From the NCBI GenBank assembly GCA_019022495.1, contig JAFEKR010000037.1, positions 496,001 through 560,000 on the forward strand: a stretch of 64,000 bases of DNA. The letters are read 5' to 3'. Below, one piece after another: positions 1 through 64,000 of this stretch. The translations under genes and the position numbers were made by a program. The notes beneath the pieces are model-generated. The model saw nothing but the letters and a program-made list of their open reading frames with translations. It ran no database searches and was not told the DNA's origin. The DNA comes from Epichloe hybrida. Taxonomy: Eukaryota > Ascomycota > Sordariomycetes > Hypocreales > Clavicipitaceae. The first letter of the stretch is position 1; the number at the start of each line of letters is the position of its first letter.

Positions 1-3000
1 TATTATAACTATAGTAAGAGAGATATAAATAAAGTAAAGGCTAAGGTTCTTAGTTATAGCTAGAGAGCTACTACTTAGGGGTAAGTATATAAAGGTCTTA
101 AACTCTAACCTTTTATATCTCTTATAGGCAGTCCTTATCTAAATACCTTATTACACGCATAAAGCTATTTAGTAGCTACTTAGTTATCCGCGTAGGCTAA
201 GGCTTACCTAAGGGCTCCATTATGTGACTGTCCTATCCGCGACTCCCTAGCCTCCGTGCTCCTAACAATAACGTAGCCTAGAATAGATAATTAATAATAA
301 TACTATTCTTTAGGCTTATAACTATAACATATTAAGTTTAATACCCTATGAATCTAACACTAATTAGTAGTTACCTTTATAGATAACTATATAGTCTTTA
401 AATACTATAAATTAGTAAGGTTAATTAGAAGAGGTAGCTTATCTAATAATAACTTACCTTATAAAATAGGAGGGCTATGTTTAATAATAAGTTATACTAA
501 TAGAAAGGTATAATATAGCTCTTTTCTTACTTTAGTATTAATATTTATATTTATATAGATTCTAAAATAATAAAGAAAGGTTTAATACTAGTAGCTAAGC
601 TATCCCCTTATCTTTCTTTATTATATGTTTTATTATATATTTAAAGTTAACTACCTTACCTTATGATCCTTTATATTTAAAATATATTATACCTATTATA
701 GTAGTATTCCTTATCTCCTTATATTATAAGATTTGCTTCCCTTAATTAGTTAGAATATTAAATATAGCTAGACTATTAGGGACCTCTAGTTAATTTAGAG
801 TCCCTAGTAAGAGTAATAGTTATAATAATACTATAGAAGGCATTAAAGCTAGAGATAGTAATAAATACCTTAATAAAGGAAAAACCCTTATTTACACTAA
901 TCCATACCCCTATATCTTTATAAGACTTAAATAATATATTATAGAAGAATTACTTTAGTAAATAGAAAGTTTTAAGTATAAAGAGATAATAATACCTAAG
1001 GAAATTAGTCTTTATATCCTTATAAAGACTAAATAATATAGGGAATAAGGATTATTTAGAAGAATAGTATTCTTTAAATTTAGTAATAATTTCTATAGTT
1101 AGTTAAGGAATAAGTTTACAGAAGGGAGAGACCTTTCCTAGAATAGACTTTAAGACTATCTCCTTTATAATAGAGTGTATATAACTATTAGAAGAGGCAC
1201 TAAGATAGTAAATAACCTTAAAGAAGTAGTAAACTAAGAAGAATTCTAATTTTAGACTCTTAAAGAAATTAAAGAGGCTAGGAAGAAGTATATAGGCTTC
1301 TAAAAGAACTTATAAAATAAAGAGTTTTTCTATAATTTACTAGATAATAGTAATATTAGAACCTAATAACCTACCCCTTTACCTTACTTATTAGTATAAC
1401 TACTATTAAAAGAATTAATAAGCTAGACTCCTCTAGGAAGGCTAAGCTAATCTCCTTTAGGAAGGTTAATTAACCTAGAGTTAAGACTACCTAAGGATAC
1501 TATTTGTAAGTATCCATGGGTGACTCCCCTACCTATACCTTTACCTAAGATAAGTTAGTAGTATTACCCTAGAAACACTACTAATAATACCCCTAAGTAA
1601 GAGAGTTACTAATAGAGGTAACCTCTACTACCTAGGGCTAGTAGTGCCCCTATTAGTATAGCTTAGAGAGCTATACTTCCTTCTCCCTAATATAAGGAAG
1701 AGAAAGGTTAGAGGGAATAATAAGCCCTAAGAGTACTACTTATAAAGCTACTCTCTTACTTCCTAAAGACCTTACTACCTCTTTTATAAATATAAAAGGA
1801 AGTATTTAGAGGACCCCTATAGACTTAGAGACCTTTACTAAAGTAAATTATAGACTTATTAAAGGTATACCCTAAAGAATAACTCTATAGTGCTAATAAC
1901 TATAATATCCTTAAATTAAAGCTTTAAATATTCTATAGGAAGTATGAATTACTTAATATCTAACCTAAATAAGCTAGTTATACCTTTAAGATTATACTTA
2001 AAGGCAAAGCTTTATAATACTATATAAACTACCTCTCTAAACCTAGTTAACTATAAGACTTTCTTATACTTATTAGCTATATAAGGAAATAATTTAAGAC
2101 TAAAGATATATAGCAAAGATATCTCCTAGAATAGAATATTCTACCCTATAAGGGATAATAAAAAATAACCTAAGTAAATTAATAATTAATTACTTTAATA
2201 ATCTTATAGAAAGGCTAGCTATCTTATAATAAGTAGTACCTAAAGTAAGCTAAAGCAAAAGGGCACTTTAGAATTAACTTATAATAGCTTATAATAATAT
2301 TCTAGAATATAGAGGAGTTATTATAGACTTACTAAAGGGACTATAAGAATTCTGCAAATAGATTAAGATAATATTCTAACTAGTAAAGGAAGAGAAGAAA
2401 AATTACCACTAGTTCCTAACTAAAACTATAACCCTAGAGTAATTCTAGACTAATTAAAAATATAATAGGAAAGGAAAAGAGACCTAATACCCTTTAAAAC
2501 CATAAGGAAAAGGAGGAAATCCTTATATAAAGAAATGCTATATATATAGTAAGGAAGAATACTAATTATTAAAGTACCTAGAAGAGAACTATAAGAAGGC
2601 GTATTAATACTTTAAGAACCACTACCTTATGGATCTAACTAATAACTTATATAATTTATTTCTCACATAGTATAAAGGGGAACATAAACCTTAATCCCTT
2701 ATTAATAACAAAATCGCTTAATATATAAAGAGTATTGGATTTAATAATAGCCCTAATAATGCAGATAGGCTAGTACTTATAAGCTTCTTTAATTATAAAA
2801 CATAACTTAATAGTAAAAGAATAGTTTAATTCCTAATAAGTTAAGTAGCTTATTATAGTCTAAGCAAAGAAGACCCCTTTTAGCAAGAACTCTTAAGTAA
2901 AGCTCTAATAATATTTATACTAAAAGATTACTATTCTTATATAACATTTTAAGGGATTATGCCTAATAAAAGAGCTATAAAGTTCTCTATAGTAAGGTAT

Positions 3001-5276
3001 TCTTAATTCCTTACTTTATAATATTAAATACCTAAACTATAGCTTAATGAATTAATAGCAAGAAAGGTATTAGTTAGATTTGGCGTAGGAGAACTAATTA
3101 TTACGCTTAGAGTAGCTAATATGCTTATATCTTTTAGAGATATTCTCTTTTAGGTTATACTAATAAACACTCTATTTCTCTTATCCCTTAATAATATAAA
3201 CTGTCTAAAGATTAATTTTAATATCTTTAAGAACACGCTATAATAGGGAAATATTAAAGTCCTTATTATACATAAATAGGGGTATGCCTAGATGCTACTA
3301 ATATAGAAAGAGAAAGCAGTTACTTAGAGCTACCTTATAGAAGGCAAGCTATAGTAATTACACCACCGCTTTAGGTATTTATTAATCTAACATTTATATA
3401 AGGTTCTTTATAGATTAGGGTATAATATTAATATTAAAGCTATTAGGGAGCTAATAAGGATTTACTACTAATACTAGATATATATAAATAGCCCTAATTA
3501 CTTTAAATTCACCCTTAAGGATAAGTGTAGCTTTAACTATAAAGTAATAGTAAATGTTTTCTACCTTAATAGTAACTACCTTACACTTTACACTATAGAT
3601 ATAGCTATAGTGTTTAATGCGGCGAAATTCCTTAAAGATATCTCTATAAAAATAACCTAGGAAGCCCTCTGGATATACTAGATTAATACTTATCTAGGCC
3701 CTCTAGATTTTATTACTATAAATACTAGAACAAACTTCTATAGTAATAAATTTAGATAATTTATAGCTTTAATATTAATTTTAATTAAGGAAGTCCTTAT
3801 TAAGGTATACTATAGTATTAGGAAGGTTAAAAGGTATTATAAGCTACTCTAAAGGGCTTATAATATAATTAGGCGCGAATGTCCTATAATACCTAAACCT
3901 ACTACCTTATAAATAGTAATTAAGGCCCTAAATAATACTATAGGCCCTAATAGCCTTATCCTAACCCTCCTTATCTTTAAAGCTTACTTACATATAATAA
4001 ATAAATCCCTACTATTACCTAATATTACATAGTATATAATTATAGTATAGAAGGCTACTAAAGAGATTAAGAGACTTTATACTATTAGGAAGGTTAATAA
4101 GGCCCTTACTAAATGTAATAGCCTAGATACCTTAAAGACCCTTAACTTACTGCTTAGATTAAAGGTTTAAGTTTAGTAAGAAGGTAAGGGATAGGTAAGC
4201 CTATATAAGCTACTAGTAATAACTAAAGAGAGCTATATACTTAATATACCTAGGGGCCTAAAGACCTTTAGGTTAACCTTTATTAAGCCTTACTATAATA
4301 ATCCTAGTGCAAAGAAAATAGCAGAGCCTAGTAAAGAGGAAAAGGAGGAAGGGTAAGAGGCCTAAGATAAGAATATAGTACTAGTAATACTACTAAAGTA
4401 TAGGTATAGAAGACCCTAAAAGAACCCTTTTATAATACCTTAAGAGACTAATACCTTACTATTAGTAAAAGAATATAGTAACTTAGCCCTTACTATTAAG
4501 CTATATAAGGAAGGAGTTATTAGGACCCTAGGTAAACCTTTTAAATAGTTAATAAAAGTAGAAATTAATACCTTAATTAAGTAAGGTATATTTAAATTTA
4601 TTATATTTAATAAGGAGAAGCATAGTAGGATTTAAATCTTTAATTCCTAAATTATTAATAAGATTAAAGGTAAGATAATAAAACCCTATGAAAAGTCACG
4701 CCTTATAATCCAAGGATATAAGGATAAAGGGAAATAGGCTATTCTCACATAGGCCCTAATGATTTAACAAGCAAGCCAACGTCTTATCCTTACGATAGCC
4801 CTATTAGCAAGATTAAGGAAATTCCTTATCTAGCTATATAATATCTGTTAGGCGTATGTACAGGCCCGTATATTCCTAGAGTAGCTAATCCTAGCGCGCT
4901 TGCTAATTCAGATACAGCATCTTTACCCACCTAGCACGATTTTCAGGGTTATAAAGCCCCTCTATAGACTCGCAGAGGCTAGAATATATTAGTAGGTTAC
5001 GTATTATAAGCATTATAAAGAGAACCTCTAGATAGAAACCTTTATATATAATCCTTACTTACTTATAACTACAAAGAAAAGCCCTAACTTTATATGCATT
5101 AGAATACAAACTAATAATACCCTTAGCCTATTAGATAAGAAGTTCTCTAAGAAAGAAGAGACTTAACTAGTTACTATAGGTTTTAATATAAAGCTAAAGT
5201 AATTCCTAACCTAGGATAATCCCCTTATGTTTAATAAAGGCATTATTACACTAGAGAATAATACTATTAAGATATA

Positions 5277-5933
5277 TATATTATTTACGCTAGTTAGCTC
5301 TATAGATGGCTATTACTAGTACTCCTACTACCAAGTTAAAAGGGAAAACCCTATACTAGGAAGAAAAACCCCCTTACATCTGTGTACAGGCTAGCGCTAG
5401 CCCTGTCACGGGTCTGCGCTGCTTAGTGTGTTTCCTATTATAGGTGTTTATTACTAGCTTACGCTAGCCTTATCCTATTAAAAAGAAAAAAGAAAGGAAA
5501 AATATATAGAATAAGCCCCTTCTAGTCCTATTCTAGTATAATAATATATCTATTCTAAGTCTCTTTACTTTAGGCTAGGGTAGAGTAAATCCGGATTTAT
5601 AGTGTTAATTCACTTCTTATTCACTTTCACGCTAACTCTTCTATAGCCTTACTTTTTAGCTATCTCTAGCCTGCCTTTACCTTATATATCTAGTAAAGTC
5701 TAAGCACCTAGTTTTATTTAATTAGTATAGGGGGAGGGTAGTTATAGCCCTAGACTAGTATAGTCCCAGGTTGAGATTGCTTATGTGTTGTTAGATTCGT
5801 TAATCGCGTTGTGCTTTGTTTTTAAGCAAGTTATCTGAATTGTCCCCCCCCCCCCTCCGTAGGTATAAAAGAGAGCTCTCCCCCCCCTAGGGTCCTAGTC
5901 TCTTTCTTCTCTTTACATTAAACTTCCTGTGGG
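5277..5933 (-). mobile_element. 5'-truncated LINE fragment inserted in the Copia element
   Basis: This ~657 bp block breaks the Copia reverse transcriptase/RNase H reading. It is flanked by the 15 bp direct repeat TACTATTAAGATATA at 5262-5276 and 5934-5948. It is the reverse complement of the last ~570-650 bp of the full LINE at 12078-18563, and both share the same 3' terminus (GCGTAAATAA on the element strand). A 3' end that is always present, a ragged 5' end and a ~15 bp target duplication are the marks of target-primed reverse transcription that stopped early. It carries no coding sequence. Confidence 0.8.
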
Positions 5934-6944
5934 TACTATTAAGATATAGTAGAAGGGATAGAGTAATAAGTTAGAATTAGTTCTAATAATTAATTTAAAG
6001 CGTAAATACATTAAGCAAAGGGCCTAAGGCGCTTATATTACCTTAATATACTAACTAGAGGCTTACTTTAATTTATTTATTACTACATAGCACTAAGACC
6101 TAACCCTAAAGGATATAAAAGCCTTTAATTACTACCTAAAGTAATAGATAGATTACCTAGAAAGAGGCCTAATGTTTATCCTAATTAACCTTAAGAAAGC
6201 AAAGCTCTTTACCTTTATAAATAGATTATTTGCTAATAACTAGGACCTATCCTTATAACTAGGATATATACTTATCCTAGCTAATAAAGACTACACTAAT
6301 AGTAAGTTTATAATTAAAGGTAATATTATGCACTTTAGCTTAATAAAGAGTAAGAGAGTTACGTAAAGTATGCTTGCCTTAGAAGTATATAGTATAGTAG
6401 CTAGTGTTAATATAGCTTATATAATTACTATAACCTTAAACCTAGTTACTAACTAACTAAAGCTCCTAAAGATCCTAGTTATTATATATATAGATTTATA
6501 CTCCTTATATAAGTGCCTTATTAAGCTTAGTATAATAAAAGAGAAACGCCTAATAATTAATATTATAGCTCTTTAATAGTTATATAAACGCTAAGAACTC
6601 TATAAGATCTAATAGATTAATAAAGAGAATAACCTAGCTAATACCTTTATAAAGGTATTACTTAATAAGGCCCTTAAAGGCTTTATCTTAACTAACTAGA
6701 TAACTATATAAATAAAGGGATAGGTTACTTATATGTAATATACGCGTGGTAAGAGGAAAGGTAATTCTCTAGGAGGGTAGCTATAGGGATAAGATAGTAA
6801 TACATAAGGGATTTATGCCCCTATAGTTAATATCCCTAGTAGCTACAGCTACGCTAGCCTACTAGGCCCTCCTAGTAGACTATAGAAATTAATAGTAGTG
6901 TGTAAGAGAATAAAGGCATTGCTAAGGAGAAGGAAGATGCTATA

Positions 6945-7503
6945 TATACACTATAGTGTAGGATATATGCTATTTTAAGGAAAAGAAGGGATTTAGAAGG
7001 ACTTACTTATCCTTATATAGGCTTATAGGCTAAGCAAGATTATTATTTCCCTTTTATTAGTAACTATACGCCTAGATAGGCTATAAGTTCTTTTCCTTAT
7101 ATCCCTTATTAATTATATCTATAATCTATCTTTCCTTTCCATTCCTATAATTAATATTGTGTGTTAATAATTATGTTAAAAGAGAGAAGTTCTAGTGTTA
7201 GAATAAAGGTGATATTAATCACGTGTCATAGCTATAATTACCTAGCAAAAGCTTAGGCTACGCGCACGCCCCACACATAACCTATAACCTAGCGCGTTAA
7301 TTAGCTAGGAAATATAAGGACACAAACGCATAACCCCTTTTTCCCTTTATATATTATAACTTCTAGCTTTTAACCTCTCTTTTCCTACAACTTAATTAAT
7401 TATACTAATAGATAACGTAGCCTAGAATAGATAATCAATGATAATACTATTCTTCGGGCTCACGACTGTAACACATTGAATTCAATACCCTGTGAATCCA
7501 ACA
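6945..7503 (+). repeat. 3' LTR of the + strand Copia element (family A)
   Basis: This stretch follows the RNase H remnant. It matches, in reverse complement, the repeats at 60549-61110 and 62204-62749, and it ends in AATCCAACA. The last ~90 bp recur at 265-359. The start is estimated from where similarity to the other copies fades and is uncertain by some tens of bases. Confidence 0.65.
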
Positions 7504-7985
7504 CTTCTTCTTACTTAAATTATAGACTATTATTCTCCTAATTCTTACTAGTTATTTATTTTAGTTAGTTAATTTAATCTTTATTAGCTACTTAGTCTAG
7601 CTTATTTACTTAATATATAGCCTATAAGTGTTATAGGAGAATAGCTAGCCTATTTAGTAGTCTTACTATATTACTAAATAGTGTGGCTTTATTTATAACT
7701 AGTTTATTATAGTAAGAATTTAGGTATAGTTACTATTAGTTATTATTATATAGCTAATCACTAAATTACCAGTCCTAATTATTATAGTATTACCTTTATT
7801 ATTAGCCTTACTACTACTATATAGGACCGTAATATAGTAAATTACTATTTTGATTATTCTAGTTACTATTCTAATAATTATTCTAATATTCTCTAATTTA
7901 TAGTCTTACTATGCTATTAAATAGTTAGTATCCTACACGTTAGCCTTAATTATTAAATCTACCGCGCATATTTAATCCTAGTTAA
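7504..7985. other. AT-rich spacer between two retrotransposons
   Basis: Strongly AT-rich DNA with many TA dinucleotides and no open frame. It lies between the 3' LTR of the Copia element and the target duplication of the next one. I recognise no gene or element in it. Confidence 0.6.
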
Positions 7986-7990
7986 ATATC

Positions 7991-8247
7991 TGTTGGTTGC
8001 ACTAAGGTCCTGCGCAGGTAATAAATCCTGTATAAATTAAAGTCAATAATAGTTAAATGATTAGCTAGGAAAGAGGGAGAAGAGAGGGAAAGTCTAGATG
8101 CTAGAAAAGTAAGCGAAATCCGTATATAAGGCACAAAAGGGGGTAGCGAATTAATGTAGCTAATTGTATCGCGTGCATCGCGCCGGACCCACAATTAGTC
8201 CAGTCTTTAGCTATAATTAAACTAATAAAGATCCAAAGGAATTAACA
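7991..8247 (-). repeat. LTR (3' LTR of family B copy 1)
   Basis: It begins TGTTGG and ends ATTAACA. It matches the LTRs at 21007-21263, 23782-24039, 30283-30540 and 62750-63014. The flanking pentamer ATATC is shared with the far end of the element. Confidence 0.88.
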
Positions 8248-11200
8248 CTAGTAATCTCTCTTTTTCCTTCGTAGCTAAAGAGCTTAAAAACATAATAAAA
8301 ATTAGATTAAAGGAAAGTATACACTAGTAAATCCCTTAATAGGAATCTACTGCTCTAATTAGCTATTATAGTATTAGTTAATTAAATTAATCTATTAGTC
8401 CTTACCTAAGCTCCTGTCTCCTAACATCACAGGTCTCTTCACCTATTCTTTAACATAAATTATTAATTCATTTAAATTAATTAGAGAGGAAAGTAATAAA
8501 TTTAGTAATGCTTTTATCATTATATCCGCCGGATTATCATTACTATTAATCCATCTAACTTCGTAAATCTTATGCCTTTCGTATAATTAATAAAGAGCTA
8601 TAATATTAATCATTAGTCTCTTCTCCTTTATAGTTCCTAGCTTCATAAGGTATTTATATAATAAAAAAGAATTAGTATAGAGAATCATAGGAATTCAAGG
8701 CATCTTTAATTAATCCGTAATCTAATATAAAGTCATAGAAATCACGTAGGTAATATCTACGCCTTAAACTATACTATATAACTTAGAGGCAAGCGTACTA
8801 TAAGTAACTCTCTTACTCTTTGTTAAGCTATACGTAATAATATTACCTTTTATAATAAAGGTATTATTGTCTTGTATTATCTTGTTACTAATTATAATCA
8901 CATATCTGATCTATAAGCTTAAATCCTTATTATTAGCAAGTAATCCATTTACAAACATAAAGAGCTTTGCCTCCTTAAGAACTAAAGGAATATATCGCAG
9001 TCTATGTTATTAATTCTTAATCTGCTATTTAAGGCATTTATTAAGATATATAATATCTTCCCTAGAGGGTTCTTAGTGTTAAGCTATAATTAATAAGTTA
9101 TAGGAAGCTTCTAGTTAACATATAGTTATAATATAGCTTCCTTAGGCTTGTTATTCCACGTAGTCTTACTTTACCATTAGGAATCAAGGATTAACTTCCT
9201 TAATCTTCTAACTCTAGCCTTTTTAAGTTAATATTAGCAAGTTATTAGTGTTTTAGGTTAAGATACAGCTATTAAAGATAAGGGGATTCTTAGCGGTTAA
9301 TCATTGCTTTTCTTTAGCTATGAAATTAGCCTTCTAAAGCTCTTTCTCTTCTTTTTAGAAGAAGTTATTATTACTTAGGCCTAATATATTATTAGTTTAC
9401 ATTCTAATAATACTAAAGAGATTCTTATCATTCAGGGCTATAATTAATAAGTAGGGATTATAGGTTAAGGTTATTATATTAAGGTTATCCCTATAGTAAC
9501 GGAAGTACATTGCCTACTAGTAGGTTCTAGCCTTTATAATCCTATAAAGAGGTCTAATTAATTTAATTACAGTCCCTTCTAGAAAGAGATATGTAATTTA
9601 CTTTAGCAGTCTCACGATAATTAGCCTCATTAGCATTATGTGCAATTAAGTGTAGGCTTATGTAATATTATAAATCTAAAGGTAAATGCCTTTTCTTTTT
9701 AATAACGGAGCAATAGCTATAATAAGGCATTAGCTTGCTTATTATATTGTTAGTAATTATGTTAGAATGAATTCCTTTCCTTTGTTATTATAGCCTTATA
9801 TAACAAGATAAGATTTCTTATATAGTAAGTCCGTTCCTTTGCCTTTAATCTCTCTAACTATATAAGAATTAAAGATTCTATAACCTCCATGCTTTGCTAG
9901 GTTAAACTTAATGAATTTAAACACATTATAAGCTTATAAAGCATTAATCTTAGCTTAATTAAATTACTTAAAGGGTTTTCCTAGGGTTATAATCCTTCCT
10001 TCTTAGCAGAGCTAAAGGGTAAGGTTCTAATCAGCCTCTTCCTTTACTATAAGGAATACTATACTTAGCATCCCTCTAGTTATAACCTCTTAAATAAAGG
10101 CCTCCTCTTAGTCTTCGTTTATAAGTATATAGAGCTAAACTAAACTAATATCCTTCTTAGGGCTATAAGGTCTTCTTTTCCTTACTTTTATTCCTTTAGG
10201 GCATAGTAATAAGTCTTTAACTTAATAGCTTCCCTTTAGGGCCTTTTAGGCTTTATAAGCCTTTTTATTAGACTCTCCTATACTTATAAATTACACTATA
10301 AGGGCCTTTCTTAGTCTCCCTTGCTTTCTCTTAGCTAGTACTTATAGCTCTTTACCTTCTTCTATTAGAGAATCTCTTTTAGTAGTAGTAGTTAGTTATA
10401 TAGTTACTTCTTCCTCTATATTACTAGGCTTTATCTCCTACTACTCTGGCATATCATAAGGCTTTATCTCCTACTACTCTAGTCCCTCTGTAATATATAA
10501 GTCTTTATAATAGGGCTTTACTACTATAGAGCAAAACTTCACTAGGCCACAGGGTATATTAATAGTACAGGTCTCTCTATTAGTAGTAAGTAGCTTATAT
10601 AGGCTATACTAGCTACCTTTCTCTCTCTATATACATATATTAGCCTATAGGGGTAGCTAATATATAAGCGCTATATTAGGGCTATTCTAGGCTTTAAGGG
10701 CATTATAAACCTACTATAAAGCTAGGTAGTAGCGGACTTTATTAGTAGCTTTATAAATTACTTTAGTATATTAAATAATAGAAACACTTAGCAGTAACTT
10801 ATCTATTATCTATAGGTAGCCTCTAAAGACTAGTAAGGTTAGGATAATACTATTTAGGCCTGTAGAATTATTAATTACTTTAACAGCTATTTAAAGGCAT
10901 TACTCTAGCGTGAGTTCTATCCTAATTAAGTCTATAATAATATCATAAGCTTAGCATAGAGGTCCGTAATATCTCTTAACCTTTCTAATGCTATTATAGG
11001 CTTTAATTAGCATCTTATTAGTCTTAATTAATATTATTTAAGTATAGTGCTTAAACTTAGCGGAAGCAAAGTTATTACTAGCGTTATATATAATCTATTC
11101 TAGAGGTCTAAGATGAGTATTAATCTAACATTCGCGGATAGTATCCTAGATATCTTAAGCCTTTTACTTCTTTAGATTAAGGAATTAGGCTACTTAGAAT

Positions 11201-12077
11201 AAGGTTACTAAATTAACAATATAAAGCACTAGTTAGCCATTAATTTACATAATATTAACAATAATCTCGTAGTTAAATTCGTGGTTATCTTTAATTATAA
11301 ACTTAAATCAACTAGGGGCCTTTCTATACATCTAGTAATAGTAGCAGACTTTAGTTAATTCCTTAATTACCTAGTATTTAACTTTATAGCTAGCTTAGTA
11401 AAGGATCTTTACAAGTTATTAAACAGAAGGGTAACTAAGTTAATAATATAATTAACAGATATCTCCTTCTAAAAGGTAGAAGGCAACTATCTCTCTTGCT
11501 TCTAGTAACCACTAAGGGTATCCCTATTATTACATAATAGGTATAGTTTTATTACCTTAGATAAGCATATTAGTAAGGTTATTAATCTTAACTTACCTTT
11601 TATCTATATTAGTAATTAAGAAGAGAAAGGGCATAGCTATATTAAGGACATAGAATTCAAGCTCTCTAAGTTCTATAAGCATATATAAGATTCCTCTTAT
11701 AACTACTAATCTAGCACTAAATATAATAATTTAGGGTTCGCAAGGGGTTACCTTTAATAAAGGCATTAATCTTAATAAAGCCTTTACTTATACCTCTCCT
11801 ATAGTTAATTTTCCTATAGCGCTAGTATTAGGCATAATCCCTCTAAAGACCTCTTTAGAATAGCATTCTTTAGAGACATAGTAAATCAAGCCTTTATTAC
11901 ACTCTTATAGCTTATAAAGCTCCTACCTAAGGAATATATATTAGAAGGCTTAATTATTTAGGGTTACAAGAACATTAACATTAGTAGCATTATAGTTAGT
12001 CTATAATCCAGAGCAGAAGAATTATATAATACTTAGGTATGCTATTAATAGTAGCTCCTCTATATTATTATTATTAT

Positions 12078-15000
12078 AGCTAGTTAAACAATCGACCTTC
12101 GCATAAACTTCCGCACTGCTCTAAAGGTCCGGAATCACCTCTAAAATACAAACCACATTAATATTTAAATTCCTCGCCTCTGTTTACCCCCCCCCATAAT
12201 ATCACATCACAACAGAGCCAGTAGCGGGAGTGCGAACATGCTAATAGTAATTAACTTAGGAGAAAGGGGGCTAGCACAAAGCTACCACCACCTAAACGCA
12301 GGAATAAGATAGTTTAATATTTAAAGCAGCAAGAATAACTTTATAATAGACTAGAACTAATTCAAACATCCAGATAATACAAAATACTATAATAAAATTA
12401 TAAGCCTTATCCCTAGTAATAAAGTTACTTAGGTATAGCGTATTACTAAAGCTATCACTAAATAGGTAGCGGACTACGCCTAAGCTAAAGCAAAGGTAAC
12501 AAACCATAATAACAGTAACATTTACACTACTAAAGAAGCCCTTAAATAAGCCCTTAAAGAGGCTATTAAAGAAGGAGCTAAAGGAAGTAATACTCTAACC
12601 TAGGTAGGCATTACTGCTAGCCTAGCCCCTAAACAAATAAATAACTTACCTCCCCCCCTCTAAATCCCTAGTAAATAAAACTAAGAGGTACTTATTAAAG
12701 GGAACACTATCTAGGAATCACTCTGGTCTAGGGGTATAGAAGACATAGTAATAGTAATAAACAAAGCTATAGGCTAGACCATAGTAGTAGCAGCTAGAAG
12801 ACTCCCTAGTAGGGATATAATTATTACCTTTAAAGGAAACGCCACCTAACACAAAGAAGACTAAAAATAGATTACTAAAGCATTCAGGCCAGAGGCAACC
12901 CCCTACTATCACATACTTAGCGTTATTATTAAAGGATTCCTAACTAAACACACCTCTCTTAAGAACCTAGCAACAGAAATTAGAAAGGCTAATAAGGTAA
13001 ATATAGTAAAGGCAACAGCAAGATAACCCTAGGGTAAAGGCACCTAAAGAACTACTCTAATACTAGGCCTAGCTAAAGTAAAAGATACTAATAAGATATG
13101 CTAAGATAGCATAGTCTTTAAAGCAGAGCTTTTCTAAACTAAACTATATAATAAGACCCTATAACCCTAACAGTGCTATAATTACTTCTAAACTAGCTAT
13201 ATAGCTAAGTTCTACAAGGTAGTACTAAGGTGTAGTAGGTATAGAGCTAGCTATCACAAGAATAGAGAGTCCTCCTACCTAGCAAAAGATAGATACGTAA
13301 AAGAGAACTATATCCTATGCTCCAAACCACACCTAGCCTAGTTAAGGGACTATCCTATCCTAAAAGAGAAGTAAAACACCACTAAAGCAAGATATCTTAA
13401 ATAGCCCTCCCGCTTCGCCACCCACTCCCTAAGCAAAGGCTTAACTACACCCTATAAGAGAACTAGCACAGCAGCGGAACCTATTATTATAGCAAGTAGA
13501 AAGAGAGAATGCCTTATAAATACAAAACAAAGCACTAAACAACTAAGATTAGGAAGCATTAGACAGTACGCAAAGCAACTCAGAGCTAGAACAAAGCTAG
13601 CATAAGATAGTAGTAACTAATAACCCCCCTAATTAACATAATAATATTATAAGTCCTTTTCTAGAACGTAAACAAGAAGAACAAACTAGTACATATAGCG
13701 CTCCATCACTAGACTAACATAGATATAATCACAATCTAAGAATAGGAACACACAAGAAACCCGTGGCCCCTAGCACTAGGCCTCACCTAGTTCTAACTCA
13801 CATATTATAACAGACGTAACATAGTATATATAAATAAGAAACACAAAGCAAGGTCATAGTTAGCCTAGGGAGGGACTAACTAGTTACTAGTAGAGCTATA
13901 AGGAGTTAATATTTACTCCCTTTACTTAAAGGGATATAGTAATAACTAGAACACCCCTATTCACATAATTAACCTAGAGGAGCCCCATAACTAAAGCATA
14001 TTTATAGGTAACTTTAACCAAAAGCACCCCCTCTAGGATAAGCTAGATAGGAAAACCAATAAAGCGGATAAACTACTAGAGTTTATAGACTAGTAGAGGC
14101 TTAGACTTATTACACCCTAGGGCAAGCCCACAAGATAATATAAAGATAATAGAGATAGCACTATTAATCTAGCATAGGCTACGCCAGACATCAGAGTCCA
14201 CTACAAAGGCACTAAAGACATCCCTAGATCTAACTATATCCTATAACTAATTAGTATCTTTAATAAATAGTAGGAAGCTATCCCCTAGGTCCTTAGACAT
14301 ATATAGGGAGCTATAAACTAACCACACATAAAGGCAAAGGCTACGATTAGACTCCGGCCTAAGAACACACTAGACCTATGTGATAAAGAGAGAATAAATA
14401 ACTACATAACATAGCTTATCATAAGCCTATAACAGATTGTAAACAAGGCAGTCCTAAAGAAGGCCTAGGGACTCCCTAGCCTAGAGGCATAGTAATTAAG
14501 GAAAGCCTAAGAGTTAGTTAGTAAAGTAAGGCAAGCTAAGAGATAATAAAGACGCTAGAGGACTAACGCAAACTAGCAAGCCTATACTAAGGTAGATAAG
14601 GACTAAGAATGTATTATAAGGGAAGAGAAAAGAAACGTATAAAGGGACATATTACAAAAGGCTAATATATAGGAAAAAGATAAAGGGGTCTAGAGGCTTA
14701 AGAGATAGGCCTAGCTTTAAAGCTAGGCCCCCCCGGAGCTCCCTAGACTCCCTAAGCTAGAAAGAAGCGAAAATAACCCTAACCTAGCTACTACACATAA
14801 TAATAAGGCTAGCGTACTAGCACAAAGATTCTTCCCTAAGCTAACAGCAGACCTCTTGCACATACTAGACCTCTCCTTCCTAGAGCTAGAAAACACACTA
14901 TTACTAGACAAAGAATAATTTAGGTAAGAGGAGATTAATAACATCCTAGTAAACATAGCTAGTTAGAAGGCACTAGGGGATAACAAACTCCTAGCGGGCC

Positions 15001-18000
15001 TCATTAAAGCCTATGATAACCTAGCTAAAGATACTATAGCTAGGCTCCTAAATGCAGTCCTAGAAATAGGATACTTCCTAGCCCACTTCTAAACCATAAG
15101 GGTAGTAGTAATTAGGAAACCTAGTAAAACCACTAAGGAAATAAGGAAAGCTAATACATAGAGACTAATCTCACTACTTAACATAGTAGGAAAGATTATA
15201 GAAGTAGTAATAGTAAAGTAACTCATAGCCTTTACTAAGGTAAAAGGGCTACTCCCTAAACTCTAGATAGGCAATAGAATAAACAAATTAACAGAAACTA
15301 TAATAAGAGTCCTTATTAAATACATTAGGGAGGCCTAGGGTAAGGGTAGTATTACCTCACTAGCGTAAATAGACATATCTTTAGCGTTTAATAAAGTTAG
15401 CCACCTATACCTAATACACTTACTTATAAAGATAGGAGTCCTACAATAGCTAATAGTAGTAATACAAAGCTTCCTCATAAATAAAATAAGCTAGCTTAGC
15501 TTTAATAAAGAACTCTCTAGACTATTTATAATCAAGGCTAGCACCCTATAGGGTTTACCCCTCTCCCTAATTCTCTTCTTACTTTACTTAGTAGAGCTTT
15601 ATATTCACCTCCAGGCTATTCTAGGCATAGTAGCTATAGGATTCGTAAATAATATAAACATAGTAGCCTTTAGTAAGAATATAGCATAGACCTAGAGGAG
15701 ACTAGAGGCCACATAGAAGATCTACAAGGAATAGGTAAAGCAAGCAAGAGTTAAGTTTAACCTAGCTAAAACCAAACTTATATACTTTAGCAAGTCCCAC
15801 AGACCTCCCTAGGCTAGAGTCTAACTCAGAGTAGAAGAGATAGCGCCCATAGAATCATATAGATTCCTAGGAGTATAAGTTAATAGAAAACTCAACTAGA
15901 GCGCCCATAGAAATATCCTTAAGGGCAAGCTAGCCTAGCAGTAGCTTACACTCTCTAAGCTAGTAGTATTAGCCTAGGGATATAGCTTTAGAGATACTAG
16001 ACTTCTATATATATAGGTAGTCTAGCCTATTCTCGCCTATAGAGCAAGCGCTTACTACACCCTTACTAAGAAAGGAGGAAAGCTAAGAGAAGTAATAAAA
16101 AGCTTCATAGCAAATCAATTAGCCTACCTCTAGATTATCACAGGGGCGTTTAAGGCCACACCTATTATATAACTAGAGGTTAAGACTTACGTCCCCCCCC
16201 TTAACCTCTACCTAAATAAGATAAAGCAAAGGTTTAAAGATAGAATTATTAATAGCAGGATAGTAGGGACAATCCAAGCCACAGCTAACTTAGTTATAAT
16301 AGTACTACACCACAGGAGAAGACCCCTACCTATTAATAATAAGCTAGACATAGATATAAATAAGGAATAGAAAAAACGTTAGGAGGACTAGTATAATAAG
16401 AAGAGGCTAGCCTAGAGTAAACACATTAGAGAACTAACTAAAGACTAACCACCCTCCTATAACCCAAAGGAAATCTAGGAATTCCATACTAATATAGACA
16501 AGCACGTCTCTTTAATAATTATCTAACTACACACAGGAAAGATAGGCCTAAATAAGTTCCTATTCTAAAGAAAGGTTCCTAGGGTGGTTTCACCCCTGTG
16601 TAGCTATGGTTAAGCTATAGAAGACTAATACCACGTACTAGTTAATTATAGTAAATATAACCACAGGTAACCTTGGTAGCGATAGCCCGCTAACGCATAG
16701 GAGGCAAGGCTAGCCTTAAATAAACCTTAAAAAGCAAAATATTTAGCTAAATAGTTCCTTAGCATAAGATAACTTTAATATTACTCGTTAGCATAAGAGC
16801 TAGCTATAAGACAGCTTAGGATACCTCTAGACCTAGGCTAACTTTATTAATAAATAGAAAACCTCCTAATTATAAATCTAGCATAGGGGATGGAATAAAT
16901 AGTATAGGCATAGAGGTAGGCTAGGGGAGGGACTAATTTCATAATTTATAATTATAATAAAGAACATTTAGGTCTAGAACTATTATTAGATTAATTTTAA
17001 CTATAAACTCTAGGTATTATAAGTCCTACTAGCCTACTACTACCCCTACTCTAGACTAAAATTAAGCCGCTACCTTATTCCTCCTCTAGGAGGGGGGTTA
17101 CACCTATAGCCACCTAGTTATAACTCTTTGTAAGGATAATAGTAAGTAAGAGATAGTTTATCTTTACTACGCGCGCATTAAGGCACGTAAGCTAAAAGAT
17201 AAGCTTAGTATACTATTCCTTAGAGAAACTAGCCTAGTCTAGGCCTACTGCTAAGGCGCTTTATTTCTTCTTTACTTAATTACTAGTGTAGAGCTTCTTA
17301 ACCTAGTCCTAGAAGCCTTCTAGGGCCTATTAAGGAAGATATTAGAGCTAGAATAGACCTGCCACTAAGCTAGAATAGACTTACTGTACCCCTATTAGCT
17401 ATAGAAGCCTAGGTCTTAACTAACTACTAATGCTTATTTTAATTGCTAGATAAGTTTAGCTAAAACAGCAGATTAGACATAGAACCAAGCTAGAGCAGGG
17501 GTAATTATTAATTATTACCTAGTGGTATTAATAGTTCTAAACCTAATAGTTAAAACACACGTTAGTAGCTGCCCCTATCTAGCGAGTTAGCCCTATTACT
17601 AAGCTAGAGCAGGACTAACCTACTAATAATAAGATAGCACTAGTACCTAAGGTCCTAAACCAAATAAGATTTATAGGAAACATATTAAACTTCTCTTAGT
17701 TTACTAAGCTAAAGCAAATTAGTAGTAGACTAGGCCTAGAGCAAAAGCAAACATAACTTATAGATAGACCCTTCTTTATAACCTATATGTATTGCTTTTT
17801 AGTTATAGACTTCCTTAGGAAGTCCTTATACATATAAGATTCCTAGGTAGATTAGAGCTAGATAAGTAGTAACACTAAAGTACTCACAGCTTCTAGCGCT
17901 ATTATACTAGATTTAGTCTAAATCTATAGTAAACGTTAGTAAATAACCTAACCCTAGCCTAGGATAGCCTTAAATAGCTAGAAAGAAAAGAAAAACCTAT

Positions 18001-18563
18001 AGGAAGTTTAATATAAAGAGAAGAAAGAGACTAGGACCCTAGGGGGGGGAGAGCTCTCTTTTATACCTATAGAGGGGGGGGGGGGATAATTTAAATAACT
18101 TACTTAAAAATAAAGCATAATTAAACAAAACTAAGTACTTAGACTTTACTAGATATATAAGGTAAAGGCAGGCTAGGGATAGCTAAAAAGTGGGGCTATA
18201 GAAGAGTTAGCGTAAAAGTAAATAAGAAGTGAATTAACGCTACAAATCCGGATTCACTCTACCCTAGCCTAAAGTAGAGAGACTTAGAATAGATATGTTA
18301 TCACACTAGAATAGGACTAGAAGGGGCTTATTCTATATATTTTTCCTTTCTTTCTTCTTTTTAATAGGATAAGGCTAGCGTAAGCTAGTAATAAACACCT
18401 ACAATAGGAAACACACTAAGCAGCGCAGACCTGTCACAGGGCTAGCGCCAGTCCGTACACAGACGCAAGGGGGTTTTTCTTCCTAGTATAGGGTTTTCCC
18501 TTTTAACTTAGTAGTAGGAGTACTAGTAATAGCCATCTATAGAGCTAGCTAGCGTAAATAATA
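12078..18563 (+). mobile_element. Full-length Tad-like non-LTR retrotransposon (LINE), RIP-degraded
   Basis: A 6.5 kb insertion into family B copy 1, with the 17 bp target duplication TATATTATTATTATTAT at 12061-12077 and 18564-18580; the unoccupied site is seen in copy 2 near 27820-27836. Read through stops, the + strand shows ORF1 with CCHC knuckles near 13160-13350 (CYNYF, RCSR, LCSKPHL), an APE-type endonuclease near 13660-14290 (CTCC-rich first half, then TVQEP/WPLAP-like text), reverse transcriptase near 15000-15800 (IDISLAFNKVSHLYL) and a C-terminal His/Cys region near 16480-16700. A 3' UTR of about 1.6 kb follows. This domain order fits the Tad clade. All frames are broken by RIP-type changes. 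Confidence 0.85.
17000..18563 (+). repeat. LINE 3' untranslated region
   Basis: Non-coding tail of the LINE, starting after the last recognisable C-terminal motif. Its last ~570 bp are repeated in inverted orientation at 5277-5933, including the G-run near 18047-18085 that pairs with the C-runs at 5848-5887. The start of this region is approximate. Confidence 0.6.
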
Positions 18564-21006
18564 TATATTATTATTATTATCTTTAGCTTCTATACAGGCT
18601 AAAAGATGTAATTCCTAATTCTAACCTAAGCCTTTATTAGGCTTATTATTATCCTACCCTTTATAGGAGGTAAGGAATACCTAGAATCTTTTCTCTAAAG
18701 GGGGTATATAATATGTTTTACTAGCTTACTAGCGGTCCTTTTCCTTTTAATATTCTTTAGTAAAGTAATTAGAGAACTAGCAGCTACTCTTACTATATAT
18801 AAAGTAGCACTTAGTGCTTAGCCTAGGGCTCTATCTATAATAACTTCCTCTGCCATAGGGGGATAATCACTATCTATACTAATAATTAGTAAATATAGCC
18901 TCTAGAGGGTCTTCTTATTAGTACTAAAGGTATTAGAAGGGCCTCTTATTTAATTCCATAATAGTAATTACCTTATAAAGGTCTCTAGTAAGACTTTTAA
19001 AGCCTAGGGAGTATATATATTCTACTATCTAATATTTAGGTATACTAGCTATAGTATTTAGGGCTTACTTATAGAGTTTAGTATTTACTATCTTAGTAGG
19101 GTATAGGCCTTTATAAAATTTCTTAAGGGTTAATAACATAATCTTAAGGCACTTAAGCTTGCTTTTATTAGGGTTTTTCTTAATTATACTCTTTAGTATT
19201 ATATTACTTTACTTATAGTAATAGAATTACTAGTTACTTTCTATCTTAAAGCACTAATAAATATAAGTAATTATCTCTTTATAGGAATAGTTATTCCTAA
19301 AGAGGTAATTAAGGTAGTATTACTTAGCATTACCTATTAATATAATAGGGAAAGCCTTCTAATAATGCGTTTAAGGAAGGTTAATTCTATTACACTTATT
19401 TTTAAAGAGCATAATCTTTAGCGTTAAGAAGTTATATAGCTTTCTACTATAGTAGTTGCTATTCTTATATATCTTTATAAGCTCTAAGATCTTCTTTATA
19501 ATCTAATCTTTAGAGGGGAATTACTATAAAGGCATAATTTATTATAAATAACAGTCCACTAGTTATTCTTAATAATAATTATCTAGATAAAGCTATTAAT
19601 ATAATAAGGATTATTATAGGGGTTCTTATAAGGGTTTAAGCAATCTCTAGGGTTAGGGAAGGTTAATTTCTAGGGTAGGTTATTAGGGCTATTAATATTA
19701 AGGTTCTAGGGGTTTAGAAAATCATAGTCTTTCTTATAATCTTTCCTATAACTAAAGGGGCATTAAGGTTTAATAAAGCACTTCCTTAAGTAATACTAGG
19801 ATTAAATATCCTAGGCCTTGCCTAATAAGGACATCATAATCTTATAAAGAATTACATAATTCTCTAATAATATCCTTAGATACCCTTTTAAAGGTATCTT
19901 TAGACTAGCCTTTAAAGTCTTCTTAGAATAATTCCTATAGGTTATTATCTCTCTATCCTTAATGCTTACTAAGGTTAATAAATCTTATAATTTAGTTATT
20001 AAGCTTAAGCTACGTAGCAGTGTCTAGATCTAGCTTAATAGATTCTTTCTAGTTATATAAGAATTCATAAGTAAGCTATTAAAGGCATAAGGGTAATTCA
20101 TACCTTTAAGGTCTCTTAGGGGTAATAATTAGAGCCTTACTATTACTAGCAGCCCTTTCTCTTATAGAAGGTCTAGATTCCTCTGCTATTTTTAACTATA
20201 AAAGGAATATTACTAATTTGTTATTTTTACTACTAATTAAGCTTCTATATTTACCTATTACTATTATAAGGTTCTTCTTTCGCATTTTAGGAGCGTTATT
20301 ACTCTAATAAAATTAGAAGATTATAAAAATAGGAAAAACAAAAGAAAAAGTAGTAGAAGTAGTAAAAGTAATAATAAGAATAAATTAATAAAGATAAAGA
20401 AAGTAATATAAGGTCTAAAAGTAACTAGAAAATAATAGGAAAAGTAATAAGGGAATAATAGGAATTACCACTTCCTATTTTTTATAAAAAGGAGGGAAGG
20501 AGGTAATCTCTCTTTCTTGCTAATAGGTATAGGGCAAATAGCACTAATAATAAAGGGGGTAAAAAACAAGTAGTAAATGCTTATAGGAAGAGATTAAAGG
20601 TCTATTAGATAAAGGGAATATTTATAGAGAAGTTATAGATGTATTAGCTAGCCTAGCTAAGGTTATTTAACATTAGGTTTAAAATAAATGCCTTACAGCA
20701 ATAGATTCGGTTATTTAGTTAGTTTTCTCGTAATAGACAATAGAATCGACAATTAATAACAATATCCTAGATAAATATAATAAAGTTATATCCCTAAGCC
20801 TAAGGGTTAATAGATTAATTCCTTAGAAGCCTAATAAGCCTATAACTAGGATTTTAGTCTCTTCCTTTAGCACACTTATATAGTCATGCCTCTTTACCAC
20901 AATAACTATTATAGTATAATAAGGGATAGTGGCAATAGCGTCTGCAGAAATGTCTCTTCTTATAATACCTAGCTTATCTATAGTTATAAAGTTAACTACT
21001 AATTAG

Positions 21007-21263
21007 TATTAGTTACACTAAGGTCCTACGTAAGTAATAAATCCTATATAAATTAAAGTTAATAATAGTTAGATAATTAGCTAGGAAAGAGGGAGAAGAG
21101 AGGGAAAGTCTAGATACTAGAAAAGTAGGCAAAATCCGTATATAGGGCATAAAAGGGGGTGGCGAATTAATGCAGCTAATCGTATCGCGTGCATTGCGCC
21201 GGACCCACAATTGGTCTGGTCTTTGGCCACGATTGAACCGATGAAGATCCGAAGGAATCAACA
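21007..21263 (-). repeat. LTR (5' LTR of family B copy 1)
   Basis: 257 bp, ending GGAATCAACA and followed by the target repeat ATATC. The right third (about 21175-21263) keeps many CG sites and is much less damaged than the left third, so RIP damage is uneven within one LTR. Confidence 0.88.
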
Positions 21264-21268
21264 ATATC

Positions 21269-22790
21269 TCTAAACTATTAATTAGTAATCTATTAGAATT
21301 TATCTCTTACCTAGCTTGTAATTATTAACTCTCTCTCTCTAATTTACATTAAAAACTAATTAATTATTATATTAGCTAATAGTAATGTAATAATTATCTG
21401 AATTTCTAAATTAAATACTTAGTAAACTATTTGTAACTACATAACATTATCCTAATAACATGCCCTAGTATTCTAGAGTAAATTATATATAAAGATTATA
21501 ATATCCTCCTTATTGTAATATTTCTATAATAAGTATTATATATTCTTAATCCTATTTAAAGCTATAAACTATAGCTCTTACAATCTCTTAACTAGTTATA
21601 TATAAATAGTTTTAATAACACTTCCTAAAGTAATTCACGCTCTAATAGCATTAATAGATAACTATACTAATTTAGGGCTTAACCTCTAAGGTATAAGATT
21701 TAAATATCTTTTATAAGCTTCTCTAATTAGCTAACTACTATATTTTCTAATCACTAGGTAAATACTAAAATATATTTATAAATTATTATAGTAGATTTAA
21801 TATTTACTATAATACCTTAACCTTTATTATCCTTAACTCCTAGGTCAAAGAAGCTAATATCTATTACCTATAATAATAGTTATATTACCAGAATTATTTT
21901 AGCTAGTTATAATCCTAATAGCTATATTTATCCCTACTAGATATATTATAGTAAAGCCTAGTTAGTTTAGGCATTCTCTTTAAATAAATAATATATTATT
22001 TATATAATCTCTAATTATAGCTATTATTAATTTACTAATAATAGCTACTCCTACTTATAACTAGGTATTATATTATTATATTCTAGTTTTACCTAACCAT
22101 TTAATTACTATAATACTCTTAATCCCTTAGATTAGTAACTACCTAATATTTAGTATGCTTAGAATCTATTAAGTAGTAAATTAATAAGTAAGGAACTATT
22201 AAGTAAGGTAACTAGTAGTAATTAGTATATAGTAGGATTACTTCTTTCTAATTCTAGAGAAAGCATTACTACTTAATTTAGTATAAGTAACTTTACCTAA
22301 GGGGTTTTATCTTACTAAATTTCTAGCTTAAAATTAAGCTTATAATTATATATACTAATATAGAACTACCCTAACTATTCTATTACTATTATAATTAGAT
22401 AGTCTATTAGTATAGTATTAATTATGTTTACTACTACTTTACCCTTAGTGTAATTAAATTATATAAGTCTAAATCTTAGTCCCTAGGAATTATCCTTTTA
22501 ATAGCTAGTTTAAGGCTATAAGCTTATAGCTTATAATTACTTTAGTACTACTCCTATGTAATTACTTATAGTTAGAATAGTTACTATCTTTATATTTAAC
22601 TTAATTATAACTAAAGAAGTAAATAGCCTTGCTTTTTATAACTATTTATTAAGGTATTAGTAAAATCTAGACTTATACTTAGCTTACTTAATTAGATAGT
22701 TAAATATATTTACTTTATTAAATAATATAAAGTTTTTTACTAGGTAGCTAACTAATTCCCTTTAATCTTTTAAGATTATAAGGTTAGCTA
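21269..22790. other. AT-rich DNA, no recognisable gene
   Basis: About 1.5 kb of extremely AT-rich sequence with TA-rich texture and no open frame. I could not fit it to Copia, Gypsy, LINE or Tc1/pogo proteins. It may be a RIP-erased DNA transposon, because the stretch after the GC-richer island (23276-23480) has a similar texture and shares the phrase TATAGCTTATAATTACT with 22520-22550. Confidence 0.4.
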
Positions 22791-22794
22791 TTTT

Positions 22795-23275
22795 GTCGGG
22801 GAAAAACAACCACCCGAAAACAACGGAAAAGAGGGACTTGACGATGATGATGATGATGCTGATGAAAATGACGATAATGACGATATTGACGATATCAGCG
22901 ATTGAACCTAGATATCGGGATCTAGGTCTGCGATATTTGCGATCCATCGCGAGGATCCAAGCTAGGAAAAGCAGCCTAGCTAGGCAGCTAGATAATCTCA
23001 AATAATCTCATAATAATCTTAGGAAAACACAGGTAAAAACTCGATTTGAACAATCCAAGCCAAAGGCATCGAAGGGAGAGTTGATTTTCTATGAAAAGGG
23101 AAGGAATCTAGGGCTTTTATCTAGCTAGGGGGTTAGGGGCTAGGCCGGATCCAATGTGGTTAAATTGATCCGACAATCCGATCGATCCGAGGTCTTGAGA
23201 GAGAGGTCTCGAGGGATCCGATAGATCCGAGGTCTAAGGGGCTAGAGGTCTTGTGAGAGAGGTCTCTAGGGGTCA
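22795..23275 (+). other. GC-richer island with an acidic-tail coding remnant and direct repeats
   Basis: A ~480 bp island of nearly normal composition inside the AT-rich block. From 22795 a frame ending at TGA 22901-22903 encodes an Asp/Asn-rich tail (GLDDDDDDADENDDNDDI then DDISD), which resembles the acidic C-terminus of a nuclear or transposase protein; no start codon or upstream domain is visible. Downstream (about 23150-23275) the phrase GATCCGAGGTCT recurs with GAGAGAGGTCTC units. I infer a fragment of a transposable element that partly escaped RIP; its family is unknown. Confidence 0.4.
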
Positions 23276-23776
23276 TATTCCTAGCCACACACTATATTAA
23301 TATACTTCTAAAGGTATTAGCTCTCTTTAATTAGTTTTATATCTAGTATATACTTTAATATTAAAGCTAGTTAGATGTAATTATGCACTAGTTTTCTAGT
23401 TTTCTAGTTTTTTACACTTATAGCTTATAATTACTACTAGTTGTGAGCATATGTAAATAAAAGGATAATAATTCAGCTATCGTGCTACGCCCTAGTAGCG
23501 GCTATATATAGGCACGTGTCATGTGACAGGCACGCTTCAATTCATCCAATATCTAGCCTGGATGTATAGAACGAAGCTCCTCTGTTAGGAACATAGTTAA
23601 GAAGTTCCCTTAAGCTTAGCTTCATTGTATTCCGCCCTCCATTAGATAAGGCGACAGGAATAACCTAGGCTAAGTGAGCAAGGATTAGCACTTTAGGTTT
23701 ACTAGTATTAAAGACCGTAGAATTCAGACTTTCATAATTATGATTAGACTAATTTAATTAGGAATTTTTTAATAGC
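23276..23776. other. AT-rich spacer, no gene seen
   Basis: AT-rich DNA between the island and the next Copia element. A short stretch at about 23480-23720 has more balanced composition (it contains GCACGTGTCATGTGAC), but no coding frame or known element is evident. Confidence 0.4.
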
Positions 23777-23781
23777 ATAAG

Positions 23782-24039
23782 TGTTGGATGCACCAAGGTC
23801 CTGCGCAGGTAATAAATCCCGTATAAATTCGAAGTCAATGATAGATAGTTTGCTAGCTAGGAAAGAGGGAGAAGAGAGGGAAAGTCTAGATGCTAGAAAA
23901 GTGGGCGAAATCCGTATGTAGGGTATAAAAGGGGGTGGTGAATTAATGCAGCCAATTATATCGCGTGCATTGCGCTAGACCTATAATTAGTCTAGTCTTT
24001 AGCCACGATTAAACTAATAAAGATCTGAAGGAATTAACA
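23782..24039 (-). repeat. LTR (3' LTR of family B copy 2)
   Basis: 258 bp, starting TGTTGGATGCACC and ending GGAATTAACA. ATAAG lies immediately outside. It pairs with 30283-30540. Confidence 0.9.
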
Positions 24040-27000
24040 CTAGTAATCTCTCTTTTTCCTTTATGGCTAAAGAGCTTAAAAACACAATAAAAATCAGATT
24101 AAAGAAAAGTGTACATAAGTGGATCCCTTAATGGGAATCCGCTGCTCTGATTAGCTATCGTAGTATTAGTTAATTGAATTAATCTATTATTCCTTACCTA
24201 AGCTCCCGTTTCCTAATATTATAGGTCTCTTTACCTATCCTTTAACATGAATTATTAATTCGTTTAAATTAATTAAAGAGGAAAGTGATGAATTCGGCGA
24301 TGCTTTTGTCATCGCATCTGCCGGATTGTCATTACCGTTAATCCACCTGACTTCGTAAATCTTATGCCTTTCGTATGATTGACGAAGAGCTATGATATTA
24401 ATTATTAGTCTCTTCTCCTTTGTGGTTCCTAGCTTTATAAGATATTTATATAATAAAAAAGAATTAGTATAGAGAATCGTAGGAATTTAAGGTATCTTTA
24501 ATTAATCCGTGATCTAATGTAAAGTCATGGAAATTGCGTAGGTAATATCTGTGCCTTAAACCATGCTATATAACTTGGAGGCAAGCGTACTATAAGTAAC
24601 TCTCTTACTCTTTGTTAAGCTATATGTGATAATATTGCCTTTTATAATAAAGGTATTATTATCTTACATTATCTTGTTACTAATTATAATTACGTATCTA
24701 ATCTATAAGCTTAAATCCTTATTATTAGCAAGCAATCTATCTACAAACATAAAGAGCTTCGCCTCTTTAAGAACTAAAGGAATGTATTATAGTCTGCGTT
24801 ATTAATTCTTAATCTGCTATTTAAGGCGTTTATTAAGGCATGTAATATCTTTCCTAGAGGGTTCTTAGTGTTAAGCTGTAATTAAAAGGTTGTACAAAGC
24901 CTCTGGTTAATATATAGTTATAATGTAACTTCCTTGTGCTTGTTACTTTATGTAATCTTGCTTTACTATTAAGAATCGAGGATTAACTTCCTTAATCTTC
25001 TAACTCTAACCTTTCTGGGTTAAGATTAGCGAATTATTAGCGTTCTAGGTTAAGATATAGCTATTAAAGATAAGGGGGTTCTTGGTGGTTAATTGTTACT
25101 TTTCTTTAGCTATGAAATTAGCCTTCTAGAGCTCTTTCTTTTCTTTTTAGAAGAAGTTATTATTACTTAGGCCTAATATATTGTTGGTTTGCATTCTAAT
25201 GATACCAAAGAGATTCTTATTATTCAGGGCTGTGATTAATAAGTAAGGATTGTAAGTTAAAGTTATTATATTGAGGTTATCCCTATGGTAATGGAAGTAC
25301 GTTGCCTACTAGTAGGTTCTAGCCTTTATAATCCTGTAAAGAGGTCTAATTAATTTAATTACAGTCCCTTCTAGAAAGAGATATGTAATTTACTTTAGCA
25401 GTCTCACGATAATTAGCCTCATTAGCATTATGTGCAATTAAGTGTAGGCTTATGTAATATTATAAATCTAAAGGTAAATGCCTTTTCTTTTTAATAACGG
25501 AGCAATAGCTATAATAAGGCATTAGCTTGCTTATTATATTGTTAGTAATTATGTTAGAATGAATTCCTTTCCTTTGTTATTATAGCCTTATATAACAAGA
25601 TAAGATTTCTTATATAGTAAGTCCGTTCCTTTGCCTTTAATCTCTCTAACTATATAAGAATTAAAGATTCTATAACCTCCATGCTTTGCTAGGTTAAACT
25701 TAACGAATTTAAATATATTATAAGCTTGTAAAGCGTTAATCTTAGCTTAATTAAACTACTTAAAGGGTTTTCCTAGGGTTATAATCCTTCCTTCTTAGCG
25801 GAGCTAAAGGGCAAGGTTCTAATTAGCCTCTTCCTTTACTATAAGAAATGCTATACTTAGTATCCCTCTAGTTATAATCTCTTAAATAAAGGCCTCCTCT
25901 TAATCTTTGTTTATAAGTATATAAAGCTAAACTAGGCTAATATCCTTCTTAGGGCTATAAGGTCTTCTTTTCCTTACTTTTGTTCCTTTAGGGCGTGGTA
26001 ATAAGTCTTTAACTTAATAGCTTCCCCTTAGGGCCTTTTAAGCTTTATAAGCCTCTTTATTAGACTCTCCTACACTTATGAATTACACTATAAGGGCCTT
26101 TCTTAGTCTCCCTTGCTTTCTCTTAGCTAGTGCCTATAGCTCTTTACCTTCTTCTATTAGAGAATCTCTTTCAGCGGTAGTAATTAGTTATATAGTTGCT
26201 TCTTCCTTTACATTACTAGGCTTTATCTCTTACTACTCCGGTCCCTCTATAATACACAGGTCTTTATAGTAAGGCTTCACCACCGTAAAGCGGAACTTCA
26301 CTAGGCTACAGGGTATGTTAATAGTACAGGTCTCTCTATTAGTAGTAAGTAGCTTATATAAGCTATGCTAGCCACCTTTCTCTCTCTATACGCGTATATT
26401 AGCCTACAGGGGTAGCTAATATATAGGCGCTATATTAGGGCCGTTCTAGGCTCTAAGGGCATTACGGACCTGCCGCGAAGCTAGAAGATATTAGACTTTA
26501 TCTGTTACCTTACGAATTACCTTAGTATATTAAATAACAAAGACGCTTAGTAGTAACTTATCTATTATCTATAGGTAGCCTTTAAAGACTAGTATAGTTA
26601 GGATAATACTATTTAGGCCTATAGAGTTATTAATAGCCTTAACAGCTATTTAAAGGCATTGCTCTAGCGCAAGATCTGTTCTAATTAAGTCTATAATAAT
26701 ATTATAAGCTTAGCGTAGAGGTCTATAGTATCTCTTAACCTTTCTAATGCTATTATAGGCTTTAATTAGCATCTTACTAGTTTTAATTAACATTAATTAA
26801 GCATAATATCTAAACTTAGCGGAAGCGAAGTTATTACTAGTATTGTGGATAATCTAATCTAGAGGTCTAAGATAAGTATTAATCTAATATTCACGGATTA
26901 TATCCTAGATATCTCAAGCCTTCTGCTTCTTTAGATTAAGGAATTGGGCTACCTAAAATAATATTACTAAATTAATAATATAAAGCACTAGTTAGCTATT

Positions 27001-30000
27001 AATTTGCATGATATTAATAATAATCTTGTAGTTAAATTCGTGGTTATCTTTGATTATAAACTTAAATTAACTAGGGGCCTTTCTATATATCTAGCAATAG
27101 TAGTAGACTTTAGTTAATTCCTTAATTACCTAGCGCCTAACTTTATAACTAGCTTAGTAAAGGATCTTTACAAGTTATTAAACGGAAGGATAACTAAGTT
27201 AATAATGTAATTAACAGATATCTCCTTCTAAAAGGTAGAAGGCAACTATTTCCTTTACTTCTAGTAACCACTAAGGATATCCCTATTATCACATAATAGG
27301 TATAGTCTTATTACCTTAGATAAGCATGTTAGCAAGGTTATTAATCTTAACTTATATCTTATCTATATTAGTAATTAAGAAGAGAAAGGGGGTAGCTATA
27401 TTAAGGATATAGAATTCAAGCTCTCTAAGTTCCATAGGCATATAAAGGATTCCTCTTATAACCACTAATCTAGCGCTAAATATAATAATTTAGGGTTTAT
27501 AGGGGGTTACCTTTAATAAAGGCATTAATCTTAATAAAGCCTTTACTTATACCTCTCCTATAGTTAACTTTCCTATAGCGCTAGTATTAGGTATAATCCC
27601 TTTAAAGACCTCTTTAGAATAGCGTTCTTTAGAGATATAGTAAATTAAGCCTTTATTACACTCTTATAGCTTATAGAGCTCTTACCTAAGGAATACGTGT
27701 TAGAAGGCTTAATTATTTAGGGTTATAAGGATATTAATATTAGTAGCGTTATAGTTAGTCTATAATCCGGAGCAGAAGAATTATATAATACTTAGGTATA
27801 CTATTAATAGTAGCTCCTCTATATTATTATTATTATCTTTAGCTTCTATACAGGCTAAAAGATATAATTCCTAATTCTAACCTAAGCCTTTATTAGGCTT
27901 ATTATTATCCTACCCTTCATAGGAGGTAAGGAATACCTAGAATCTCTTCTCTAAAGGGGGTGTATAATATATTTTACTAGCCTACTAGCGGTTCTTTTCC
28001 TTTTAATATTCTTTAGTAAAGTAATTAGAAAACTAGTAGCTACTCTTACTATATATAAAGCAGCGCTTAGTGCTTAGCCTAGGGCTTCACCCATAATAGC
28101 TTCCTCCGCTGTAGGGGGATAATTACTATCTATATTAATAATTAGTAAATATAGCCTCTAAAGGGTTTCCTTATTAGTACTAAAGGTATTAGGAGGACTT
28201 CTTATTTAATTCCGTAATAGTAATTGCCTTATAGAGGTCTTTAGTAAGACTCTTAAAGCTTATAGAGTATATATATTCCACTATCTAATATTTAGGCACA
28301 CTAGCTATAGCGTTTAAGGCCTACTTATAGAGTTTAGTATTTACTATCTTAGTAAGGTATAGGCCTCTGTGGATTTTCTTAAGGGTTAATAATATAATCT
28401 TAAGGCACTTAAGCTTACTTTTATTAGGGTTTCTCTTAATTATACTCTTTAGTATTATGCTACTCTATTTATAGTAATAGAATTGCTAGTTACTTTCTAT
28501 CTTAAAGCGTTAATAAATATAAGTAATTATCTCTTTATAGGAATAGTTATTCCTAAAGAGGTAATTAAGGTAGTATTACTTAGCATTACCTATTAATATA
28601 ATAGGGAAAGCCTTCTAATAATACGTTTAAGAAAGGTTAATTCTATTACACTTATTTTTAAAGAGCATAATCTTTAGCGTTAAGAAGTTATATAGCTTTT
28701 CACTATAGCAGTTACTATCCTTATATATCTTTGTAAGCTCCGAGATCTTCTTTATAATCTAATCTTTAGAGGGGAATTGCTATAAAGGCATAATTTATTA
28801 TAAATAACAGTCCACTAGTTATTCTTAATAATAATTATCCGGATAGAGCTGTTAATATAATAGGGATTATTACGGGGGTTCTTATAAGGGTTTAAGTAAT
28901 CTCTAGGGTTAGGGAAGGTTAATTTCTAGGGTAAGTTATTAGGGCTGTTAATATTAAGGCTCTAGGGGTTTGGAAAATCATGGTTATTCTTATAATCTTT
29001 CCTATAACTAAAGGGGTATTAAGGTTTAATAAAGTACTTCCTTAAGTAATACTAGGATTAAATATCCTAGGCCTTACCTAATAAGAACGCTGTAATCTTA
29101 TAAAGAATTACGTAATTCTCTGATAATATCCTTAGATACCCTTTTAAAGGTGTCTTTAGACTAGCCTTTAAAGTCTTCTTAGAATAACTCCTATAGGTTA
29201 TTATCTCTCTATCCTTAATATTTACTAAGGTTAATAAATCTTATAATCTAGTTATTAAGCTTAAGCTACGTAGCAGTCTCTGGATCTAGCTTAATAAATT
29301 CTTTCTAGTTATATAAGAATTCGTAAGTAAGCTATTAAAGGCATAGGGGTAATTCATGCCTTTAAGGTCTCTTAGGGGTAATAATTAAAGCCTTACTATT
29401 ACTAGTAGCCCTTTCTCTTATAGAAGGTTTAAATTCCTTTGCTATTTTTAACTATAAAAGGAACGTTACTAATTTGTTATTTTTATTACTAATTAAGCTC
29501 CTGTGTTTACCTATCGCTATTACAAGGTTTTTCTTTCGTATTTCAGGAGCGTTGTTGCTTTAATAAAATTAGAAGATTATAAAAACAGGAAAAACAGAAG
29601 AAAAAACAGCGGAAGTAGTAAAAGTAGTAATAAGAATAAAGCAATAAGAATAAATCACTAGAGATAAAGAAAGTAATAGAAGTTCTAAAAGTAACTAGAA
29701 AATGATAGGAAAAGTAATAAGGGAATAATAGGAATTACTACTTTCTATTTTTCATAAAAAGGAGGGAAGGAGGTAATCTCTCTCTCTTGCTAACAAGCAC
29801 AGGGCAAACAGTACTAATAATAAAGGGGGCAAAAAAAAAAAACAAGCCGTAGATGCTTGTACGAATAGATTAAAGGTCTGTTGGATGAAAGGAATATTTA
29901 TAGAGAAGTTATAGATGTGTCAGCTAGCTTAGCTAAGGTTATTTAACGTTAGGTTCGAAATAAATACCTTGCGGCAATAGATTTAGTTAGTTAGTTAGTT

Positions 30001-30282
30001 TTCTTATAATAGATAATAAAATCGACAATTAACAACAATATCCTAGATAGATATAATAAAGTTATATCCCTAAGCCTAAGGGTTAATAGATTAATTCCTT
30101 AGAAGCCTAATAAGCCTATAACTAGGATTCTAGTCTCTTCCTTTAGCACACTTATATAGTTATACCTCTTTACTATAATAACTATTATAGCATAATAAGG
30201 GGTAGTAGTAGTGGCGTTTGTAGAAATATCTCTTCTTGTAATACCTAGCTTATCTATAGTTATAAAGTTAACTACTAATTAG

Positions 30283-30540
30283 TGTTAGATATACCAAGGT
30301 CTTGCGTAGGTAATAAATCCTATATAAATTCGAAGTTAATAATAGATAATTTACTAGCTAGGAAAGAGGGAGAAAAGAGGGAAAGTCTAGATGCTAGAAA
30401 AGTAGGCGAAATCCGTATGTGGGGCACAAAAGGGGGTGGCGAATTAATGTAGCCAATCATATCGCGTGCATTGCGCCGGACCCACAATTGGTCCGGTCTT
30501 TGGCCACGATTGAACCGATGAAGATCCGAAGGAATTAACA
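30283..30540 (-). repeat. LTR (5' LTR of family B copy 2)
   Basis: 258 bp, ending GGAATTAACA and followed by ATAAG. Next to it, on the element's internal side, is the phrase CTAATTAGTAGTTAAC (minus strand), which also follows the 5' LTR of the family A element at 360-375 with small changes. It is the likely primer-binding site shared by both families. Confidence 0.9.
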
Positions 30541-30554
30541 ATAAGGCTACTGTA

Positions 30555-30834
30555 CTCTCTCTTCCTTCCCCTCTTCCTTCCCCTCTTCCTTCCTCTCTTC
30601 CTTATTCTCTTTCTTCCTCTCTTCCTTTCTCTCTTCCTTCCTCTCTTCCTTCCTCTCTTCCCTCTCCTTTTCCTTCCTCTCTTCCTTCCCCTCTTCCTTC
30701 CTCTTTTCCTTTCTCTTTTCCTTCCTCTCTTCCTTCCCCTCTTCCTTCCTCTCTTCCTTCCCCTCTTCCTTCCCCTCTTCCTTCCTCTCTTCCTTCCTCT
30801 CTTCCTTTCTCTTTACTTTTCTCTCTTCCTTCCC
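30555..30834. repeat. Pyrimidine-rich simple repeat (CTCTTCCTTCC-type)
   Basis: About 280 bp of imperfect 10-12 bp units of CTCTTCCTTC, all pyrimidine on the + strand. It starts right after the target duplication of the Copia element. On the minus strand it reads as Lys/Glu/Arg-rich protein, which I regard as an artefact of the repeat. Confidence 0.85.
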
Positions 30835-31031
30835 TACTTTATTCCTGCCCCTTCTATCCCTACCTGCTACTGTTCCCTCTTTTGTAACTAGCACTTTACT
30901 CTTATCACTTCTGTTTAGAATTTTCTCAGATCCTTGATTGTAATACAAAGAAAGCTAAGGAGATAAAGAGTACGGCATATTATAACACGCCTATCTATCC
31001 GCCCTTACTTCAGACCAAATATCGCCAGGTG

Positions 31032-31416
31032 ATGAAAAAGCATCGCGTCAGAAAAAACACCTCCGACGATAAGATTGTTGAGAAATGCAACAAACTGGTA
31101 CGGCGCAACCCTCTCAAACCCATTTTTTTCCAACACTAAACGTCTCTAGACCAAACAGTCTTGCTCCCCGCCGGTGTGGCATGACTTTAACGACGAAGAA
31201 ATCCCTAATGACAATTATCTTGCCCTCGTAGTAGATATGGATCAGTCGAGCGGCTCAGTGTGGTTTTCGGAACGAATGACCAAGAATTATCTGGATATGG
31301 TCGGACAGGATTATAAGGGAATGGTGATCGTATGCTTTGACGAAGAGGTTGAAGTTGTGTGCTTTGGCGTATGTAAAGTGGGTAAAGTCTTTGGAGTGCA
31401 GAATTCTACCACTTGA
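31032..31416 (+). pseudogene. Possible remnant of an unknown gene
   Basis: Two neighbouring coding-like pieces: a 37-codon frame from ATG 31032 (MKKHRVRKNTSDDKIVEK...) stopping near 31145, and an 80-codon frame 31174-31416 that lacks an ATG at its left end (first ATG inside, at MDQSSG). Composition is normal, unlike the RIP block just left. They could be two exons of one small gene or a broken gene; I do not recognise the product and find no convincing splice pair joining them. Confidence 0.3.
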
Positions 31417-31620
31417 CTTGTTTTCGCCTGGTTAAAAACTCCATTGCTAAAGTACGCGGACAATTGATTGTGATAAATGGCGTAGCGTCGGGAAAATGCG
31501 GTACAGTTAGACGAGCTGTGAAGTCCTCACGTTGGTTAGCAATAACGCGAATGGCATCCATATCTTCCAACTCATAGACATTGGAGTAAAGTTGTACTAT
31601 ATGCGTTAGTCCAGAAGGTT

Positions 31621-32394
31621 TTAATGGTATGTAAAGGTTGGGCTGTTACCATCATCCTCGACTGTTGCATAGGGGTTATCTAGCGAAGACTCTGCAGCCT
31701 GTACTTCTCCCGAGTCGCTCTCGTCACTGTCGTCACTTCCCTCTCTGTCATCGCTGTGACTGCCATCGTCATAATCATCGATCGGTGTTTTGTTCAATGG
31801 TTGATGCTTCGCGAGATCTAGGACGCCATGATAACTTGGGATAGCTACGTGCTCGAACGAATTTGAATCGGTTCGGGGTCGCTTAGCTGTACCACTGTCG
31901 GCATGAGCTCTTCGTTTAAGCTGCGTGGCACGGGCTTCGTCGGAGACTAGAACAGCGTATTTGGTCAATAAGCTGGTCATGAGAACAGTAATCGAGTTAA
32001 TACCTAGACGCGAGAGTATAGAAGATGTCAAGTGTTTGTGAACCAGGCTAACGATGCCATCGGTAATTTTGACACCGGGTTTCCAGGTCTCTAATTTGGA
32101 AATAAAGTCAATGGCGTGACGATTGATATGGTACAGCTTGGAAATGGAAAATGTGGTGCTGCAGAGAAAAAGAATCACGCTCCCGAGGCGCTTGTGGACG
32201 GTTGACAAGAAGGCACGAGCTGATTTGCGTCTACTTCGCGTAGCTTCAGAGTGTTTCTCGCGTTGTACATGATCCTCCTGAATGAGGTTGATGATGGCTG
32301 TAAGGGACTTCTCTTGCGATGCGGTAAGAGTCGGGTTTTCTGCCAGGCTTGATCGGACCCTATCCACATGTTCAAGCTCGACATCGAGGTCCAT
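31621..32394 (-). CDS. Hypothetical protein with basic and acidic C-terminal tracts
   Basis: Single-exon frame of 257 aa starting at ATG 32394. I do not recognise a domain. The first ~75 residues are charged and helical in character (a QREKHSEATRSRRKSAR stretch), residues 75-150 are more hydrophobic but without a clear membrane segment, and a likely nuclear-localisation cluster follows (LKRRAHADSGTAKRPR). The C-terminal third is acidic and Ser-rich (DDYDDGSHSDDREGSDDSDE). The layout suggests a nuclear or helical repeat-type fungal protein, but this is inference. It sits between the two large simple repeats, 1 kb from the retrotransposon block. It is probably a real, possibly lineage-specific gene, since the frame is long and of normal composition. 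Confidence 0.55.
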   Translation of the reverse strand: MDLDVELEHVDRVRSSLAENPTLTASQEKSLTAIINLIQEDHVQREKHSEATRSRRKSARAFLSTVHKRLGSVILFLCSTTFSISKLYHINRHAIDFISKLETWKPGVKITDGIVSLVHKHLTSSILSRLGINSITVLMTSLLTKYAVLVSDEARATQLKRRAHADSGTAKRPRTDSNSFEHVAIPSYHGVLDLAKHQPLNKTPIDDYDDGSHSDDREGSDDSDESDSGEVQAAESSLDNPYATVEDDGNSPTFTYH

Positions 32395-32439
32395 AATGAA
32401 AGAAAAATTAGTGTAACAAGTCGGAGACAGAGGATGCTT

Positions 32440-32690
32440 GAAAGGGGGGAAGCTAGGAAGGAAGGGAGGAAGGATTAGTGGAAGGAAGGAAGGAAGGAAG
32501 GAAGGAAGGAAGGAAGGAAGGAAGGAAGGAAGGGGAAGGAAGGAAGGAAGGAAGGAAGGAAGGAAGGAAGGAAGGAAGGAAGGAAGGAAGGAAGGAAGGA
32601 AGGAAGGAAGGAAGGAAGGAAGGAAGGAAGGAAGGAAGGAAGAGAGGAAGGAAGGAAGGAAGGAAGAAGAACAGGGAAAAGGGAAGGGAC
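32440..32690. repeat. GGAA tetranucleotide microsatellite
   Basis: About 210 bp of nearly perfect GGAA units (32478-32690) with a degenerate lead-in from 32440. Purine only on the + strand. It begins about 45 bp upstream of the start codon of the minus-strand gene 31621-32394, so it lies in that gene's promoter region. Confidence 0.9.
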
Positions 32691-32699
32691 AGATTATTA

Positions 32700-33423
32700 T
32701 GTGCGTGAAATGCTTTAATTAGCTAGTTACCGCATTTCAGCTATCTACGGAGTATTCCCTTAGCAAAGCTCTCTGCCTGCATGCTAGCGCTTATAAAGAT
32801 AGTTTTTGTTAGACCGCGAAGCTAGGGTTAAAATAAAGACATGGGTTAAGTTAATTCACCCTATAAGAGGATGCGAACTATAGGTTAAATAACTAAGTAC
32901 TAATACAAAAAGGAAATATAATTTACCTATATAAAATATACTATATATTTACTAAAGTCCTGGAAAAGGACTAGGGTCTTATAGTCTAGTATCTTAGATT
33001 ACTATATGCAGACCTTTGCATTCGTAAAAGAGGGCACATTAGAATGTGACTCTGACATGTACCTACATACGTTCATTAATCATTAAATCAGCCAGGGCCT
33101 CTGGATGACGTGGCATGCTTGGCCTGAATCATGCAGCCACCCTATCCTCCGTTTGAGCCGCATTATTCGCCATCAAGATTAGCCATTGATGTTAGTTGGG
33201 CATATCCATGTCACCTTTTGGCACAGCGCTACATTTGCTTTCACAAAGCCCAGAGATGCCTGCCTAGACATCAAGTTCCTGAAGACCAAAAAATATATAT
33301 ATAAGAAGGTGGTTCACGTCTGTCTTTGAAAACCAGAACTAGAGCATCTCTTAGATATCCACCACGAAAATCCCTATTATTTAATCCCTTCTTGAGCTCG
33401 CACCTAACCCACGGGAAAACAAC
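32700..33423. promoter_or_regulatory. Intergenic region; TATA-like box before the 64-aa gene
   Basis: About 720 bp without a gene. The left part (32720-33010) is AT-rich and RIP-like; composition normalises after about 33010. A TATATATATA run at 33292-33302 lies ~120 bp upstream of the ATG at 33424 and is a plausible TATA element. I see nothing else definable. Confidence 0.4.
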
Positions 33424-33618
33424 ATGGCCGACAATCCCAATGAAGCAGGGGACCGAACTTCGAAGGAATCTATTCCCCTAATAGCCGAGGCTGAAAAGGT
33501 CACTATCTACAAACCTCCCAAGCCCGAGGATAAGTTCCAACTTGTCTCATCGGCAGACGCCGCCAGGAAAGCTCGGGGAATAGGCACGAACGCCGACGGC
33601 GGAAAGAAAGACAAGTAA
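33424..33618 (+). CDS. Small hydrophilic protein of unknown function (64 aa)
   Basis: Intact 64-codon frame with an ATG preceded by AACA (ACAACATGG), a good fungal start context, and a TAA stop at 33616-33618. The protein is polar and charged, has no Cys, no signal peptide and no membrane segment. It reads like a short disordered protein with a Lys-rich end (GGKKDK). An AATAAA-like motif (TAATAATAAAGA) follows at about 33660-33672. I do not recognise a family. The TATA-like box, good start context and balanced codon use favour a real gene. It is convergent with the APH-like gene, whose stop lies 95 bp further right. Confidence 0.5.
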   Translation: MADNPNEAGDRTSKESIPLIAEAEKVTIYKPPKPEDKFQLVSSADAARKARGIGTNADGGKKDK

Positions 33619-33712
33619 TACATGTGAGTTTGAATTGCTAGACCAAGAGAGACAGACCGTAATAATAAAGACAGATTCAAGCGGCTGACAAACATCCAAC
33701 CCTTCCATTCCT

Positions 33713-35315
33713 TTAGCATGCGTTATGCTTGAATAAAGATCGAAGCTGTAACTGGTATCTTTGTTCATCAGCAACTTTTGTTTTTATATGATCACTGGCA
33801 TCTTCCTGCCAGAAGAAGGACATTTGTTTGAGGTCCTTGACCAATCTTTTGACTGATGAGAATCTGGGGAGGATATGATCCTCAAAGATGAATAACCAAC
33901 CATTCAGAGACCTTATACAGGCCCAATACCACACTCCCTTTGAGTCCCATGTATCTCTCATTATCTTTGTAATCTGAATGTCATGCTCAACTTGCACATG
34001 TGGCAATTCCTTATCCATACTTGCCAGAAATTCCTTTCGCGCATTATCAAAAGGCTCATACTGATCAATAATTGTATCAATACTGCAATTGGTAAGCCAA
34101 TAGGGAACAGACATCATCTCCACCGGTAGCGCGCAAACCCATTCAAGATCAATTAGGCAAGTAACGTTCCACTCGTCGTCCACAAGAATATTGCTTTGGT
34201 GAAAGTCGGTTGGCTGCAAAAGGTAAGGGCCACTTCGTCGCTCTGACAAGGTAAAGAAATGTGTAACTGCACGAAGTAATGTCCGAAGAGTCATCCGCTC
34301 TTGGGCGTCATCCTCGTTTCGCACAGCATGTGGATCATGTAGCAGATAGTTGTCATGCAGTGTCAGCATATCAGACGCGAAACTATCTGTGCTCTGGTAG
34401 AGTCGGTCTGGTGGGATCGTTCTTGGTGTTCCTCGTTGCTCGAAAATAGCCATGGCACATGTGAGAGGCCGATTTGAGAGTGTGACTGTGCAGTCTAGTG
34501 TGTTAAATTTGAAAGATCCAATATACGGCTGTGGAAGACGGGCGAGCGAGAGCATAATTCGAGCCATGCCCGCGAATAAATTCTTCCGTCGTGCTGTGTC
34601 TGACAAATGATCAGACCAGGTGATCGAGAGCATTTTCCCCGTCTCGGGACCGATATATTCCAAAAGCATGTATGCGGTACTGACGGCTGGGGCAGCTGAA
34701 TCGCGAACATAGTCTGAGAGAATTGGATAGCGAAGATACCGATACACCCACTGCCAGGCCTTGCGGCAAAGGCTGGTGTAGACTGATGTCTGCTGGACGC
34801 GTATAAACTATGGTAAAACAAAGTATAAGTATCAGGATGGATGTCATAGATAATGGCAAGCTAGAAATACTTACACGGTTATCATCTGTAAAGCCAAATG
34901 CAAAAAGATCCGGAATACGAATATTGGGGCAATGTTCCTGCATCCATATGTATGTTGCTACTTCACAGCTGATCTTCTCGTCGATCGTGCCGGGATGCTG
35001 TTGTTCGGCGTGAGGGATGGGGCAACGGAAAATAAGCTTCTTGCTTAAGTTACCCGCATTCACATCAACCAGAACGCAAACATTGAAGTTGCCCTGTATC
35101 CATGTCTCGCGTGGCAGGACTGTGCAGGTGTCATTTGGACGTAAACGAAGATGATGTCTGACTAAGGCTGCAATTGATTGCCTTTGATGCCAAAGTTCGG
35201 ACTTGAATTTCCCTGCTGCATTATGATGCTTGACTAGGAAAATAAGATTGTCTTCCGACTCGGCGGCCGTTTCCAATGTATGGACTTTGTTGTGTAATAG
35301 GATTTGTTGCGCCAT
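33713..35315 (-). CDS. APH-fold phosphotransferase family protein
   Basis: Two exons, 35315-34875 and 34807-33713, joined across a 67 nt GT-AG intron (GTAAGT...CATAG, phase 0), give 511 aa. The start at 35315 (MAQQILL) is preferred over an in-frame ATG 54 nt upstream because it begins the conserved part. The C-terminal lobe carries the APH catalytic signature DFHQSN at about residues 348-353 and the metal-binding IDLEW at 366-370. In fungi such aminoglycoside-phosphotransferase-like proteins form a large family, mostly of unknown substrate; drug resistance should not be assumed. The N-terminal lobe (Lys in LIFRCP region) is weakly conserved. The gene is next to the diterpenoid cluster and reads away from it; whether it belongs to the pathway is open. 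Confidence 0.8.
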
Positions 35316-35589
35316 TGCACCTAGGTTAGGGATAGGGAGCGAGGAAAGGCAAAATGTAACTCGTTTCAAAGTAAGGAGGGAGGATAAAGAATGGGGGCGA
35401 ATATCACGTGATACAATGGCTGACTCAGACTATTCCCTTTCCTCTGTTGGTCAATAACCTAGGCCATGGATGGACTGTTGCAACCCGGAACGACGCTTGG
35501 CACAAGAGGGGCTGAGTTTCACATGGTGCTTGCAAGATTCATACCCGGAAACAAGTAGACTTTATCATAAACACATTCACACAGGAAAA

Positions 35590-35940
35590 TCACACGTCGT
35601 ACCAGAAAGCCGATGTTTTCAAAAATGAGAGGCCCAGCGACTCCATCCCACCAGATCTATTCAAGAACTGCTCAAACACTAACTCTCCTCCGGTTGTTGA
35701 GGGTGCATTCATTCCAGACGTCAAGTCTGTGTTCGCCCCCAGAGTATCAAACACAGCTAGTGGATCAACTTCTGAGGAGCCGGTTGCTAGCCTATGATGA
35801 CTTCGCTGAATCCACTGATCTGCAGTTTCTGGGATCGATGTAGGGCAGGCTACTTGCCCAACCCCTATTGCGATCCTGTCCACCGTGCAAAGGTCAGCCT
35901 TCTTCAAGATAAACACCAAACGTATACAGGCCGTTGTCAT
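35590..35940 (-). CDS. Hypothetical short frame (116 aa), doubtful
   Basis: A single open frame from ATG 35940 to a stop at 35590, between the APH-like gene and the GGPP synthase. No domain, signal peptide or membrane segment is recognised. A + strand frame overlaps it in the same place, so the coding strand is not certain. It may be a small gene, a piece of a longer spliced gene or chance. I list it only because it fills an otherwise empty 1.1 kb in the cluster. Confidence 0.2.
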   Translation of the reverse strand: MTTACIRLVFILKKADLCTVDRIAIGVGQVACPTSIPETADQWIQRSHHRLATGSSEVDPLAVFDTLGANTDLTSGMNAPSTTGGELVFEQFLNRSGGMESLGLSFLKTSAFWYDV

Positions 35941-36468
35941 TCATTCGCCAAATAACGGAGAAGATAAAGCTAAGTGTGAGGCATTTTCGGTGCAGGGTCG
36001 TATCGGCGGCTACCTCTTTAACATGAAAGGCTCGTAGCCAAGAATAAACACACGGAATATCACTGCGAACTTTTGGTCAAGTTCTATTTTTAACCTCGGG
36101 TGCCCCTGTGCCACTAGACCGAACCACACCTCCAGAAACAGTAATCCCCCCTGCGTATTATTGATAAATCGTTAAAGACCATCGGGTTTACCTGGAGGTC
36201 CCTCCTTTTAGCTAAGTGACAAGTTATCGACATGCCTCCAATCCAGATATAAGATTGGCACTGCCATCAGTGCCCGTGTACGCGAGTACCCGACATCTAG
36301 CACACCTGGGTTCTAACACTTAAGCTAATGATAATTAAGCCAGCAAGAACAAAAGACGAATTTAGTTCTTGTTGGATAATTTGAAGTGTTTCACAGTGCC
36401 TATGTAAATATTCATGTGAAGGAATTGCATTTGAACACATACTACTAGCTAGAGTCTGTCTCGTTGCC
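35941..36468. other. Intergenic, nothing recognised
   Basis: About 530 bp of mixed composition downstream of the GGPP synthase stop codon. No gene-like frame, tRNA or repeat is seen. Confidence 0.4.
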
Positions 36469-38232
36469 CTATGAGGAGAGTCCTTGTATTTTTAGTGAAT
36501 TCATGATATTGCGTACTTCCGGGTTATGTATCCCAGTACAAGTCTCAATCTCAGAAATCTCGCTCTCTATATCAGAATGTAGTATTTGCAGCGCCTGCTT
36601 GGTGTAATCGAGAGATCCCGCGGCACGTAATAGATCAATGAGCATCTCCTTGTGGCATTCCGTGGCGCGGCCAACTGCACGGCGCTGAATGAGAAAGTTC
36701 CGCAATATCTTGCGAGATGTAATATCCGCGTTTATAAGCGCGTGTATCAAAGTGAAGCTGTATTTGCCTTCGTCTAGGTCCTCTGCAAAGCCCTTGGTCT
36801 TCCTATACTATTTGGCGGGTGATGTATGGTTAGCGTTTTGTTTCTTCTCAATCAACATTCGCTCGATTGTATAAAAGCCTATAATGTACCTGATCTGACG
36901 TGAGGTTGGAGAAATCGTCACGGATCTGAAAGAGTCGCCCGAACAGGGTCATGAAGCGATCTAGATCGGCAGGCTTCGTCGATGACTGGGATTGAGCAAT
37001 CATCAGTTTTGATATCATGCGAAACAGCCCACCCGTCTCTGATTCAATGAACAAGTCAGTCAGTTGAGTCACGGGCAGAAGCGAAAAAAAGAATTGCACT
37101 CACTCCCATCTACCATCCGCAGGTAATCATCGACAGAAGGCTCTGAGACGAGATGTGTCCACAGCAGATCATGCCCTTGCCCGATAAGAAGGTGCTTCAT
37201 TTCATCTTCATCCACGGCCCATTAGCTCGTGAGTTCAGAGCCATAGGTTCCAATAAGTTGCAGGGAAGAGTGAAAGCAGATGGGAAAGGGTGAGGAAACT
37301 TGGAACCATCATACCAATCACCACGCCTAGCGACGAGGCATCGCCGAGCTGAAGAACACGCGAGAGAACATGTACAATTTGATAAGTGGCTGAATTGACG
37401 GCCTGTGGCATACCGAATACGCAATGTGTTGCCGGTTTCGAACGCCTCATTGGCGAATCGTCCTGCACATCGTCCAACCTGATGTCCACCGAAGTGTTTT
37501 TTGTCAGAACAAACTCCGGATAGAATAACCCTCGTTGCGCGTATGGGAGGCTTGAAACAAACTGGATATTGTGTGTTGATGCTGGCAAAGATGGAAACTC
37601 ACATGAGAGAGAGATTATGCACGTCTCGCACGACGGACTTGACACCGGCGAGGACATGTTCCGGTACCCCAACCCATATATTTATCGCATTGATGAGCTT
37701 GTCTCTCACTCCCTTTGATGGAAGAGAACTGATGTACTCGAATGGTGCCATGACGGGCTGCAATACATCAAATCGTCAGTACAATCTACAACTCCGTTCT
37801 GTCGAGTTCACCTTGCATCTCACTTACGTCTGTCGTAGCCGGAGTCATACTAGTATCACAAATCGTTGCCATGATCGTTTCCTGATGCGCGGCATCTCCA
37901 TTCAAACCTCGAGCTCGCGTTGACTCATTTAGTGTCGGGGATTGCTTCATCTTTGACTTGCAGCTATCTGCAGTAAAATGCCTTGTGTTGCCAACATTGT
38001 ACTCGCCGTCTTGGCCATCAATGTTGGCTTGTCCTGACGCTTTGAGACGTTCCTCGCGTGAGATTGAATCAGACGCACCAACTTCCGCATTGCGCGGTGT
38101 TGCATCCAGTACCATTATGGGGAACATTGTCGAGCCCCGTGTCACTGACTGCTTGTCCAAACTGTTGTGTATTACTGAGTTGTCCCGGAGAGAGTCGATC
38201 TCGATATAGGGGTTGTCGTTGGCGCTGGTCAT
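36469..38232 (-). CDS. Geranylgeranyl diphosphate synthase (cluster GGPPS)
   Basis: A trans-prenyltransferase that would condense isopentenyl diphosphate with allylic diphosphates to GGPP, the C20 precursor for the adjacent diterpene synthase. Six exons: 38232-37828, 37757-37603, 37478-37315, 37205-37104, 37038-36890 and 36807-36469, with five GT-AG introns of 65-124 nt, giving 437 aa. The first aspartate-rich motif is DDVQD (residues 189-193, followed by SPMRR) and the second is DDFSN (316-320, in FQIRDDFSN), each intact with Mg2+-binding acidic residues. The GQGHDLLW, KTGGLF and GFAEDLDEGKYSF blocks are typical of fungal GGPPS. The first ~135 residues are a Ser/Thr-rich extension before the conserved core (APFEYI at ~139); an ATG 63 nt upstream (38295) is an alternative start. 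It is probably a pathway copy, separate from the housekeeping GGPPS. Confidence 0.93.
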
Positions 38233-38295
38233 AGTTCCCAGCTGGCTGCGGTTCTGTCGCAATGCAAAGAGTTCTGTAAAAGCTGATGTACGCAA

Positions 38296-39348
38296 TGATC
38301 AGAACCAAATGTAAGACAAGGGTGTACATCCAGTCTTCCTTGTTCATTTGGCAGGCCTGCTTTGGTAGACGGATTGTTGTTGAGAGTCTGAAAGGAGAGA
38401 AAGGCAATGTCCCAGGCAAGTTACTCGTACAGATCATTCTATATACGACTCACCAAGGGCTGCATGTTTTGAAGCAAGGTATGCGATATTTGGTAATCAA
38501 CACCGCGTCGTCCGCCTTTTTGGCGCAAAGCCGACCTTCGGCGAAAAAAAATCAGCCCGGCTGACATATCTGACATGTTGCATCACTAATGCAGGCCGAC
38601 TCGGCTATCCGCTTTCGTACTGGCCTGACAGTCTTCCGGAGGCTCTCGGAATTGAGCTGAGAGGGCTGACGCAAACCCCATACAAGACTATTTTCCAATA
38701 CTGATAGTAGATGAATAGTTTCGGCAGTACATAGTACATTCACTACGTTTTCCGCAACCAACATTGATAAAGTAGGGGTTGTCTTTCAACGGTTGCGAAT
38801 GCGTAACACTAAAGGTGGCATGCATGGAATACTCAACTCTCTGTGTTTCCCCAGCGCCAAAGCGTTGTGGGCAAATTGCAGTGAGACAAGCTCGCAAAGA
38901 CAAGTACCGAACGATGAGAATGCCCTCTAGTAGCTAAAGCGTTATGTAGCATCATAATAATAGGCGGGAAGTGCTGTTTTATAAAACGTGTGCTTAACTA
39001 CATCAACTAAACTTGGCCTACGTAGGAAGTAAGAAGCGCTGTTCTCAAAGATTTGACATTCAAGCTTGCTGATGGAACACAACTCCCAGCGGGCACCCAT
39101 CTGTCTCTACCTTACCCAAGGTCAACACAATTTCTAGCACGTCAAGGTGCCTTGTATAAATGTATTCGCTCTTTCTCACCAAGCTTCACGGTCATATAGA
39201 CAAATAGTCAAGGAATTGCACAACAAATGCCACAACAGCTAAGAATAAGTATCCCTTGGTAAACTGACGCAATTTTTACATAACAAGGCTGCCTCGTGTA
39301 AAATAGTAGTCAGTCGTTCAAACGAATTGCATCTTATCAATGAGCTTC
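38296..39348. promoter_or_regulatory. Upstream region of the GGPP synthase, no clear gene
   Basis: About 1 kb between the GGPPS start and the P450 remnant. On the minus strand just upstream of GGPPS, a frame (38361-38240) starts MNKEDWMYTLVLHLVLII and encodes a hydrophobic helix. It could be an upstream exon adding a membrane anchor, but an intact splice link is not evident. The remainder (38440-39340) has scattered small frames that match nothing I know. Confidence 0.35.
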
Positions 39349-39835
39349 TTACGCCACATTCCACTGCTCCAGTTCAGCACCAATAGACAGTATATGCTCG
39401 ACGTCGCTGCTCCTGTCACATCTTTCGCCCATCAAGATTTTGACAGACGGATCAGGGAACATGTTCTCGTCAGCAAACCTGTTTTCGGAACGCCCTTTCT
39501 GATTTTCCTTGTACTTGAAATCGTAGCGTAGTAACATATGTGCAAACATGATCTTAATTACAGCAGATGCGAAGAACCGTCCGGGACAGGCATACCGTCC
39601 AGCACCGAAGTGTAGCAGAGAGCCGTCGATAGTAGACAGCTGGAATCGGTTCTGGTGCTCCGAATCGTCAGGTTCACGCTCGAAGCGGAAGCCACTTTCC
39701 AGCCATATTTCGAATCTGACCTACGCTGGAACTACTGTGGCTGTCCGGCAGGTTTCCAATCTCCGGCAGATATTTCTGGTTCATGACGAGAACGTTGGAG
39801 TCATTGCGGACAATATAGAACATGTCGCCCTTGAA
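39349..39835 (-). pseudogene. Cytochrome P450 relic with internal deletion
   Basis: The minus strand carries both ends of a P450 fused together. At 39835-39755, after a splice-acceptor-like TATAG, comes the N-terminal text FKGDMFYIVRNDSNVLVMN followed by KYLPEIGNLPDS, which parallels the same region of the intact P450 at 48954 (VLRRYDTDITVLPIKYLDEL). This runs straight into the C-terminal third: RTATVVPA, an in-frame TAG stop at 39721-39723, then ESGFRFEREPDD and the heme loop FGAGRYACPGR (about 39630-39590), ending at stop 39349. The central part, with the I-helix and ExxR motif, is missing (roughly 300 residues), and the two halves are in different frames. It cannot make a working enzyme. 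The heme loop itself is intact, so the loss may be recent. It lies inside the cluster and was probably a pathway oxidase. Confidence 0.85.
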
Positions 39836-40521
39836 CTATATAGCGAGTCCAATGGAATTTAAAAGGACAGGGGCGGCGTTGTGTCTGATTTCCGGGCCAA
39901 GTCGCCCTTCAATTGGATCTGAGAGCTAAACTGTTCGGAATGTTGCATTGCTTACAATGTGTCGCAAGACTTCCCCTTTGAGCCACCCGAGCCAAGGGCC
40001 GGCCGATTGGCCATGTGCGTTCTGGCTTCGGAGCTGGGGTACAGAAATACATGCCTGTACATGATGACAACTCGTGAGACGTGAAGCTTATGGCAGCATA
40101 ATTGGAGAGCAGATGCTGGAGAATGTATGTGTATTATGCGAGATCCTATGGCTGCCTGAAGTAGTTCGCATCATAGACACCGGGAAAGGCATCGGCAGTC
40201 ACCCGGGCTTATTACTTTCTGGTATACCAAGTCGGGCAATCAAAGGGATTTATTGAGCCCGCTCATGCGAGAGTCCTGAACCCTGACGAACCTATTGATG
40301 TGAACCCTGTTGGATATTGCAGCGTCACTTCGCTCTCCCTGATCAGAGACTGACAGCAACACGGCCAGAGCCTGCTAGATCGTCTGATGACCCCATAATC
40401 TTTTCCCTCGAATAGCATCACGTAACAAAGATAACACATCGTTGTATTCAGCCACTGTATTGATGCAATCGATGGCTATACAGGACCTCTGTTTCCTGTC
40501 CCGCCATGCTTTCGCTTTGCA
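39836..40521. other. Intergenic; possible leftovers of the P450 5' exons
   Basis: About 690 bp between the P450 relic and the aldo/keto reductase stop codon. Composition is gene-like, but no continuous P450 N-terminus (membrane anchor, Pro-rich hinge) can be read on the minus strand. Probably decayed coding DNA. Confidence 0.35.
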
Positions 40522-41653
40522 TTATGCTGCGATCACGTCCCACAACTGTTCAATCGCAGTGACAATTTCTAGAGGTAACGGACCCCTCTGAATGAACTCC
40601 ATGTTCTGCTCAATGTAGTTCGTCTTGGTTGCCCCGATGATTATTCCATCATTAGCATTCAACTGCGAGTGGTAGCTGATCCAGCGCAAGGCCGCCTCAA
40701 TATTGGAAATTCCAGCTGGAGCGAGAATGTCATTCAGGGTGCGAATTGCGCCATGCAGCTCCTGTTTATCATACTGCGCTTTCAGCGAAGCAGCAGTTTT
40801 ATCATCCCCACCGAAGCGAGTGCCGTCGGAATCCCCAGCCGTGAATTTGCCGGATAGGAAACCAGTCGCAACAGGACTGCATGTTCAACTGCGTTAGCAG
40901 TGTAACTTGATGCCGATTTCAAAGGGTCGCGGCGACTCCGGTGAGACGAGGAAAGTCCAACAGATCAGCGTCTTGCAGTCTTACCTGTGGGCGTTGAAGA
41001 TGATGCCATGCTTCCGCAAAGTGGGAAATAGTTGTTCATGCCCTCGACTTATTAAACTATAAGAACCCTGGTAGACGGTGGGCCGAACGTAACCCTCGCG
41101 GTCACAGATCTCGACAAACTCGGTAAGCACATCCAGGGGAAAATTGGACACACCAAGCTATGTGATAAAACTCGAGCTGTCAGAGTCGCTTCATGTCTCA
41201 TGGGATGCACATTTAATGGACTGATAATACCTGCTGGAAAAGACCGTTCTTATGCATCGCATCAAGAGCTGCAGCTTGTTCCGTCAATGGCGTCGTGAAA
41301 TCCGGCGCATGGCAATGAACAACGTTCAGCTTGCTTCCTGCCTGGTACTGCAACCGGTCGATACTGGCATTGATGGAATCTCGGATCTTGGCCGGCTCGA
41401 GAGTGCCATTCGCGTCTTGACTCATTACGAGAATCTTGGTGTCGATTTTGAAGCCGAGTTTGCCGGCGCCGACTTGGCCAAGCAGAGTCTCCGACATGCC
41501 AATATTGGTCCATGGATACAGGGCAGCTGTATCGATTTCATCAATTCCGCAAGATTTGAGGACCTGGAGGAGATGACTGACAGCTTCGGGTGTGTCGAAA
41601 GCCTCTCCGATGGTGGAGCCTCCAAAGATGATGCGTGGGTGGGAGGGAGCCAT
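40522..41653 (-). CDS. Aldo/keto reductase (AKR7-like)
   Basis: NADPH-dependent reductase of the aldo/keto reductase superfamily, which would reduce an aldehyde or ketone on the pathway intermediate or detoxify one. Three exons, 41653-41231, 41157-40985 and 40876-40522, with GT-AG introns of 73 and 108 nt, give 316 aa, the usual length of AKR7 (aflatoxin-aldehyde-reductase-like) proteins. The start is MAPSHPRIIFGGSTIG; an in-frame ATG lies upstream but adds no conserved sequence. The catalytic tetrad is complete: Asp41 and Tyr46 (DTAALY), Lys73 (KIDTK) and His115 (VVHCHAPD). The cofactor region at the C-terminus (IIIGATKTNYIEQN) is present. The enzyme is cytosolic (no targeting signal). It is divergent from the diterpene synthase, with an 856 bp shared upstream region. 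Confidence 0.92.
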
Positions 41654-42509
41654 GTCAATGAGATGGATGGCTTTGCTTATTACTGTTGAGTGGCAGCAGC
41701 AGCAGGATGAATGCGTAAGACGGCGGTCGAAATAAGCGTTCAAGACGGGAGGGTCGGTGACGTTTCTCAGGGTCAATGCATAATTGAAGGGCATTTGCAT
41801 TTTATATCAGCTGATCTGAGGGGTCGTGAGTCGTGACAGCTCAACCGACACCTTCCGTTGATGTTAACCGTAAACGTTAACGGAAATTTTTTTACTGCAT
41901 GTTTACGTGTTGCCTTCGTTGCCTTCCGTTGTACTACCAACTGGGAAGGTGACAAATCGGTGCGGCCATGCTTGATTGATTTCCAATACCAGCCACCCTA
42001 TCAGCTTGTCTTCAGGGTTTTGGTTTGTCAGCGCTACCTCACCCAAAATGTCTACATACATGTAGGATCTCGGGATTATGTAATGATCGGACGTCCATTT
42101 ACGGAAGTGGACCCAGGCTCTCGGCAGCCAGCCAAAGTTGGACAGCCGAGGCCCGACCCGAGACCCGAGACCCCACAGGATTGATGTTTTGCTTTCGCTA
42201 TGACTCGATGCGATGATGCCGGGCTTCATCCTGTTGTCTTGTCGCCTTGTACTCCGTAGAGTCAAGTTGCCCACCGACCATCATGCTGCCGTTCCGGAAT
42301 CCGCAGACGAAAAGGGAGGCCCGACATCGAACGCTTGCAGCCAATCGCAGGACGGCCAGGCCTTGGTGGTCCAAGATCAACATGGTTTGGAACAGGGTCG
42401 GCAGGTTCTTATCTGACCTGTTTCCCCAAACCTCATGTTGGACCCTTCGAATATGCTGATTCGGCCTACAGAGTAAACATAGAGCTTTTGCATAGGCTGT
42501 AAATGTGCA
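41654..42509. promoter_or_regulatory. Shared divergent promoter of reductase and diterpene synthase
   Basis: 856 bp between two divergent start codons. It contains a short inverted motif GTTAACCGTAAACGTTAAC (41863-41881) and CCGAGACCC units (about 42150-42175) that could bind a zinc-cluster regulator. No regulator gene is seen in the window. A shared control region would allow both genes to be switched together; this is inference. Confidence 0.45.
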
Positions 42510-45500
42510 ATGTCACAAATGGGTCAACACAGCCAGCTGAGCAACCAGGCGGTTTCCCTCATCCAGCGGGCGTTAGATGGTCTTGATGATCGGTATGGCT
42601 TCGGCGCCATGACATGCGCTGCCTACGATACAGCCTGGGTATCTCTCATCAGCAAAGTGGTCCGAGGCGAAAAACGATGGGTTTTCCCCCAATGTTTCCA
42701 ATATATTCTGGACACCCAGTCTGCTGATGGTAGCTGGGGTCGCAATCCCAGGTCTCAAATTGACGGCATCCTGAATACTGCGGCCTCGATCTTGTCGCTC
42801 AAACGTCATTTAACAGAGCCTCTTGGCCAACAGGCCATGTTCAATGATCTCGCCGGGCGGATTGAAAAGGCTGTTGCTTCACTGCATCATCAGCTACTGG
42901 AATGGGACGTCGCGGCCACCACGCATGTCGGTTTCGAAATAATTGTTCCTGCAATGCTGCGTTATCTCCAGCAAGAAGACGACACTTTTGTCTTCCATTT
43001 CGCTGACATGGAAACTTTGGGCAAGATTCACGACACCAAGATGTCCCAGTTCAAGCCTGAACTGCTCTACGGCAAGACCGCTTCCACAGCGCTGCACTCC
43101 CTCGAGTCGTTCATAGGCTTGATCGATTTCGATAAAATGTCTCATCATGTAGTCCATGGCTCCATGATGGCTTCTCCTTCCTCGACCGCGGCATATCTGA
43201 TGAATATATCCAAATGGGACTATGAAGCAGAGGAGTATTTGAATCATGTTATCGCATCTGGCACCGGAAACGGGAGTGGAGGCGTTCCCAGTGCCTACCC
43301 TTCCATGCATTTCGAGTACACTTGGGTACGTCAATCCGCTTATGATCCTGCTCATGAGCTATTCTCAATTTTTCTCAAACGTCAGTCTGCCTCCAGCTTA
43401 TCAAGTGATTATATAGATCCTGTCAACACTGCTCAGAGCTGGATTCACTCCCTCAGACCTTCGATGCCCTGAACTATACCGAATGGAGGAGGTTCTGGAT
43501 CTGGCATTCGAAAGTGGCTCAGGTCTCATCGGGTTCGGTAAGAATATTTGTCGAATCGGCGTCGGGCGTTTTACAAAGAGAAGAGTCTAATACACTGGCT
43601 ATCTTGCCCCGACAGGTCCGCATCTCCCTACTGATCTCGATGACACCGCCAAGGGAATTTTATGTCTTGTTGGTCTTGGCCATTCAAAAAGCGTCGACAA
43701 AATGATTGAGGCCTTCGAAACCGACGATCACTTTCGAACATACGGGCAGGAGCGAGATGCAAGCTTCAGCGCCAACTGCAACGCCCTATCTGCTCTGTTG
43801 TGTCAGTCGAATGTGGCACAATACTCGACCCAAATACTCAAGGTGGTTCGTTTTCTCTGCAATCGCTGGTGGAATTCGGATAACGGGATAAAGGACAAGT
43901 GGGTAAGATAATTTGGAGCATATGCCTCGGATTGCTGAAAACAAAGATGCTGATGCATCTTGACAGAACTTGAGCCATCTCTACTCGTCCCTTCTTTTGA
44001 CCGAAGCGCTAGTTGACTTACTCGTCCACGTCCAATCGGGCGTACTGAAGGGTGCTCTCGACCAGGAGCTACAGTCTAAAGTGTTCATTACTCTTTTCCA
44101 AGTCGGTCTACGGACACTGTTGCAAATGCGAGACGATGGATCCTGGAATCACTCAGTCGAGGAGACTGCTTATGGAGTCCTCACACTATCCAATTCAAAG
44201 CGACTGTCGTCATGGTTTGACCTTCAGCAGCCTCTTGACTCGGGAATCGAACGTGGAATTGCATTCATACGCGGACACCATACCGAATCAATTCACTTGC
44301 CAATCTGGATAGAAAAAGTGAGTTATTCATCCTCCTTACTTACAGATTGCTACGTCGTGGCTGCGCTCAAAGCAGCCACCTCGCCATATGGCAGTGCGGA
44401 TGTGAACGCCGGCCTTGGTATCAGTCATGGGTTTGGGAAGGGCCGAAATGTCGTCGATTTGTTTCAGCAGACACCCATGTTTTCGGAAACACCAGAGTGG
44501 CAGATCCGAGCGTCGATGGTTGAGTCAGTATTGTTTCAACCCCTCCTGCGCGCTCGCCGGCTCGACATATTTCCCAGGAATGGCATGGAGGAGGATAAAT
44601 ACTTTGACATTATCCCCTTAACCTGGACGAGCTGTAATAACCGGCACTGCACATTTGCTTCAACAGCATTCATATATGAGATGATGATCATTTCTTTCCT
44701 CAACTACCAGACCGACGAATTCATGGAAGTCGTCGCGGGCGCAGCCTTTCGGGGCCGCGCGAGCACCCTTCGTACTTGTATTGATGGAATTTTCTTTCCC
44801 GAAGACCGCAGAGCCGACAAGTTCAATGGAAGCCATGGCAGTGATGGTACCGGTAAGATAGCAGGTTCAGACGTTTTACTTCCGCTTCACAAGTTCGTCA
44901 CACATGTCGCATCTCATCCTGCCGTCTTGGCGGCAAACCCATGGGACAGACAGTGTATGAAGCGCGAACTGCATGCATTCCTGCATGCTCATGTGACTCA
45001 GAACGAGGACAATACGCTGTTCCACCGTCGGAGCGAAAATGGAACATCTAAACACAACCTCGAGTCGCGCCAGACCCAAACTTGTCATGCTTGGGGCCAA
45101 AATACCTTCTTCCAGTGGGTTCGCACCACGTCTGCCGACCACACTTCCTGTCCCTATTCCTTTTACTTCGTTAGCTGCTGGCTCAGTAGCTTCCACTTGA
45201 ATGGCGCAGAAAGCTTCCCTACAGTTCGCGAGAAGTACCTTGCAGCGGCGACATGCCGACATCTCGCGTCCATGTGCCGCATGTACAACGATTATGGCTC
45301 CGTTGCACGAGATGCTGCCGAGAATAACCTCAATTCGGTCAATTTCCCAGAATACGACACCAGTGGTGATATTGAAGACAAGAAACGAGCGCTATTCGAA
45401 CTCGCTGAATACGAGCGCTCCTGTCTCAACGATGCGAAAGCCCGATTAGCAGAATGGTCACACCCAAGGGTTGATAAATCCACCACTGGCGCCCCAAAGG

Positions 45501-45598
45501 CTCGACTGATGGATATTTGGCAGATGTTCTGTGATGTGACAGATCTCTACGGACAGATCTATGTCGTGCGTGATATTGCTAGCCGCCTTACGTCTTAG
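42510..45598 (+). CDS. Bifunctional diterpene synthase (copalyl diphosphate synthase / kaurene-synthase type)
   Basis: The core enzyme of the cluster. Exons 42510-43325, 43417-43537, 43616-43902 and 43967-45598, with GT-AG introns of 91, 78 and 64 nt, give 951 aa, almost exactly the length of the fungal CPS/KS enzymes of gibberellin pathways (about 950 aa). The class II half has AYDTAW (about residues 38-43), QSADGSWG (70-77) and the proton-donating DxDD motif as DLDD (319-322), followed by TAKG. The class I half has the metal-binding motif as DEFME (658-662) and the NSE motif [12 protein letters not shown] (849-860), both intact. GGPP would thus be protonated and cyclised to a copalyl diphosphate, which is then ionised and cyclised to a hydrocarbon or alcohol. 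The product could be a kaurane, pimarane, aphidicolane or related skeleton; stereochemistry cannot be read from motifs. It is cytosolic, with no signal. Confidence 0.95.
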
Positions 45599-46057
45599 AG
45601 TTAACTATCCCTACCTTATGGAATAGCTTTATTTTAGTCATCTCAACGACTCTCTTTTATAAAGTAGCTTCAATTATACATGTACGCTTTTTTTTTCTTG
45701 TTCATACATTTCCCTACTTGGGCATGGTTCATTATGACAAGCAGCTAGGCCAAATGGCCAAAAACAGAGTGCGCACCCCTAATATAGCTGCGGTCATTCG
45801 AGCATCTAAATACTTAACAAATTATGTCTATATCTATCTTAGGTACATTACATGACTCTATAGTAAACAGTAGCAAATCTCCGCGAAGAGTAGTGGGATT
45901 AGTAGACAATAGCGTATTGACGAAATTTGTGCGAAGCATGAACATGATATTCTAAACGGTCTATGGTACGAAATACAAACTTTACTCGAGTTGTCCCTTG
46001 TACAAGTGTATCCTGAACACACATCGCTTTACATCCTCATTTCTGCGAAGTTGTCTT
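45599..46057. other. Convergent 3' intergenic region
   Basis: About 460 bp between the stop codons of the diterpene synthase (+) and the FAD oxidoreductase (-). AT-rich in places and gene-free; presumably contains both 3' UTRs and polyadenylation sites. No hairpin terminator is expected in a eukaryote. Confidence 0.4.
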
Positions 46058-47955
46058 TCAGGTCTTTCTCAATAGAAATCCATCGTTCTGCAACCTTTGA
46101 AATACCTGCAGGGGGTCATATCGTCTGCTAATCGCCTTCAAACGATCGAGGTTCTCAGCACCGTAACTAGCCAACACGTTCTGCATGAAATTGGCGTCGT
46201 TCATCACTTTTCCCTCGATGTACACCCCTCTCGCTTTTGCAAGAACTTCTACCTTCTCGGTGTAGCGCTTGATAGCTTCTAGGGCTGTTTTATCGTCAAT
46301 GCGATCTTTCCAAGTAACGTAGTACGTCAAGACTAAAAACGGTGTCTCAGCTCTCGTTCAATCCATATTTTTTTCGGGCTACTTTGTCAAGCTTACAGTT
46401 TTGCAGGATCGGTTCAAACCCAATGGGATTACCTCCTGTTTTGGAAGAATATCGCAATGCAGAGCTTGTAAATGGTTGAACCACGAAACCCACTGATGCA
46501 TTGAACTTTTTGACTTCGGCCGCTAGTTCAAGGAACATTGAATAGCTTCTCCTCAGTGTTACTTCATCAAACTTGTATACAACAGATCCAATCATGCGCC
46601 TGTAATAAGTGATCAGATTGTGTTTATCAAGTCTGAAGATTGTTTCGACCGTTACCTGGCTGTTTCTAAGAGCGTTATATCGGATACAGCGTTGCCGAGC
46701 CTAGGCATGTCCCCGATTGTCGAGTTGAAGACGAATTTGCTGACGGGAATGTCGTAAAATGCGTCATACGCCTTGGGATAAACTACAGGCTTGCCGTAAA
46801 CGAACTGAACGAAACCCGACTCTGGAGTTATGAAAAACGTGATGGCGGCATCGGAGTCTTCTTCCGCCGCGTGTGCGTACTTCAAAATGGCATCTAGTAG
46901 CTTGTCACTTTGTGAGGGATCATAGCTACGACCCTCAAACCATAGTGGGAAGTTGTCCACGGTTTCAAAGTCGTATCTCGTCACAATGCCTACAACACAG
47001 AATTAGTGAAAGTGCCTGCAAGAAACGTACGATGAATTGACGATACCGAAGTTTGGGCCACCGCCCTTCAACGCCCACCACAAGTCCCTATTCGATGTGG
47101 CATTTGCGTTGACCATGGTAGAGTTTGCGAGCACGATCTGTCGGTCTTGATCAACATCATGTCAAGATCTCGCCTTGAGTTTTACCACGCACCTCGTAAT
47201 TGATAATGTGGTCTGCTGCAAAGCCATACCTGCTACTGAAGTATGTCAATCCGCCGCCGAGCATGTATCCGCCTATCCCTACAGCGTTAAGACGCGGACC
47301 CATGATTGTTTTGCCTACTGTGCCGAGCGTTTCATACACACGTCCGGCACGATTTCCTGCGCCGATTAAGACAACAGATTTGTCCTTGCTAAGTGTGATA
47401 TCATCGAGTGCTGACATGTCGATGAGGATGCCGGGACTGTCCATGCTTGCAAACCCAGGGTTAGGGTTATGCCCACCGCCGCGTACCGCAAACTTGGAAC
47501 CAAGAAATGTGCTGATGAGGAGGATGTTCGATACATCCTTTGCGGTAGTCGGACGCACAATGCACCTTGGCTCGAGCCAACATGTTTCGGACCTAGGGGG
47601 GCCACAGTTAGGCCAAATGTGATGTGACGCTTGAATGCATTACTCACCAATTTACTTGCACCAAGTCCGTATAACCTGGCGTAGACGGACTAGACACGTT
47701 CGAACGACCGAGGACGGCGCGTATGAGTCCACATGTCATGGATGATTTACTTTGGTCGCTGAATGCCGAGATATCCGAAGCGTCGAGGCCACGCAGTGCG
47801 TTTACCAAATGGGTTTCTGCCTGACCACTGAAATGAAGCTTGGAAACCAACTCTTGGACATCTTGTATGTTGCTGTACTCATTCACCCTTGCGCTGACTC
47901 TACAGACATGTTCCAGAGTCAACGAGAGGGCACATATCAAGATATCACGACGCAT
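46058..47955 (-). CDS. FAD-linked oxidoreductase (berberine-bridge-enzyme-like)
   Basis: A flavoprotein of the PCMH-FAD plus BBE family, common as oxidase or dehydrogenase in fungal secondary metabolism. Six exons: 47955-47648, 47592-47193, 47137-47047, 46989-46656, 46599-46397 and 46332-46058, with five GT-AG introns of 55-64 nt, give 536 aa. The FAD domain has [19 protein letters not shown] (His at about residue 144 is the likely covalent FAD site) and [13 protein letters not shown]. The second cysteine ligand of bicovalent members (the CxxCG type) is absent, so mono-covalent flavin is expected. The middle has [19 protein letters not shown], and the BBE tail [15 protein letters not shown] ends the protein. 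A hydrophobic N-terminus ([14 protein letters not shown]) may be a signal peptide; an ATG at 47967 is an alternative start. Substrate unknown, but its position between cyclase and P450 points to diterpene tailoring. Confidence 0.92.
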
Positions 47956-48953
47956 TGCGTCTCCCACAAACCAGAAACAGAAGAGTCAACCTCCCTTGCT
48001 GATCTGCGATCCGGATTCGACCACTCTCTGCGGCCGATGACAAGCTGACGAGAGATTAGTTTCTGCACTGCACTGACGCCTTACTGCAAGCCAAAAAAAA
48101 AAAATTAAGATGTGAAGAAAGTGTATCGTGAGTAGGTTGCATGGTCGAATTGCCTCAAAATCCCTGATAATATGGGCATACCCTGAGAATAAGTCCATAA
48201 ATGAGTGGTGAGTGAGCCTATCAGGCTCGCCGCCACTTCGACATCCTTGCAGGAGGCCTCGTTCATCAAGGCGATTTGCATCCGAGCCAAGAAATATCGT
48301 CCGGACCGATCCTAAGAGGCGGAGCCGCCGAACGTCTCATTCGTCGGGCGTCGGGCGTCGGGCGTCGGGCGTCGGGCGTCGTGAGAATGCTGACACGGGG
48401 AAGGCTGCCCCGGTTGTACGGACCGTAAAACATTACGTTACACGGTAAGCCCCGTCCCTGCCTACATATGAGGCTCGGTCAAGCCTTCTCGATCACGAAT
48501 GGTTTAGTCGCCGACTTTGTTCTTGGCTGGGCAAAATTCGGCCGGACTTGCCTCATCGATTCGGGCCGGACCCAAAATGATGTACGAAAAATAGCAGTAG
48601 CTGATCGCGAGAGGTAACGCCGATGGCGAATGGGTCAGGCGAAGTTGCGACTTTGAGCCGATATCTATGTCATAAGCACAGCTTGTAATGTCGGGATTAT
48701 AGCTTAAAATGTCGGAAGCACTCGGGGCTTTGACCGTTTCAAATCATCTCAAATCAAAGGCACAGCAGTGATGCGGTATAATAGATACTGCCAGAAATAT
48801 GGAAGCATGCTAAACTCGTGGTAGGAGAAGTAGCATAACACAGATCAATCATCCTCAATTGAGACTCACAGCGCATACTTCACTTCACTCTTTGATCTTT
48901 CTGCTGGCTTGTTACTTCAAAACCCTATCTGAAAGTCTGTCTCCCTTGGTCAA
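47956..48953. promoter_or_regulatory. Divergent promoter of FAD oxidoreductase and P450
   Basis: About 1 kb between divergent start codons, with no credible gene. It holds a perfect tandem repeat of five GTCGGGC heptamers (48343-48377) and, near 48660-48720, a short repeated phrase (ATGTCGGGATTATAGCTT / AATGTCGGAAG). A shared regulatory region for the two tailoring genes is likely. Confidence 0.5.
48343..48377. repeat. Five tandem GTCGGGC heptamers
   Basis: Perfect 7 bp repeat, five copies, followed by a partial GTCGTG. It lies roughly midway in the divergent promoter between the FAD oxidoreductase and the P450. Each unit contains TCGGG, a half-site shape for zinc-cluster (Zn2Cys6) factors. 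Confidence 0.7.
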
Positions 48954-50892
48954 ATGTGTGACACGCAGCATACAATGGAAACAGATAGTATTCACGCCAT
49001 CGGAACTCGCGCTGTCGACTTCCTGACACATGCAAGCTATACCAAGATATCACTTCTCGCAGCTCTCTCCCTGGCATTTGTCTCGTTTCTCGGCAGAAAG
49101 CCCAGTCCTAAGATTGCGAATGCTCCTTTCCATGGGTATCGATCAATTTTTGAACCAACACTTTGGTTGCAGATCAGATTCACCATTGATGCCTACAACA
49201 TCATTACGGCTGCGTACAAATCGGTATGTCCACTCTACATTCATGTGCCAAATATTCCGTATTTTGTTTAGTGTTATTAGCTGACGCCTCAGTTGCCGCA
49301 CCGGTAGCTCAAAAACGTCCCTTTCGTGCTGCGTCGTTATGATACCGATATCACGGTTCTTCCAATCAAGTATCTCGATGAGCTGCGCCTCATCCCGAGA
49401 AATAAACTGAATGGTAAAAAGGCCCAGGTCAATGTAAGGGGCTGCGCCATCCCCTGCCCACTACTCACGGTAGATTTCGCTGGTAATGACACTCATCCTG
49501 TTGCAGAATCTTGTTCCCGAATGGACCTGGACTCAAGTCATGATGGATTCAGACTTGCACGTGAGCGTTTTGAATGCCAAGTTGAACCCGGATCTGGCCA
49601 AATACATGGACATTGCCCACAGCGAGCTTGAATACGGCTGGGACATTGACGTGCCCAAGCCCGAAAGTAAGCGCACTTTTGATTCCTCGATGGACGCATA
49701 CCAATACTGGTAACAAAAGAGTCTCTGAAACTACTCAGAACAGTCATACTGACACCAGAACTTGTAGATTGGACCGAGGTTGATGTCCAGCAGTCCATGC
49801 GTATGCTCGTGGCCCGCATGTCTGCCAAGATATTCATGGGCTATCCAGCATGCAGAGATGACGAATGGCTAAAGGTGTCTATTAATTTCACCTACGACAT
49901 GTTCATGGCCGCCTTCTCGTTGCGCATGTTCCCACCTTGGCTGCACCCCATTGTGGCTCATTTTGTTCCCGCCCGCTGGCGCATTCGGAAGCAGATGAAA
50001 GTGGCAAGACGATTTGTGGAAGATGTCACTCGGAAGCACGTGGAAGCAAGTCTCAAAGGTGAAACTGGTCAAGACACTCTGCTGGAATGGATGATTGACC
50101 ATGGGACTGAGAAAGAGAGAGCTATACCAGAGATGGCTGCGCGCCAGTGTGTCTTGACTCTTGCCAGCATACATACTACTTCCATGAGTGTGAGCAATCT
50201 GCTGTTTGACCTGTGCTCTCACCCAGAGTGGTTTCCGGTCCTTCAAGACGAAATCGACAGCGTCATCAAGGCGCACGGGGAGCTTGGAAAGACGACTCTG
50301 GGCTCCAAACAGTGGCTGTCGAAATTGGAAAAGATGGATAGCCTGATAGTAGAAAGTCAAAGGATCAACCCCCCCATTTTGCGTAAGTGCATTTCGTTCG
50401 ACTTATACCCTTGCCTCTCTTCATTGAAACTTACGCCTCGTACCGTGGCGCGACTCAGTCAACCCTCAGAGGATAGCTCTAGTGCCTCTCACGCTCAAAG
50501 ATGGAACTGAAATCCCAGCCGGTGCCAGAATCGCTTGGGCCGGCTACCATCACGCCAATGACCCGTCCGTCATTGACAGACCCGAGGAATTCGATCCTTT
50601 GAGAAGCTACCGCAAGCGCTACGCAGACCAGGGAGTGAACTTGAACAAGTTTATCGCTGGGCAAACCAATTCCAGTAGTTTGTCGTTTGGGTACGGCAAC
50701 CAGGCCTGTCCAGGGCGGTACTTTGCCGTTGGAGAGATCAAGATGATTTTGACGAGGCTGCTGCTGGAGTTTGAATTCAAGTTTCCCGAGGGCCACTCTC
50801 GGCCCAAGATCATGCATGCGGATGAGAACGTTTTCATGGATCCGCACGCAAGGCTGATGATGAGAAAGCGAAACAAGGCTTTGGGACGCTGA
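48954..50892 (+). CDS. Cytochrome P450 monooxygenase
   Basis: A membrane-anchored heme monooxygenase that would hydroxylate or further oxidise the diterpene. Exons 48954-49223, 49308-49433, 49507-49666, 49768-50382 and 50459-50892, with GT-AG introns of 73-101 nt, give 534 aa. An N-terminal anchor lies at about residues 29-47 (KISLLAALSLAFVSFLG); an ATG seven codons in (METDS) is an alternative start. The I-helix oxygen-binding segment reads ASIHTTS (318-324) in place of the usual A/GGxDT, as in several fungal secondary-metabolism P450s. ESQR (381-384) is the ExxR motif, and the heme loop FGYGNQACPGR has its cysteine at 474. The general texture resembles the CYP68 group of gibberellin-type P450s, but I cannot assign a family firmly. 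It is complete, and its N-terminal region resembles the broken P450 at 39349. Confidence 0.94.
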
Positions 50893-51357
50893 CAGTGGTG
50901 CATGGACGCCGACTCGCGCACATTCTTTGTTGGGTCAAGTATCGGTCAGATCTCGTGGACCCCTTTCCAGCAATTTGTGCACAGGAAATATAGGTCACAG
51001 AGGTTCAAAATCAAGAAAGCAAATGTAGTCTCTTGATGTTAGAATAAGCATAATGTGAATCTGCGGCCCACCTGCTTAGGCTGACCGTAGCCGCAATCCG
51101 TACATGTAAACCCGTGCGTGGCTGCGGTCGGCCCGAGCAGGTGGGCCCGCAATGACAATTGGAGGCGCAGAAAAAAAAAAGGCAACATCAGCCCCAAGCA
51201 GAATAACTCGTCTATTGTCTACCGACTATTTAGTCTGCTTTAAACCCTCCGTCCGACCTCAATTGGGGAAAACCGCGAGCACCAACCAACCCCTCCTTTC
51301 TCAGTGCCTCCCCGATTGCAAGCGAGCTCTTCCATTCTCGCTGGAAAGCTCCTCACC
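50893..51357. other. Intergenic boundary between cluster and ornithine carbamoyltransferase
   Basis: About 465 bp holding the P450 3' UTR and the promoter/5' UTR of the next gene. The main feature is the large inverted repeat at 51062-51151, described separately. A pyrimidine-rich stretch at about 51240-51350 precedes the start codon. Confidence 0.45.
51062..51151. repeat. Inverted repeat / foldback element at the cluster edge
   Basis: Left arm 51062-51095 and right arm 51119-51151 are imperfect reverse complements over ~33 bp (TGCGG-CCCACCTGCT... against ...AGCAGGTGGGCCCGCA), with a loop of about 23 bp. It could form a strong hairpin in DNA or RNA, or be a very small MITE. No clear target duplication is seen. 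Confidence 0.65.
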
Positions 51358-52572
51358 ATGATCACCATGAAACATTCACTTCACACAGCCCGCCTCGCCG
51401 TGAATGGCCTCCAGAAAAGAGCCTACTCGCAGTCCTCCACTTCCGCGCCCCGACATCTCATGTCCATAGCCGACCTGACCCCCGCCGAATTCACCTCTCT
51501 CGTTCGAAATGCTGCCGCTCGCAAGCAGAGCGTCAGGGCCGGCCAGACGCCGACATGGCTGAGTACGTCCTTGTCCGGCCAGACCATTGCCATGATATTC
51601 AGCAAGAGGAGTACGAGGACACGAGTGTCTACCGAGGCGGCGGTCAAGATCCTAGGTGGCCATCCAATGTTTTTGGGCAAAGATGACATTCAACTTGGTG
51701 CATGTGCTCCTCCGAGTCCTTCTTGCGCCTGTGACCTCATCCTCGTTCCTATAGAGTACTAAATTTTTTTTTTTCTCCGATGCATAGGTCAATGAGTCTC
51801 TTTACGATACTTCAGTGGTCATCTCATCCATGACATCCTGCATGGTCGCCCGTGTCGGCCCTCACGCCGACGTCGCCAACCTCGCCAAGCACTCCAGCGT
51901 GCCCGTCATCAACGCCTTGTCCGACGACTTCCACCCCCTCCAGACAATCGCCGACTTTCTGACCATCCACGAAGCATTCCCGTCATCGTCCAAGACCGGC
52001 TTGGCCCTCAATGGCCTGAAGGTTGCTTGGGTCGGAGACTCTAACAATGTGCTGTTTGACCTTGCAATCGGGTGCGTCAAGACGGGCGTTGACATCTCCG
52101 TTGCGTCGCCCAAGGGCTACGGCATCCCCGACGCAATGAAGCAGCTCATCATCTCCGCGGGAAAGGGTGTCGACTCGCCGGGTAAACTCAGTGAGACCAC
52201 GGTCCCTGAGGAGGCCATCAGGGACGCCGATATCTTGGTCACGGATACATGGATTTCCATGGGCCAGGAGACCGAGAAGCAAAAGAGGCTAAAGGCTTTC
52301 GAAGGGTACCAAATCACAAATGATCTGGCAAAAAGGTCAGGGGCCAAGGAGGGGTGGAAGTTCATGCACTGCTTGCCTCGACACCCCGAGGAGGTTGCCG
52401 ACGACGTGTTCTACAGTCCGAGGTCCCTAGTCTTCCCTCAGGCCGAGAACCGACTGTGGGCCGCGGTTGGTAAGTGGCGCGACGCGTTTCCCCCATCGAC
52501 CTTGTACATACAAGCGCTAATCGTTCAAAAGCTGCGCTAGAAGGGTTTGTCGTTAATAAGGGCGAGCTGTAA
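51358..52572 (+). CDS. ARG3: Ornithine carbamoyltransferase, mitochondrial
   Basis: Transfers the carbamoyl group from carbamoyl phosphate to ornithine, forming citrulline for arginine synthesis in mitochondria. Exons 51358-51699, 51788-52469 and 52532-52572 give 354 aa. The carbamoyl-phosphate loop is SKRSTRTR (82-89); the ornithine-side motifs are DTWISMG (267-273) and HCLPRH (308-313), with the catalytic Cys. The N-terminus is basic and Ser-rich without acids ([19 protein letters not shown]), a mitochondrial presequence. Intron 1 appears to use a GC donor (GGT|GCATGT, 51700) with AG at 51787, because no GT donor keeps the conserved [11 protein letters not shown] reading. Intron 2 is a normal GT-AG intron. 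It is a single-copy primary-metabolism gene and marks the end of the secondary-metabolite cluster. Confidence 0.96.
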
Positions 52573-53431
52573 AGATTACATCTCCGGCAGAGCCATTGGA
52601 CGGGACAATGTGAGGAGGGTGGAGCTGGCACGCGCCGAGCAGCGAGCGGGCTCAGTCAGAAATTAGCAGATAGATGACATGTACGGAGTACGGAGTCGGT
52701 GCTTTTAATACAGTTCTCGGATTTCGGACACTGCATTGTGGGCTCTGTTTTCTATTTGCGAAAAAAGGCAGTTTTGGTTGCACTACATATGCTCGTATAG
52801 CGATGTCGCAGCAGTCTTCGCCTGCTGTTCATGATGTGGTGTTCACCGTTTTGTCATGGCAAAGTTAAATGATTGAAATATCAATTTTCGTAATTGTGAT
52901 GATAGCACTCTTCATTTTGAGAAGCAATACCAGCAGCTTATGGCAACTTTGCCTTTCGGAGGAAGATGATGTTGTATGTAAACACCAACTTCTTACATTC
53001 TGGTCTGGAGGTTGGACCCACAGCCAGCTTGTGAGTGGCTGGCCTCGAGCGCTTTGTGAGGCGCGCCTTAGGTAATGCAGCGAATCAGAAGACAGCCAGA
53101 CTTTTGAACTGGAGAACCCTTGTCGATGGATCATTTGTGGTGCGGTCGTGTCAGGCAATTTTCTGCTTCTTGCCAACATGGCTGTCTCTGCCCATCGTAA
53201 CAGTTGAGAACCATATTCATTTGTCCAACAGGCTTGCGCATCGCTTGCCTCCTTCATGGTGCCGTCGCATCAGCCCAAAACCACTCACGATTCATTATTC
53301 TTGTCCTCGAGAAGCCGCACGACCCGCAGCAGACTTCCCGCATCGATAAATTCGCCTCGCCCACACAAGCCCGACGAGCGCATTGCAGAACGCACTTTTA
53401 TTCTTTTAATGGTTGGACTGGACTGGACAAA
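52573..53431. other. Intergenic, no gene seen
   Basis: About 860 bp between the carbamoyltransferase stop and the KH-protein start. Balanced composition, overlapping small frames on both strands but none convincing. It presumably holds the 3' UTR of the first and the promoter and 5' UTR of the second gene. GTACGGAGTACGGAG at 52681-52695 is a short direct repeat. Confidence 0.4.
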
Positions 53432-55562
53432 ATGGATGACTTAGAAAGGCGAACCACGAAGCGATCTCGCTTCGACCAGACCGAGCCCGAGCCAAAGCGA
53501 GCTTCCAGGTTCGACCGTCGCTCGCGGTCGCCCTCAGCCCGTCGATCTGAGGGCAGGGATCGTAGTCCTCTGGGCGAAGATGGAGGAGAAGCAAAAAAGT
53601 CTCCTGTAGATGCCGCAGCAGCAGCTGGTACGTCGTCAAATCATTGTCGCCGGGGTCCTAAAGACTACTCAATACATGTCCTGGGGGGCCGGCGCGAAGT
53701 CAGTCAGTCTAGACACTAACGTAAGCCAGCTGCCGCCGCCGCCCGGATCAATGCTGCCATGCAAGCTCGAAAGGGCATTCAACATGTCGACGCACCGGCG
53801 GTTCAGAGCAGCAGCTCTCCTGGAGGGCAATCGGGAGAAGCAAAGGCTCACTCCATCGGCAAGGAAATGTACGTCGCGGACGGTGACTACATGCAAGACA
53901 TCGAGGTCAATGACTTGAGAAACCGCTACTTGCTCACTAAAAGCTCCACGCAAAAGATGGTAAATACACAATTGCATTCCACTGATTCTCCAGATCCACC
54001 GGCTGTTGGCGTTCCTATTCTTGGCTGGGGCCCAAATTTGGCACACGAGATATCATGCTTACACACGGCACGATAGCTCGCCTGCAAAATCCCCGCTTCT
54101 CTGCTCCTACTGACACTCACTTGACATATAGATTAACGACGAAACCGGAGCTGGTACGCATTACCTCTCAACCCCCCAACTAAGCTTTTCATTATAGGAC
54201 AAAGATTGACTCTTTACAAGATATAACTACGCGCGGCAGTTACTTGCCTAACAAGGCCATGGCCACTGCTGCTGTGAGTTTGCTTCATCCTGTCCTTGTC
54301 TGATGAGATGTGCTGATTTCCACGCAAGAAACCCCCTCTTTATCTCCACATCACCGCCACCTCGAAAGAAGGCCTGGAAGCAGCCGTCGCCAAAATCAAT
54401 GAGCTGATTGATCAGGAGTTGCCCCAGTTGGTCGACGAACGACGCTTCCGACGGAGAGACCAGGAGCAGTCAGAACCCGAAAGGGAGCGCGGAGAGCGTG
54501 GAGAGCGTGGAGAACGCGGAGAACGTGACCGTGAGCACGGAGGACGAGTAAGACTTGCATAACCACCCATATCCTTGCGCGCATGGCTCCCATGGCGTTT
54601 TTCATGCTAACACTCGATCCAGCGGAAATGGCCCGAGGAGAGAATTTCGATTGATCTGGAACCCATTCAGGGATTTAACCTTCGTGCCCAAATTGTTGGC
54701 CATGGCGGGTCTTATGTCAAACACATTCAGCAAGAAACCGGTTGTCGTGTCCAAATCAAAGGTCGCGGATCCGGATATCTCGAGGGTGCAACCAATCGCG
54801 AAAGCGACGAGTCCATGTACCTCCACGTCGCGTGAGTGATTGATGGACAGAGCAGGCTGGCTGGCTATTCATGATGCTCAATGCTAACGCTCGTCAGGGG
54901 ACCCGATGCCGCCAATGTCGAAAAGGCCAAAGAATTGTGCGAGGATTTGATTGCCAACGTGAAAGAGCAGTACGAGGAGTTCAAGGCTCGGCCACCTCGA
55001 TACAACGACCGAGGCGGTCATCATGGCGGCGATCGTTATCGCGGAGGCCATGACAGGCACCATGACCGAGGCAACCACTCCTCATATGGTGGTCATGGTT
55101 CTGAGCAAAATGCCGCCACCAACAGTCCTGCTCAGGGGACAGACAGTACTGGACAGAACTTTGCTGACTACCAAGCCGCATATGCCCAGTACTATGGTGG
55201 AAGTGATCCCTATGCCGCGTACGGCGGATACGCCAAGTACGTTGTCTCGAACCAAACGGTCTTTCATATGACAAGCCCAGCCATGCTAACTACCTTCCAG
55301 CTACGTCGCCATGTACCAGCAGTACTATGCTCAGGCTCAGGGACAAGCCGCAGCACCGGCATCTGCGTCGCCTCCTCCGCCCCCCCCAAGTGAAGCAGCC
55401 CCCCCTCCTCCACCACCCAGCGCTGCGCCGCCACCTCCGCCGCCCTCGGGATCACCTCCAGGTGGTAGTTATAGCGCTGTATGTCCAGGTCCAAACCGTT
55501 CACTCGCTGTAATACAATGTTAACATGTTGGATCTTAGGTTCCCCCTCCCCCCGGGCTCTAA
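53432..55562 (+). CDS. KH-domain RNA-binding protein (KHDC4/BLOM7-like)
   Basis: A nuclear RNA-binding protein, probably splicing-related. Nine exons: 53432-53627, 53730-53959, 54132-54153, 54221-54273, 54329-54547, 54623-54831, 54898-55236, 55301-55478 and 55539-55562, including a 22 nt micro-exon, give 489 aa. The order is: an Arg/Ser-rich N-terminus (RFDRRSRSPSARRSEGR), an Ala-rich helix (AAAAARINAAMQARKGI), a first KH-like region (EVNDLRNRYLLT...DETGADITTRGSYLP), an Arg/Glu/Gly tract, a second KH region with its GHGG loop at 266-269 (IVGHGGSYVKHI), a His/Gly/Arg-rich stretch, Tyr-rich segments (YAQYYGG) and a C-terminal proline-rich tail ending VPPPPGL. This architecture matches fungal relatives of human KHDC4. 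All eight introns have GT-AG ends and fit the reading phase. Confidence 0.93.
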
Positions 55563-56180
55563 CATCGGCAATGGACGTAAGGATAACATGGTACAGATGG
55601 ATAGCACTGCTGATGTGGAGACAGTAGACAAGATTTCGTAGGAGGAATGCTTTTTTTCCCTTTGTTAATCACTGATTGAGTTTACTTAGGCCAACATTGT
55701 AGCCACGCTACGCCCTCCCTCTCCCGGGAGCGTGCTTTGCCAAGTTACGAGTTTGAATCAATTTGTGGGTGAAACCTGATTGAACGAACGTCTAATTGTT
55801 GACTCCTCTTTTCAGTAGAAACTGGACCTCGGAGGAGAATGAATGCTGCAATGCATCGTGAACAGCGCGAAAAGACTGCAACACGCCTATTATTTCGGCC
55901 TAATGCCTTTCGGCTCGTCGCTCAAAGAAGCCTTTGTCACAGAACGTAGTCCGTAGTCGTTGTCAGTGAAATATATAAAATATATATTACAATGAACCTC
56001 CAAAACATGGTGGCATAAGGACGTCTCGGTGTTTATCGATAAGAAGCTCCCCGTTTCATTCCCAACGTGCCGCCTCAAAACACCACGAAATTGACTACAA
56101 GAGCCACTTGTCCCGCAACGCCAACGTTCCGTCAACCTGTTTACAAACAGCCTTTCATGCACGATTAAACGGTCTCGAGA
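55563..56180. other. Intergenic, no gene seen
   Basis: About 620 bp between the KH gene and TRAPPC13, both +. No credible frame; an AT run near 55970-55990 (ATATATAAAATATATATT) lies about 195 bp before the next start codon and could serve as a TATA element. Confidence 0.4.
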
Positions 56181-57085
56181 ATGAGTCACCAACGGTACCC
56201 ATCGCACGACCCTATCAAAGAACCACATTCCGTGTCGGTCAAAGTCCTCCGGTGAACAAGGTCCTCCCCTCTCCCCTCCCCTCCTCTCATTCTACGAGGC
56301 AACTAACCTAGCAAGATTATCTCGAGCATCCCTCGTGCCCCAATACCCGACGGCCAGCCCTCTATCAACAGGCCCCCTCCCTGCCAGTCTCTCGTACCAA
56401 ACGCCGCACGCATCCAACCCGGATCCCTTCCTCCTCAGTCCCATCCTCAACCTCCCCGTCTCCTTCGGCTCCGCCTACGTCGGCGAGACCTTCTCGTGCA
56501 CGCTCTGCGCAAACAACGACGTCGCGCCCGACTCTGCCAAGTCCAAGTCCAAGTCCAAGTCCATCCGCGATGTGCGCATCGACGCCGAAATGAAGACGCC
56601 CGGCCTGGGAGCCGCGCACAAGCTCGACCTTGGCAGCGGCAGCAGCAACGAGGGCACAGACCTCGCGCCAGGAGGAACGCTCCAGCGCCTCGTCAACTTT
56701 GATCTAAAAGAGGAAGGCAACCACGTGCTCGCCGTGACGGTGAGCTACTACGAGGCCACGGACACGAGTGGTCGGACGAGGACATTTCGAAAACTATACC
56801 AGTTCATCTGTAAGGCGAGCTTGATTGTGCGCACCAAAGTGGGGGCGCTGAAGGGGGGCGGCGGCGGCGGCGGCGGCGGCGGCAGAAGATGGGTTCTGGA
56901 GGCACAGCTGGAGAATTGCAGCGAGGACGCGATGCAGTTGGACAGGGTGGTCATGGAGGTGCTTGACGGGCTGGCGTGTCAGGACTGCAACTGGGAGGCT
57001 GGGGGGGGGCGGAAGCCGGTTCTGCATCCGGGTGAGGTGGAGCAGGTTTGCTTCGTGGTGCGCGAGACGGAGGAGGAGGGGGCTG

Positions 57086-57144
<59 letters not shown>

Positions 57145-57249
57145 GCAGATGGGAAGATTACGTTTGGTGTTTTGGGGATCGGGTGGAGGGGCGGCATGGG
57201 GAATAGGGGGTTTCTGTCGACGGGCCAGTTGGGGACGAGTATCGCATGA
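56181..57249 (+). CDS. TRAPPC13: TRAPP complex subunit 13-like protein (DUF974)
   Basis: A conserved component of the TRAPP tethering complex acting in Golgi/endosome membrane traffic. Exon 1 56181-56251 and exon 2 56316-57249, with a 64 nt GT-AG intron (acceptor GCAAG at 56315, chosen because it keeps the VLRLSRASLV reading), give 334 aa. The DUF974 core is clear: FLLSPILNLPVSFGSAYVGE and then FSCTLCANN, NFDLKEEGNHVLAV, and FRKLYQFICKASLIVRTKVG. Two low-complexity inserts are unusual: a run of ten Gly after residue ~195 and nine Ser-Ala repeats (57091-57144) near residue 280, both encoded by pure triplet/hexamer repeats. The C-terminus (FLSTGQLGTS) is the conserved end. Confidence 0.93.
57091..57144 (+). 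repeat. TCTGCG hexamer microsatellite inside TRAPPC13
   Basis: Nine perfect TCTGCG units coding for (Ser-Ala)9 in frame. Length changes would add or remove dipeptides without frameshift. Confidence 0.9.
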
Positions 57250-58145
57250 CTTTCCTTTCTTTCTTTCTTTCTTTTTTTTTTCACCCCCTGTCTTGGTGGC
57301 CTGGCCTTTTTGTGGTTCGGGCGTGAGGTGTTTTCTCTCCCTTACGACCCGGTCGGCAAAGGGACCAAGTCGGGCCTTTGTTTCACATTGCGCAGTCCTC
57401 AGACATGGGAACCCAGACGATAATACAATTTCAATATCTGCTACTATCCGGCCTCATCAGGCACGTTCTTCGGATGATGCCGGATGCAACACGTTGTCCT
57501 GCCGTCCATGTATCTCCCGTCCTCTGCTGCATCGCGCATTGTGCAGCCCAAATACTCCGTGCTCCGTACTTGGTGCAGTCATGTATTAGTAGTATTACAA
57601 AGGGCAACGACGGTGTCACGAACGATGCAAGGGGTGGAGGGATTGCTCCATGGAATCCAATCGGTTTTTTTGGGTGGGTTTTTTTTATAAATATCTTCGT
57701 CTTTGACACCGGCTCTAGATGCGGGCCGGCTGCGGCGTGACGCTCGCTCGTAGCTAGGTCCAATCTGGCTTGAGACGGGATGAAGAGGGAAAAAAAAAAG
57801 GTCAGCATCGTTCTGCGGGCAACTTAACGCGCATCCGTTTTAAGTAGATACGCATTCGCTATTAGTCTTACTCTAGAAGAATAACTTATATATTCTTAGT
57901 ATAGCTCATGTTTACAATTCTTTATGCATATGTCTAAAGTTAATTATAATACCTATAATAAGTGGGTTTTCTATTAAATTCAAGCTGTGACAGGCAATCC
58001 TAAGGAGCATGTAATGCCTCTGAATTTGTTAAATAAAGCAGCGGTAGGTTAGGGACTAATATAATAGGTAAGGGGCTTTCAAAACAAGGTTTGAAGGCAT
58101 GCTTATTTGTTACGTTATGATAAAAAGACTAGAAGTAAGGCTAGT
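57250..58145. other. Intergenic; composition shift towards the AT-rich block
   Basis: About 900 bp after TRAPPC13. The first ~550 bp have normal composition; from about 57840 the DNA turns AT-rich and TA-rich like the repeat blocks. No gene is recognised. Confidence 0.45.
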
Positions 58146-59081
58146 CTACGCCAAATTGCCTTGGAATAGCAATTCGAGATTCCGTTTCGTATCCTGAGGG
58201 ACTACACATATCTGAACATCATCTATAGATGTGATTGAGAAAGGAAATGCCCAGTCGTCCTTATCTTGAACTGATTTCTGTAAAAGATTATTTACCACGA
58301 GATATAGCCACCTAGCGTGTATATGATGCCCAGTATCATGGTCGACAAACCATGCATGAAATTTCATTTTGTGCCAGGTCTTGTCTTTAAGCCCAGCGAA
58401 AATGAATCGACCTTTATTGGTGCAGTAATGTTTCATTTCGGAACCCTTCACGATAAGTCTGTCCAGTAGTGTTACTTTACGATCACAACGGGAACTTGGC
58501 CTCTCTTCGCCCCATCTGTTTACTCGTTCGAATGGCAGACACTCTTCGTCTTTGTGGCAGTTGACATCAATTTGCTCCATGGCCTTGTTCTAGGGTTAGA
58601 CTACGTAATCGAGGCTAAAGTATTAGAGACTTACATGTAATAGAGGATAGTCCTGAGGAAGGATGCTACGATAATAGCAAAGTTGGCAAATAATATGGCG
58701 CCGAGTGCCAGACTCGGAGCAGGTAGATTGACGGGAGGCAAATAAAAAACCTGGAACCCCGTATCTGTCTTGACAGAGGTGGTCATCCACATGTCTGGTA
58801 TACCAACTTATGGTACAATCCCCATTTGGAAAATGATGGGGCATTCGGGGGCGGGGGTCATCGTCATCGTTATCGGCGCGATCTTCGAGCATTGCGGGAG
58901 ACCTTCGATTGATCTGGGAATCCTGAACTCTGACGAGTTCTGTTTCGTTAAAAACGACCGTAGGTGGATTCGGATTATTTGGAACTAGGGTTATCTCAAC
59001 GAAATCGTCCGCGTTGCCTATAGTGATAGACATAGCTAGGATAGGTAAGACCCTGAGAAGCGAGCGGATAATACACGTCAT
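58146..59081 (-). CDS. Predicted secreted protein of unknown function
   Basis: Two exons, 59081-58635 and 58589-58146, joined over a 45 nt GT-AG intron in phase 0, give 296 aa. Residues 1-24 form a classical signal peptide (MTCIIRSLLRVLPILAMSIT, ending near IGNA). The mature N-terminus is Asp/Pro-rich with a possible Lys/Arg-type processing site (RR near residue 59). About a dozen cysteines follow, several in CxxC or close spacing (IICQLCYYR), suggesting disulfides outside the cell. I recognise no domain. Codon use and GC are close to those of the neighbouring genes, but the gene stands alone at the edge of the RIP-degraded block, a location typical of fungal effector-like genes. It could also be an ordinary secreted protein. 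Confidence 0.7.
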
Positions 59082-59463
59082 CTTGGCAAGTAGGCAAACT
59101 CAAGGTGTAATATGAAGTAACGTGCTTGAAAAGATAAGGTAAGTGCTTGTTAATTCCTACAGGATACCAGTGAGATACGCGTAGGGTTTTCGGGGGTGGA
59201 CTAAAGAACATATATTTATCATATATTTTAGTCTACTAAAAGAAAGGAGAAAAAATATCAAATGGAAGCACATAGGGTGCTATATTTATGTATTATTTCC
59301 TTAGGCGTCAGAAGCCTTGTGGATCCGTGGGGCCCCCACAGCCCCCCTGCTACAAGTGTGGTGTAGTAATTCATACAGGGAAAAATAGGAGTCCATTTGT
59401 TATTAGCCTATTTCTATATAGGCAAATATAACTCTAATCTAAATTTATCTAATTAAATACAAA

Positions 59464-59592
59464 CCCTAGTTAACATGACTTCATAAGGCTTGTAACACCT
59501 ATGTAAGGAGATCCGTATTTAGGCTTTATGTAAAAAACACCCCTCGTATCTCCTTAAGTGTGTTATAGCTTGTGAAGTTACCTTAGCTAGGG
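59464..59592. repeat. Foldback element (about 130 bp)
   Basis: Left arm 59464-59516 and right arm 59545-59592 are imperfect reverse complements: CCCTAGTTAACATGACTTCA on the left against TGAAGTTACCTTAGCTAGGG on the right. The loop is about 28 bp. It is MITE-like; the target duplication is unclear. Confidence 0.6.
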
Positions 59593-59636
59593 TCTATATC
59601 CAATCGAATAGAAGTGAATTAAAGGCATATTTGCTT

Positions 59637-60137
59637 GTATATGAATGAGCGTTGCTATTCGGAGCTATGTTTTCTTGCTACTTGGCGCGAGACCCACAAT
59701 ATAATACGGCCACATCCCACATCCCACGCCCCGCTACTAAATTTATATAACACTCCCTAGTAAAAAAAAATAGGAAGCTTCTCTTTATTATAGTTATAAT
59801 CGCGGCTACGTAGTAGCTAGCATAAATAGTTAAAGAGGTTAGAAGAGGTTAGAATAATTAGTTAAGCTAGCTAAAGTGTTTATAATTAAAGATAACACTA
59901 GAAATCGCGTTTTTAAGCGAATTTGCGAGCCTTGTGCGCGTTTAATGAAAAAATTTACTATTATTATAATATAATTTAGAGTACGAGGTTAGATTCCATA
60001 ATATTACATGTGTTTTCTATAGGAGAGTGTGGTAATTAAGCTAGCTAACTAAATGCGGCTAGGATAAATCCTTATGTAGGTATAGCACTAAGTAGCAAGA
60101 AAACACAGCTCTGAACAGTAACGCTCTATATGAATAG
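59637..60137. mobile_element. Short non-autonomous element with ~50 bp inverted ends
   Basis: The left end 59637-59688 (ATGAATGAGCGTTGCTATTC...) is the reverse complement, with about eight mismatches, of the right end 60085-60137 (AGTAGCAAGAAAACACAGCT...). The interior of ~400 bp is AT-rich and non-coding. This is the form of a MITE or a deletion derivative of a DNA transposon. Superfamily unknown; a TA target site is possible. Confidence 0.6.
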
Positions 60138-60548
60138 GCTAATAATAACGTTAAAAATAAGACCTATTCTTAGCCCTTTCTAGTTAAGGGACCTTTCTAT
60201 AAAGTATTATTAGCTTGTATTATAAGCCTAATAGCTACACTATAGCTATTAATAGTTATAAGGTAACTATTAATAGCTACGTTATAGCTATTAATACCTA
60301 TTTTTAAAATATAGGGAGCTAGTTACTAGCTAATAAGCGACTAGTAATAGCTATATAGGTATTACCTTTATGGTTAGTGTGAGGCTTACTTATAATACTA
60401 GCCCTCTAACACGCACTAGGCAAGCATACTACACTATAGGGCTAGGTTTATATAACACTAGTAAGCTACTAGCTATAAGCTAGTAACTTATATATATAGT
60501 ATACTTAGACTTAGTAAGCTTTAGTTAATATATAAGTACTTTTATATC

Positions 60549-61810
60549 TATTAGTTTTTATAGGGTATTAAATTTAATATAATAAGGTTATAAGCCTAAA
60601 GAATAGTATTATTATTGATTATCTATTCTAAGCTGCGTTATATGTGTAGAAAAGAGAAGTTAGATGCTAGCAGCCGTAATAAAAGAAGGGAAAGGGGTTA
60701 TACGTTTATAGCCCTATATTTCCTAGCTAATTAATAGGCTAGGTTATAAGTTATATGTAAGGCACGCGCGTAGCCTAAGCTTTTACTAGGTAATTATAGC
60801 TATAACGCGTAATTAATATTACCTTTATTCTTACACTAGAACCTCTCTCTTTTAATATAATTATTAATACGTAATATTAATTATAAAAATAAAAAAGAAA
60901 GGCAGATTAAGAATTTAGATTAATAAGGGATATAAGGAAAAGGACTTATAGCTTATCTAGGTATATAGTAGCTAATAAAAGGGAAATAATAATCTTGCTT
61001 AGCCTATAAGCTTATGTAAGGATAAGTAGGTCCTTTCTAAATCCCTTCTTTTCCTAAAATAACACATATCCTATACTATAGCGTGTATATAATATCTTCC
61101 TTCTCTAATATAATACCTTCCTTCTCCCACGCACTACTATTAATTTCTATAGTTTACTAGGAAGGCCTAGTAGGCTAGTATAGCTATAGCTACTAGGGAT
61201 ATTAACTATAAGGGCATAAATCCCCTATGTATTACTATCTTATCCTTATAGCTACCCTCCTAGAGAATTACCTTTTCTCTTATTACACGTGTGTTATATA
61301 TAAGTAACCTATCCCTTTATCTAAATAGTTATCTAGTTAGTTAAGATAAAGCTCTTAAGGGCCTTATTAAGTAATGCCTTTATAAAGGTATTAGGTAGAT
61401 TATTCTCCCTACTAATCTATTAGATCTTGTAAAGCTCTTAGTATTTATATAATTATTAAAGAGCTATAATATTAATTATTAAGCATTTCTCTTTTATTAT
61501 ACTAAGCTTAATAAGGCACTTATATAAGAAGTATAAATTTATATATATAATAACTAGGATTTTTAGGAGCTTTAGTTAGTTAGTAACTAGGTTTAGGGTT
61601 ATTATAATTATATAAGCTATATTAACACTAGCTACTATACTATAAACCTCTAAGGTAAGCATGCTTTATATAACTCTCTTACTCTTTATTAAGCTAAAGT
61701 ATATAATATTACCTTTAATTATAAACTTACTATTAGTATAGTCTTTATTAGCTAGGATAAGTATATATCCTAGTTATAAGGATAGGTCCTAGTTATTAGT
61801 AAAGCATTGT
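60549..61810 (-). mobile_element. Copia family A fragment (LTR plus RNase H end)
   Basis: The reverse complement of the 3' part of the element at 1-7503: an LTR-like part (60549 to about 61110) and then, further right, the RNase H end (about 61290-61800) with the same damaged text. The fragment stops near 61810, where a palindromic sequence begins, so the rest of the element was lost or displaced. Confidence 0.75.
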
Positions 61811-61816
61811 TTGTAA

Positions 61817-61968
61817 TATAGTTAGTGTAGTTTTTAGGAAAAAATTGTATTTATAGTGTAGTTTTTTCTAGCTTATATTTAGTATAGTGTAGTTTTTCTT
61901 TTCTTATGGTTAGTGTAGTTACTAACTACACTAACTATACTACACTATAAAAACTATAAATATAGTGT
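61817..61968. repeat. Palindromic repeat cluster (TAGTGTAG motif)
   Basis: The motif TTAGTGTAGTTTTT is repeated at about 61822, 61854 and 61888 and then in inverted form around 61925-61950. The centre at 61909-61935 is an almost perfect 27 bp palindrome (GTTAGTGTAGTTA then CTAACTACACTAAC). It resembles the joined ends of a DNA transposon or a MITE. Confidence 0.55.
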
Positions 61969-62203
61969 TAGGTAAATAAAAAGTAGGTCTTTTTATATAG
62001 TTATATTAATATAGTAGTAGGAAGAAAGCTATTAATTTTTCACTTATATTATTAGCTAATTTATTTAATTAGTTATTTAAGTCATAATATTATAACTTTT
62101 TATATATCTTATTATAACTAAGGTAATATATAATATTATTAGTTTTTTAAAAGACTATTATTCTTAATACTCTTTTTTACTAATAAAACTTTCAGAAAAA
62201 CTG

Positions 62204-62749
62204 TTGGTTTCACAGGGTATTGAATTCAATATAATAAGGTTATGAGCCCGAAGAATAGTATTGTCATTGATTATCTATTCTAGGCTACGTTATGTATGTA
62301 AAGAGAAGTCAAAAAGCTAGAATCCGTAATAATAGAAGGGAAAGGGGGCCGCGCGTTTATAGCCCTATATTTCCTAGCTAATTAACAGGCTAGGTTACGA
62401 GTCACGTGTAAGGCCCGTGTGTAGCCTAAGCTTTTACTAGGTAATTGCGGCTATAATGCGTAATTAATATCACCTTTGTTCTAACACTAGAACCTCTCTC
62501 TTTTAATATAATTATTAACACGCGATATTAATCGTAAAAATAAAAAAAAGGAAAGGCAAATTAATGATTTAATTAATAGGGGATGTAAGGAAAAGAACTT
62601 ATAGCTTATCTTAGTATATGGTAGCTAATAAAAGGGAAATAATAATCTTACTTAGCCTATAAGCCTATATAAGGATAAGTAAATCCCTTCTAAATCCCTT
62701 CTTTTCCTTAAAATAATATATATCCCACGCTATAGCATATAGATAATAT
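62204..62749 (-). repeat. Copia family A LTR, interrupted by a family B element
   Basis: It starts TGTTGGTTTCACAGGG and matches the reverse complement of the LTR at 6945-7503 with many sites less damaged by RIP (several CG sites remain). Near its far end it is cut by the family B LTR at 62750, so this family B copy inserted into an older family A sequence. Confidence 0.72.
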
Positions 62750-64000
62750 TGTTAGTTACACCAAGGTCCTGCGCAGGTATAAGGGTAATCCCGTATAATT
62801 GAAGTTAATGATAGTTAATTAAATTAGCTAGGAAGGAAAGAGGGAGAAGAGAGGGAAAGTCTAGATGCTAGGAAAGTAAGCAAAATCTATGTGTAAGGCA
62901 AAAGAGAGGGTAGTGAATTAATGCAGCTAATTATATCATATGCATCGCGCTAGACTTATAATTGGTTTAGTCTTTGGCCACGATTAAACCAATAAAGATC
63001 CGAAGGAATTAACACTAGTAGTCTCTCTTTTTCCTTTATAGCCAAAGAGCTTAAAAACGTAATAAAAAGCAAATTAAAGGAAAGTATACATAAGTGAATC
63101 CCTTAATAGGAATTCGCTGCTTTAATTAGCTATTGTGGTATTAGTTAATTAAATTAATCTATTAGTCCTTACCTAAGCTCCTGTCTCCTAATATTATAGG
63201 TCTCTTTACCTATCCTTTAATATAAATCATTAATTTGTTTAAATTAATTAAAGAGGAAAGTAATAAATTTAGTAATACTTTTGTTATTACATCCGCTAGA
63301 TTATTATTACTATTAATCCACCTAACTTCGTAGATCTTATGCCTCTTATATAATTACTAAAAAGCTATAATATTAATTATTAGTCTCTTCTCCTTTGTGG
63401 TTCCTAGCTTTATAAGATATTTATATGATAAAAAAGAATTAGTATAAAGAATCATAGGAATTCAAGGCATCTTTAATTAATCCGTGATCTAATGTAAAGT
63501 TATAAAAATTACGTAGGTAATGTCTGTGCCTTAAACTATACTATATAACTTAGAGGTAAGCATGCTATAAGTAACTCTCTTGCTCTTTATTAAGCTATAC
63601 GTAATAATATTGCCTTTTATAATAAAGGTATTATTATCTTATATTATCTTATTACTAATCACAATCACATATCTAATCTATAAGCTTAAATCCTTGTTAT
63701 TAGTAAGCAATCTATTTACAAACATAAAGAGCTTTGCCTCCTTAAGAACCAAAGGAATATATTATAGTTTACGTTATTAATTCTTAATTTACTACTTAAG
63801 GTATTTATTAAGGTATATAATATCTTCCTTAGAGGGTTCTTAGTATTAAGCTATAATTAATAGGTTATAGGAAGCTTCTAGTTAACATATAGTTATGATG
63901 TAGCTTCCTTAGGCTTATTATTTTATATAGTCTTGCTTTACTATTAGGGATTAAGGATTAACTTCCTTAATCTTCTAACTCTAGCCTTTCTAGGTTAATA
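62750..64000 (-). mobile_element. Copia family B copy 3 (partial, runs off the window)
   Basis: It begins with an LTR (62750-63014) about 8 bp longer than the others, and continues into the RNase H region of the same family (about 63270-63400) and beyond. It is cut by the window end. Damage is heavier than in copy 2 (for example the RNase H segment around 63290-63360). The 3' LTR is at the left, so the element is on the minus strand. Confidence 0.88.

What the first reader, a model, noticed from the sequence alone, without database searches (positions are those of the whole stretch)
36469..50892. Apparently undescribed diterpenoid gene cluster
Seen in sequence: GGPP synthase, bifunctional class II/class I diterpene synthase, aldo/keto reductase, BBE-type FAD oxidase and P450 lie within 14.5 kb, plus one dead P450. 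Known: fungal clusters for gibberellins, aphidicolin and pimaranes pair GGPPS with a CPS/KS-type enzyme and P450s. The combination with an AKR7-like reductase and a BBE-like oxidase, and the absence of the gibberellin desaturase and multiple P450s, does not match any of those that I know. Inference: a distinct oxidised diterpenoid.
Basis: partly seen in the sequence, partly recalled or inferred. Interest (0 to 1): 0.78.

Follow-up and report, generated by a model that had tools for sequence, protein, structure and literature searches.

The report
Diterpenoid gene cluster in grass endophyte
A grass-endophyte fungus, most likely an Epichloë hybrid, carries five intact neighbouring genes that look able to build an oxidised diterpenoid whose structure is unknown to me; its central genes were counted once in a 2015 survey, and two unusual partner enzymes lie near related synthase genes in several other fungi.

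Summary
Window 36469-50892 carries five intact genes: GGPP synthase, AKR7-type reductase, bifunctional diterpene synthase (DLDD; DEFME and NSE-type motifs), BBE/EncM-like FAD oxidase and one P450, plus a P450 remnant. It is not wholly undescribed: three catalytic stretches match the di-TPS listed for Epichloë typhina (55 of 57 residues) and E. amarillans (53 of 57) in PMC4617483, each reported there with one GGPPS and two P450s; the other sequences scored reach at most 36 (nine table rows) and 41 (119 homologues). The host is therefore very probably Epichloë, apparently a hybrid (79.9 Mb; 91%-identical second copy of the flank). That second copy keeps only a broken FAD oxidase and a broken P450. 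AKR and/or FAD oxidase share a contig with a related synthase in eight other fungi, more weakly in two further ones. No characterised enzyme that I could identify falls in the window's clade. Best reading: an oxidised labdane-related diterpenoid of unknown structure; a new member of a known kind.

The parts
36469..38232 (-). GGPP synthase gene, 6 exons, 437 aa, DDVQDD motif
   Evidence: splice model; PF00348, 1.1e-49
39352..39720 (-). P450 remnant: C-terminal fragment with haem-binding loop, rest missing
   Evidence: PF00067 9.3e-8, profile 400-453; 38% identity to the cluster P450 over 87 columns; other matches in 36300-42400 are short, with E 0.27 or more
40522..41653 (-). AKR7-type aldo/keto reductase, 3 exons, 316 aa
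   Evidence: PF00248; best solved relative aflatoxin B1 aldehyde reductase 1gve, 2e-47
42510..45598 (+). Bifunctional class II/class I diterpene synthase, 4 exons, 951 aa; AYDTAW 38, DLDD 319, DEFME 658, NDYGSVARDAAE 849
   Evidence: model; homologues; motif positions; tree
45728..45858 (.). Short dispersed repeat (perhaps a MITE) between synthase and FAD oxidase
   Evidence: 38 of 41 reported matches fall on this stretch, about 42-124 bases each
46058..47955 (-). BBE/EncM-like FAD oxidase, 6 exons, 536 aa, hydrophobic N-terminus, RGGGH (RSGGH in relatives)
   Evidence: PF01565; EncM and BBE-like structures; motif in 15 of 16 relatives
48954..50892 (+). Cytochrome P450, 5 exons, 534 aa
   Evidence: (PF00067, 1e-37)
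51788..52540 (+). Flank: large exon of ornithine carbamoyltransferase, right boundary of the cluster
   Evidence: PF00185, PF02729; 91% identical copy on contig C102

Best explanation
A five-gene labdane-related diterpenoid biosynthetic cluster of an Epichloë grass endophyte (apparently an interspecific hybrid), present in intact form in one subgenome only. Proposed working: the dedicated GGPP synthase supplies GGPP; the bifunctional synthase protonates and cyclises it at the class II site (DLDD) to copalyl diphosphate and ionises that at the class I site (DEFME, NSE-type motif) to a tri- or tetracyclic scaffold; the P450 hydroxylates it; the FAD oxidase oxidises the new alcohol or dehydrogenates the skeleton; the AKR7-type reductase reduces a carbonyl so formed. 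Shown: gene structure, motifs, near-identity to published catalytic stretches of the E. typhina/amarillans di-TPS, same-contig partners in other fungi, relic in the second subgenome. Inferred: host identity, hybrid nature, order of steps, scaffold and stereochemistry, expression.
For: Five intact reading frames; both catalytic sites intact; 55 of 57 residues shared with E. typhina_a of PMC4617483, at most 41 with the 119 homologues scored. AKR and/or FAD-oxidase relatives on the same contig as a related synthase for 8 of the 120 listed synthase homologues, with near-adjacent locus tags in Cytospora schulzeri (VMCG_03253/03254/03256) and Diplodia seriata (SLS54_003053/003055), plus two weak cases. 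dN/dS of the window copy against the relic: 0.255 for the FAD oxidase (376 codons), 0.16-0.34 for four P450 exons, 0.088 for the flanking OTC exon, so these two genes evolved under purifying selection for part of the time since the lineages split.
Against: No product, transcript or activity data. One P450 is dead, and no copy of synthase, AKR or GGPPS was found at the second-subgenome locus, so the pathway is dispensable and may be shortened here. 110 of the 120 listed synthases show neither partner on their contig in the listed rows, among them the closest named one, Lecanicillium saksenae P0001 (61%). dN/dS below 1 does not say which lineage was constrained, and synthase, AKR and GGPPS could not be tested this way.
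Confidence: 0.75

Rival explanations
1. The cluster is in decay: the synthase still makes a hydrocarbon or alcohol, but the original end product is no longer made because one P450 is gone.
For: P450 remnant at 39352-39720; PMC4617483 counts two P450s beside the E. typhina and E. amarillans synthases; the second subgenome keeps only a truncated, frame-broken FAD oxidase and a P450 lacking most of one exon.
Against: The five remaining genes are intact, and FAD oxidase and P450 show dN/dS well below 1. In the related fungi AKR and FAD oxidase are the partners seen; their P450 content was not examined.
Confidence: 0.3
2. The synthase makes only copalyl diphosphate or a bicyclic labdane, the class I site being inactive in practice.
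For: The E. amarillans synthase varies inside the class I motif (DEIME), and PMC10512213 reports several Magnaporthe di-TPS without activity in E. coli.
Against: The window synthase has intact DEFME and NDYGSVARDAAE; A. nidulans AN1594 with DEFME is reported as an ent-pimara-8(14),15-diene synthase (PMC3323652).
Confidence: 0.12
3. Chance neighbours: AKR and FAD oxidase belong to other pathways.
For: Both families are large; no co-expression data are at hand; 110 of 120 listed synthases show neither partner on their contig in the listed rows.
Against: Same-contig linkage with related synthases in eight fungi, in part on contigs of 19,675 and 48,577 bases or with near-adjacent locus tags.
Confidence: 0.08
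4. A gibberellin-type (ent-kaurene) cluster.
For: CPS/KS-type synthase with GGPPS and P450; the host genus lives in grasses.
Against: Proteins named Fusarium kaurene synthase and a Claviceps enzyme form a separate starred clade; 24 of 57 catalytic-stretch residues shared with F. fujikuroi; one intact P450 against the four listed for F. fujikuroi.
Confidence: 0.03

Closest known systems
Di-TPS regions of Epichloë typhina E5819 and E. amarillans E57 (Fischer et al. 2015, PMC4617483, Tables 1 and 2)
   Same: Synthase catalytic stretches 55 of 57 and 53 of 57 identical; one GGPPS and P450s nearby.
   Different: Two P450s counted there, one intact plus one remnant here; that survey looked for GGPPS and P450 only, so AKR and FAD oxidase there are unknown; no product given in what I read.
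Uncharacterised cluster of Cytospora schulzeri (VMCG_03253 AKR, 03254 synthase, 03256 FAD oxidase)
   Same: Same three gene types, near-adjacent; 66%, 60% and 56% identity.
   Different: P450 and GGPPS content there not examined; no product known to me.
Diplodia corticola and D. seriata clusters
   Same: Synthase with AKR (both) and FAD oxidase (D. corticola) on one contig. Diplodia species make pimarane-type diterpenes (sphaeropsidin C, diplopimarane; passages of PMC9609704).
   Different: Synthases belong to a different clade; that these clusters make those compounds is my guess.
Aspergillus nidulans ent-pimara-8(14),15-diene cluster AN1592-AN1599 (PMC3323652, passages)
   Same: GGPPS, DEFME-bearing bifunctional synthase, one P450.
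   Different: Has HMG-CoA reductase, short-chain dehydrogenase, methyltransferase-like protein, EF-1 gamma-like gene and Zn2Cys6 regulator; no AKR or FAD oxidase among the cluster genes listed. Its synthase is not in my tree.
Magnaporthe oryzae MoDiTPS2 (normal pimara-8(9),15-diene; PMC10512213)
   Same: Same enzyme family, with GGPPS and P450s.
   Different: Elsewhere in the tree if P0094 is MoDiTPS2, which I inferred (46% identity).
Gibberellin cluster of Fusarium fujikuroi
   Same: GGPPS plus CPS/KS-type synthase plus P450.
   Different: Four P450s and a desaturase there (PMC4617483); separate synthase clade.

Membership tests
Fungal bifunctional (CPS/KS-type) diterpene synthase | Class II DxDD motif | tested here: met
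   DLDD at residue 319
Fungal bifunctional (CPS/KS-type) diterpene synthase | Class I DExxE motif and NSE-type motif | tested here: met
   DEFME at 658, NDYGSVARDAAE at 849
Fungal bifunctional (CPS/KS-type) diterpene synthase | Full-length homology | tested here: met
   61% identity over 99% to P0001; residues 9-553 match solved copalyl diphosphate synthase 9q3i, 5.8e-141
Fungal bifunctional (CPS/KS-type) diterpene synthase | Converts GGPP to a cyclised diterpene | not testable with these tools
   needs expression and GC-MS
Gibberellin cluster | Synthase in the ent-kaurene synthase clade | tested here: not met
   (rows named kaurene synthase by their source)
Gibberellin cluster | Four P450s | tested here: not met
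   one intact P450 and one remnant in the cluster
Gibberellin cluster | Desaturase | not tested
   no profile was run for it
Epichloë di-TPS locus of Fischer et al. 2015 | Catalytic stretches of E. typhina_a / E. amarillans_a | tested here: met
   55 of 57 and 53 of 57 identical; nine other table rows typed reach at most 36 (the remaining rows were not scored), 119 homologues at most 41
Epichloë di-TPS locus of Fischer et al. 2015 | One GGPPS and two P450s nearby | tested here: inconclusive
   one GGPPS, one intact P450, one P450 remnant; the paper's additional files were not read
AKR7 (aflatoxin aldehyde reductase type) | Sequence closest to AKR7 among solved AKRs | tested here: met
   1gve 2e-47; next three also aflatoxin aldehyde reductases; then a drop to 8e-20
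Berberine bridge enzyme-like FAD oxidases | FAD-binding domain PF01565 with flavin-histidine motif | tested here: met
   PF01565; RGGGH in the window, RSGGH in 15 of 16 relatives
Berberine bridge enzyme-like FAD oxidases | C-terminal BBE Pfam domain (PF08031, number recalled) | tested here: not met
   not reported at E 0.001; EncM-like relatives

The most novel reading that the evidence does not exclude
An AKR7 reductase and an EncM/BBE-like FAD oxidase form a hitherto unrecognised tailoring pair that has been carried across several orders of Ascomycota and coupled to different CPS/KS-type synthases; in Epichloë it makes a further class of endophyte metabolite beside the known alkaloids, working from one parental subgenome of a hybrid.
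Probability: 0.35. Interest if true: 0.62.

Novelty: new member of a known kind. Interest (0 to 1): 0.42.

Why it matters
[quoted passage not shown] An intact non-indole diterpenoid cluster would add a product class to these symbionts and gives an ordinary handle (gene removal, extract comparison) to test it. The recurring AKR + FAD-oxidase pair also marks a set of fungal diterpenoid clusters that could be mined together.

Tried and rejected
Gibberellin cluster: rejected on tree and P450 number. GGPPS seemed broken in the raw frames; with GT-AG introns it is intact. A first AKR splice model gave 13 internal stops and was replaced by another acceptor. Second copy of the cluster on contig C93: the C93 end is 100% identical to window 50149-64000 (4866 + 8986 bases) and stops inside the P450; it may be an assembly overlap. 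(whole cluster as DNA query) did not list the window itself, so its silence proves nothing; some searches were used instead. Homeologue of the left flank of the C102 relic: only the stretch itself and short dispersed repeats matched. Shared promoter repeats: each of four stretches was searched for repeats within itself; two had none, one had a 14-base tandem in the FAD-oxidase/P450 promoter, one a 15-base pair that may be chance. CAS-2024a was first counted as firm linkage; its FAD-oxidase hit is 34% identical, 937 aa long and lacks the flavin-histidine pattern, so it is now counted as weak. Literature: ten searches; among the papers they listed (up to 15 each, of up to 385 found) I saw none on a non-indole Epichloë diterpenoid except PMC4617483, and none describing a fungal diterpene cluster with AKR plus FAD oxidase. 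The library holds open-licence papers only; MIBiG could not be searched. SonA of Paraconiothyrium archidendri (P0065) may be a characterised enzyme; one search found nothing on it.
Full report
Observation. The window is G000:C88:496001-560000 of a 79.9-Mb assembly in 156 contigs. Between an AT-rich block (GC 0.26-0.38 in 2-kb windows up to about 30 kb) and genes for ornithine carbamoyltransferase, a KH protein (weak match, below cut-off) and TRAPPC13 lie five intact genes: GGPP synthase, AKR, diterpene synthase, FAD oxidase and P450. The 19 introns are GT-AG and 55-124 bases long, and no final model has an internal stop. Pfam confirms four of the proteins. The synthase has no Pfam or NCBIfam match, but 438 homologues (120 listed) and the motifs of both active sites. 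Only a C-terminal P450 fragment remains between GGPPS and AKR.

Host and prior description. Fischer et al. 2015 (PMC4617483; section 6 read in both parts, passages elsewhere) list di-TPS of Epichloë typhina E5819 and E. amarillans E57, each with one GGPPS and two P450s. The host is therefore very probably Epichloë; no named record confirmed it. The flank has a 91%-identical copy on contig C102, and several prenyl-synthase and P450 genes come in near-equal pairs. With haploid Epichloë genomes of about 29-35 Mb and a hybrid of 55 Mb (PMC8147782, passage), an interspecific hybrid is likely, though 79.9 Mb exceeds that figure. The synthase itself occurs once.

Relic in the second subgenome. On C102, left of the 91%-identical OTC flank, only window 46649-49736 (86%) and 50295-51153 (84%) align; nothing of window 36-46.6 kb does. 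What is left is an FAD oxidase without its last third and with frame-breaking insertions, and a P450 that lacks most of its fourth exon. DNA searches for synthase and for the GGPPS-AKR stretch found no close copy outside the window (one 83-base match elsewhere); AKR paralogues are at most 40% identical in the aligned pieces. NG86 estimates, window against relic: FAD oxidase dN/dS 0.255 (376 codons); P450 exons 1, 2, 3 and 5: 0.335, 0.227, 0.176 and 0.163; OTC exon 0.088. The two genes were thus constrained for part of the time since the split; the numbers do not tell in which lineage, nor when the other copy was lost.

Conserved linkage. I took the FAD-oxidase rows with 465 bits or more (16 rows, P0121-P0136; the next row, P0137, is a 347-aa protein with 52% identity and 393 bits) and the AKR rows with 304 bits or more (27 rows, P0241-P0267), and matched species and contig length with the 120 listed synthases. 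FAD oxidase with synthase: 5 firm (Cytospora schulzeri, Xylaria telfairii, Annulohypoxylon maeteangense, Xylariaceae sp. FL0662B, Diplodia corticola) and 1 weak (Pleosporales sp. CAS-2024a: 34% identity, 937 aa, no flavin-histidine pattern). AKR with synthase: 6 firm (C. schulzeri, Nemania abortiva, Diaporthe helianthi, FL0662B, D. corticola, D. seriata) and 1 weak (Daldinia caldariorum, on a 3.9-Mb scaffold). All three gene types: 3 (C. schulzeri, FL0662B, D. corticola). Together 8 firm and 2 weak of 120 synthases. AKR and FAD oxidase also share a contig in Rosellinia necatrix, with no listed synthase on it. Misses: the other 110 synthases show neither partner in the listed rows, Lecanicillium saksenae included (P0003, a piece of the window's own synthase from unnamed reads, is among the 110); Metarhizium majus has the nearest FAD oxidase (77%) but no listed synthase. 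That these fungi belong to several orders is recalled.

Phylogeny. In a quick maximum-likelihood tree (LG+G4, SH-aLRT only) of 61 rows (60 of the 120 homologues, chosen by me, plus the window) the window groups with L. saksenae (99) inside a six-row clade (97) with C. schulzeri, D. helianthi, X. telfairii and N. abortiva; four of these five relatives have an AKR or FAD oxidase on the contig. Aphidicolanol synthase of Phoma betae, both Phomopsis amygdali enzymes, the M. oryzae enzyme, SonA and proteins named Fusarium kaurene synthase fall elsewhere; the A. nidulans pimaradiene synthase was not in the tree. Diplodia lies in another clade yet has the same partners, which suggests that the pair is not tied to one scaffold. 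Rows were matched to Fischer's names by their DxDD stretch; an Arthroderma uncinatum protein matched the A. otae stretch in the same way, so such a match can be shared by relatives. That P0094 is MoDiTPS2 is my inference.

Mechanism. GGPPS, synthase and P450 roles follow from established fungal labdane-type pathways (PMC10512213, parts 1-3 of 4 read; PMC3323652, passages). The FAD oxidase has a hydrophobic N-terminus, RGGGH where 15 of 16 relatives have RSGGH, and no cysteine in the GxGG region where bicovalent BBE enzymes have one (the comparison with those enzymes is recalled). I infer that it oxidises an alcohol made by the P450 or dehydrogenates the skeleton, and that the AKR7-type reductase acts on a carbonyl. 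Scaffold, stereochemistry and end product are unknown.

Verdict. A real, intact cluster; the core was noted in print in 2015; I saw no description of the partners in the listings of ten searches of an open-licence library. New member of a known kind, of moderate interest.

Noticed in passing
G000:C102:3443218-3447100 (L046): Second subgenome carries a decayed relic of the cluster: broken FAD oxidase and broken P450 next to an OTC whose large exon has no stops; synthase, AKR and GGPPS not found there.
   Followed up: yes
window 50149-64000 and contig C93 end: 13,852 bases are 100% identical to the end of contig C93, which stops inside the P450; possibly an assembly overlap.
   Followed up: partly
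G000:C89: Contig with further polyprenyl-synthase matches (57262, 11782) and nine P450 rows; perhaps an indole-diterpene (lolitrem/janthitrem type) cluster, a guess from recall.
   Followed up: no
window 45728-45858: Short dispersed repeat with 38 further matches in the assembly, between synthase and FAD oxidase.
   Followed up: partly
window 33716-34807, minus strand: APH-like phosphotransferase reading frame (PF01636 0.0033, below cut-off) left of the cluster; membership unknown.
   Followed up: no
Metarhizium majus ARSEF 297, P0121: 77%-identical FAD oxidase on a 14.8-kb contig, no synthase of that species among the 120 listed hits.
   Followed up: no
window 30500-30900 and 32450-32720: Long purine/pyrimidine simple repeats, seen as low-complexity reading frames, at the edge of the AT-rich block.
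   Followed up: no
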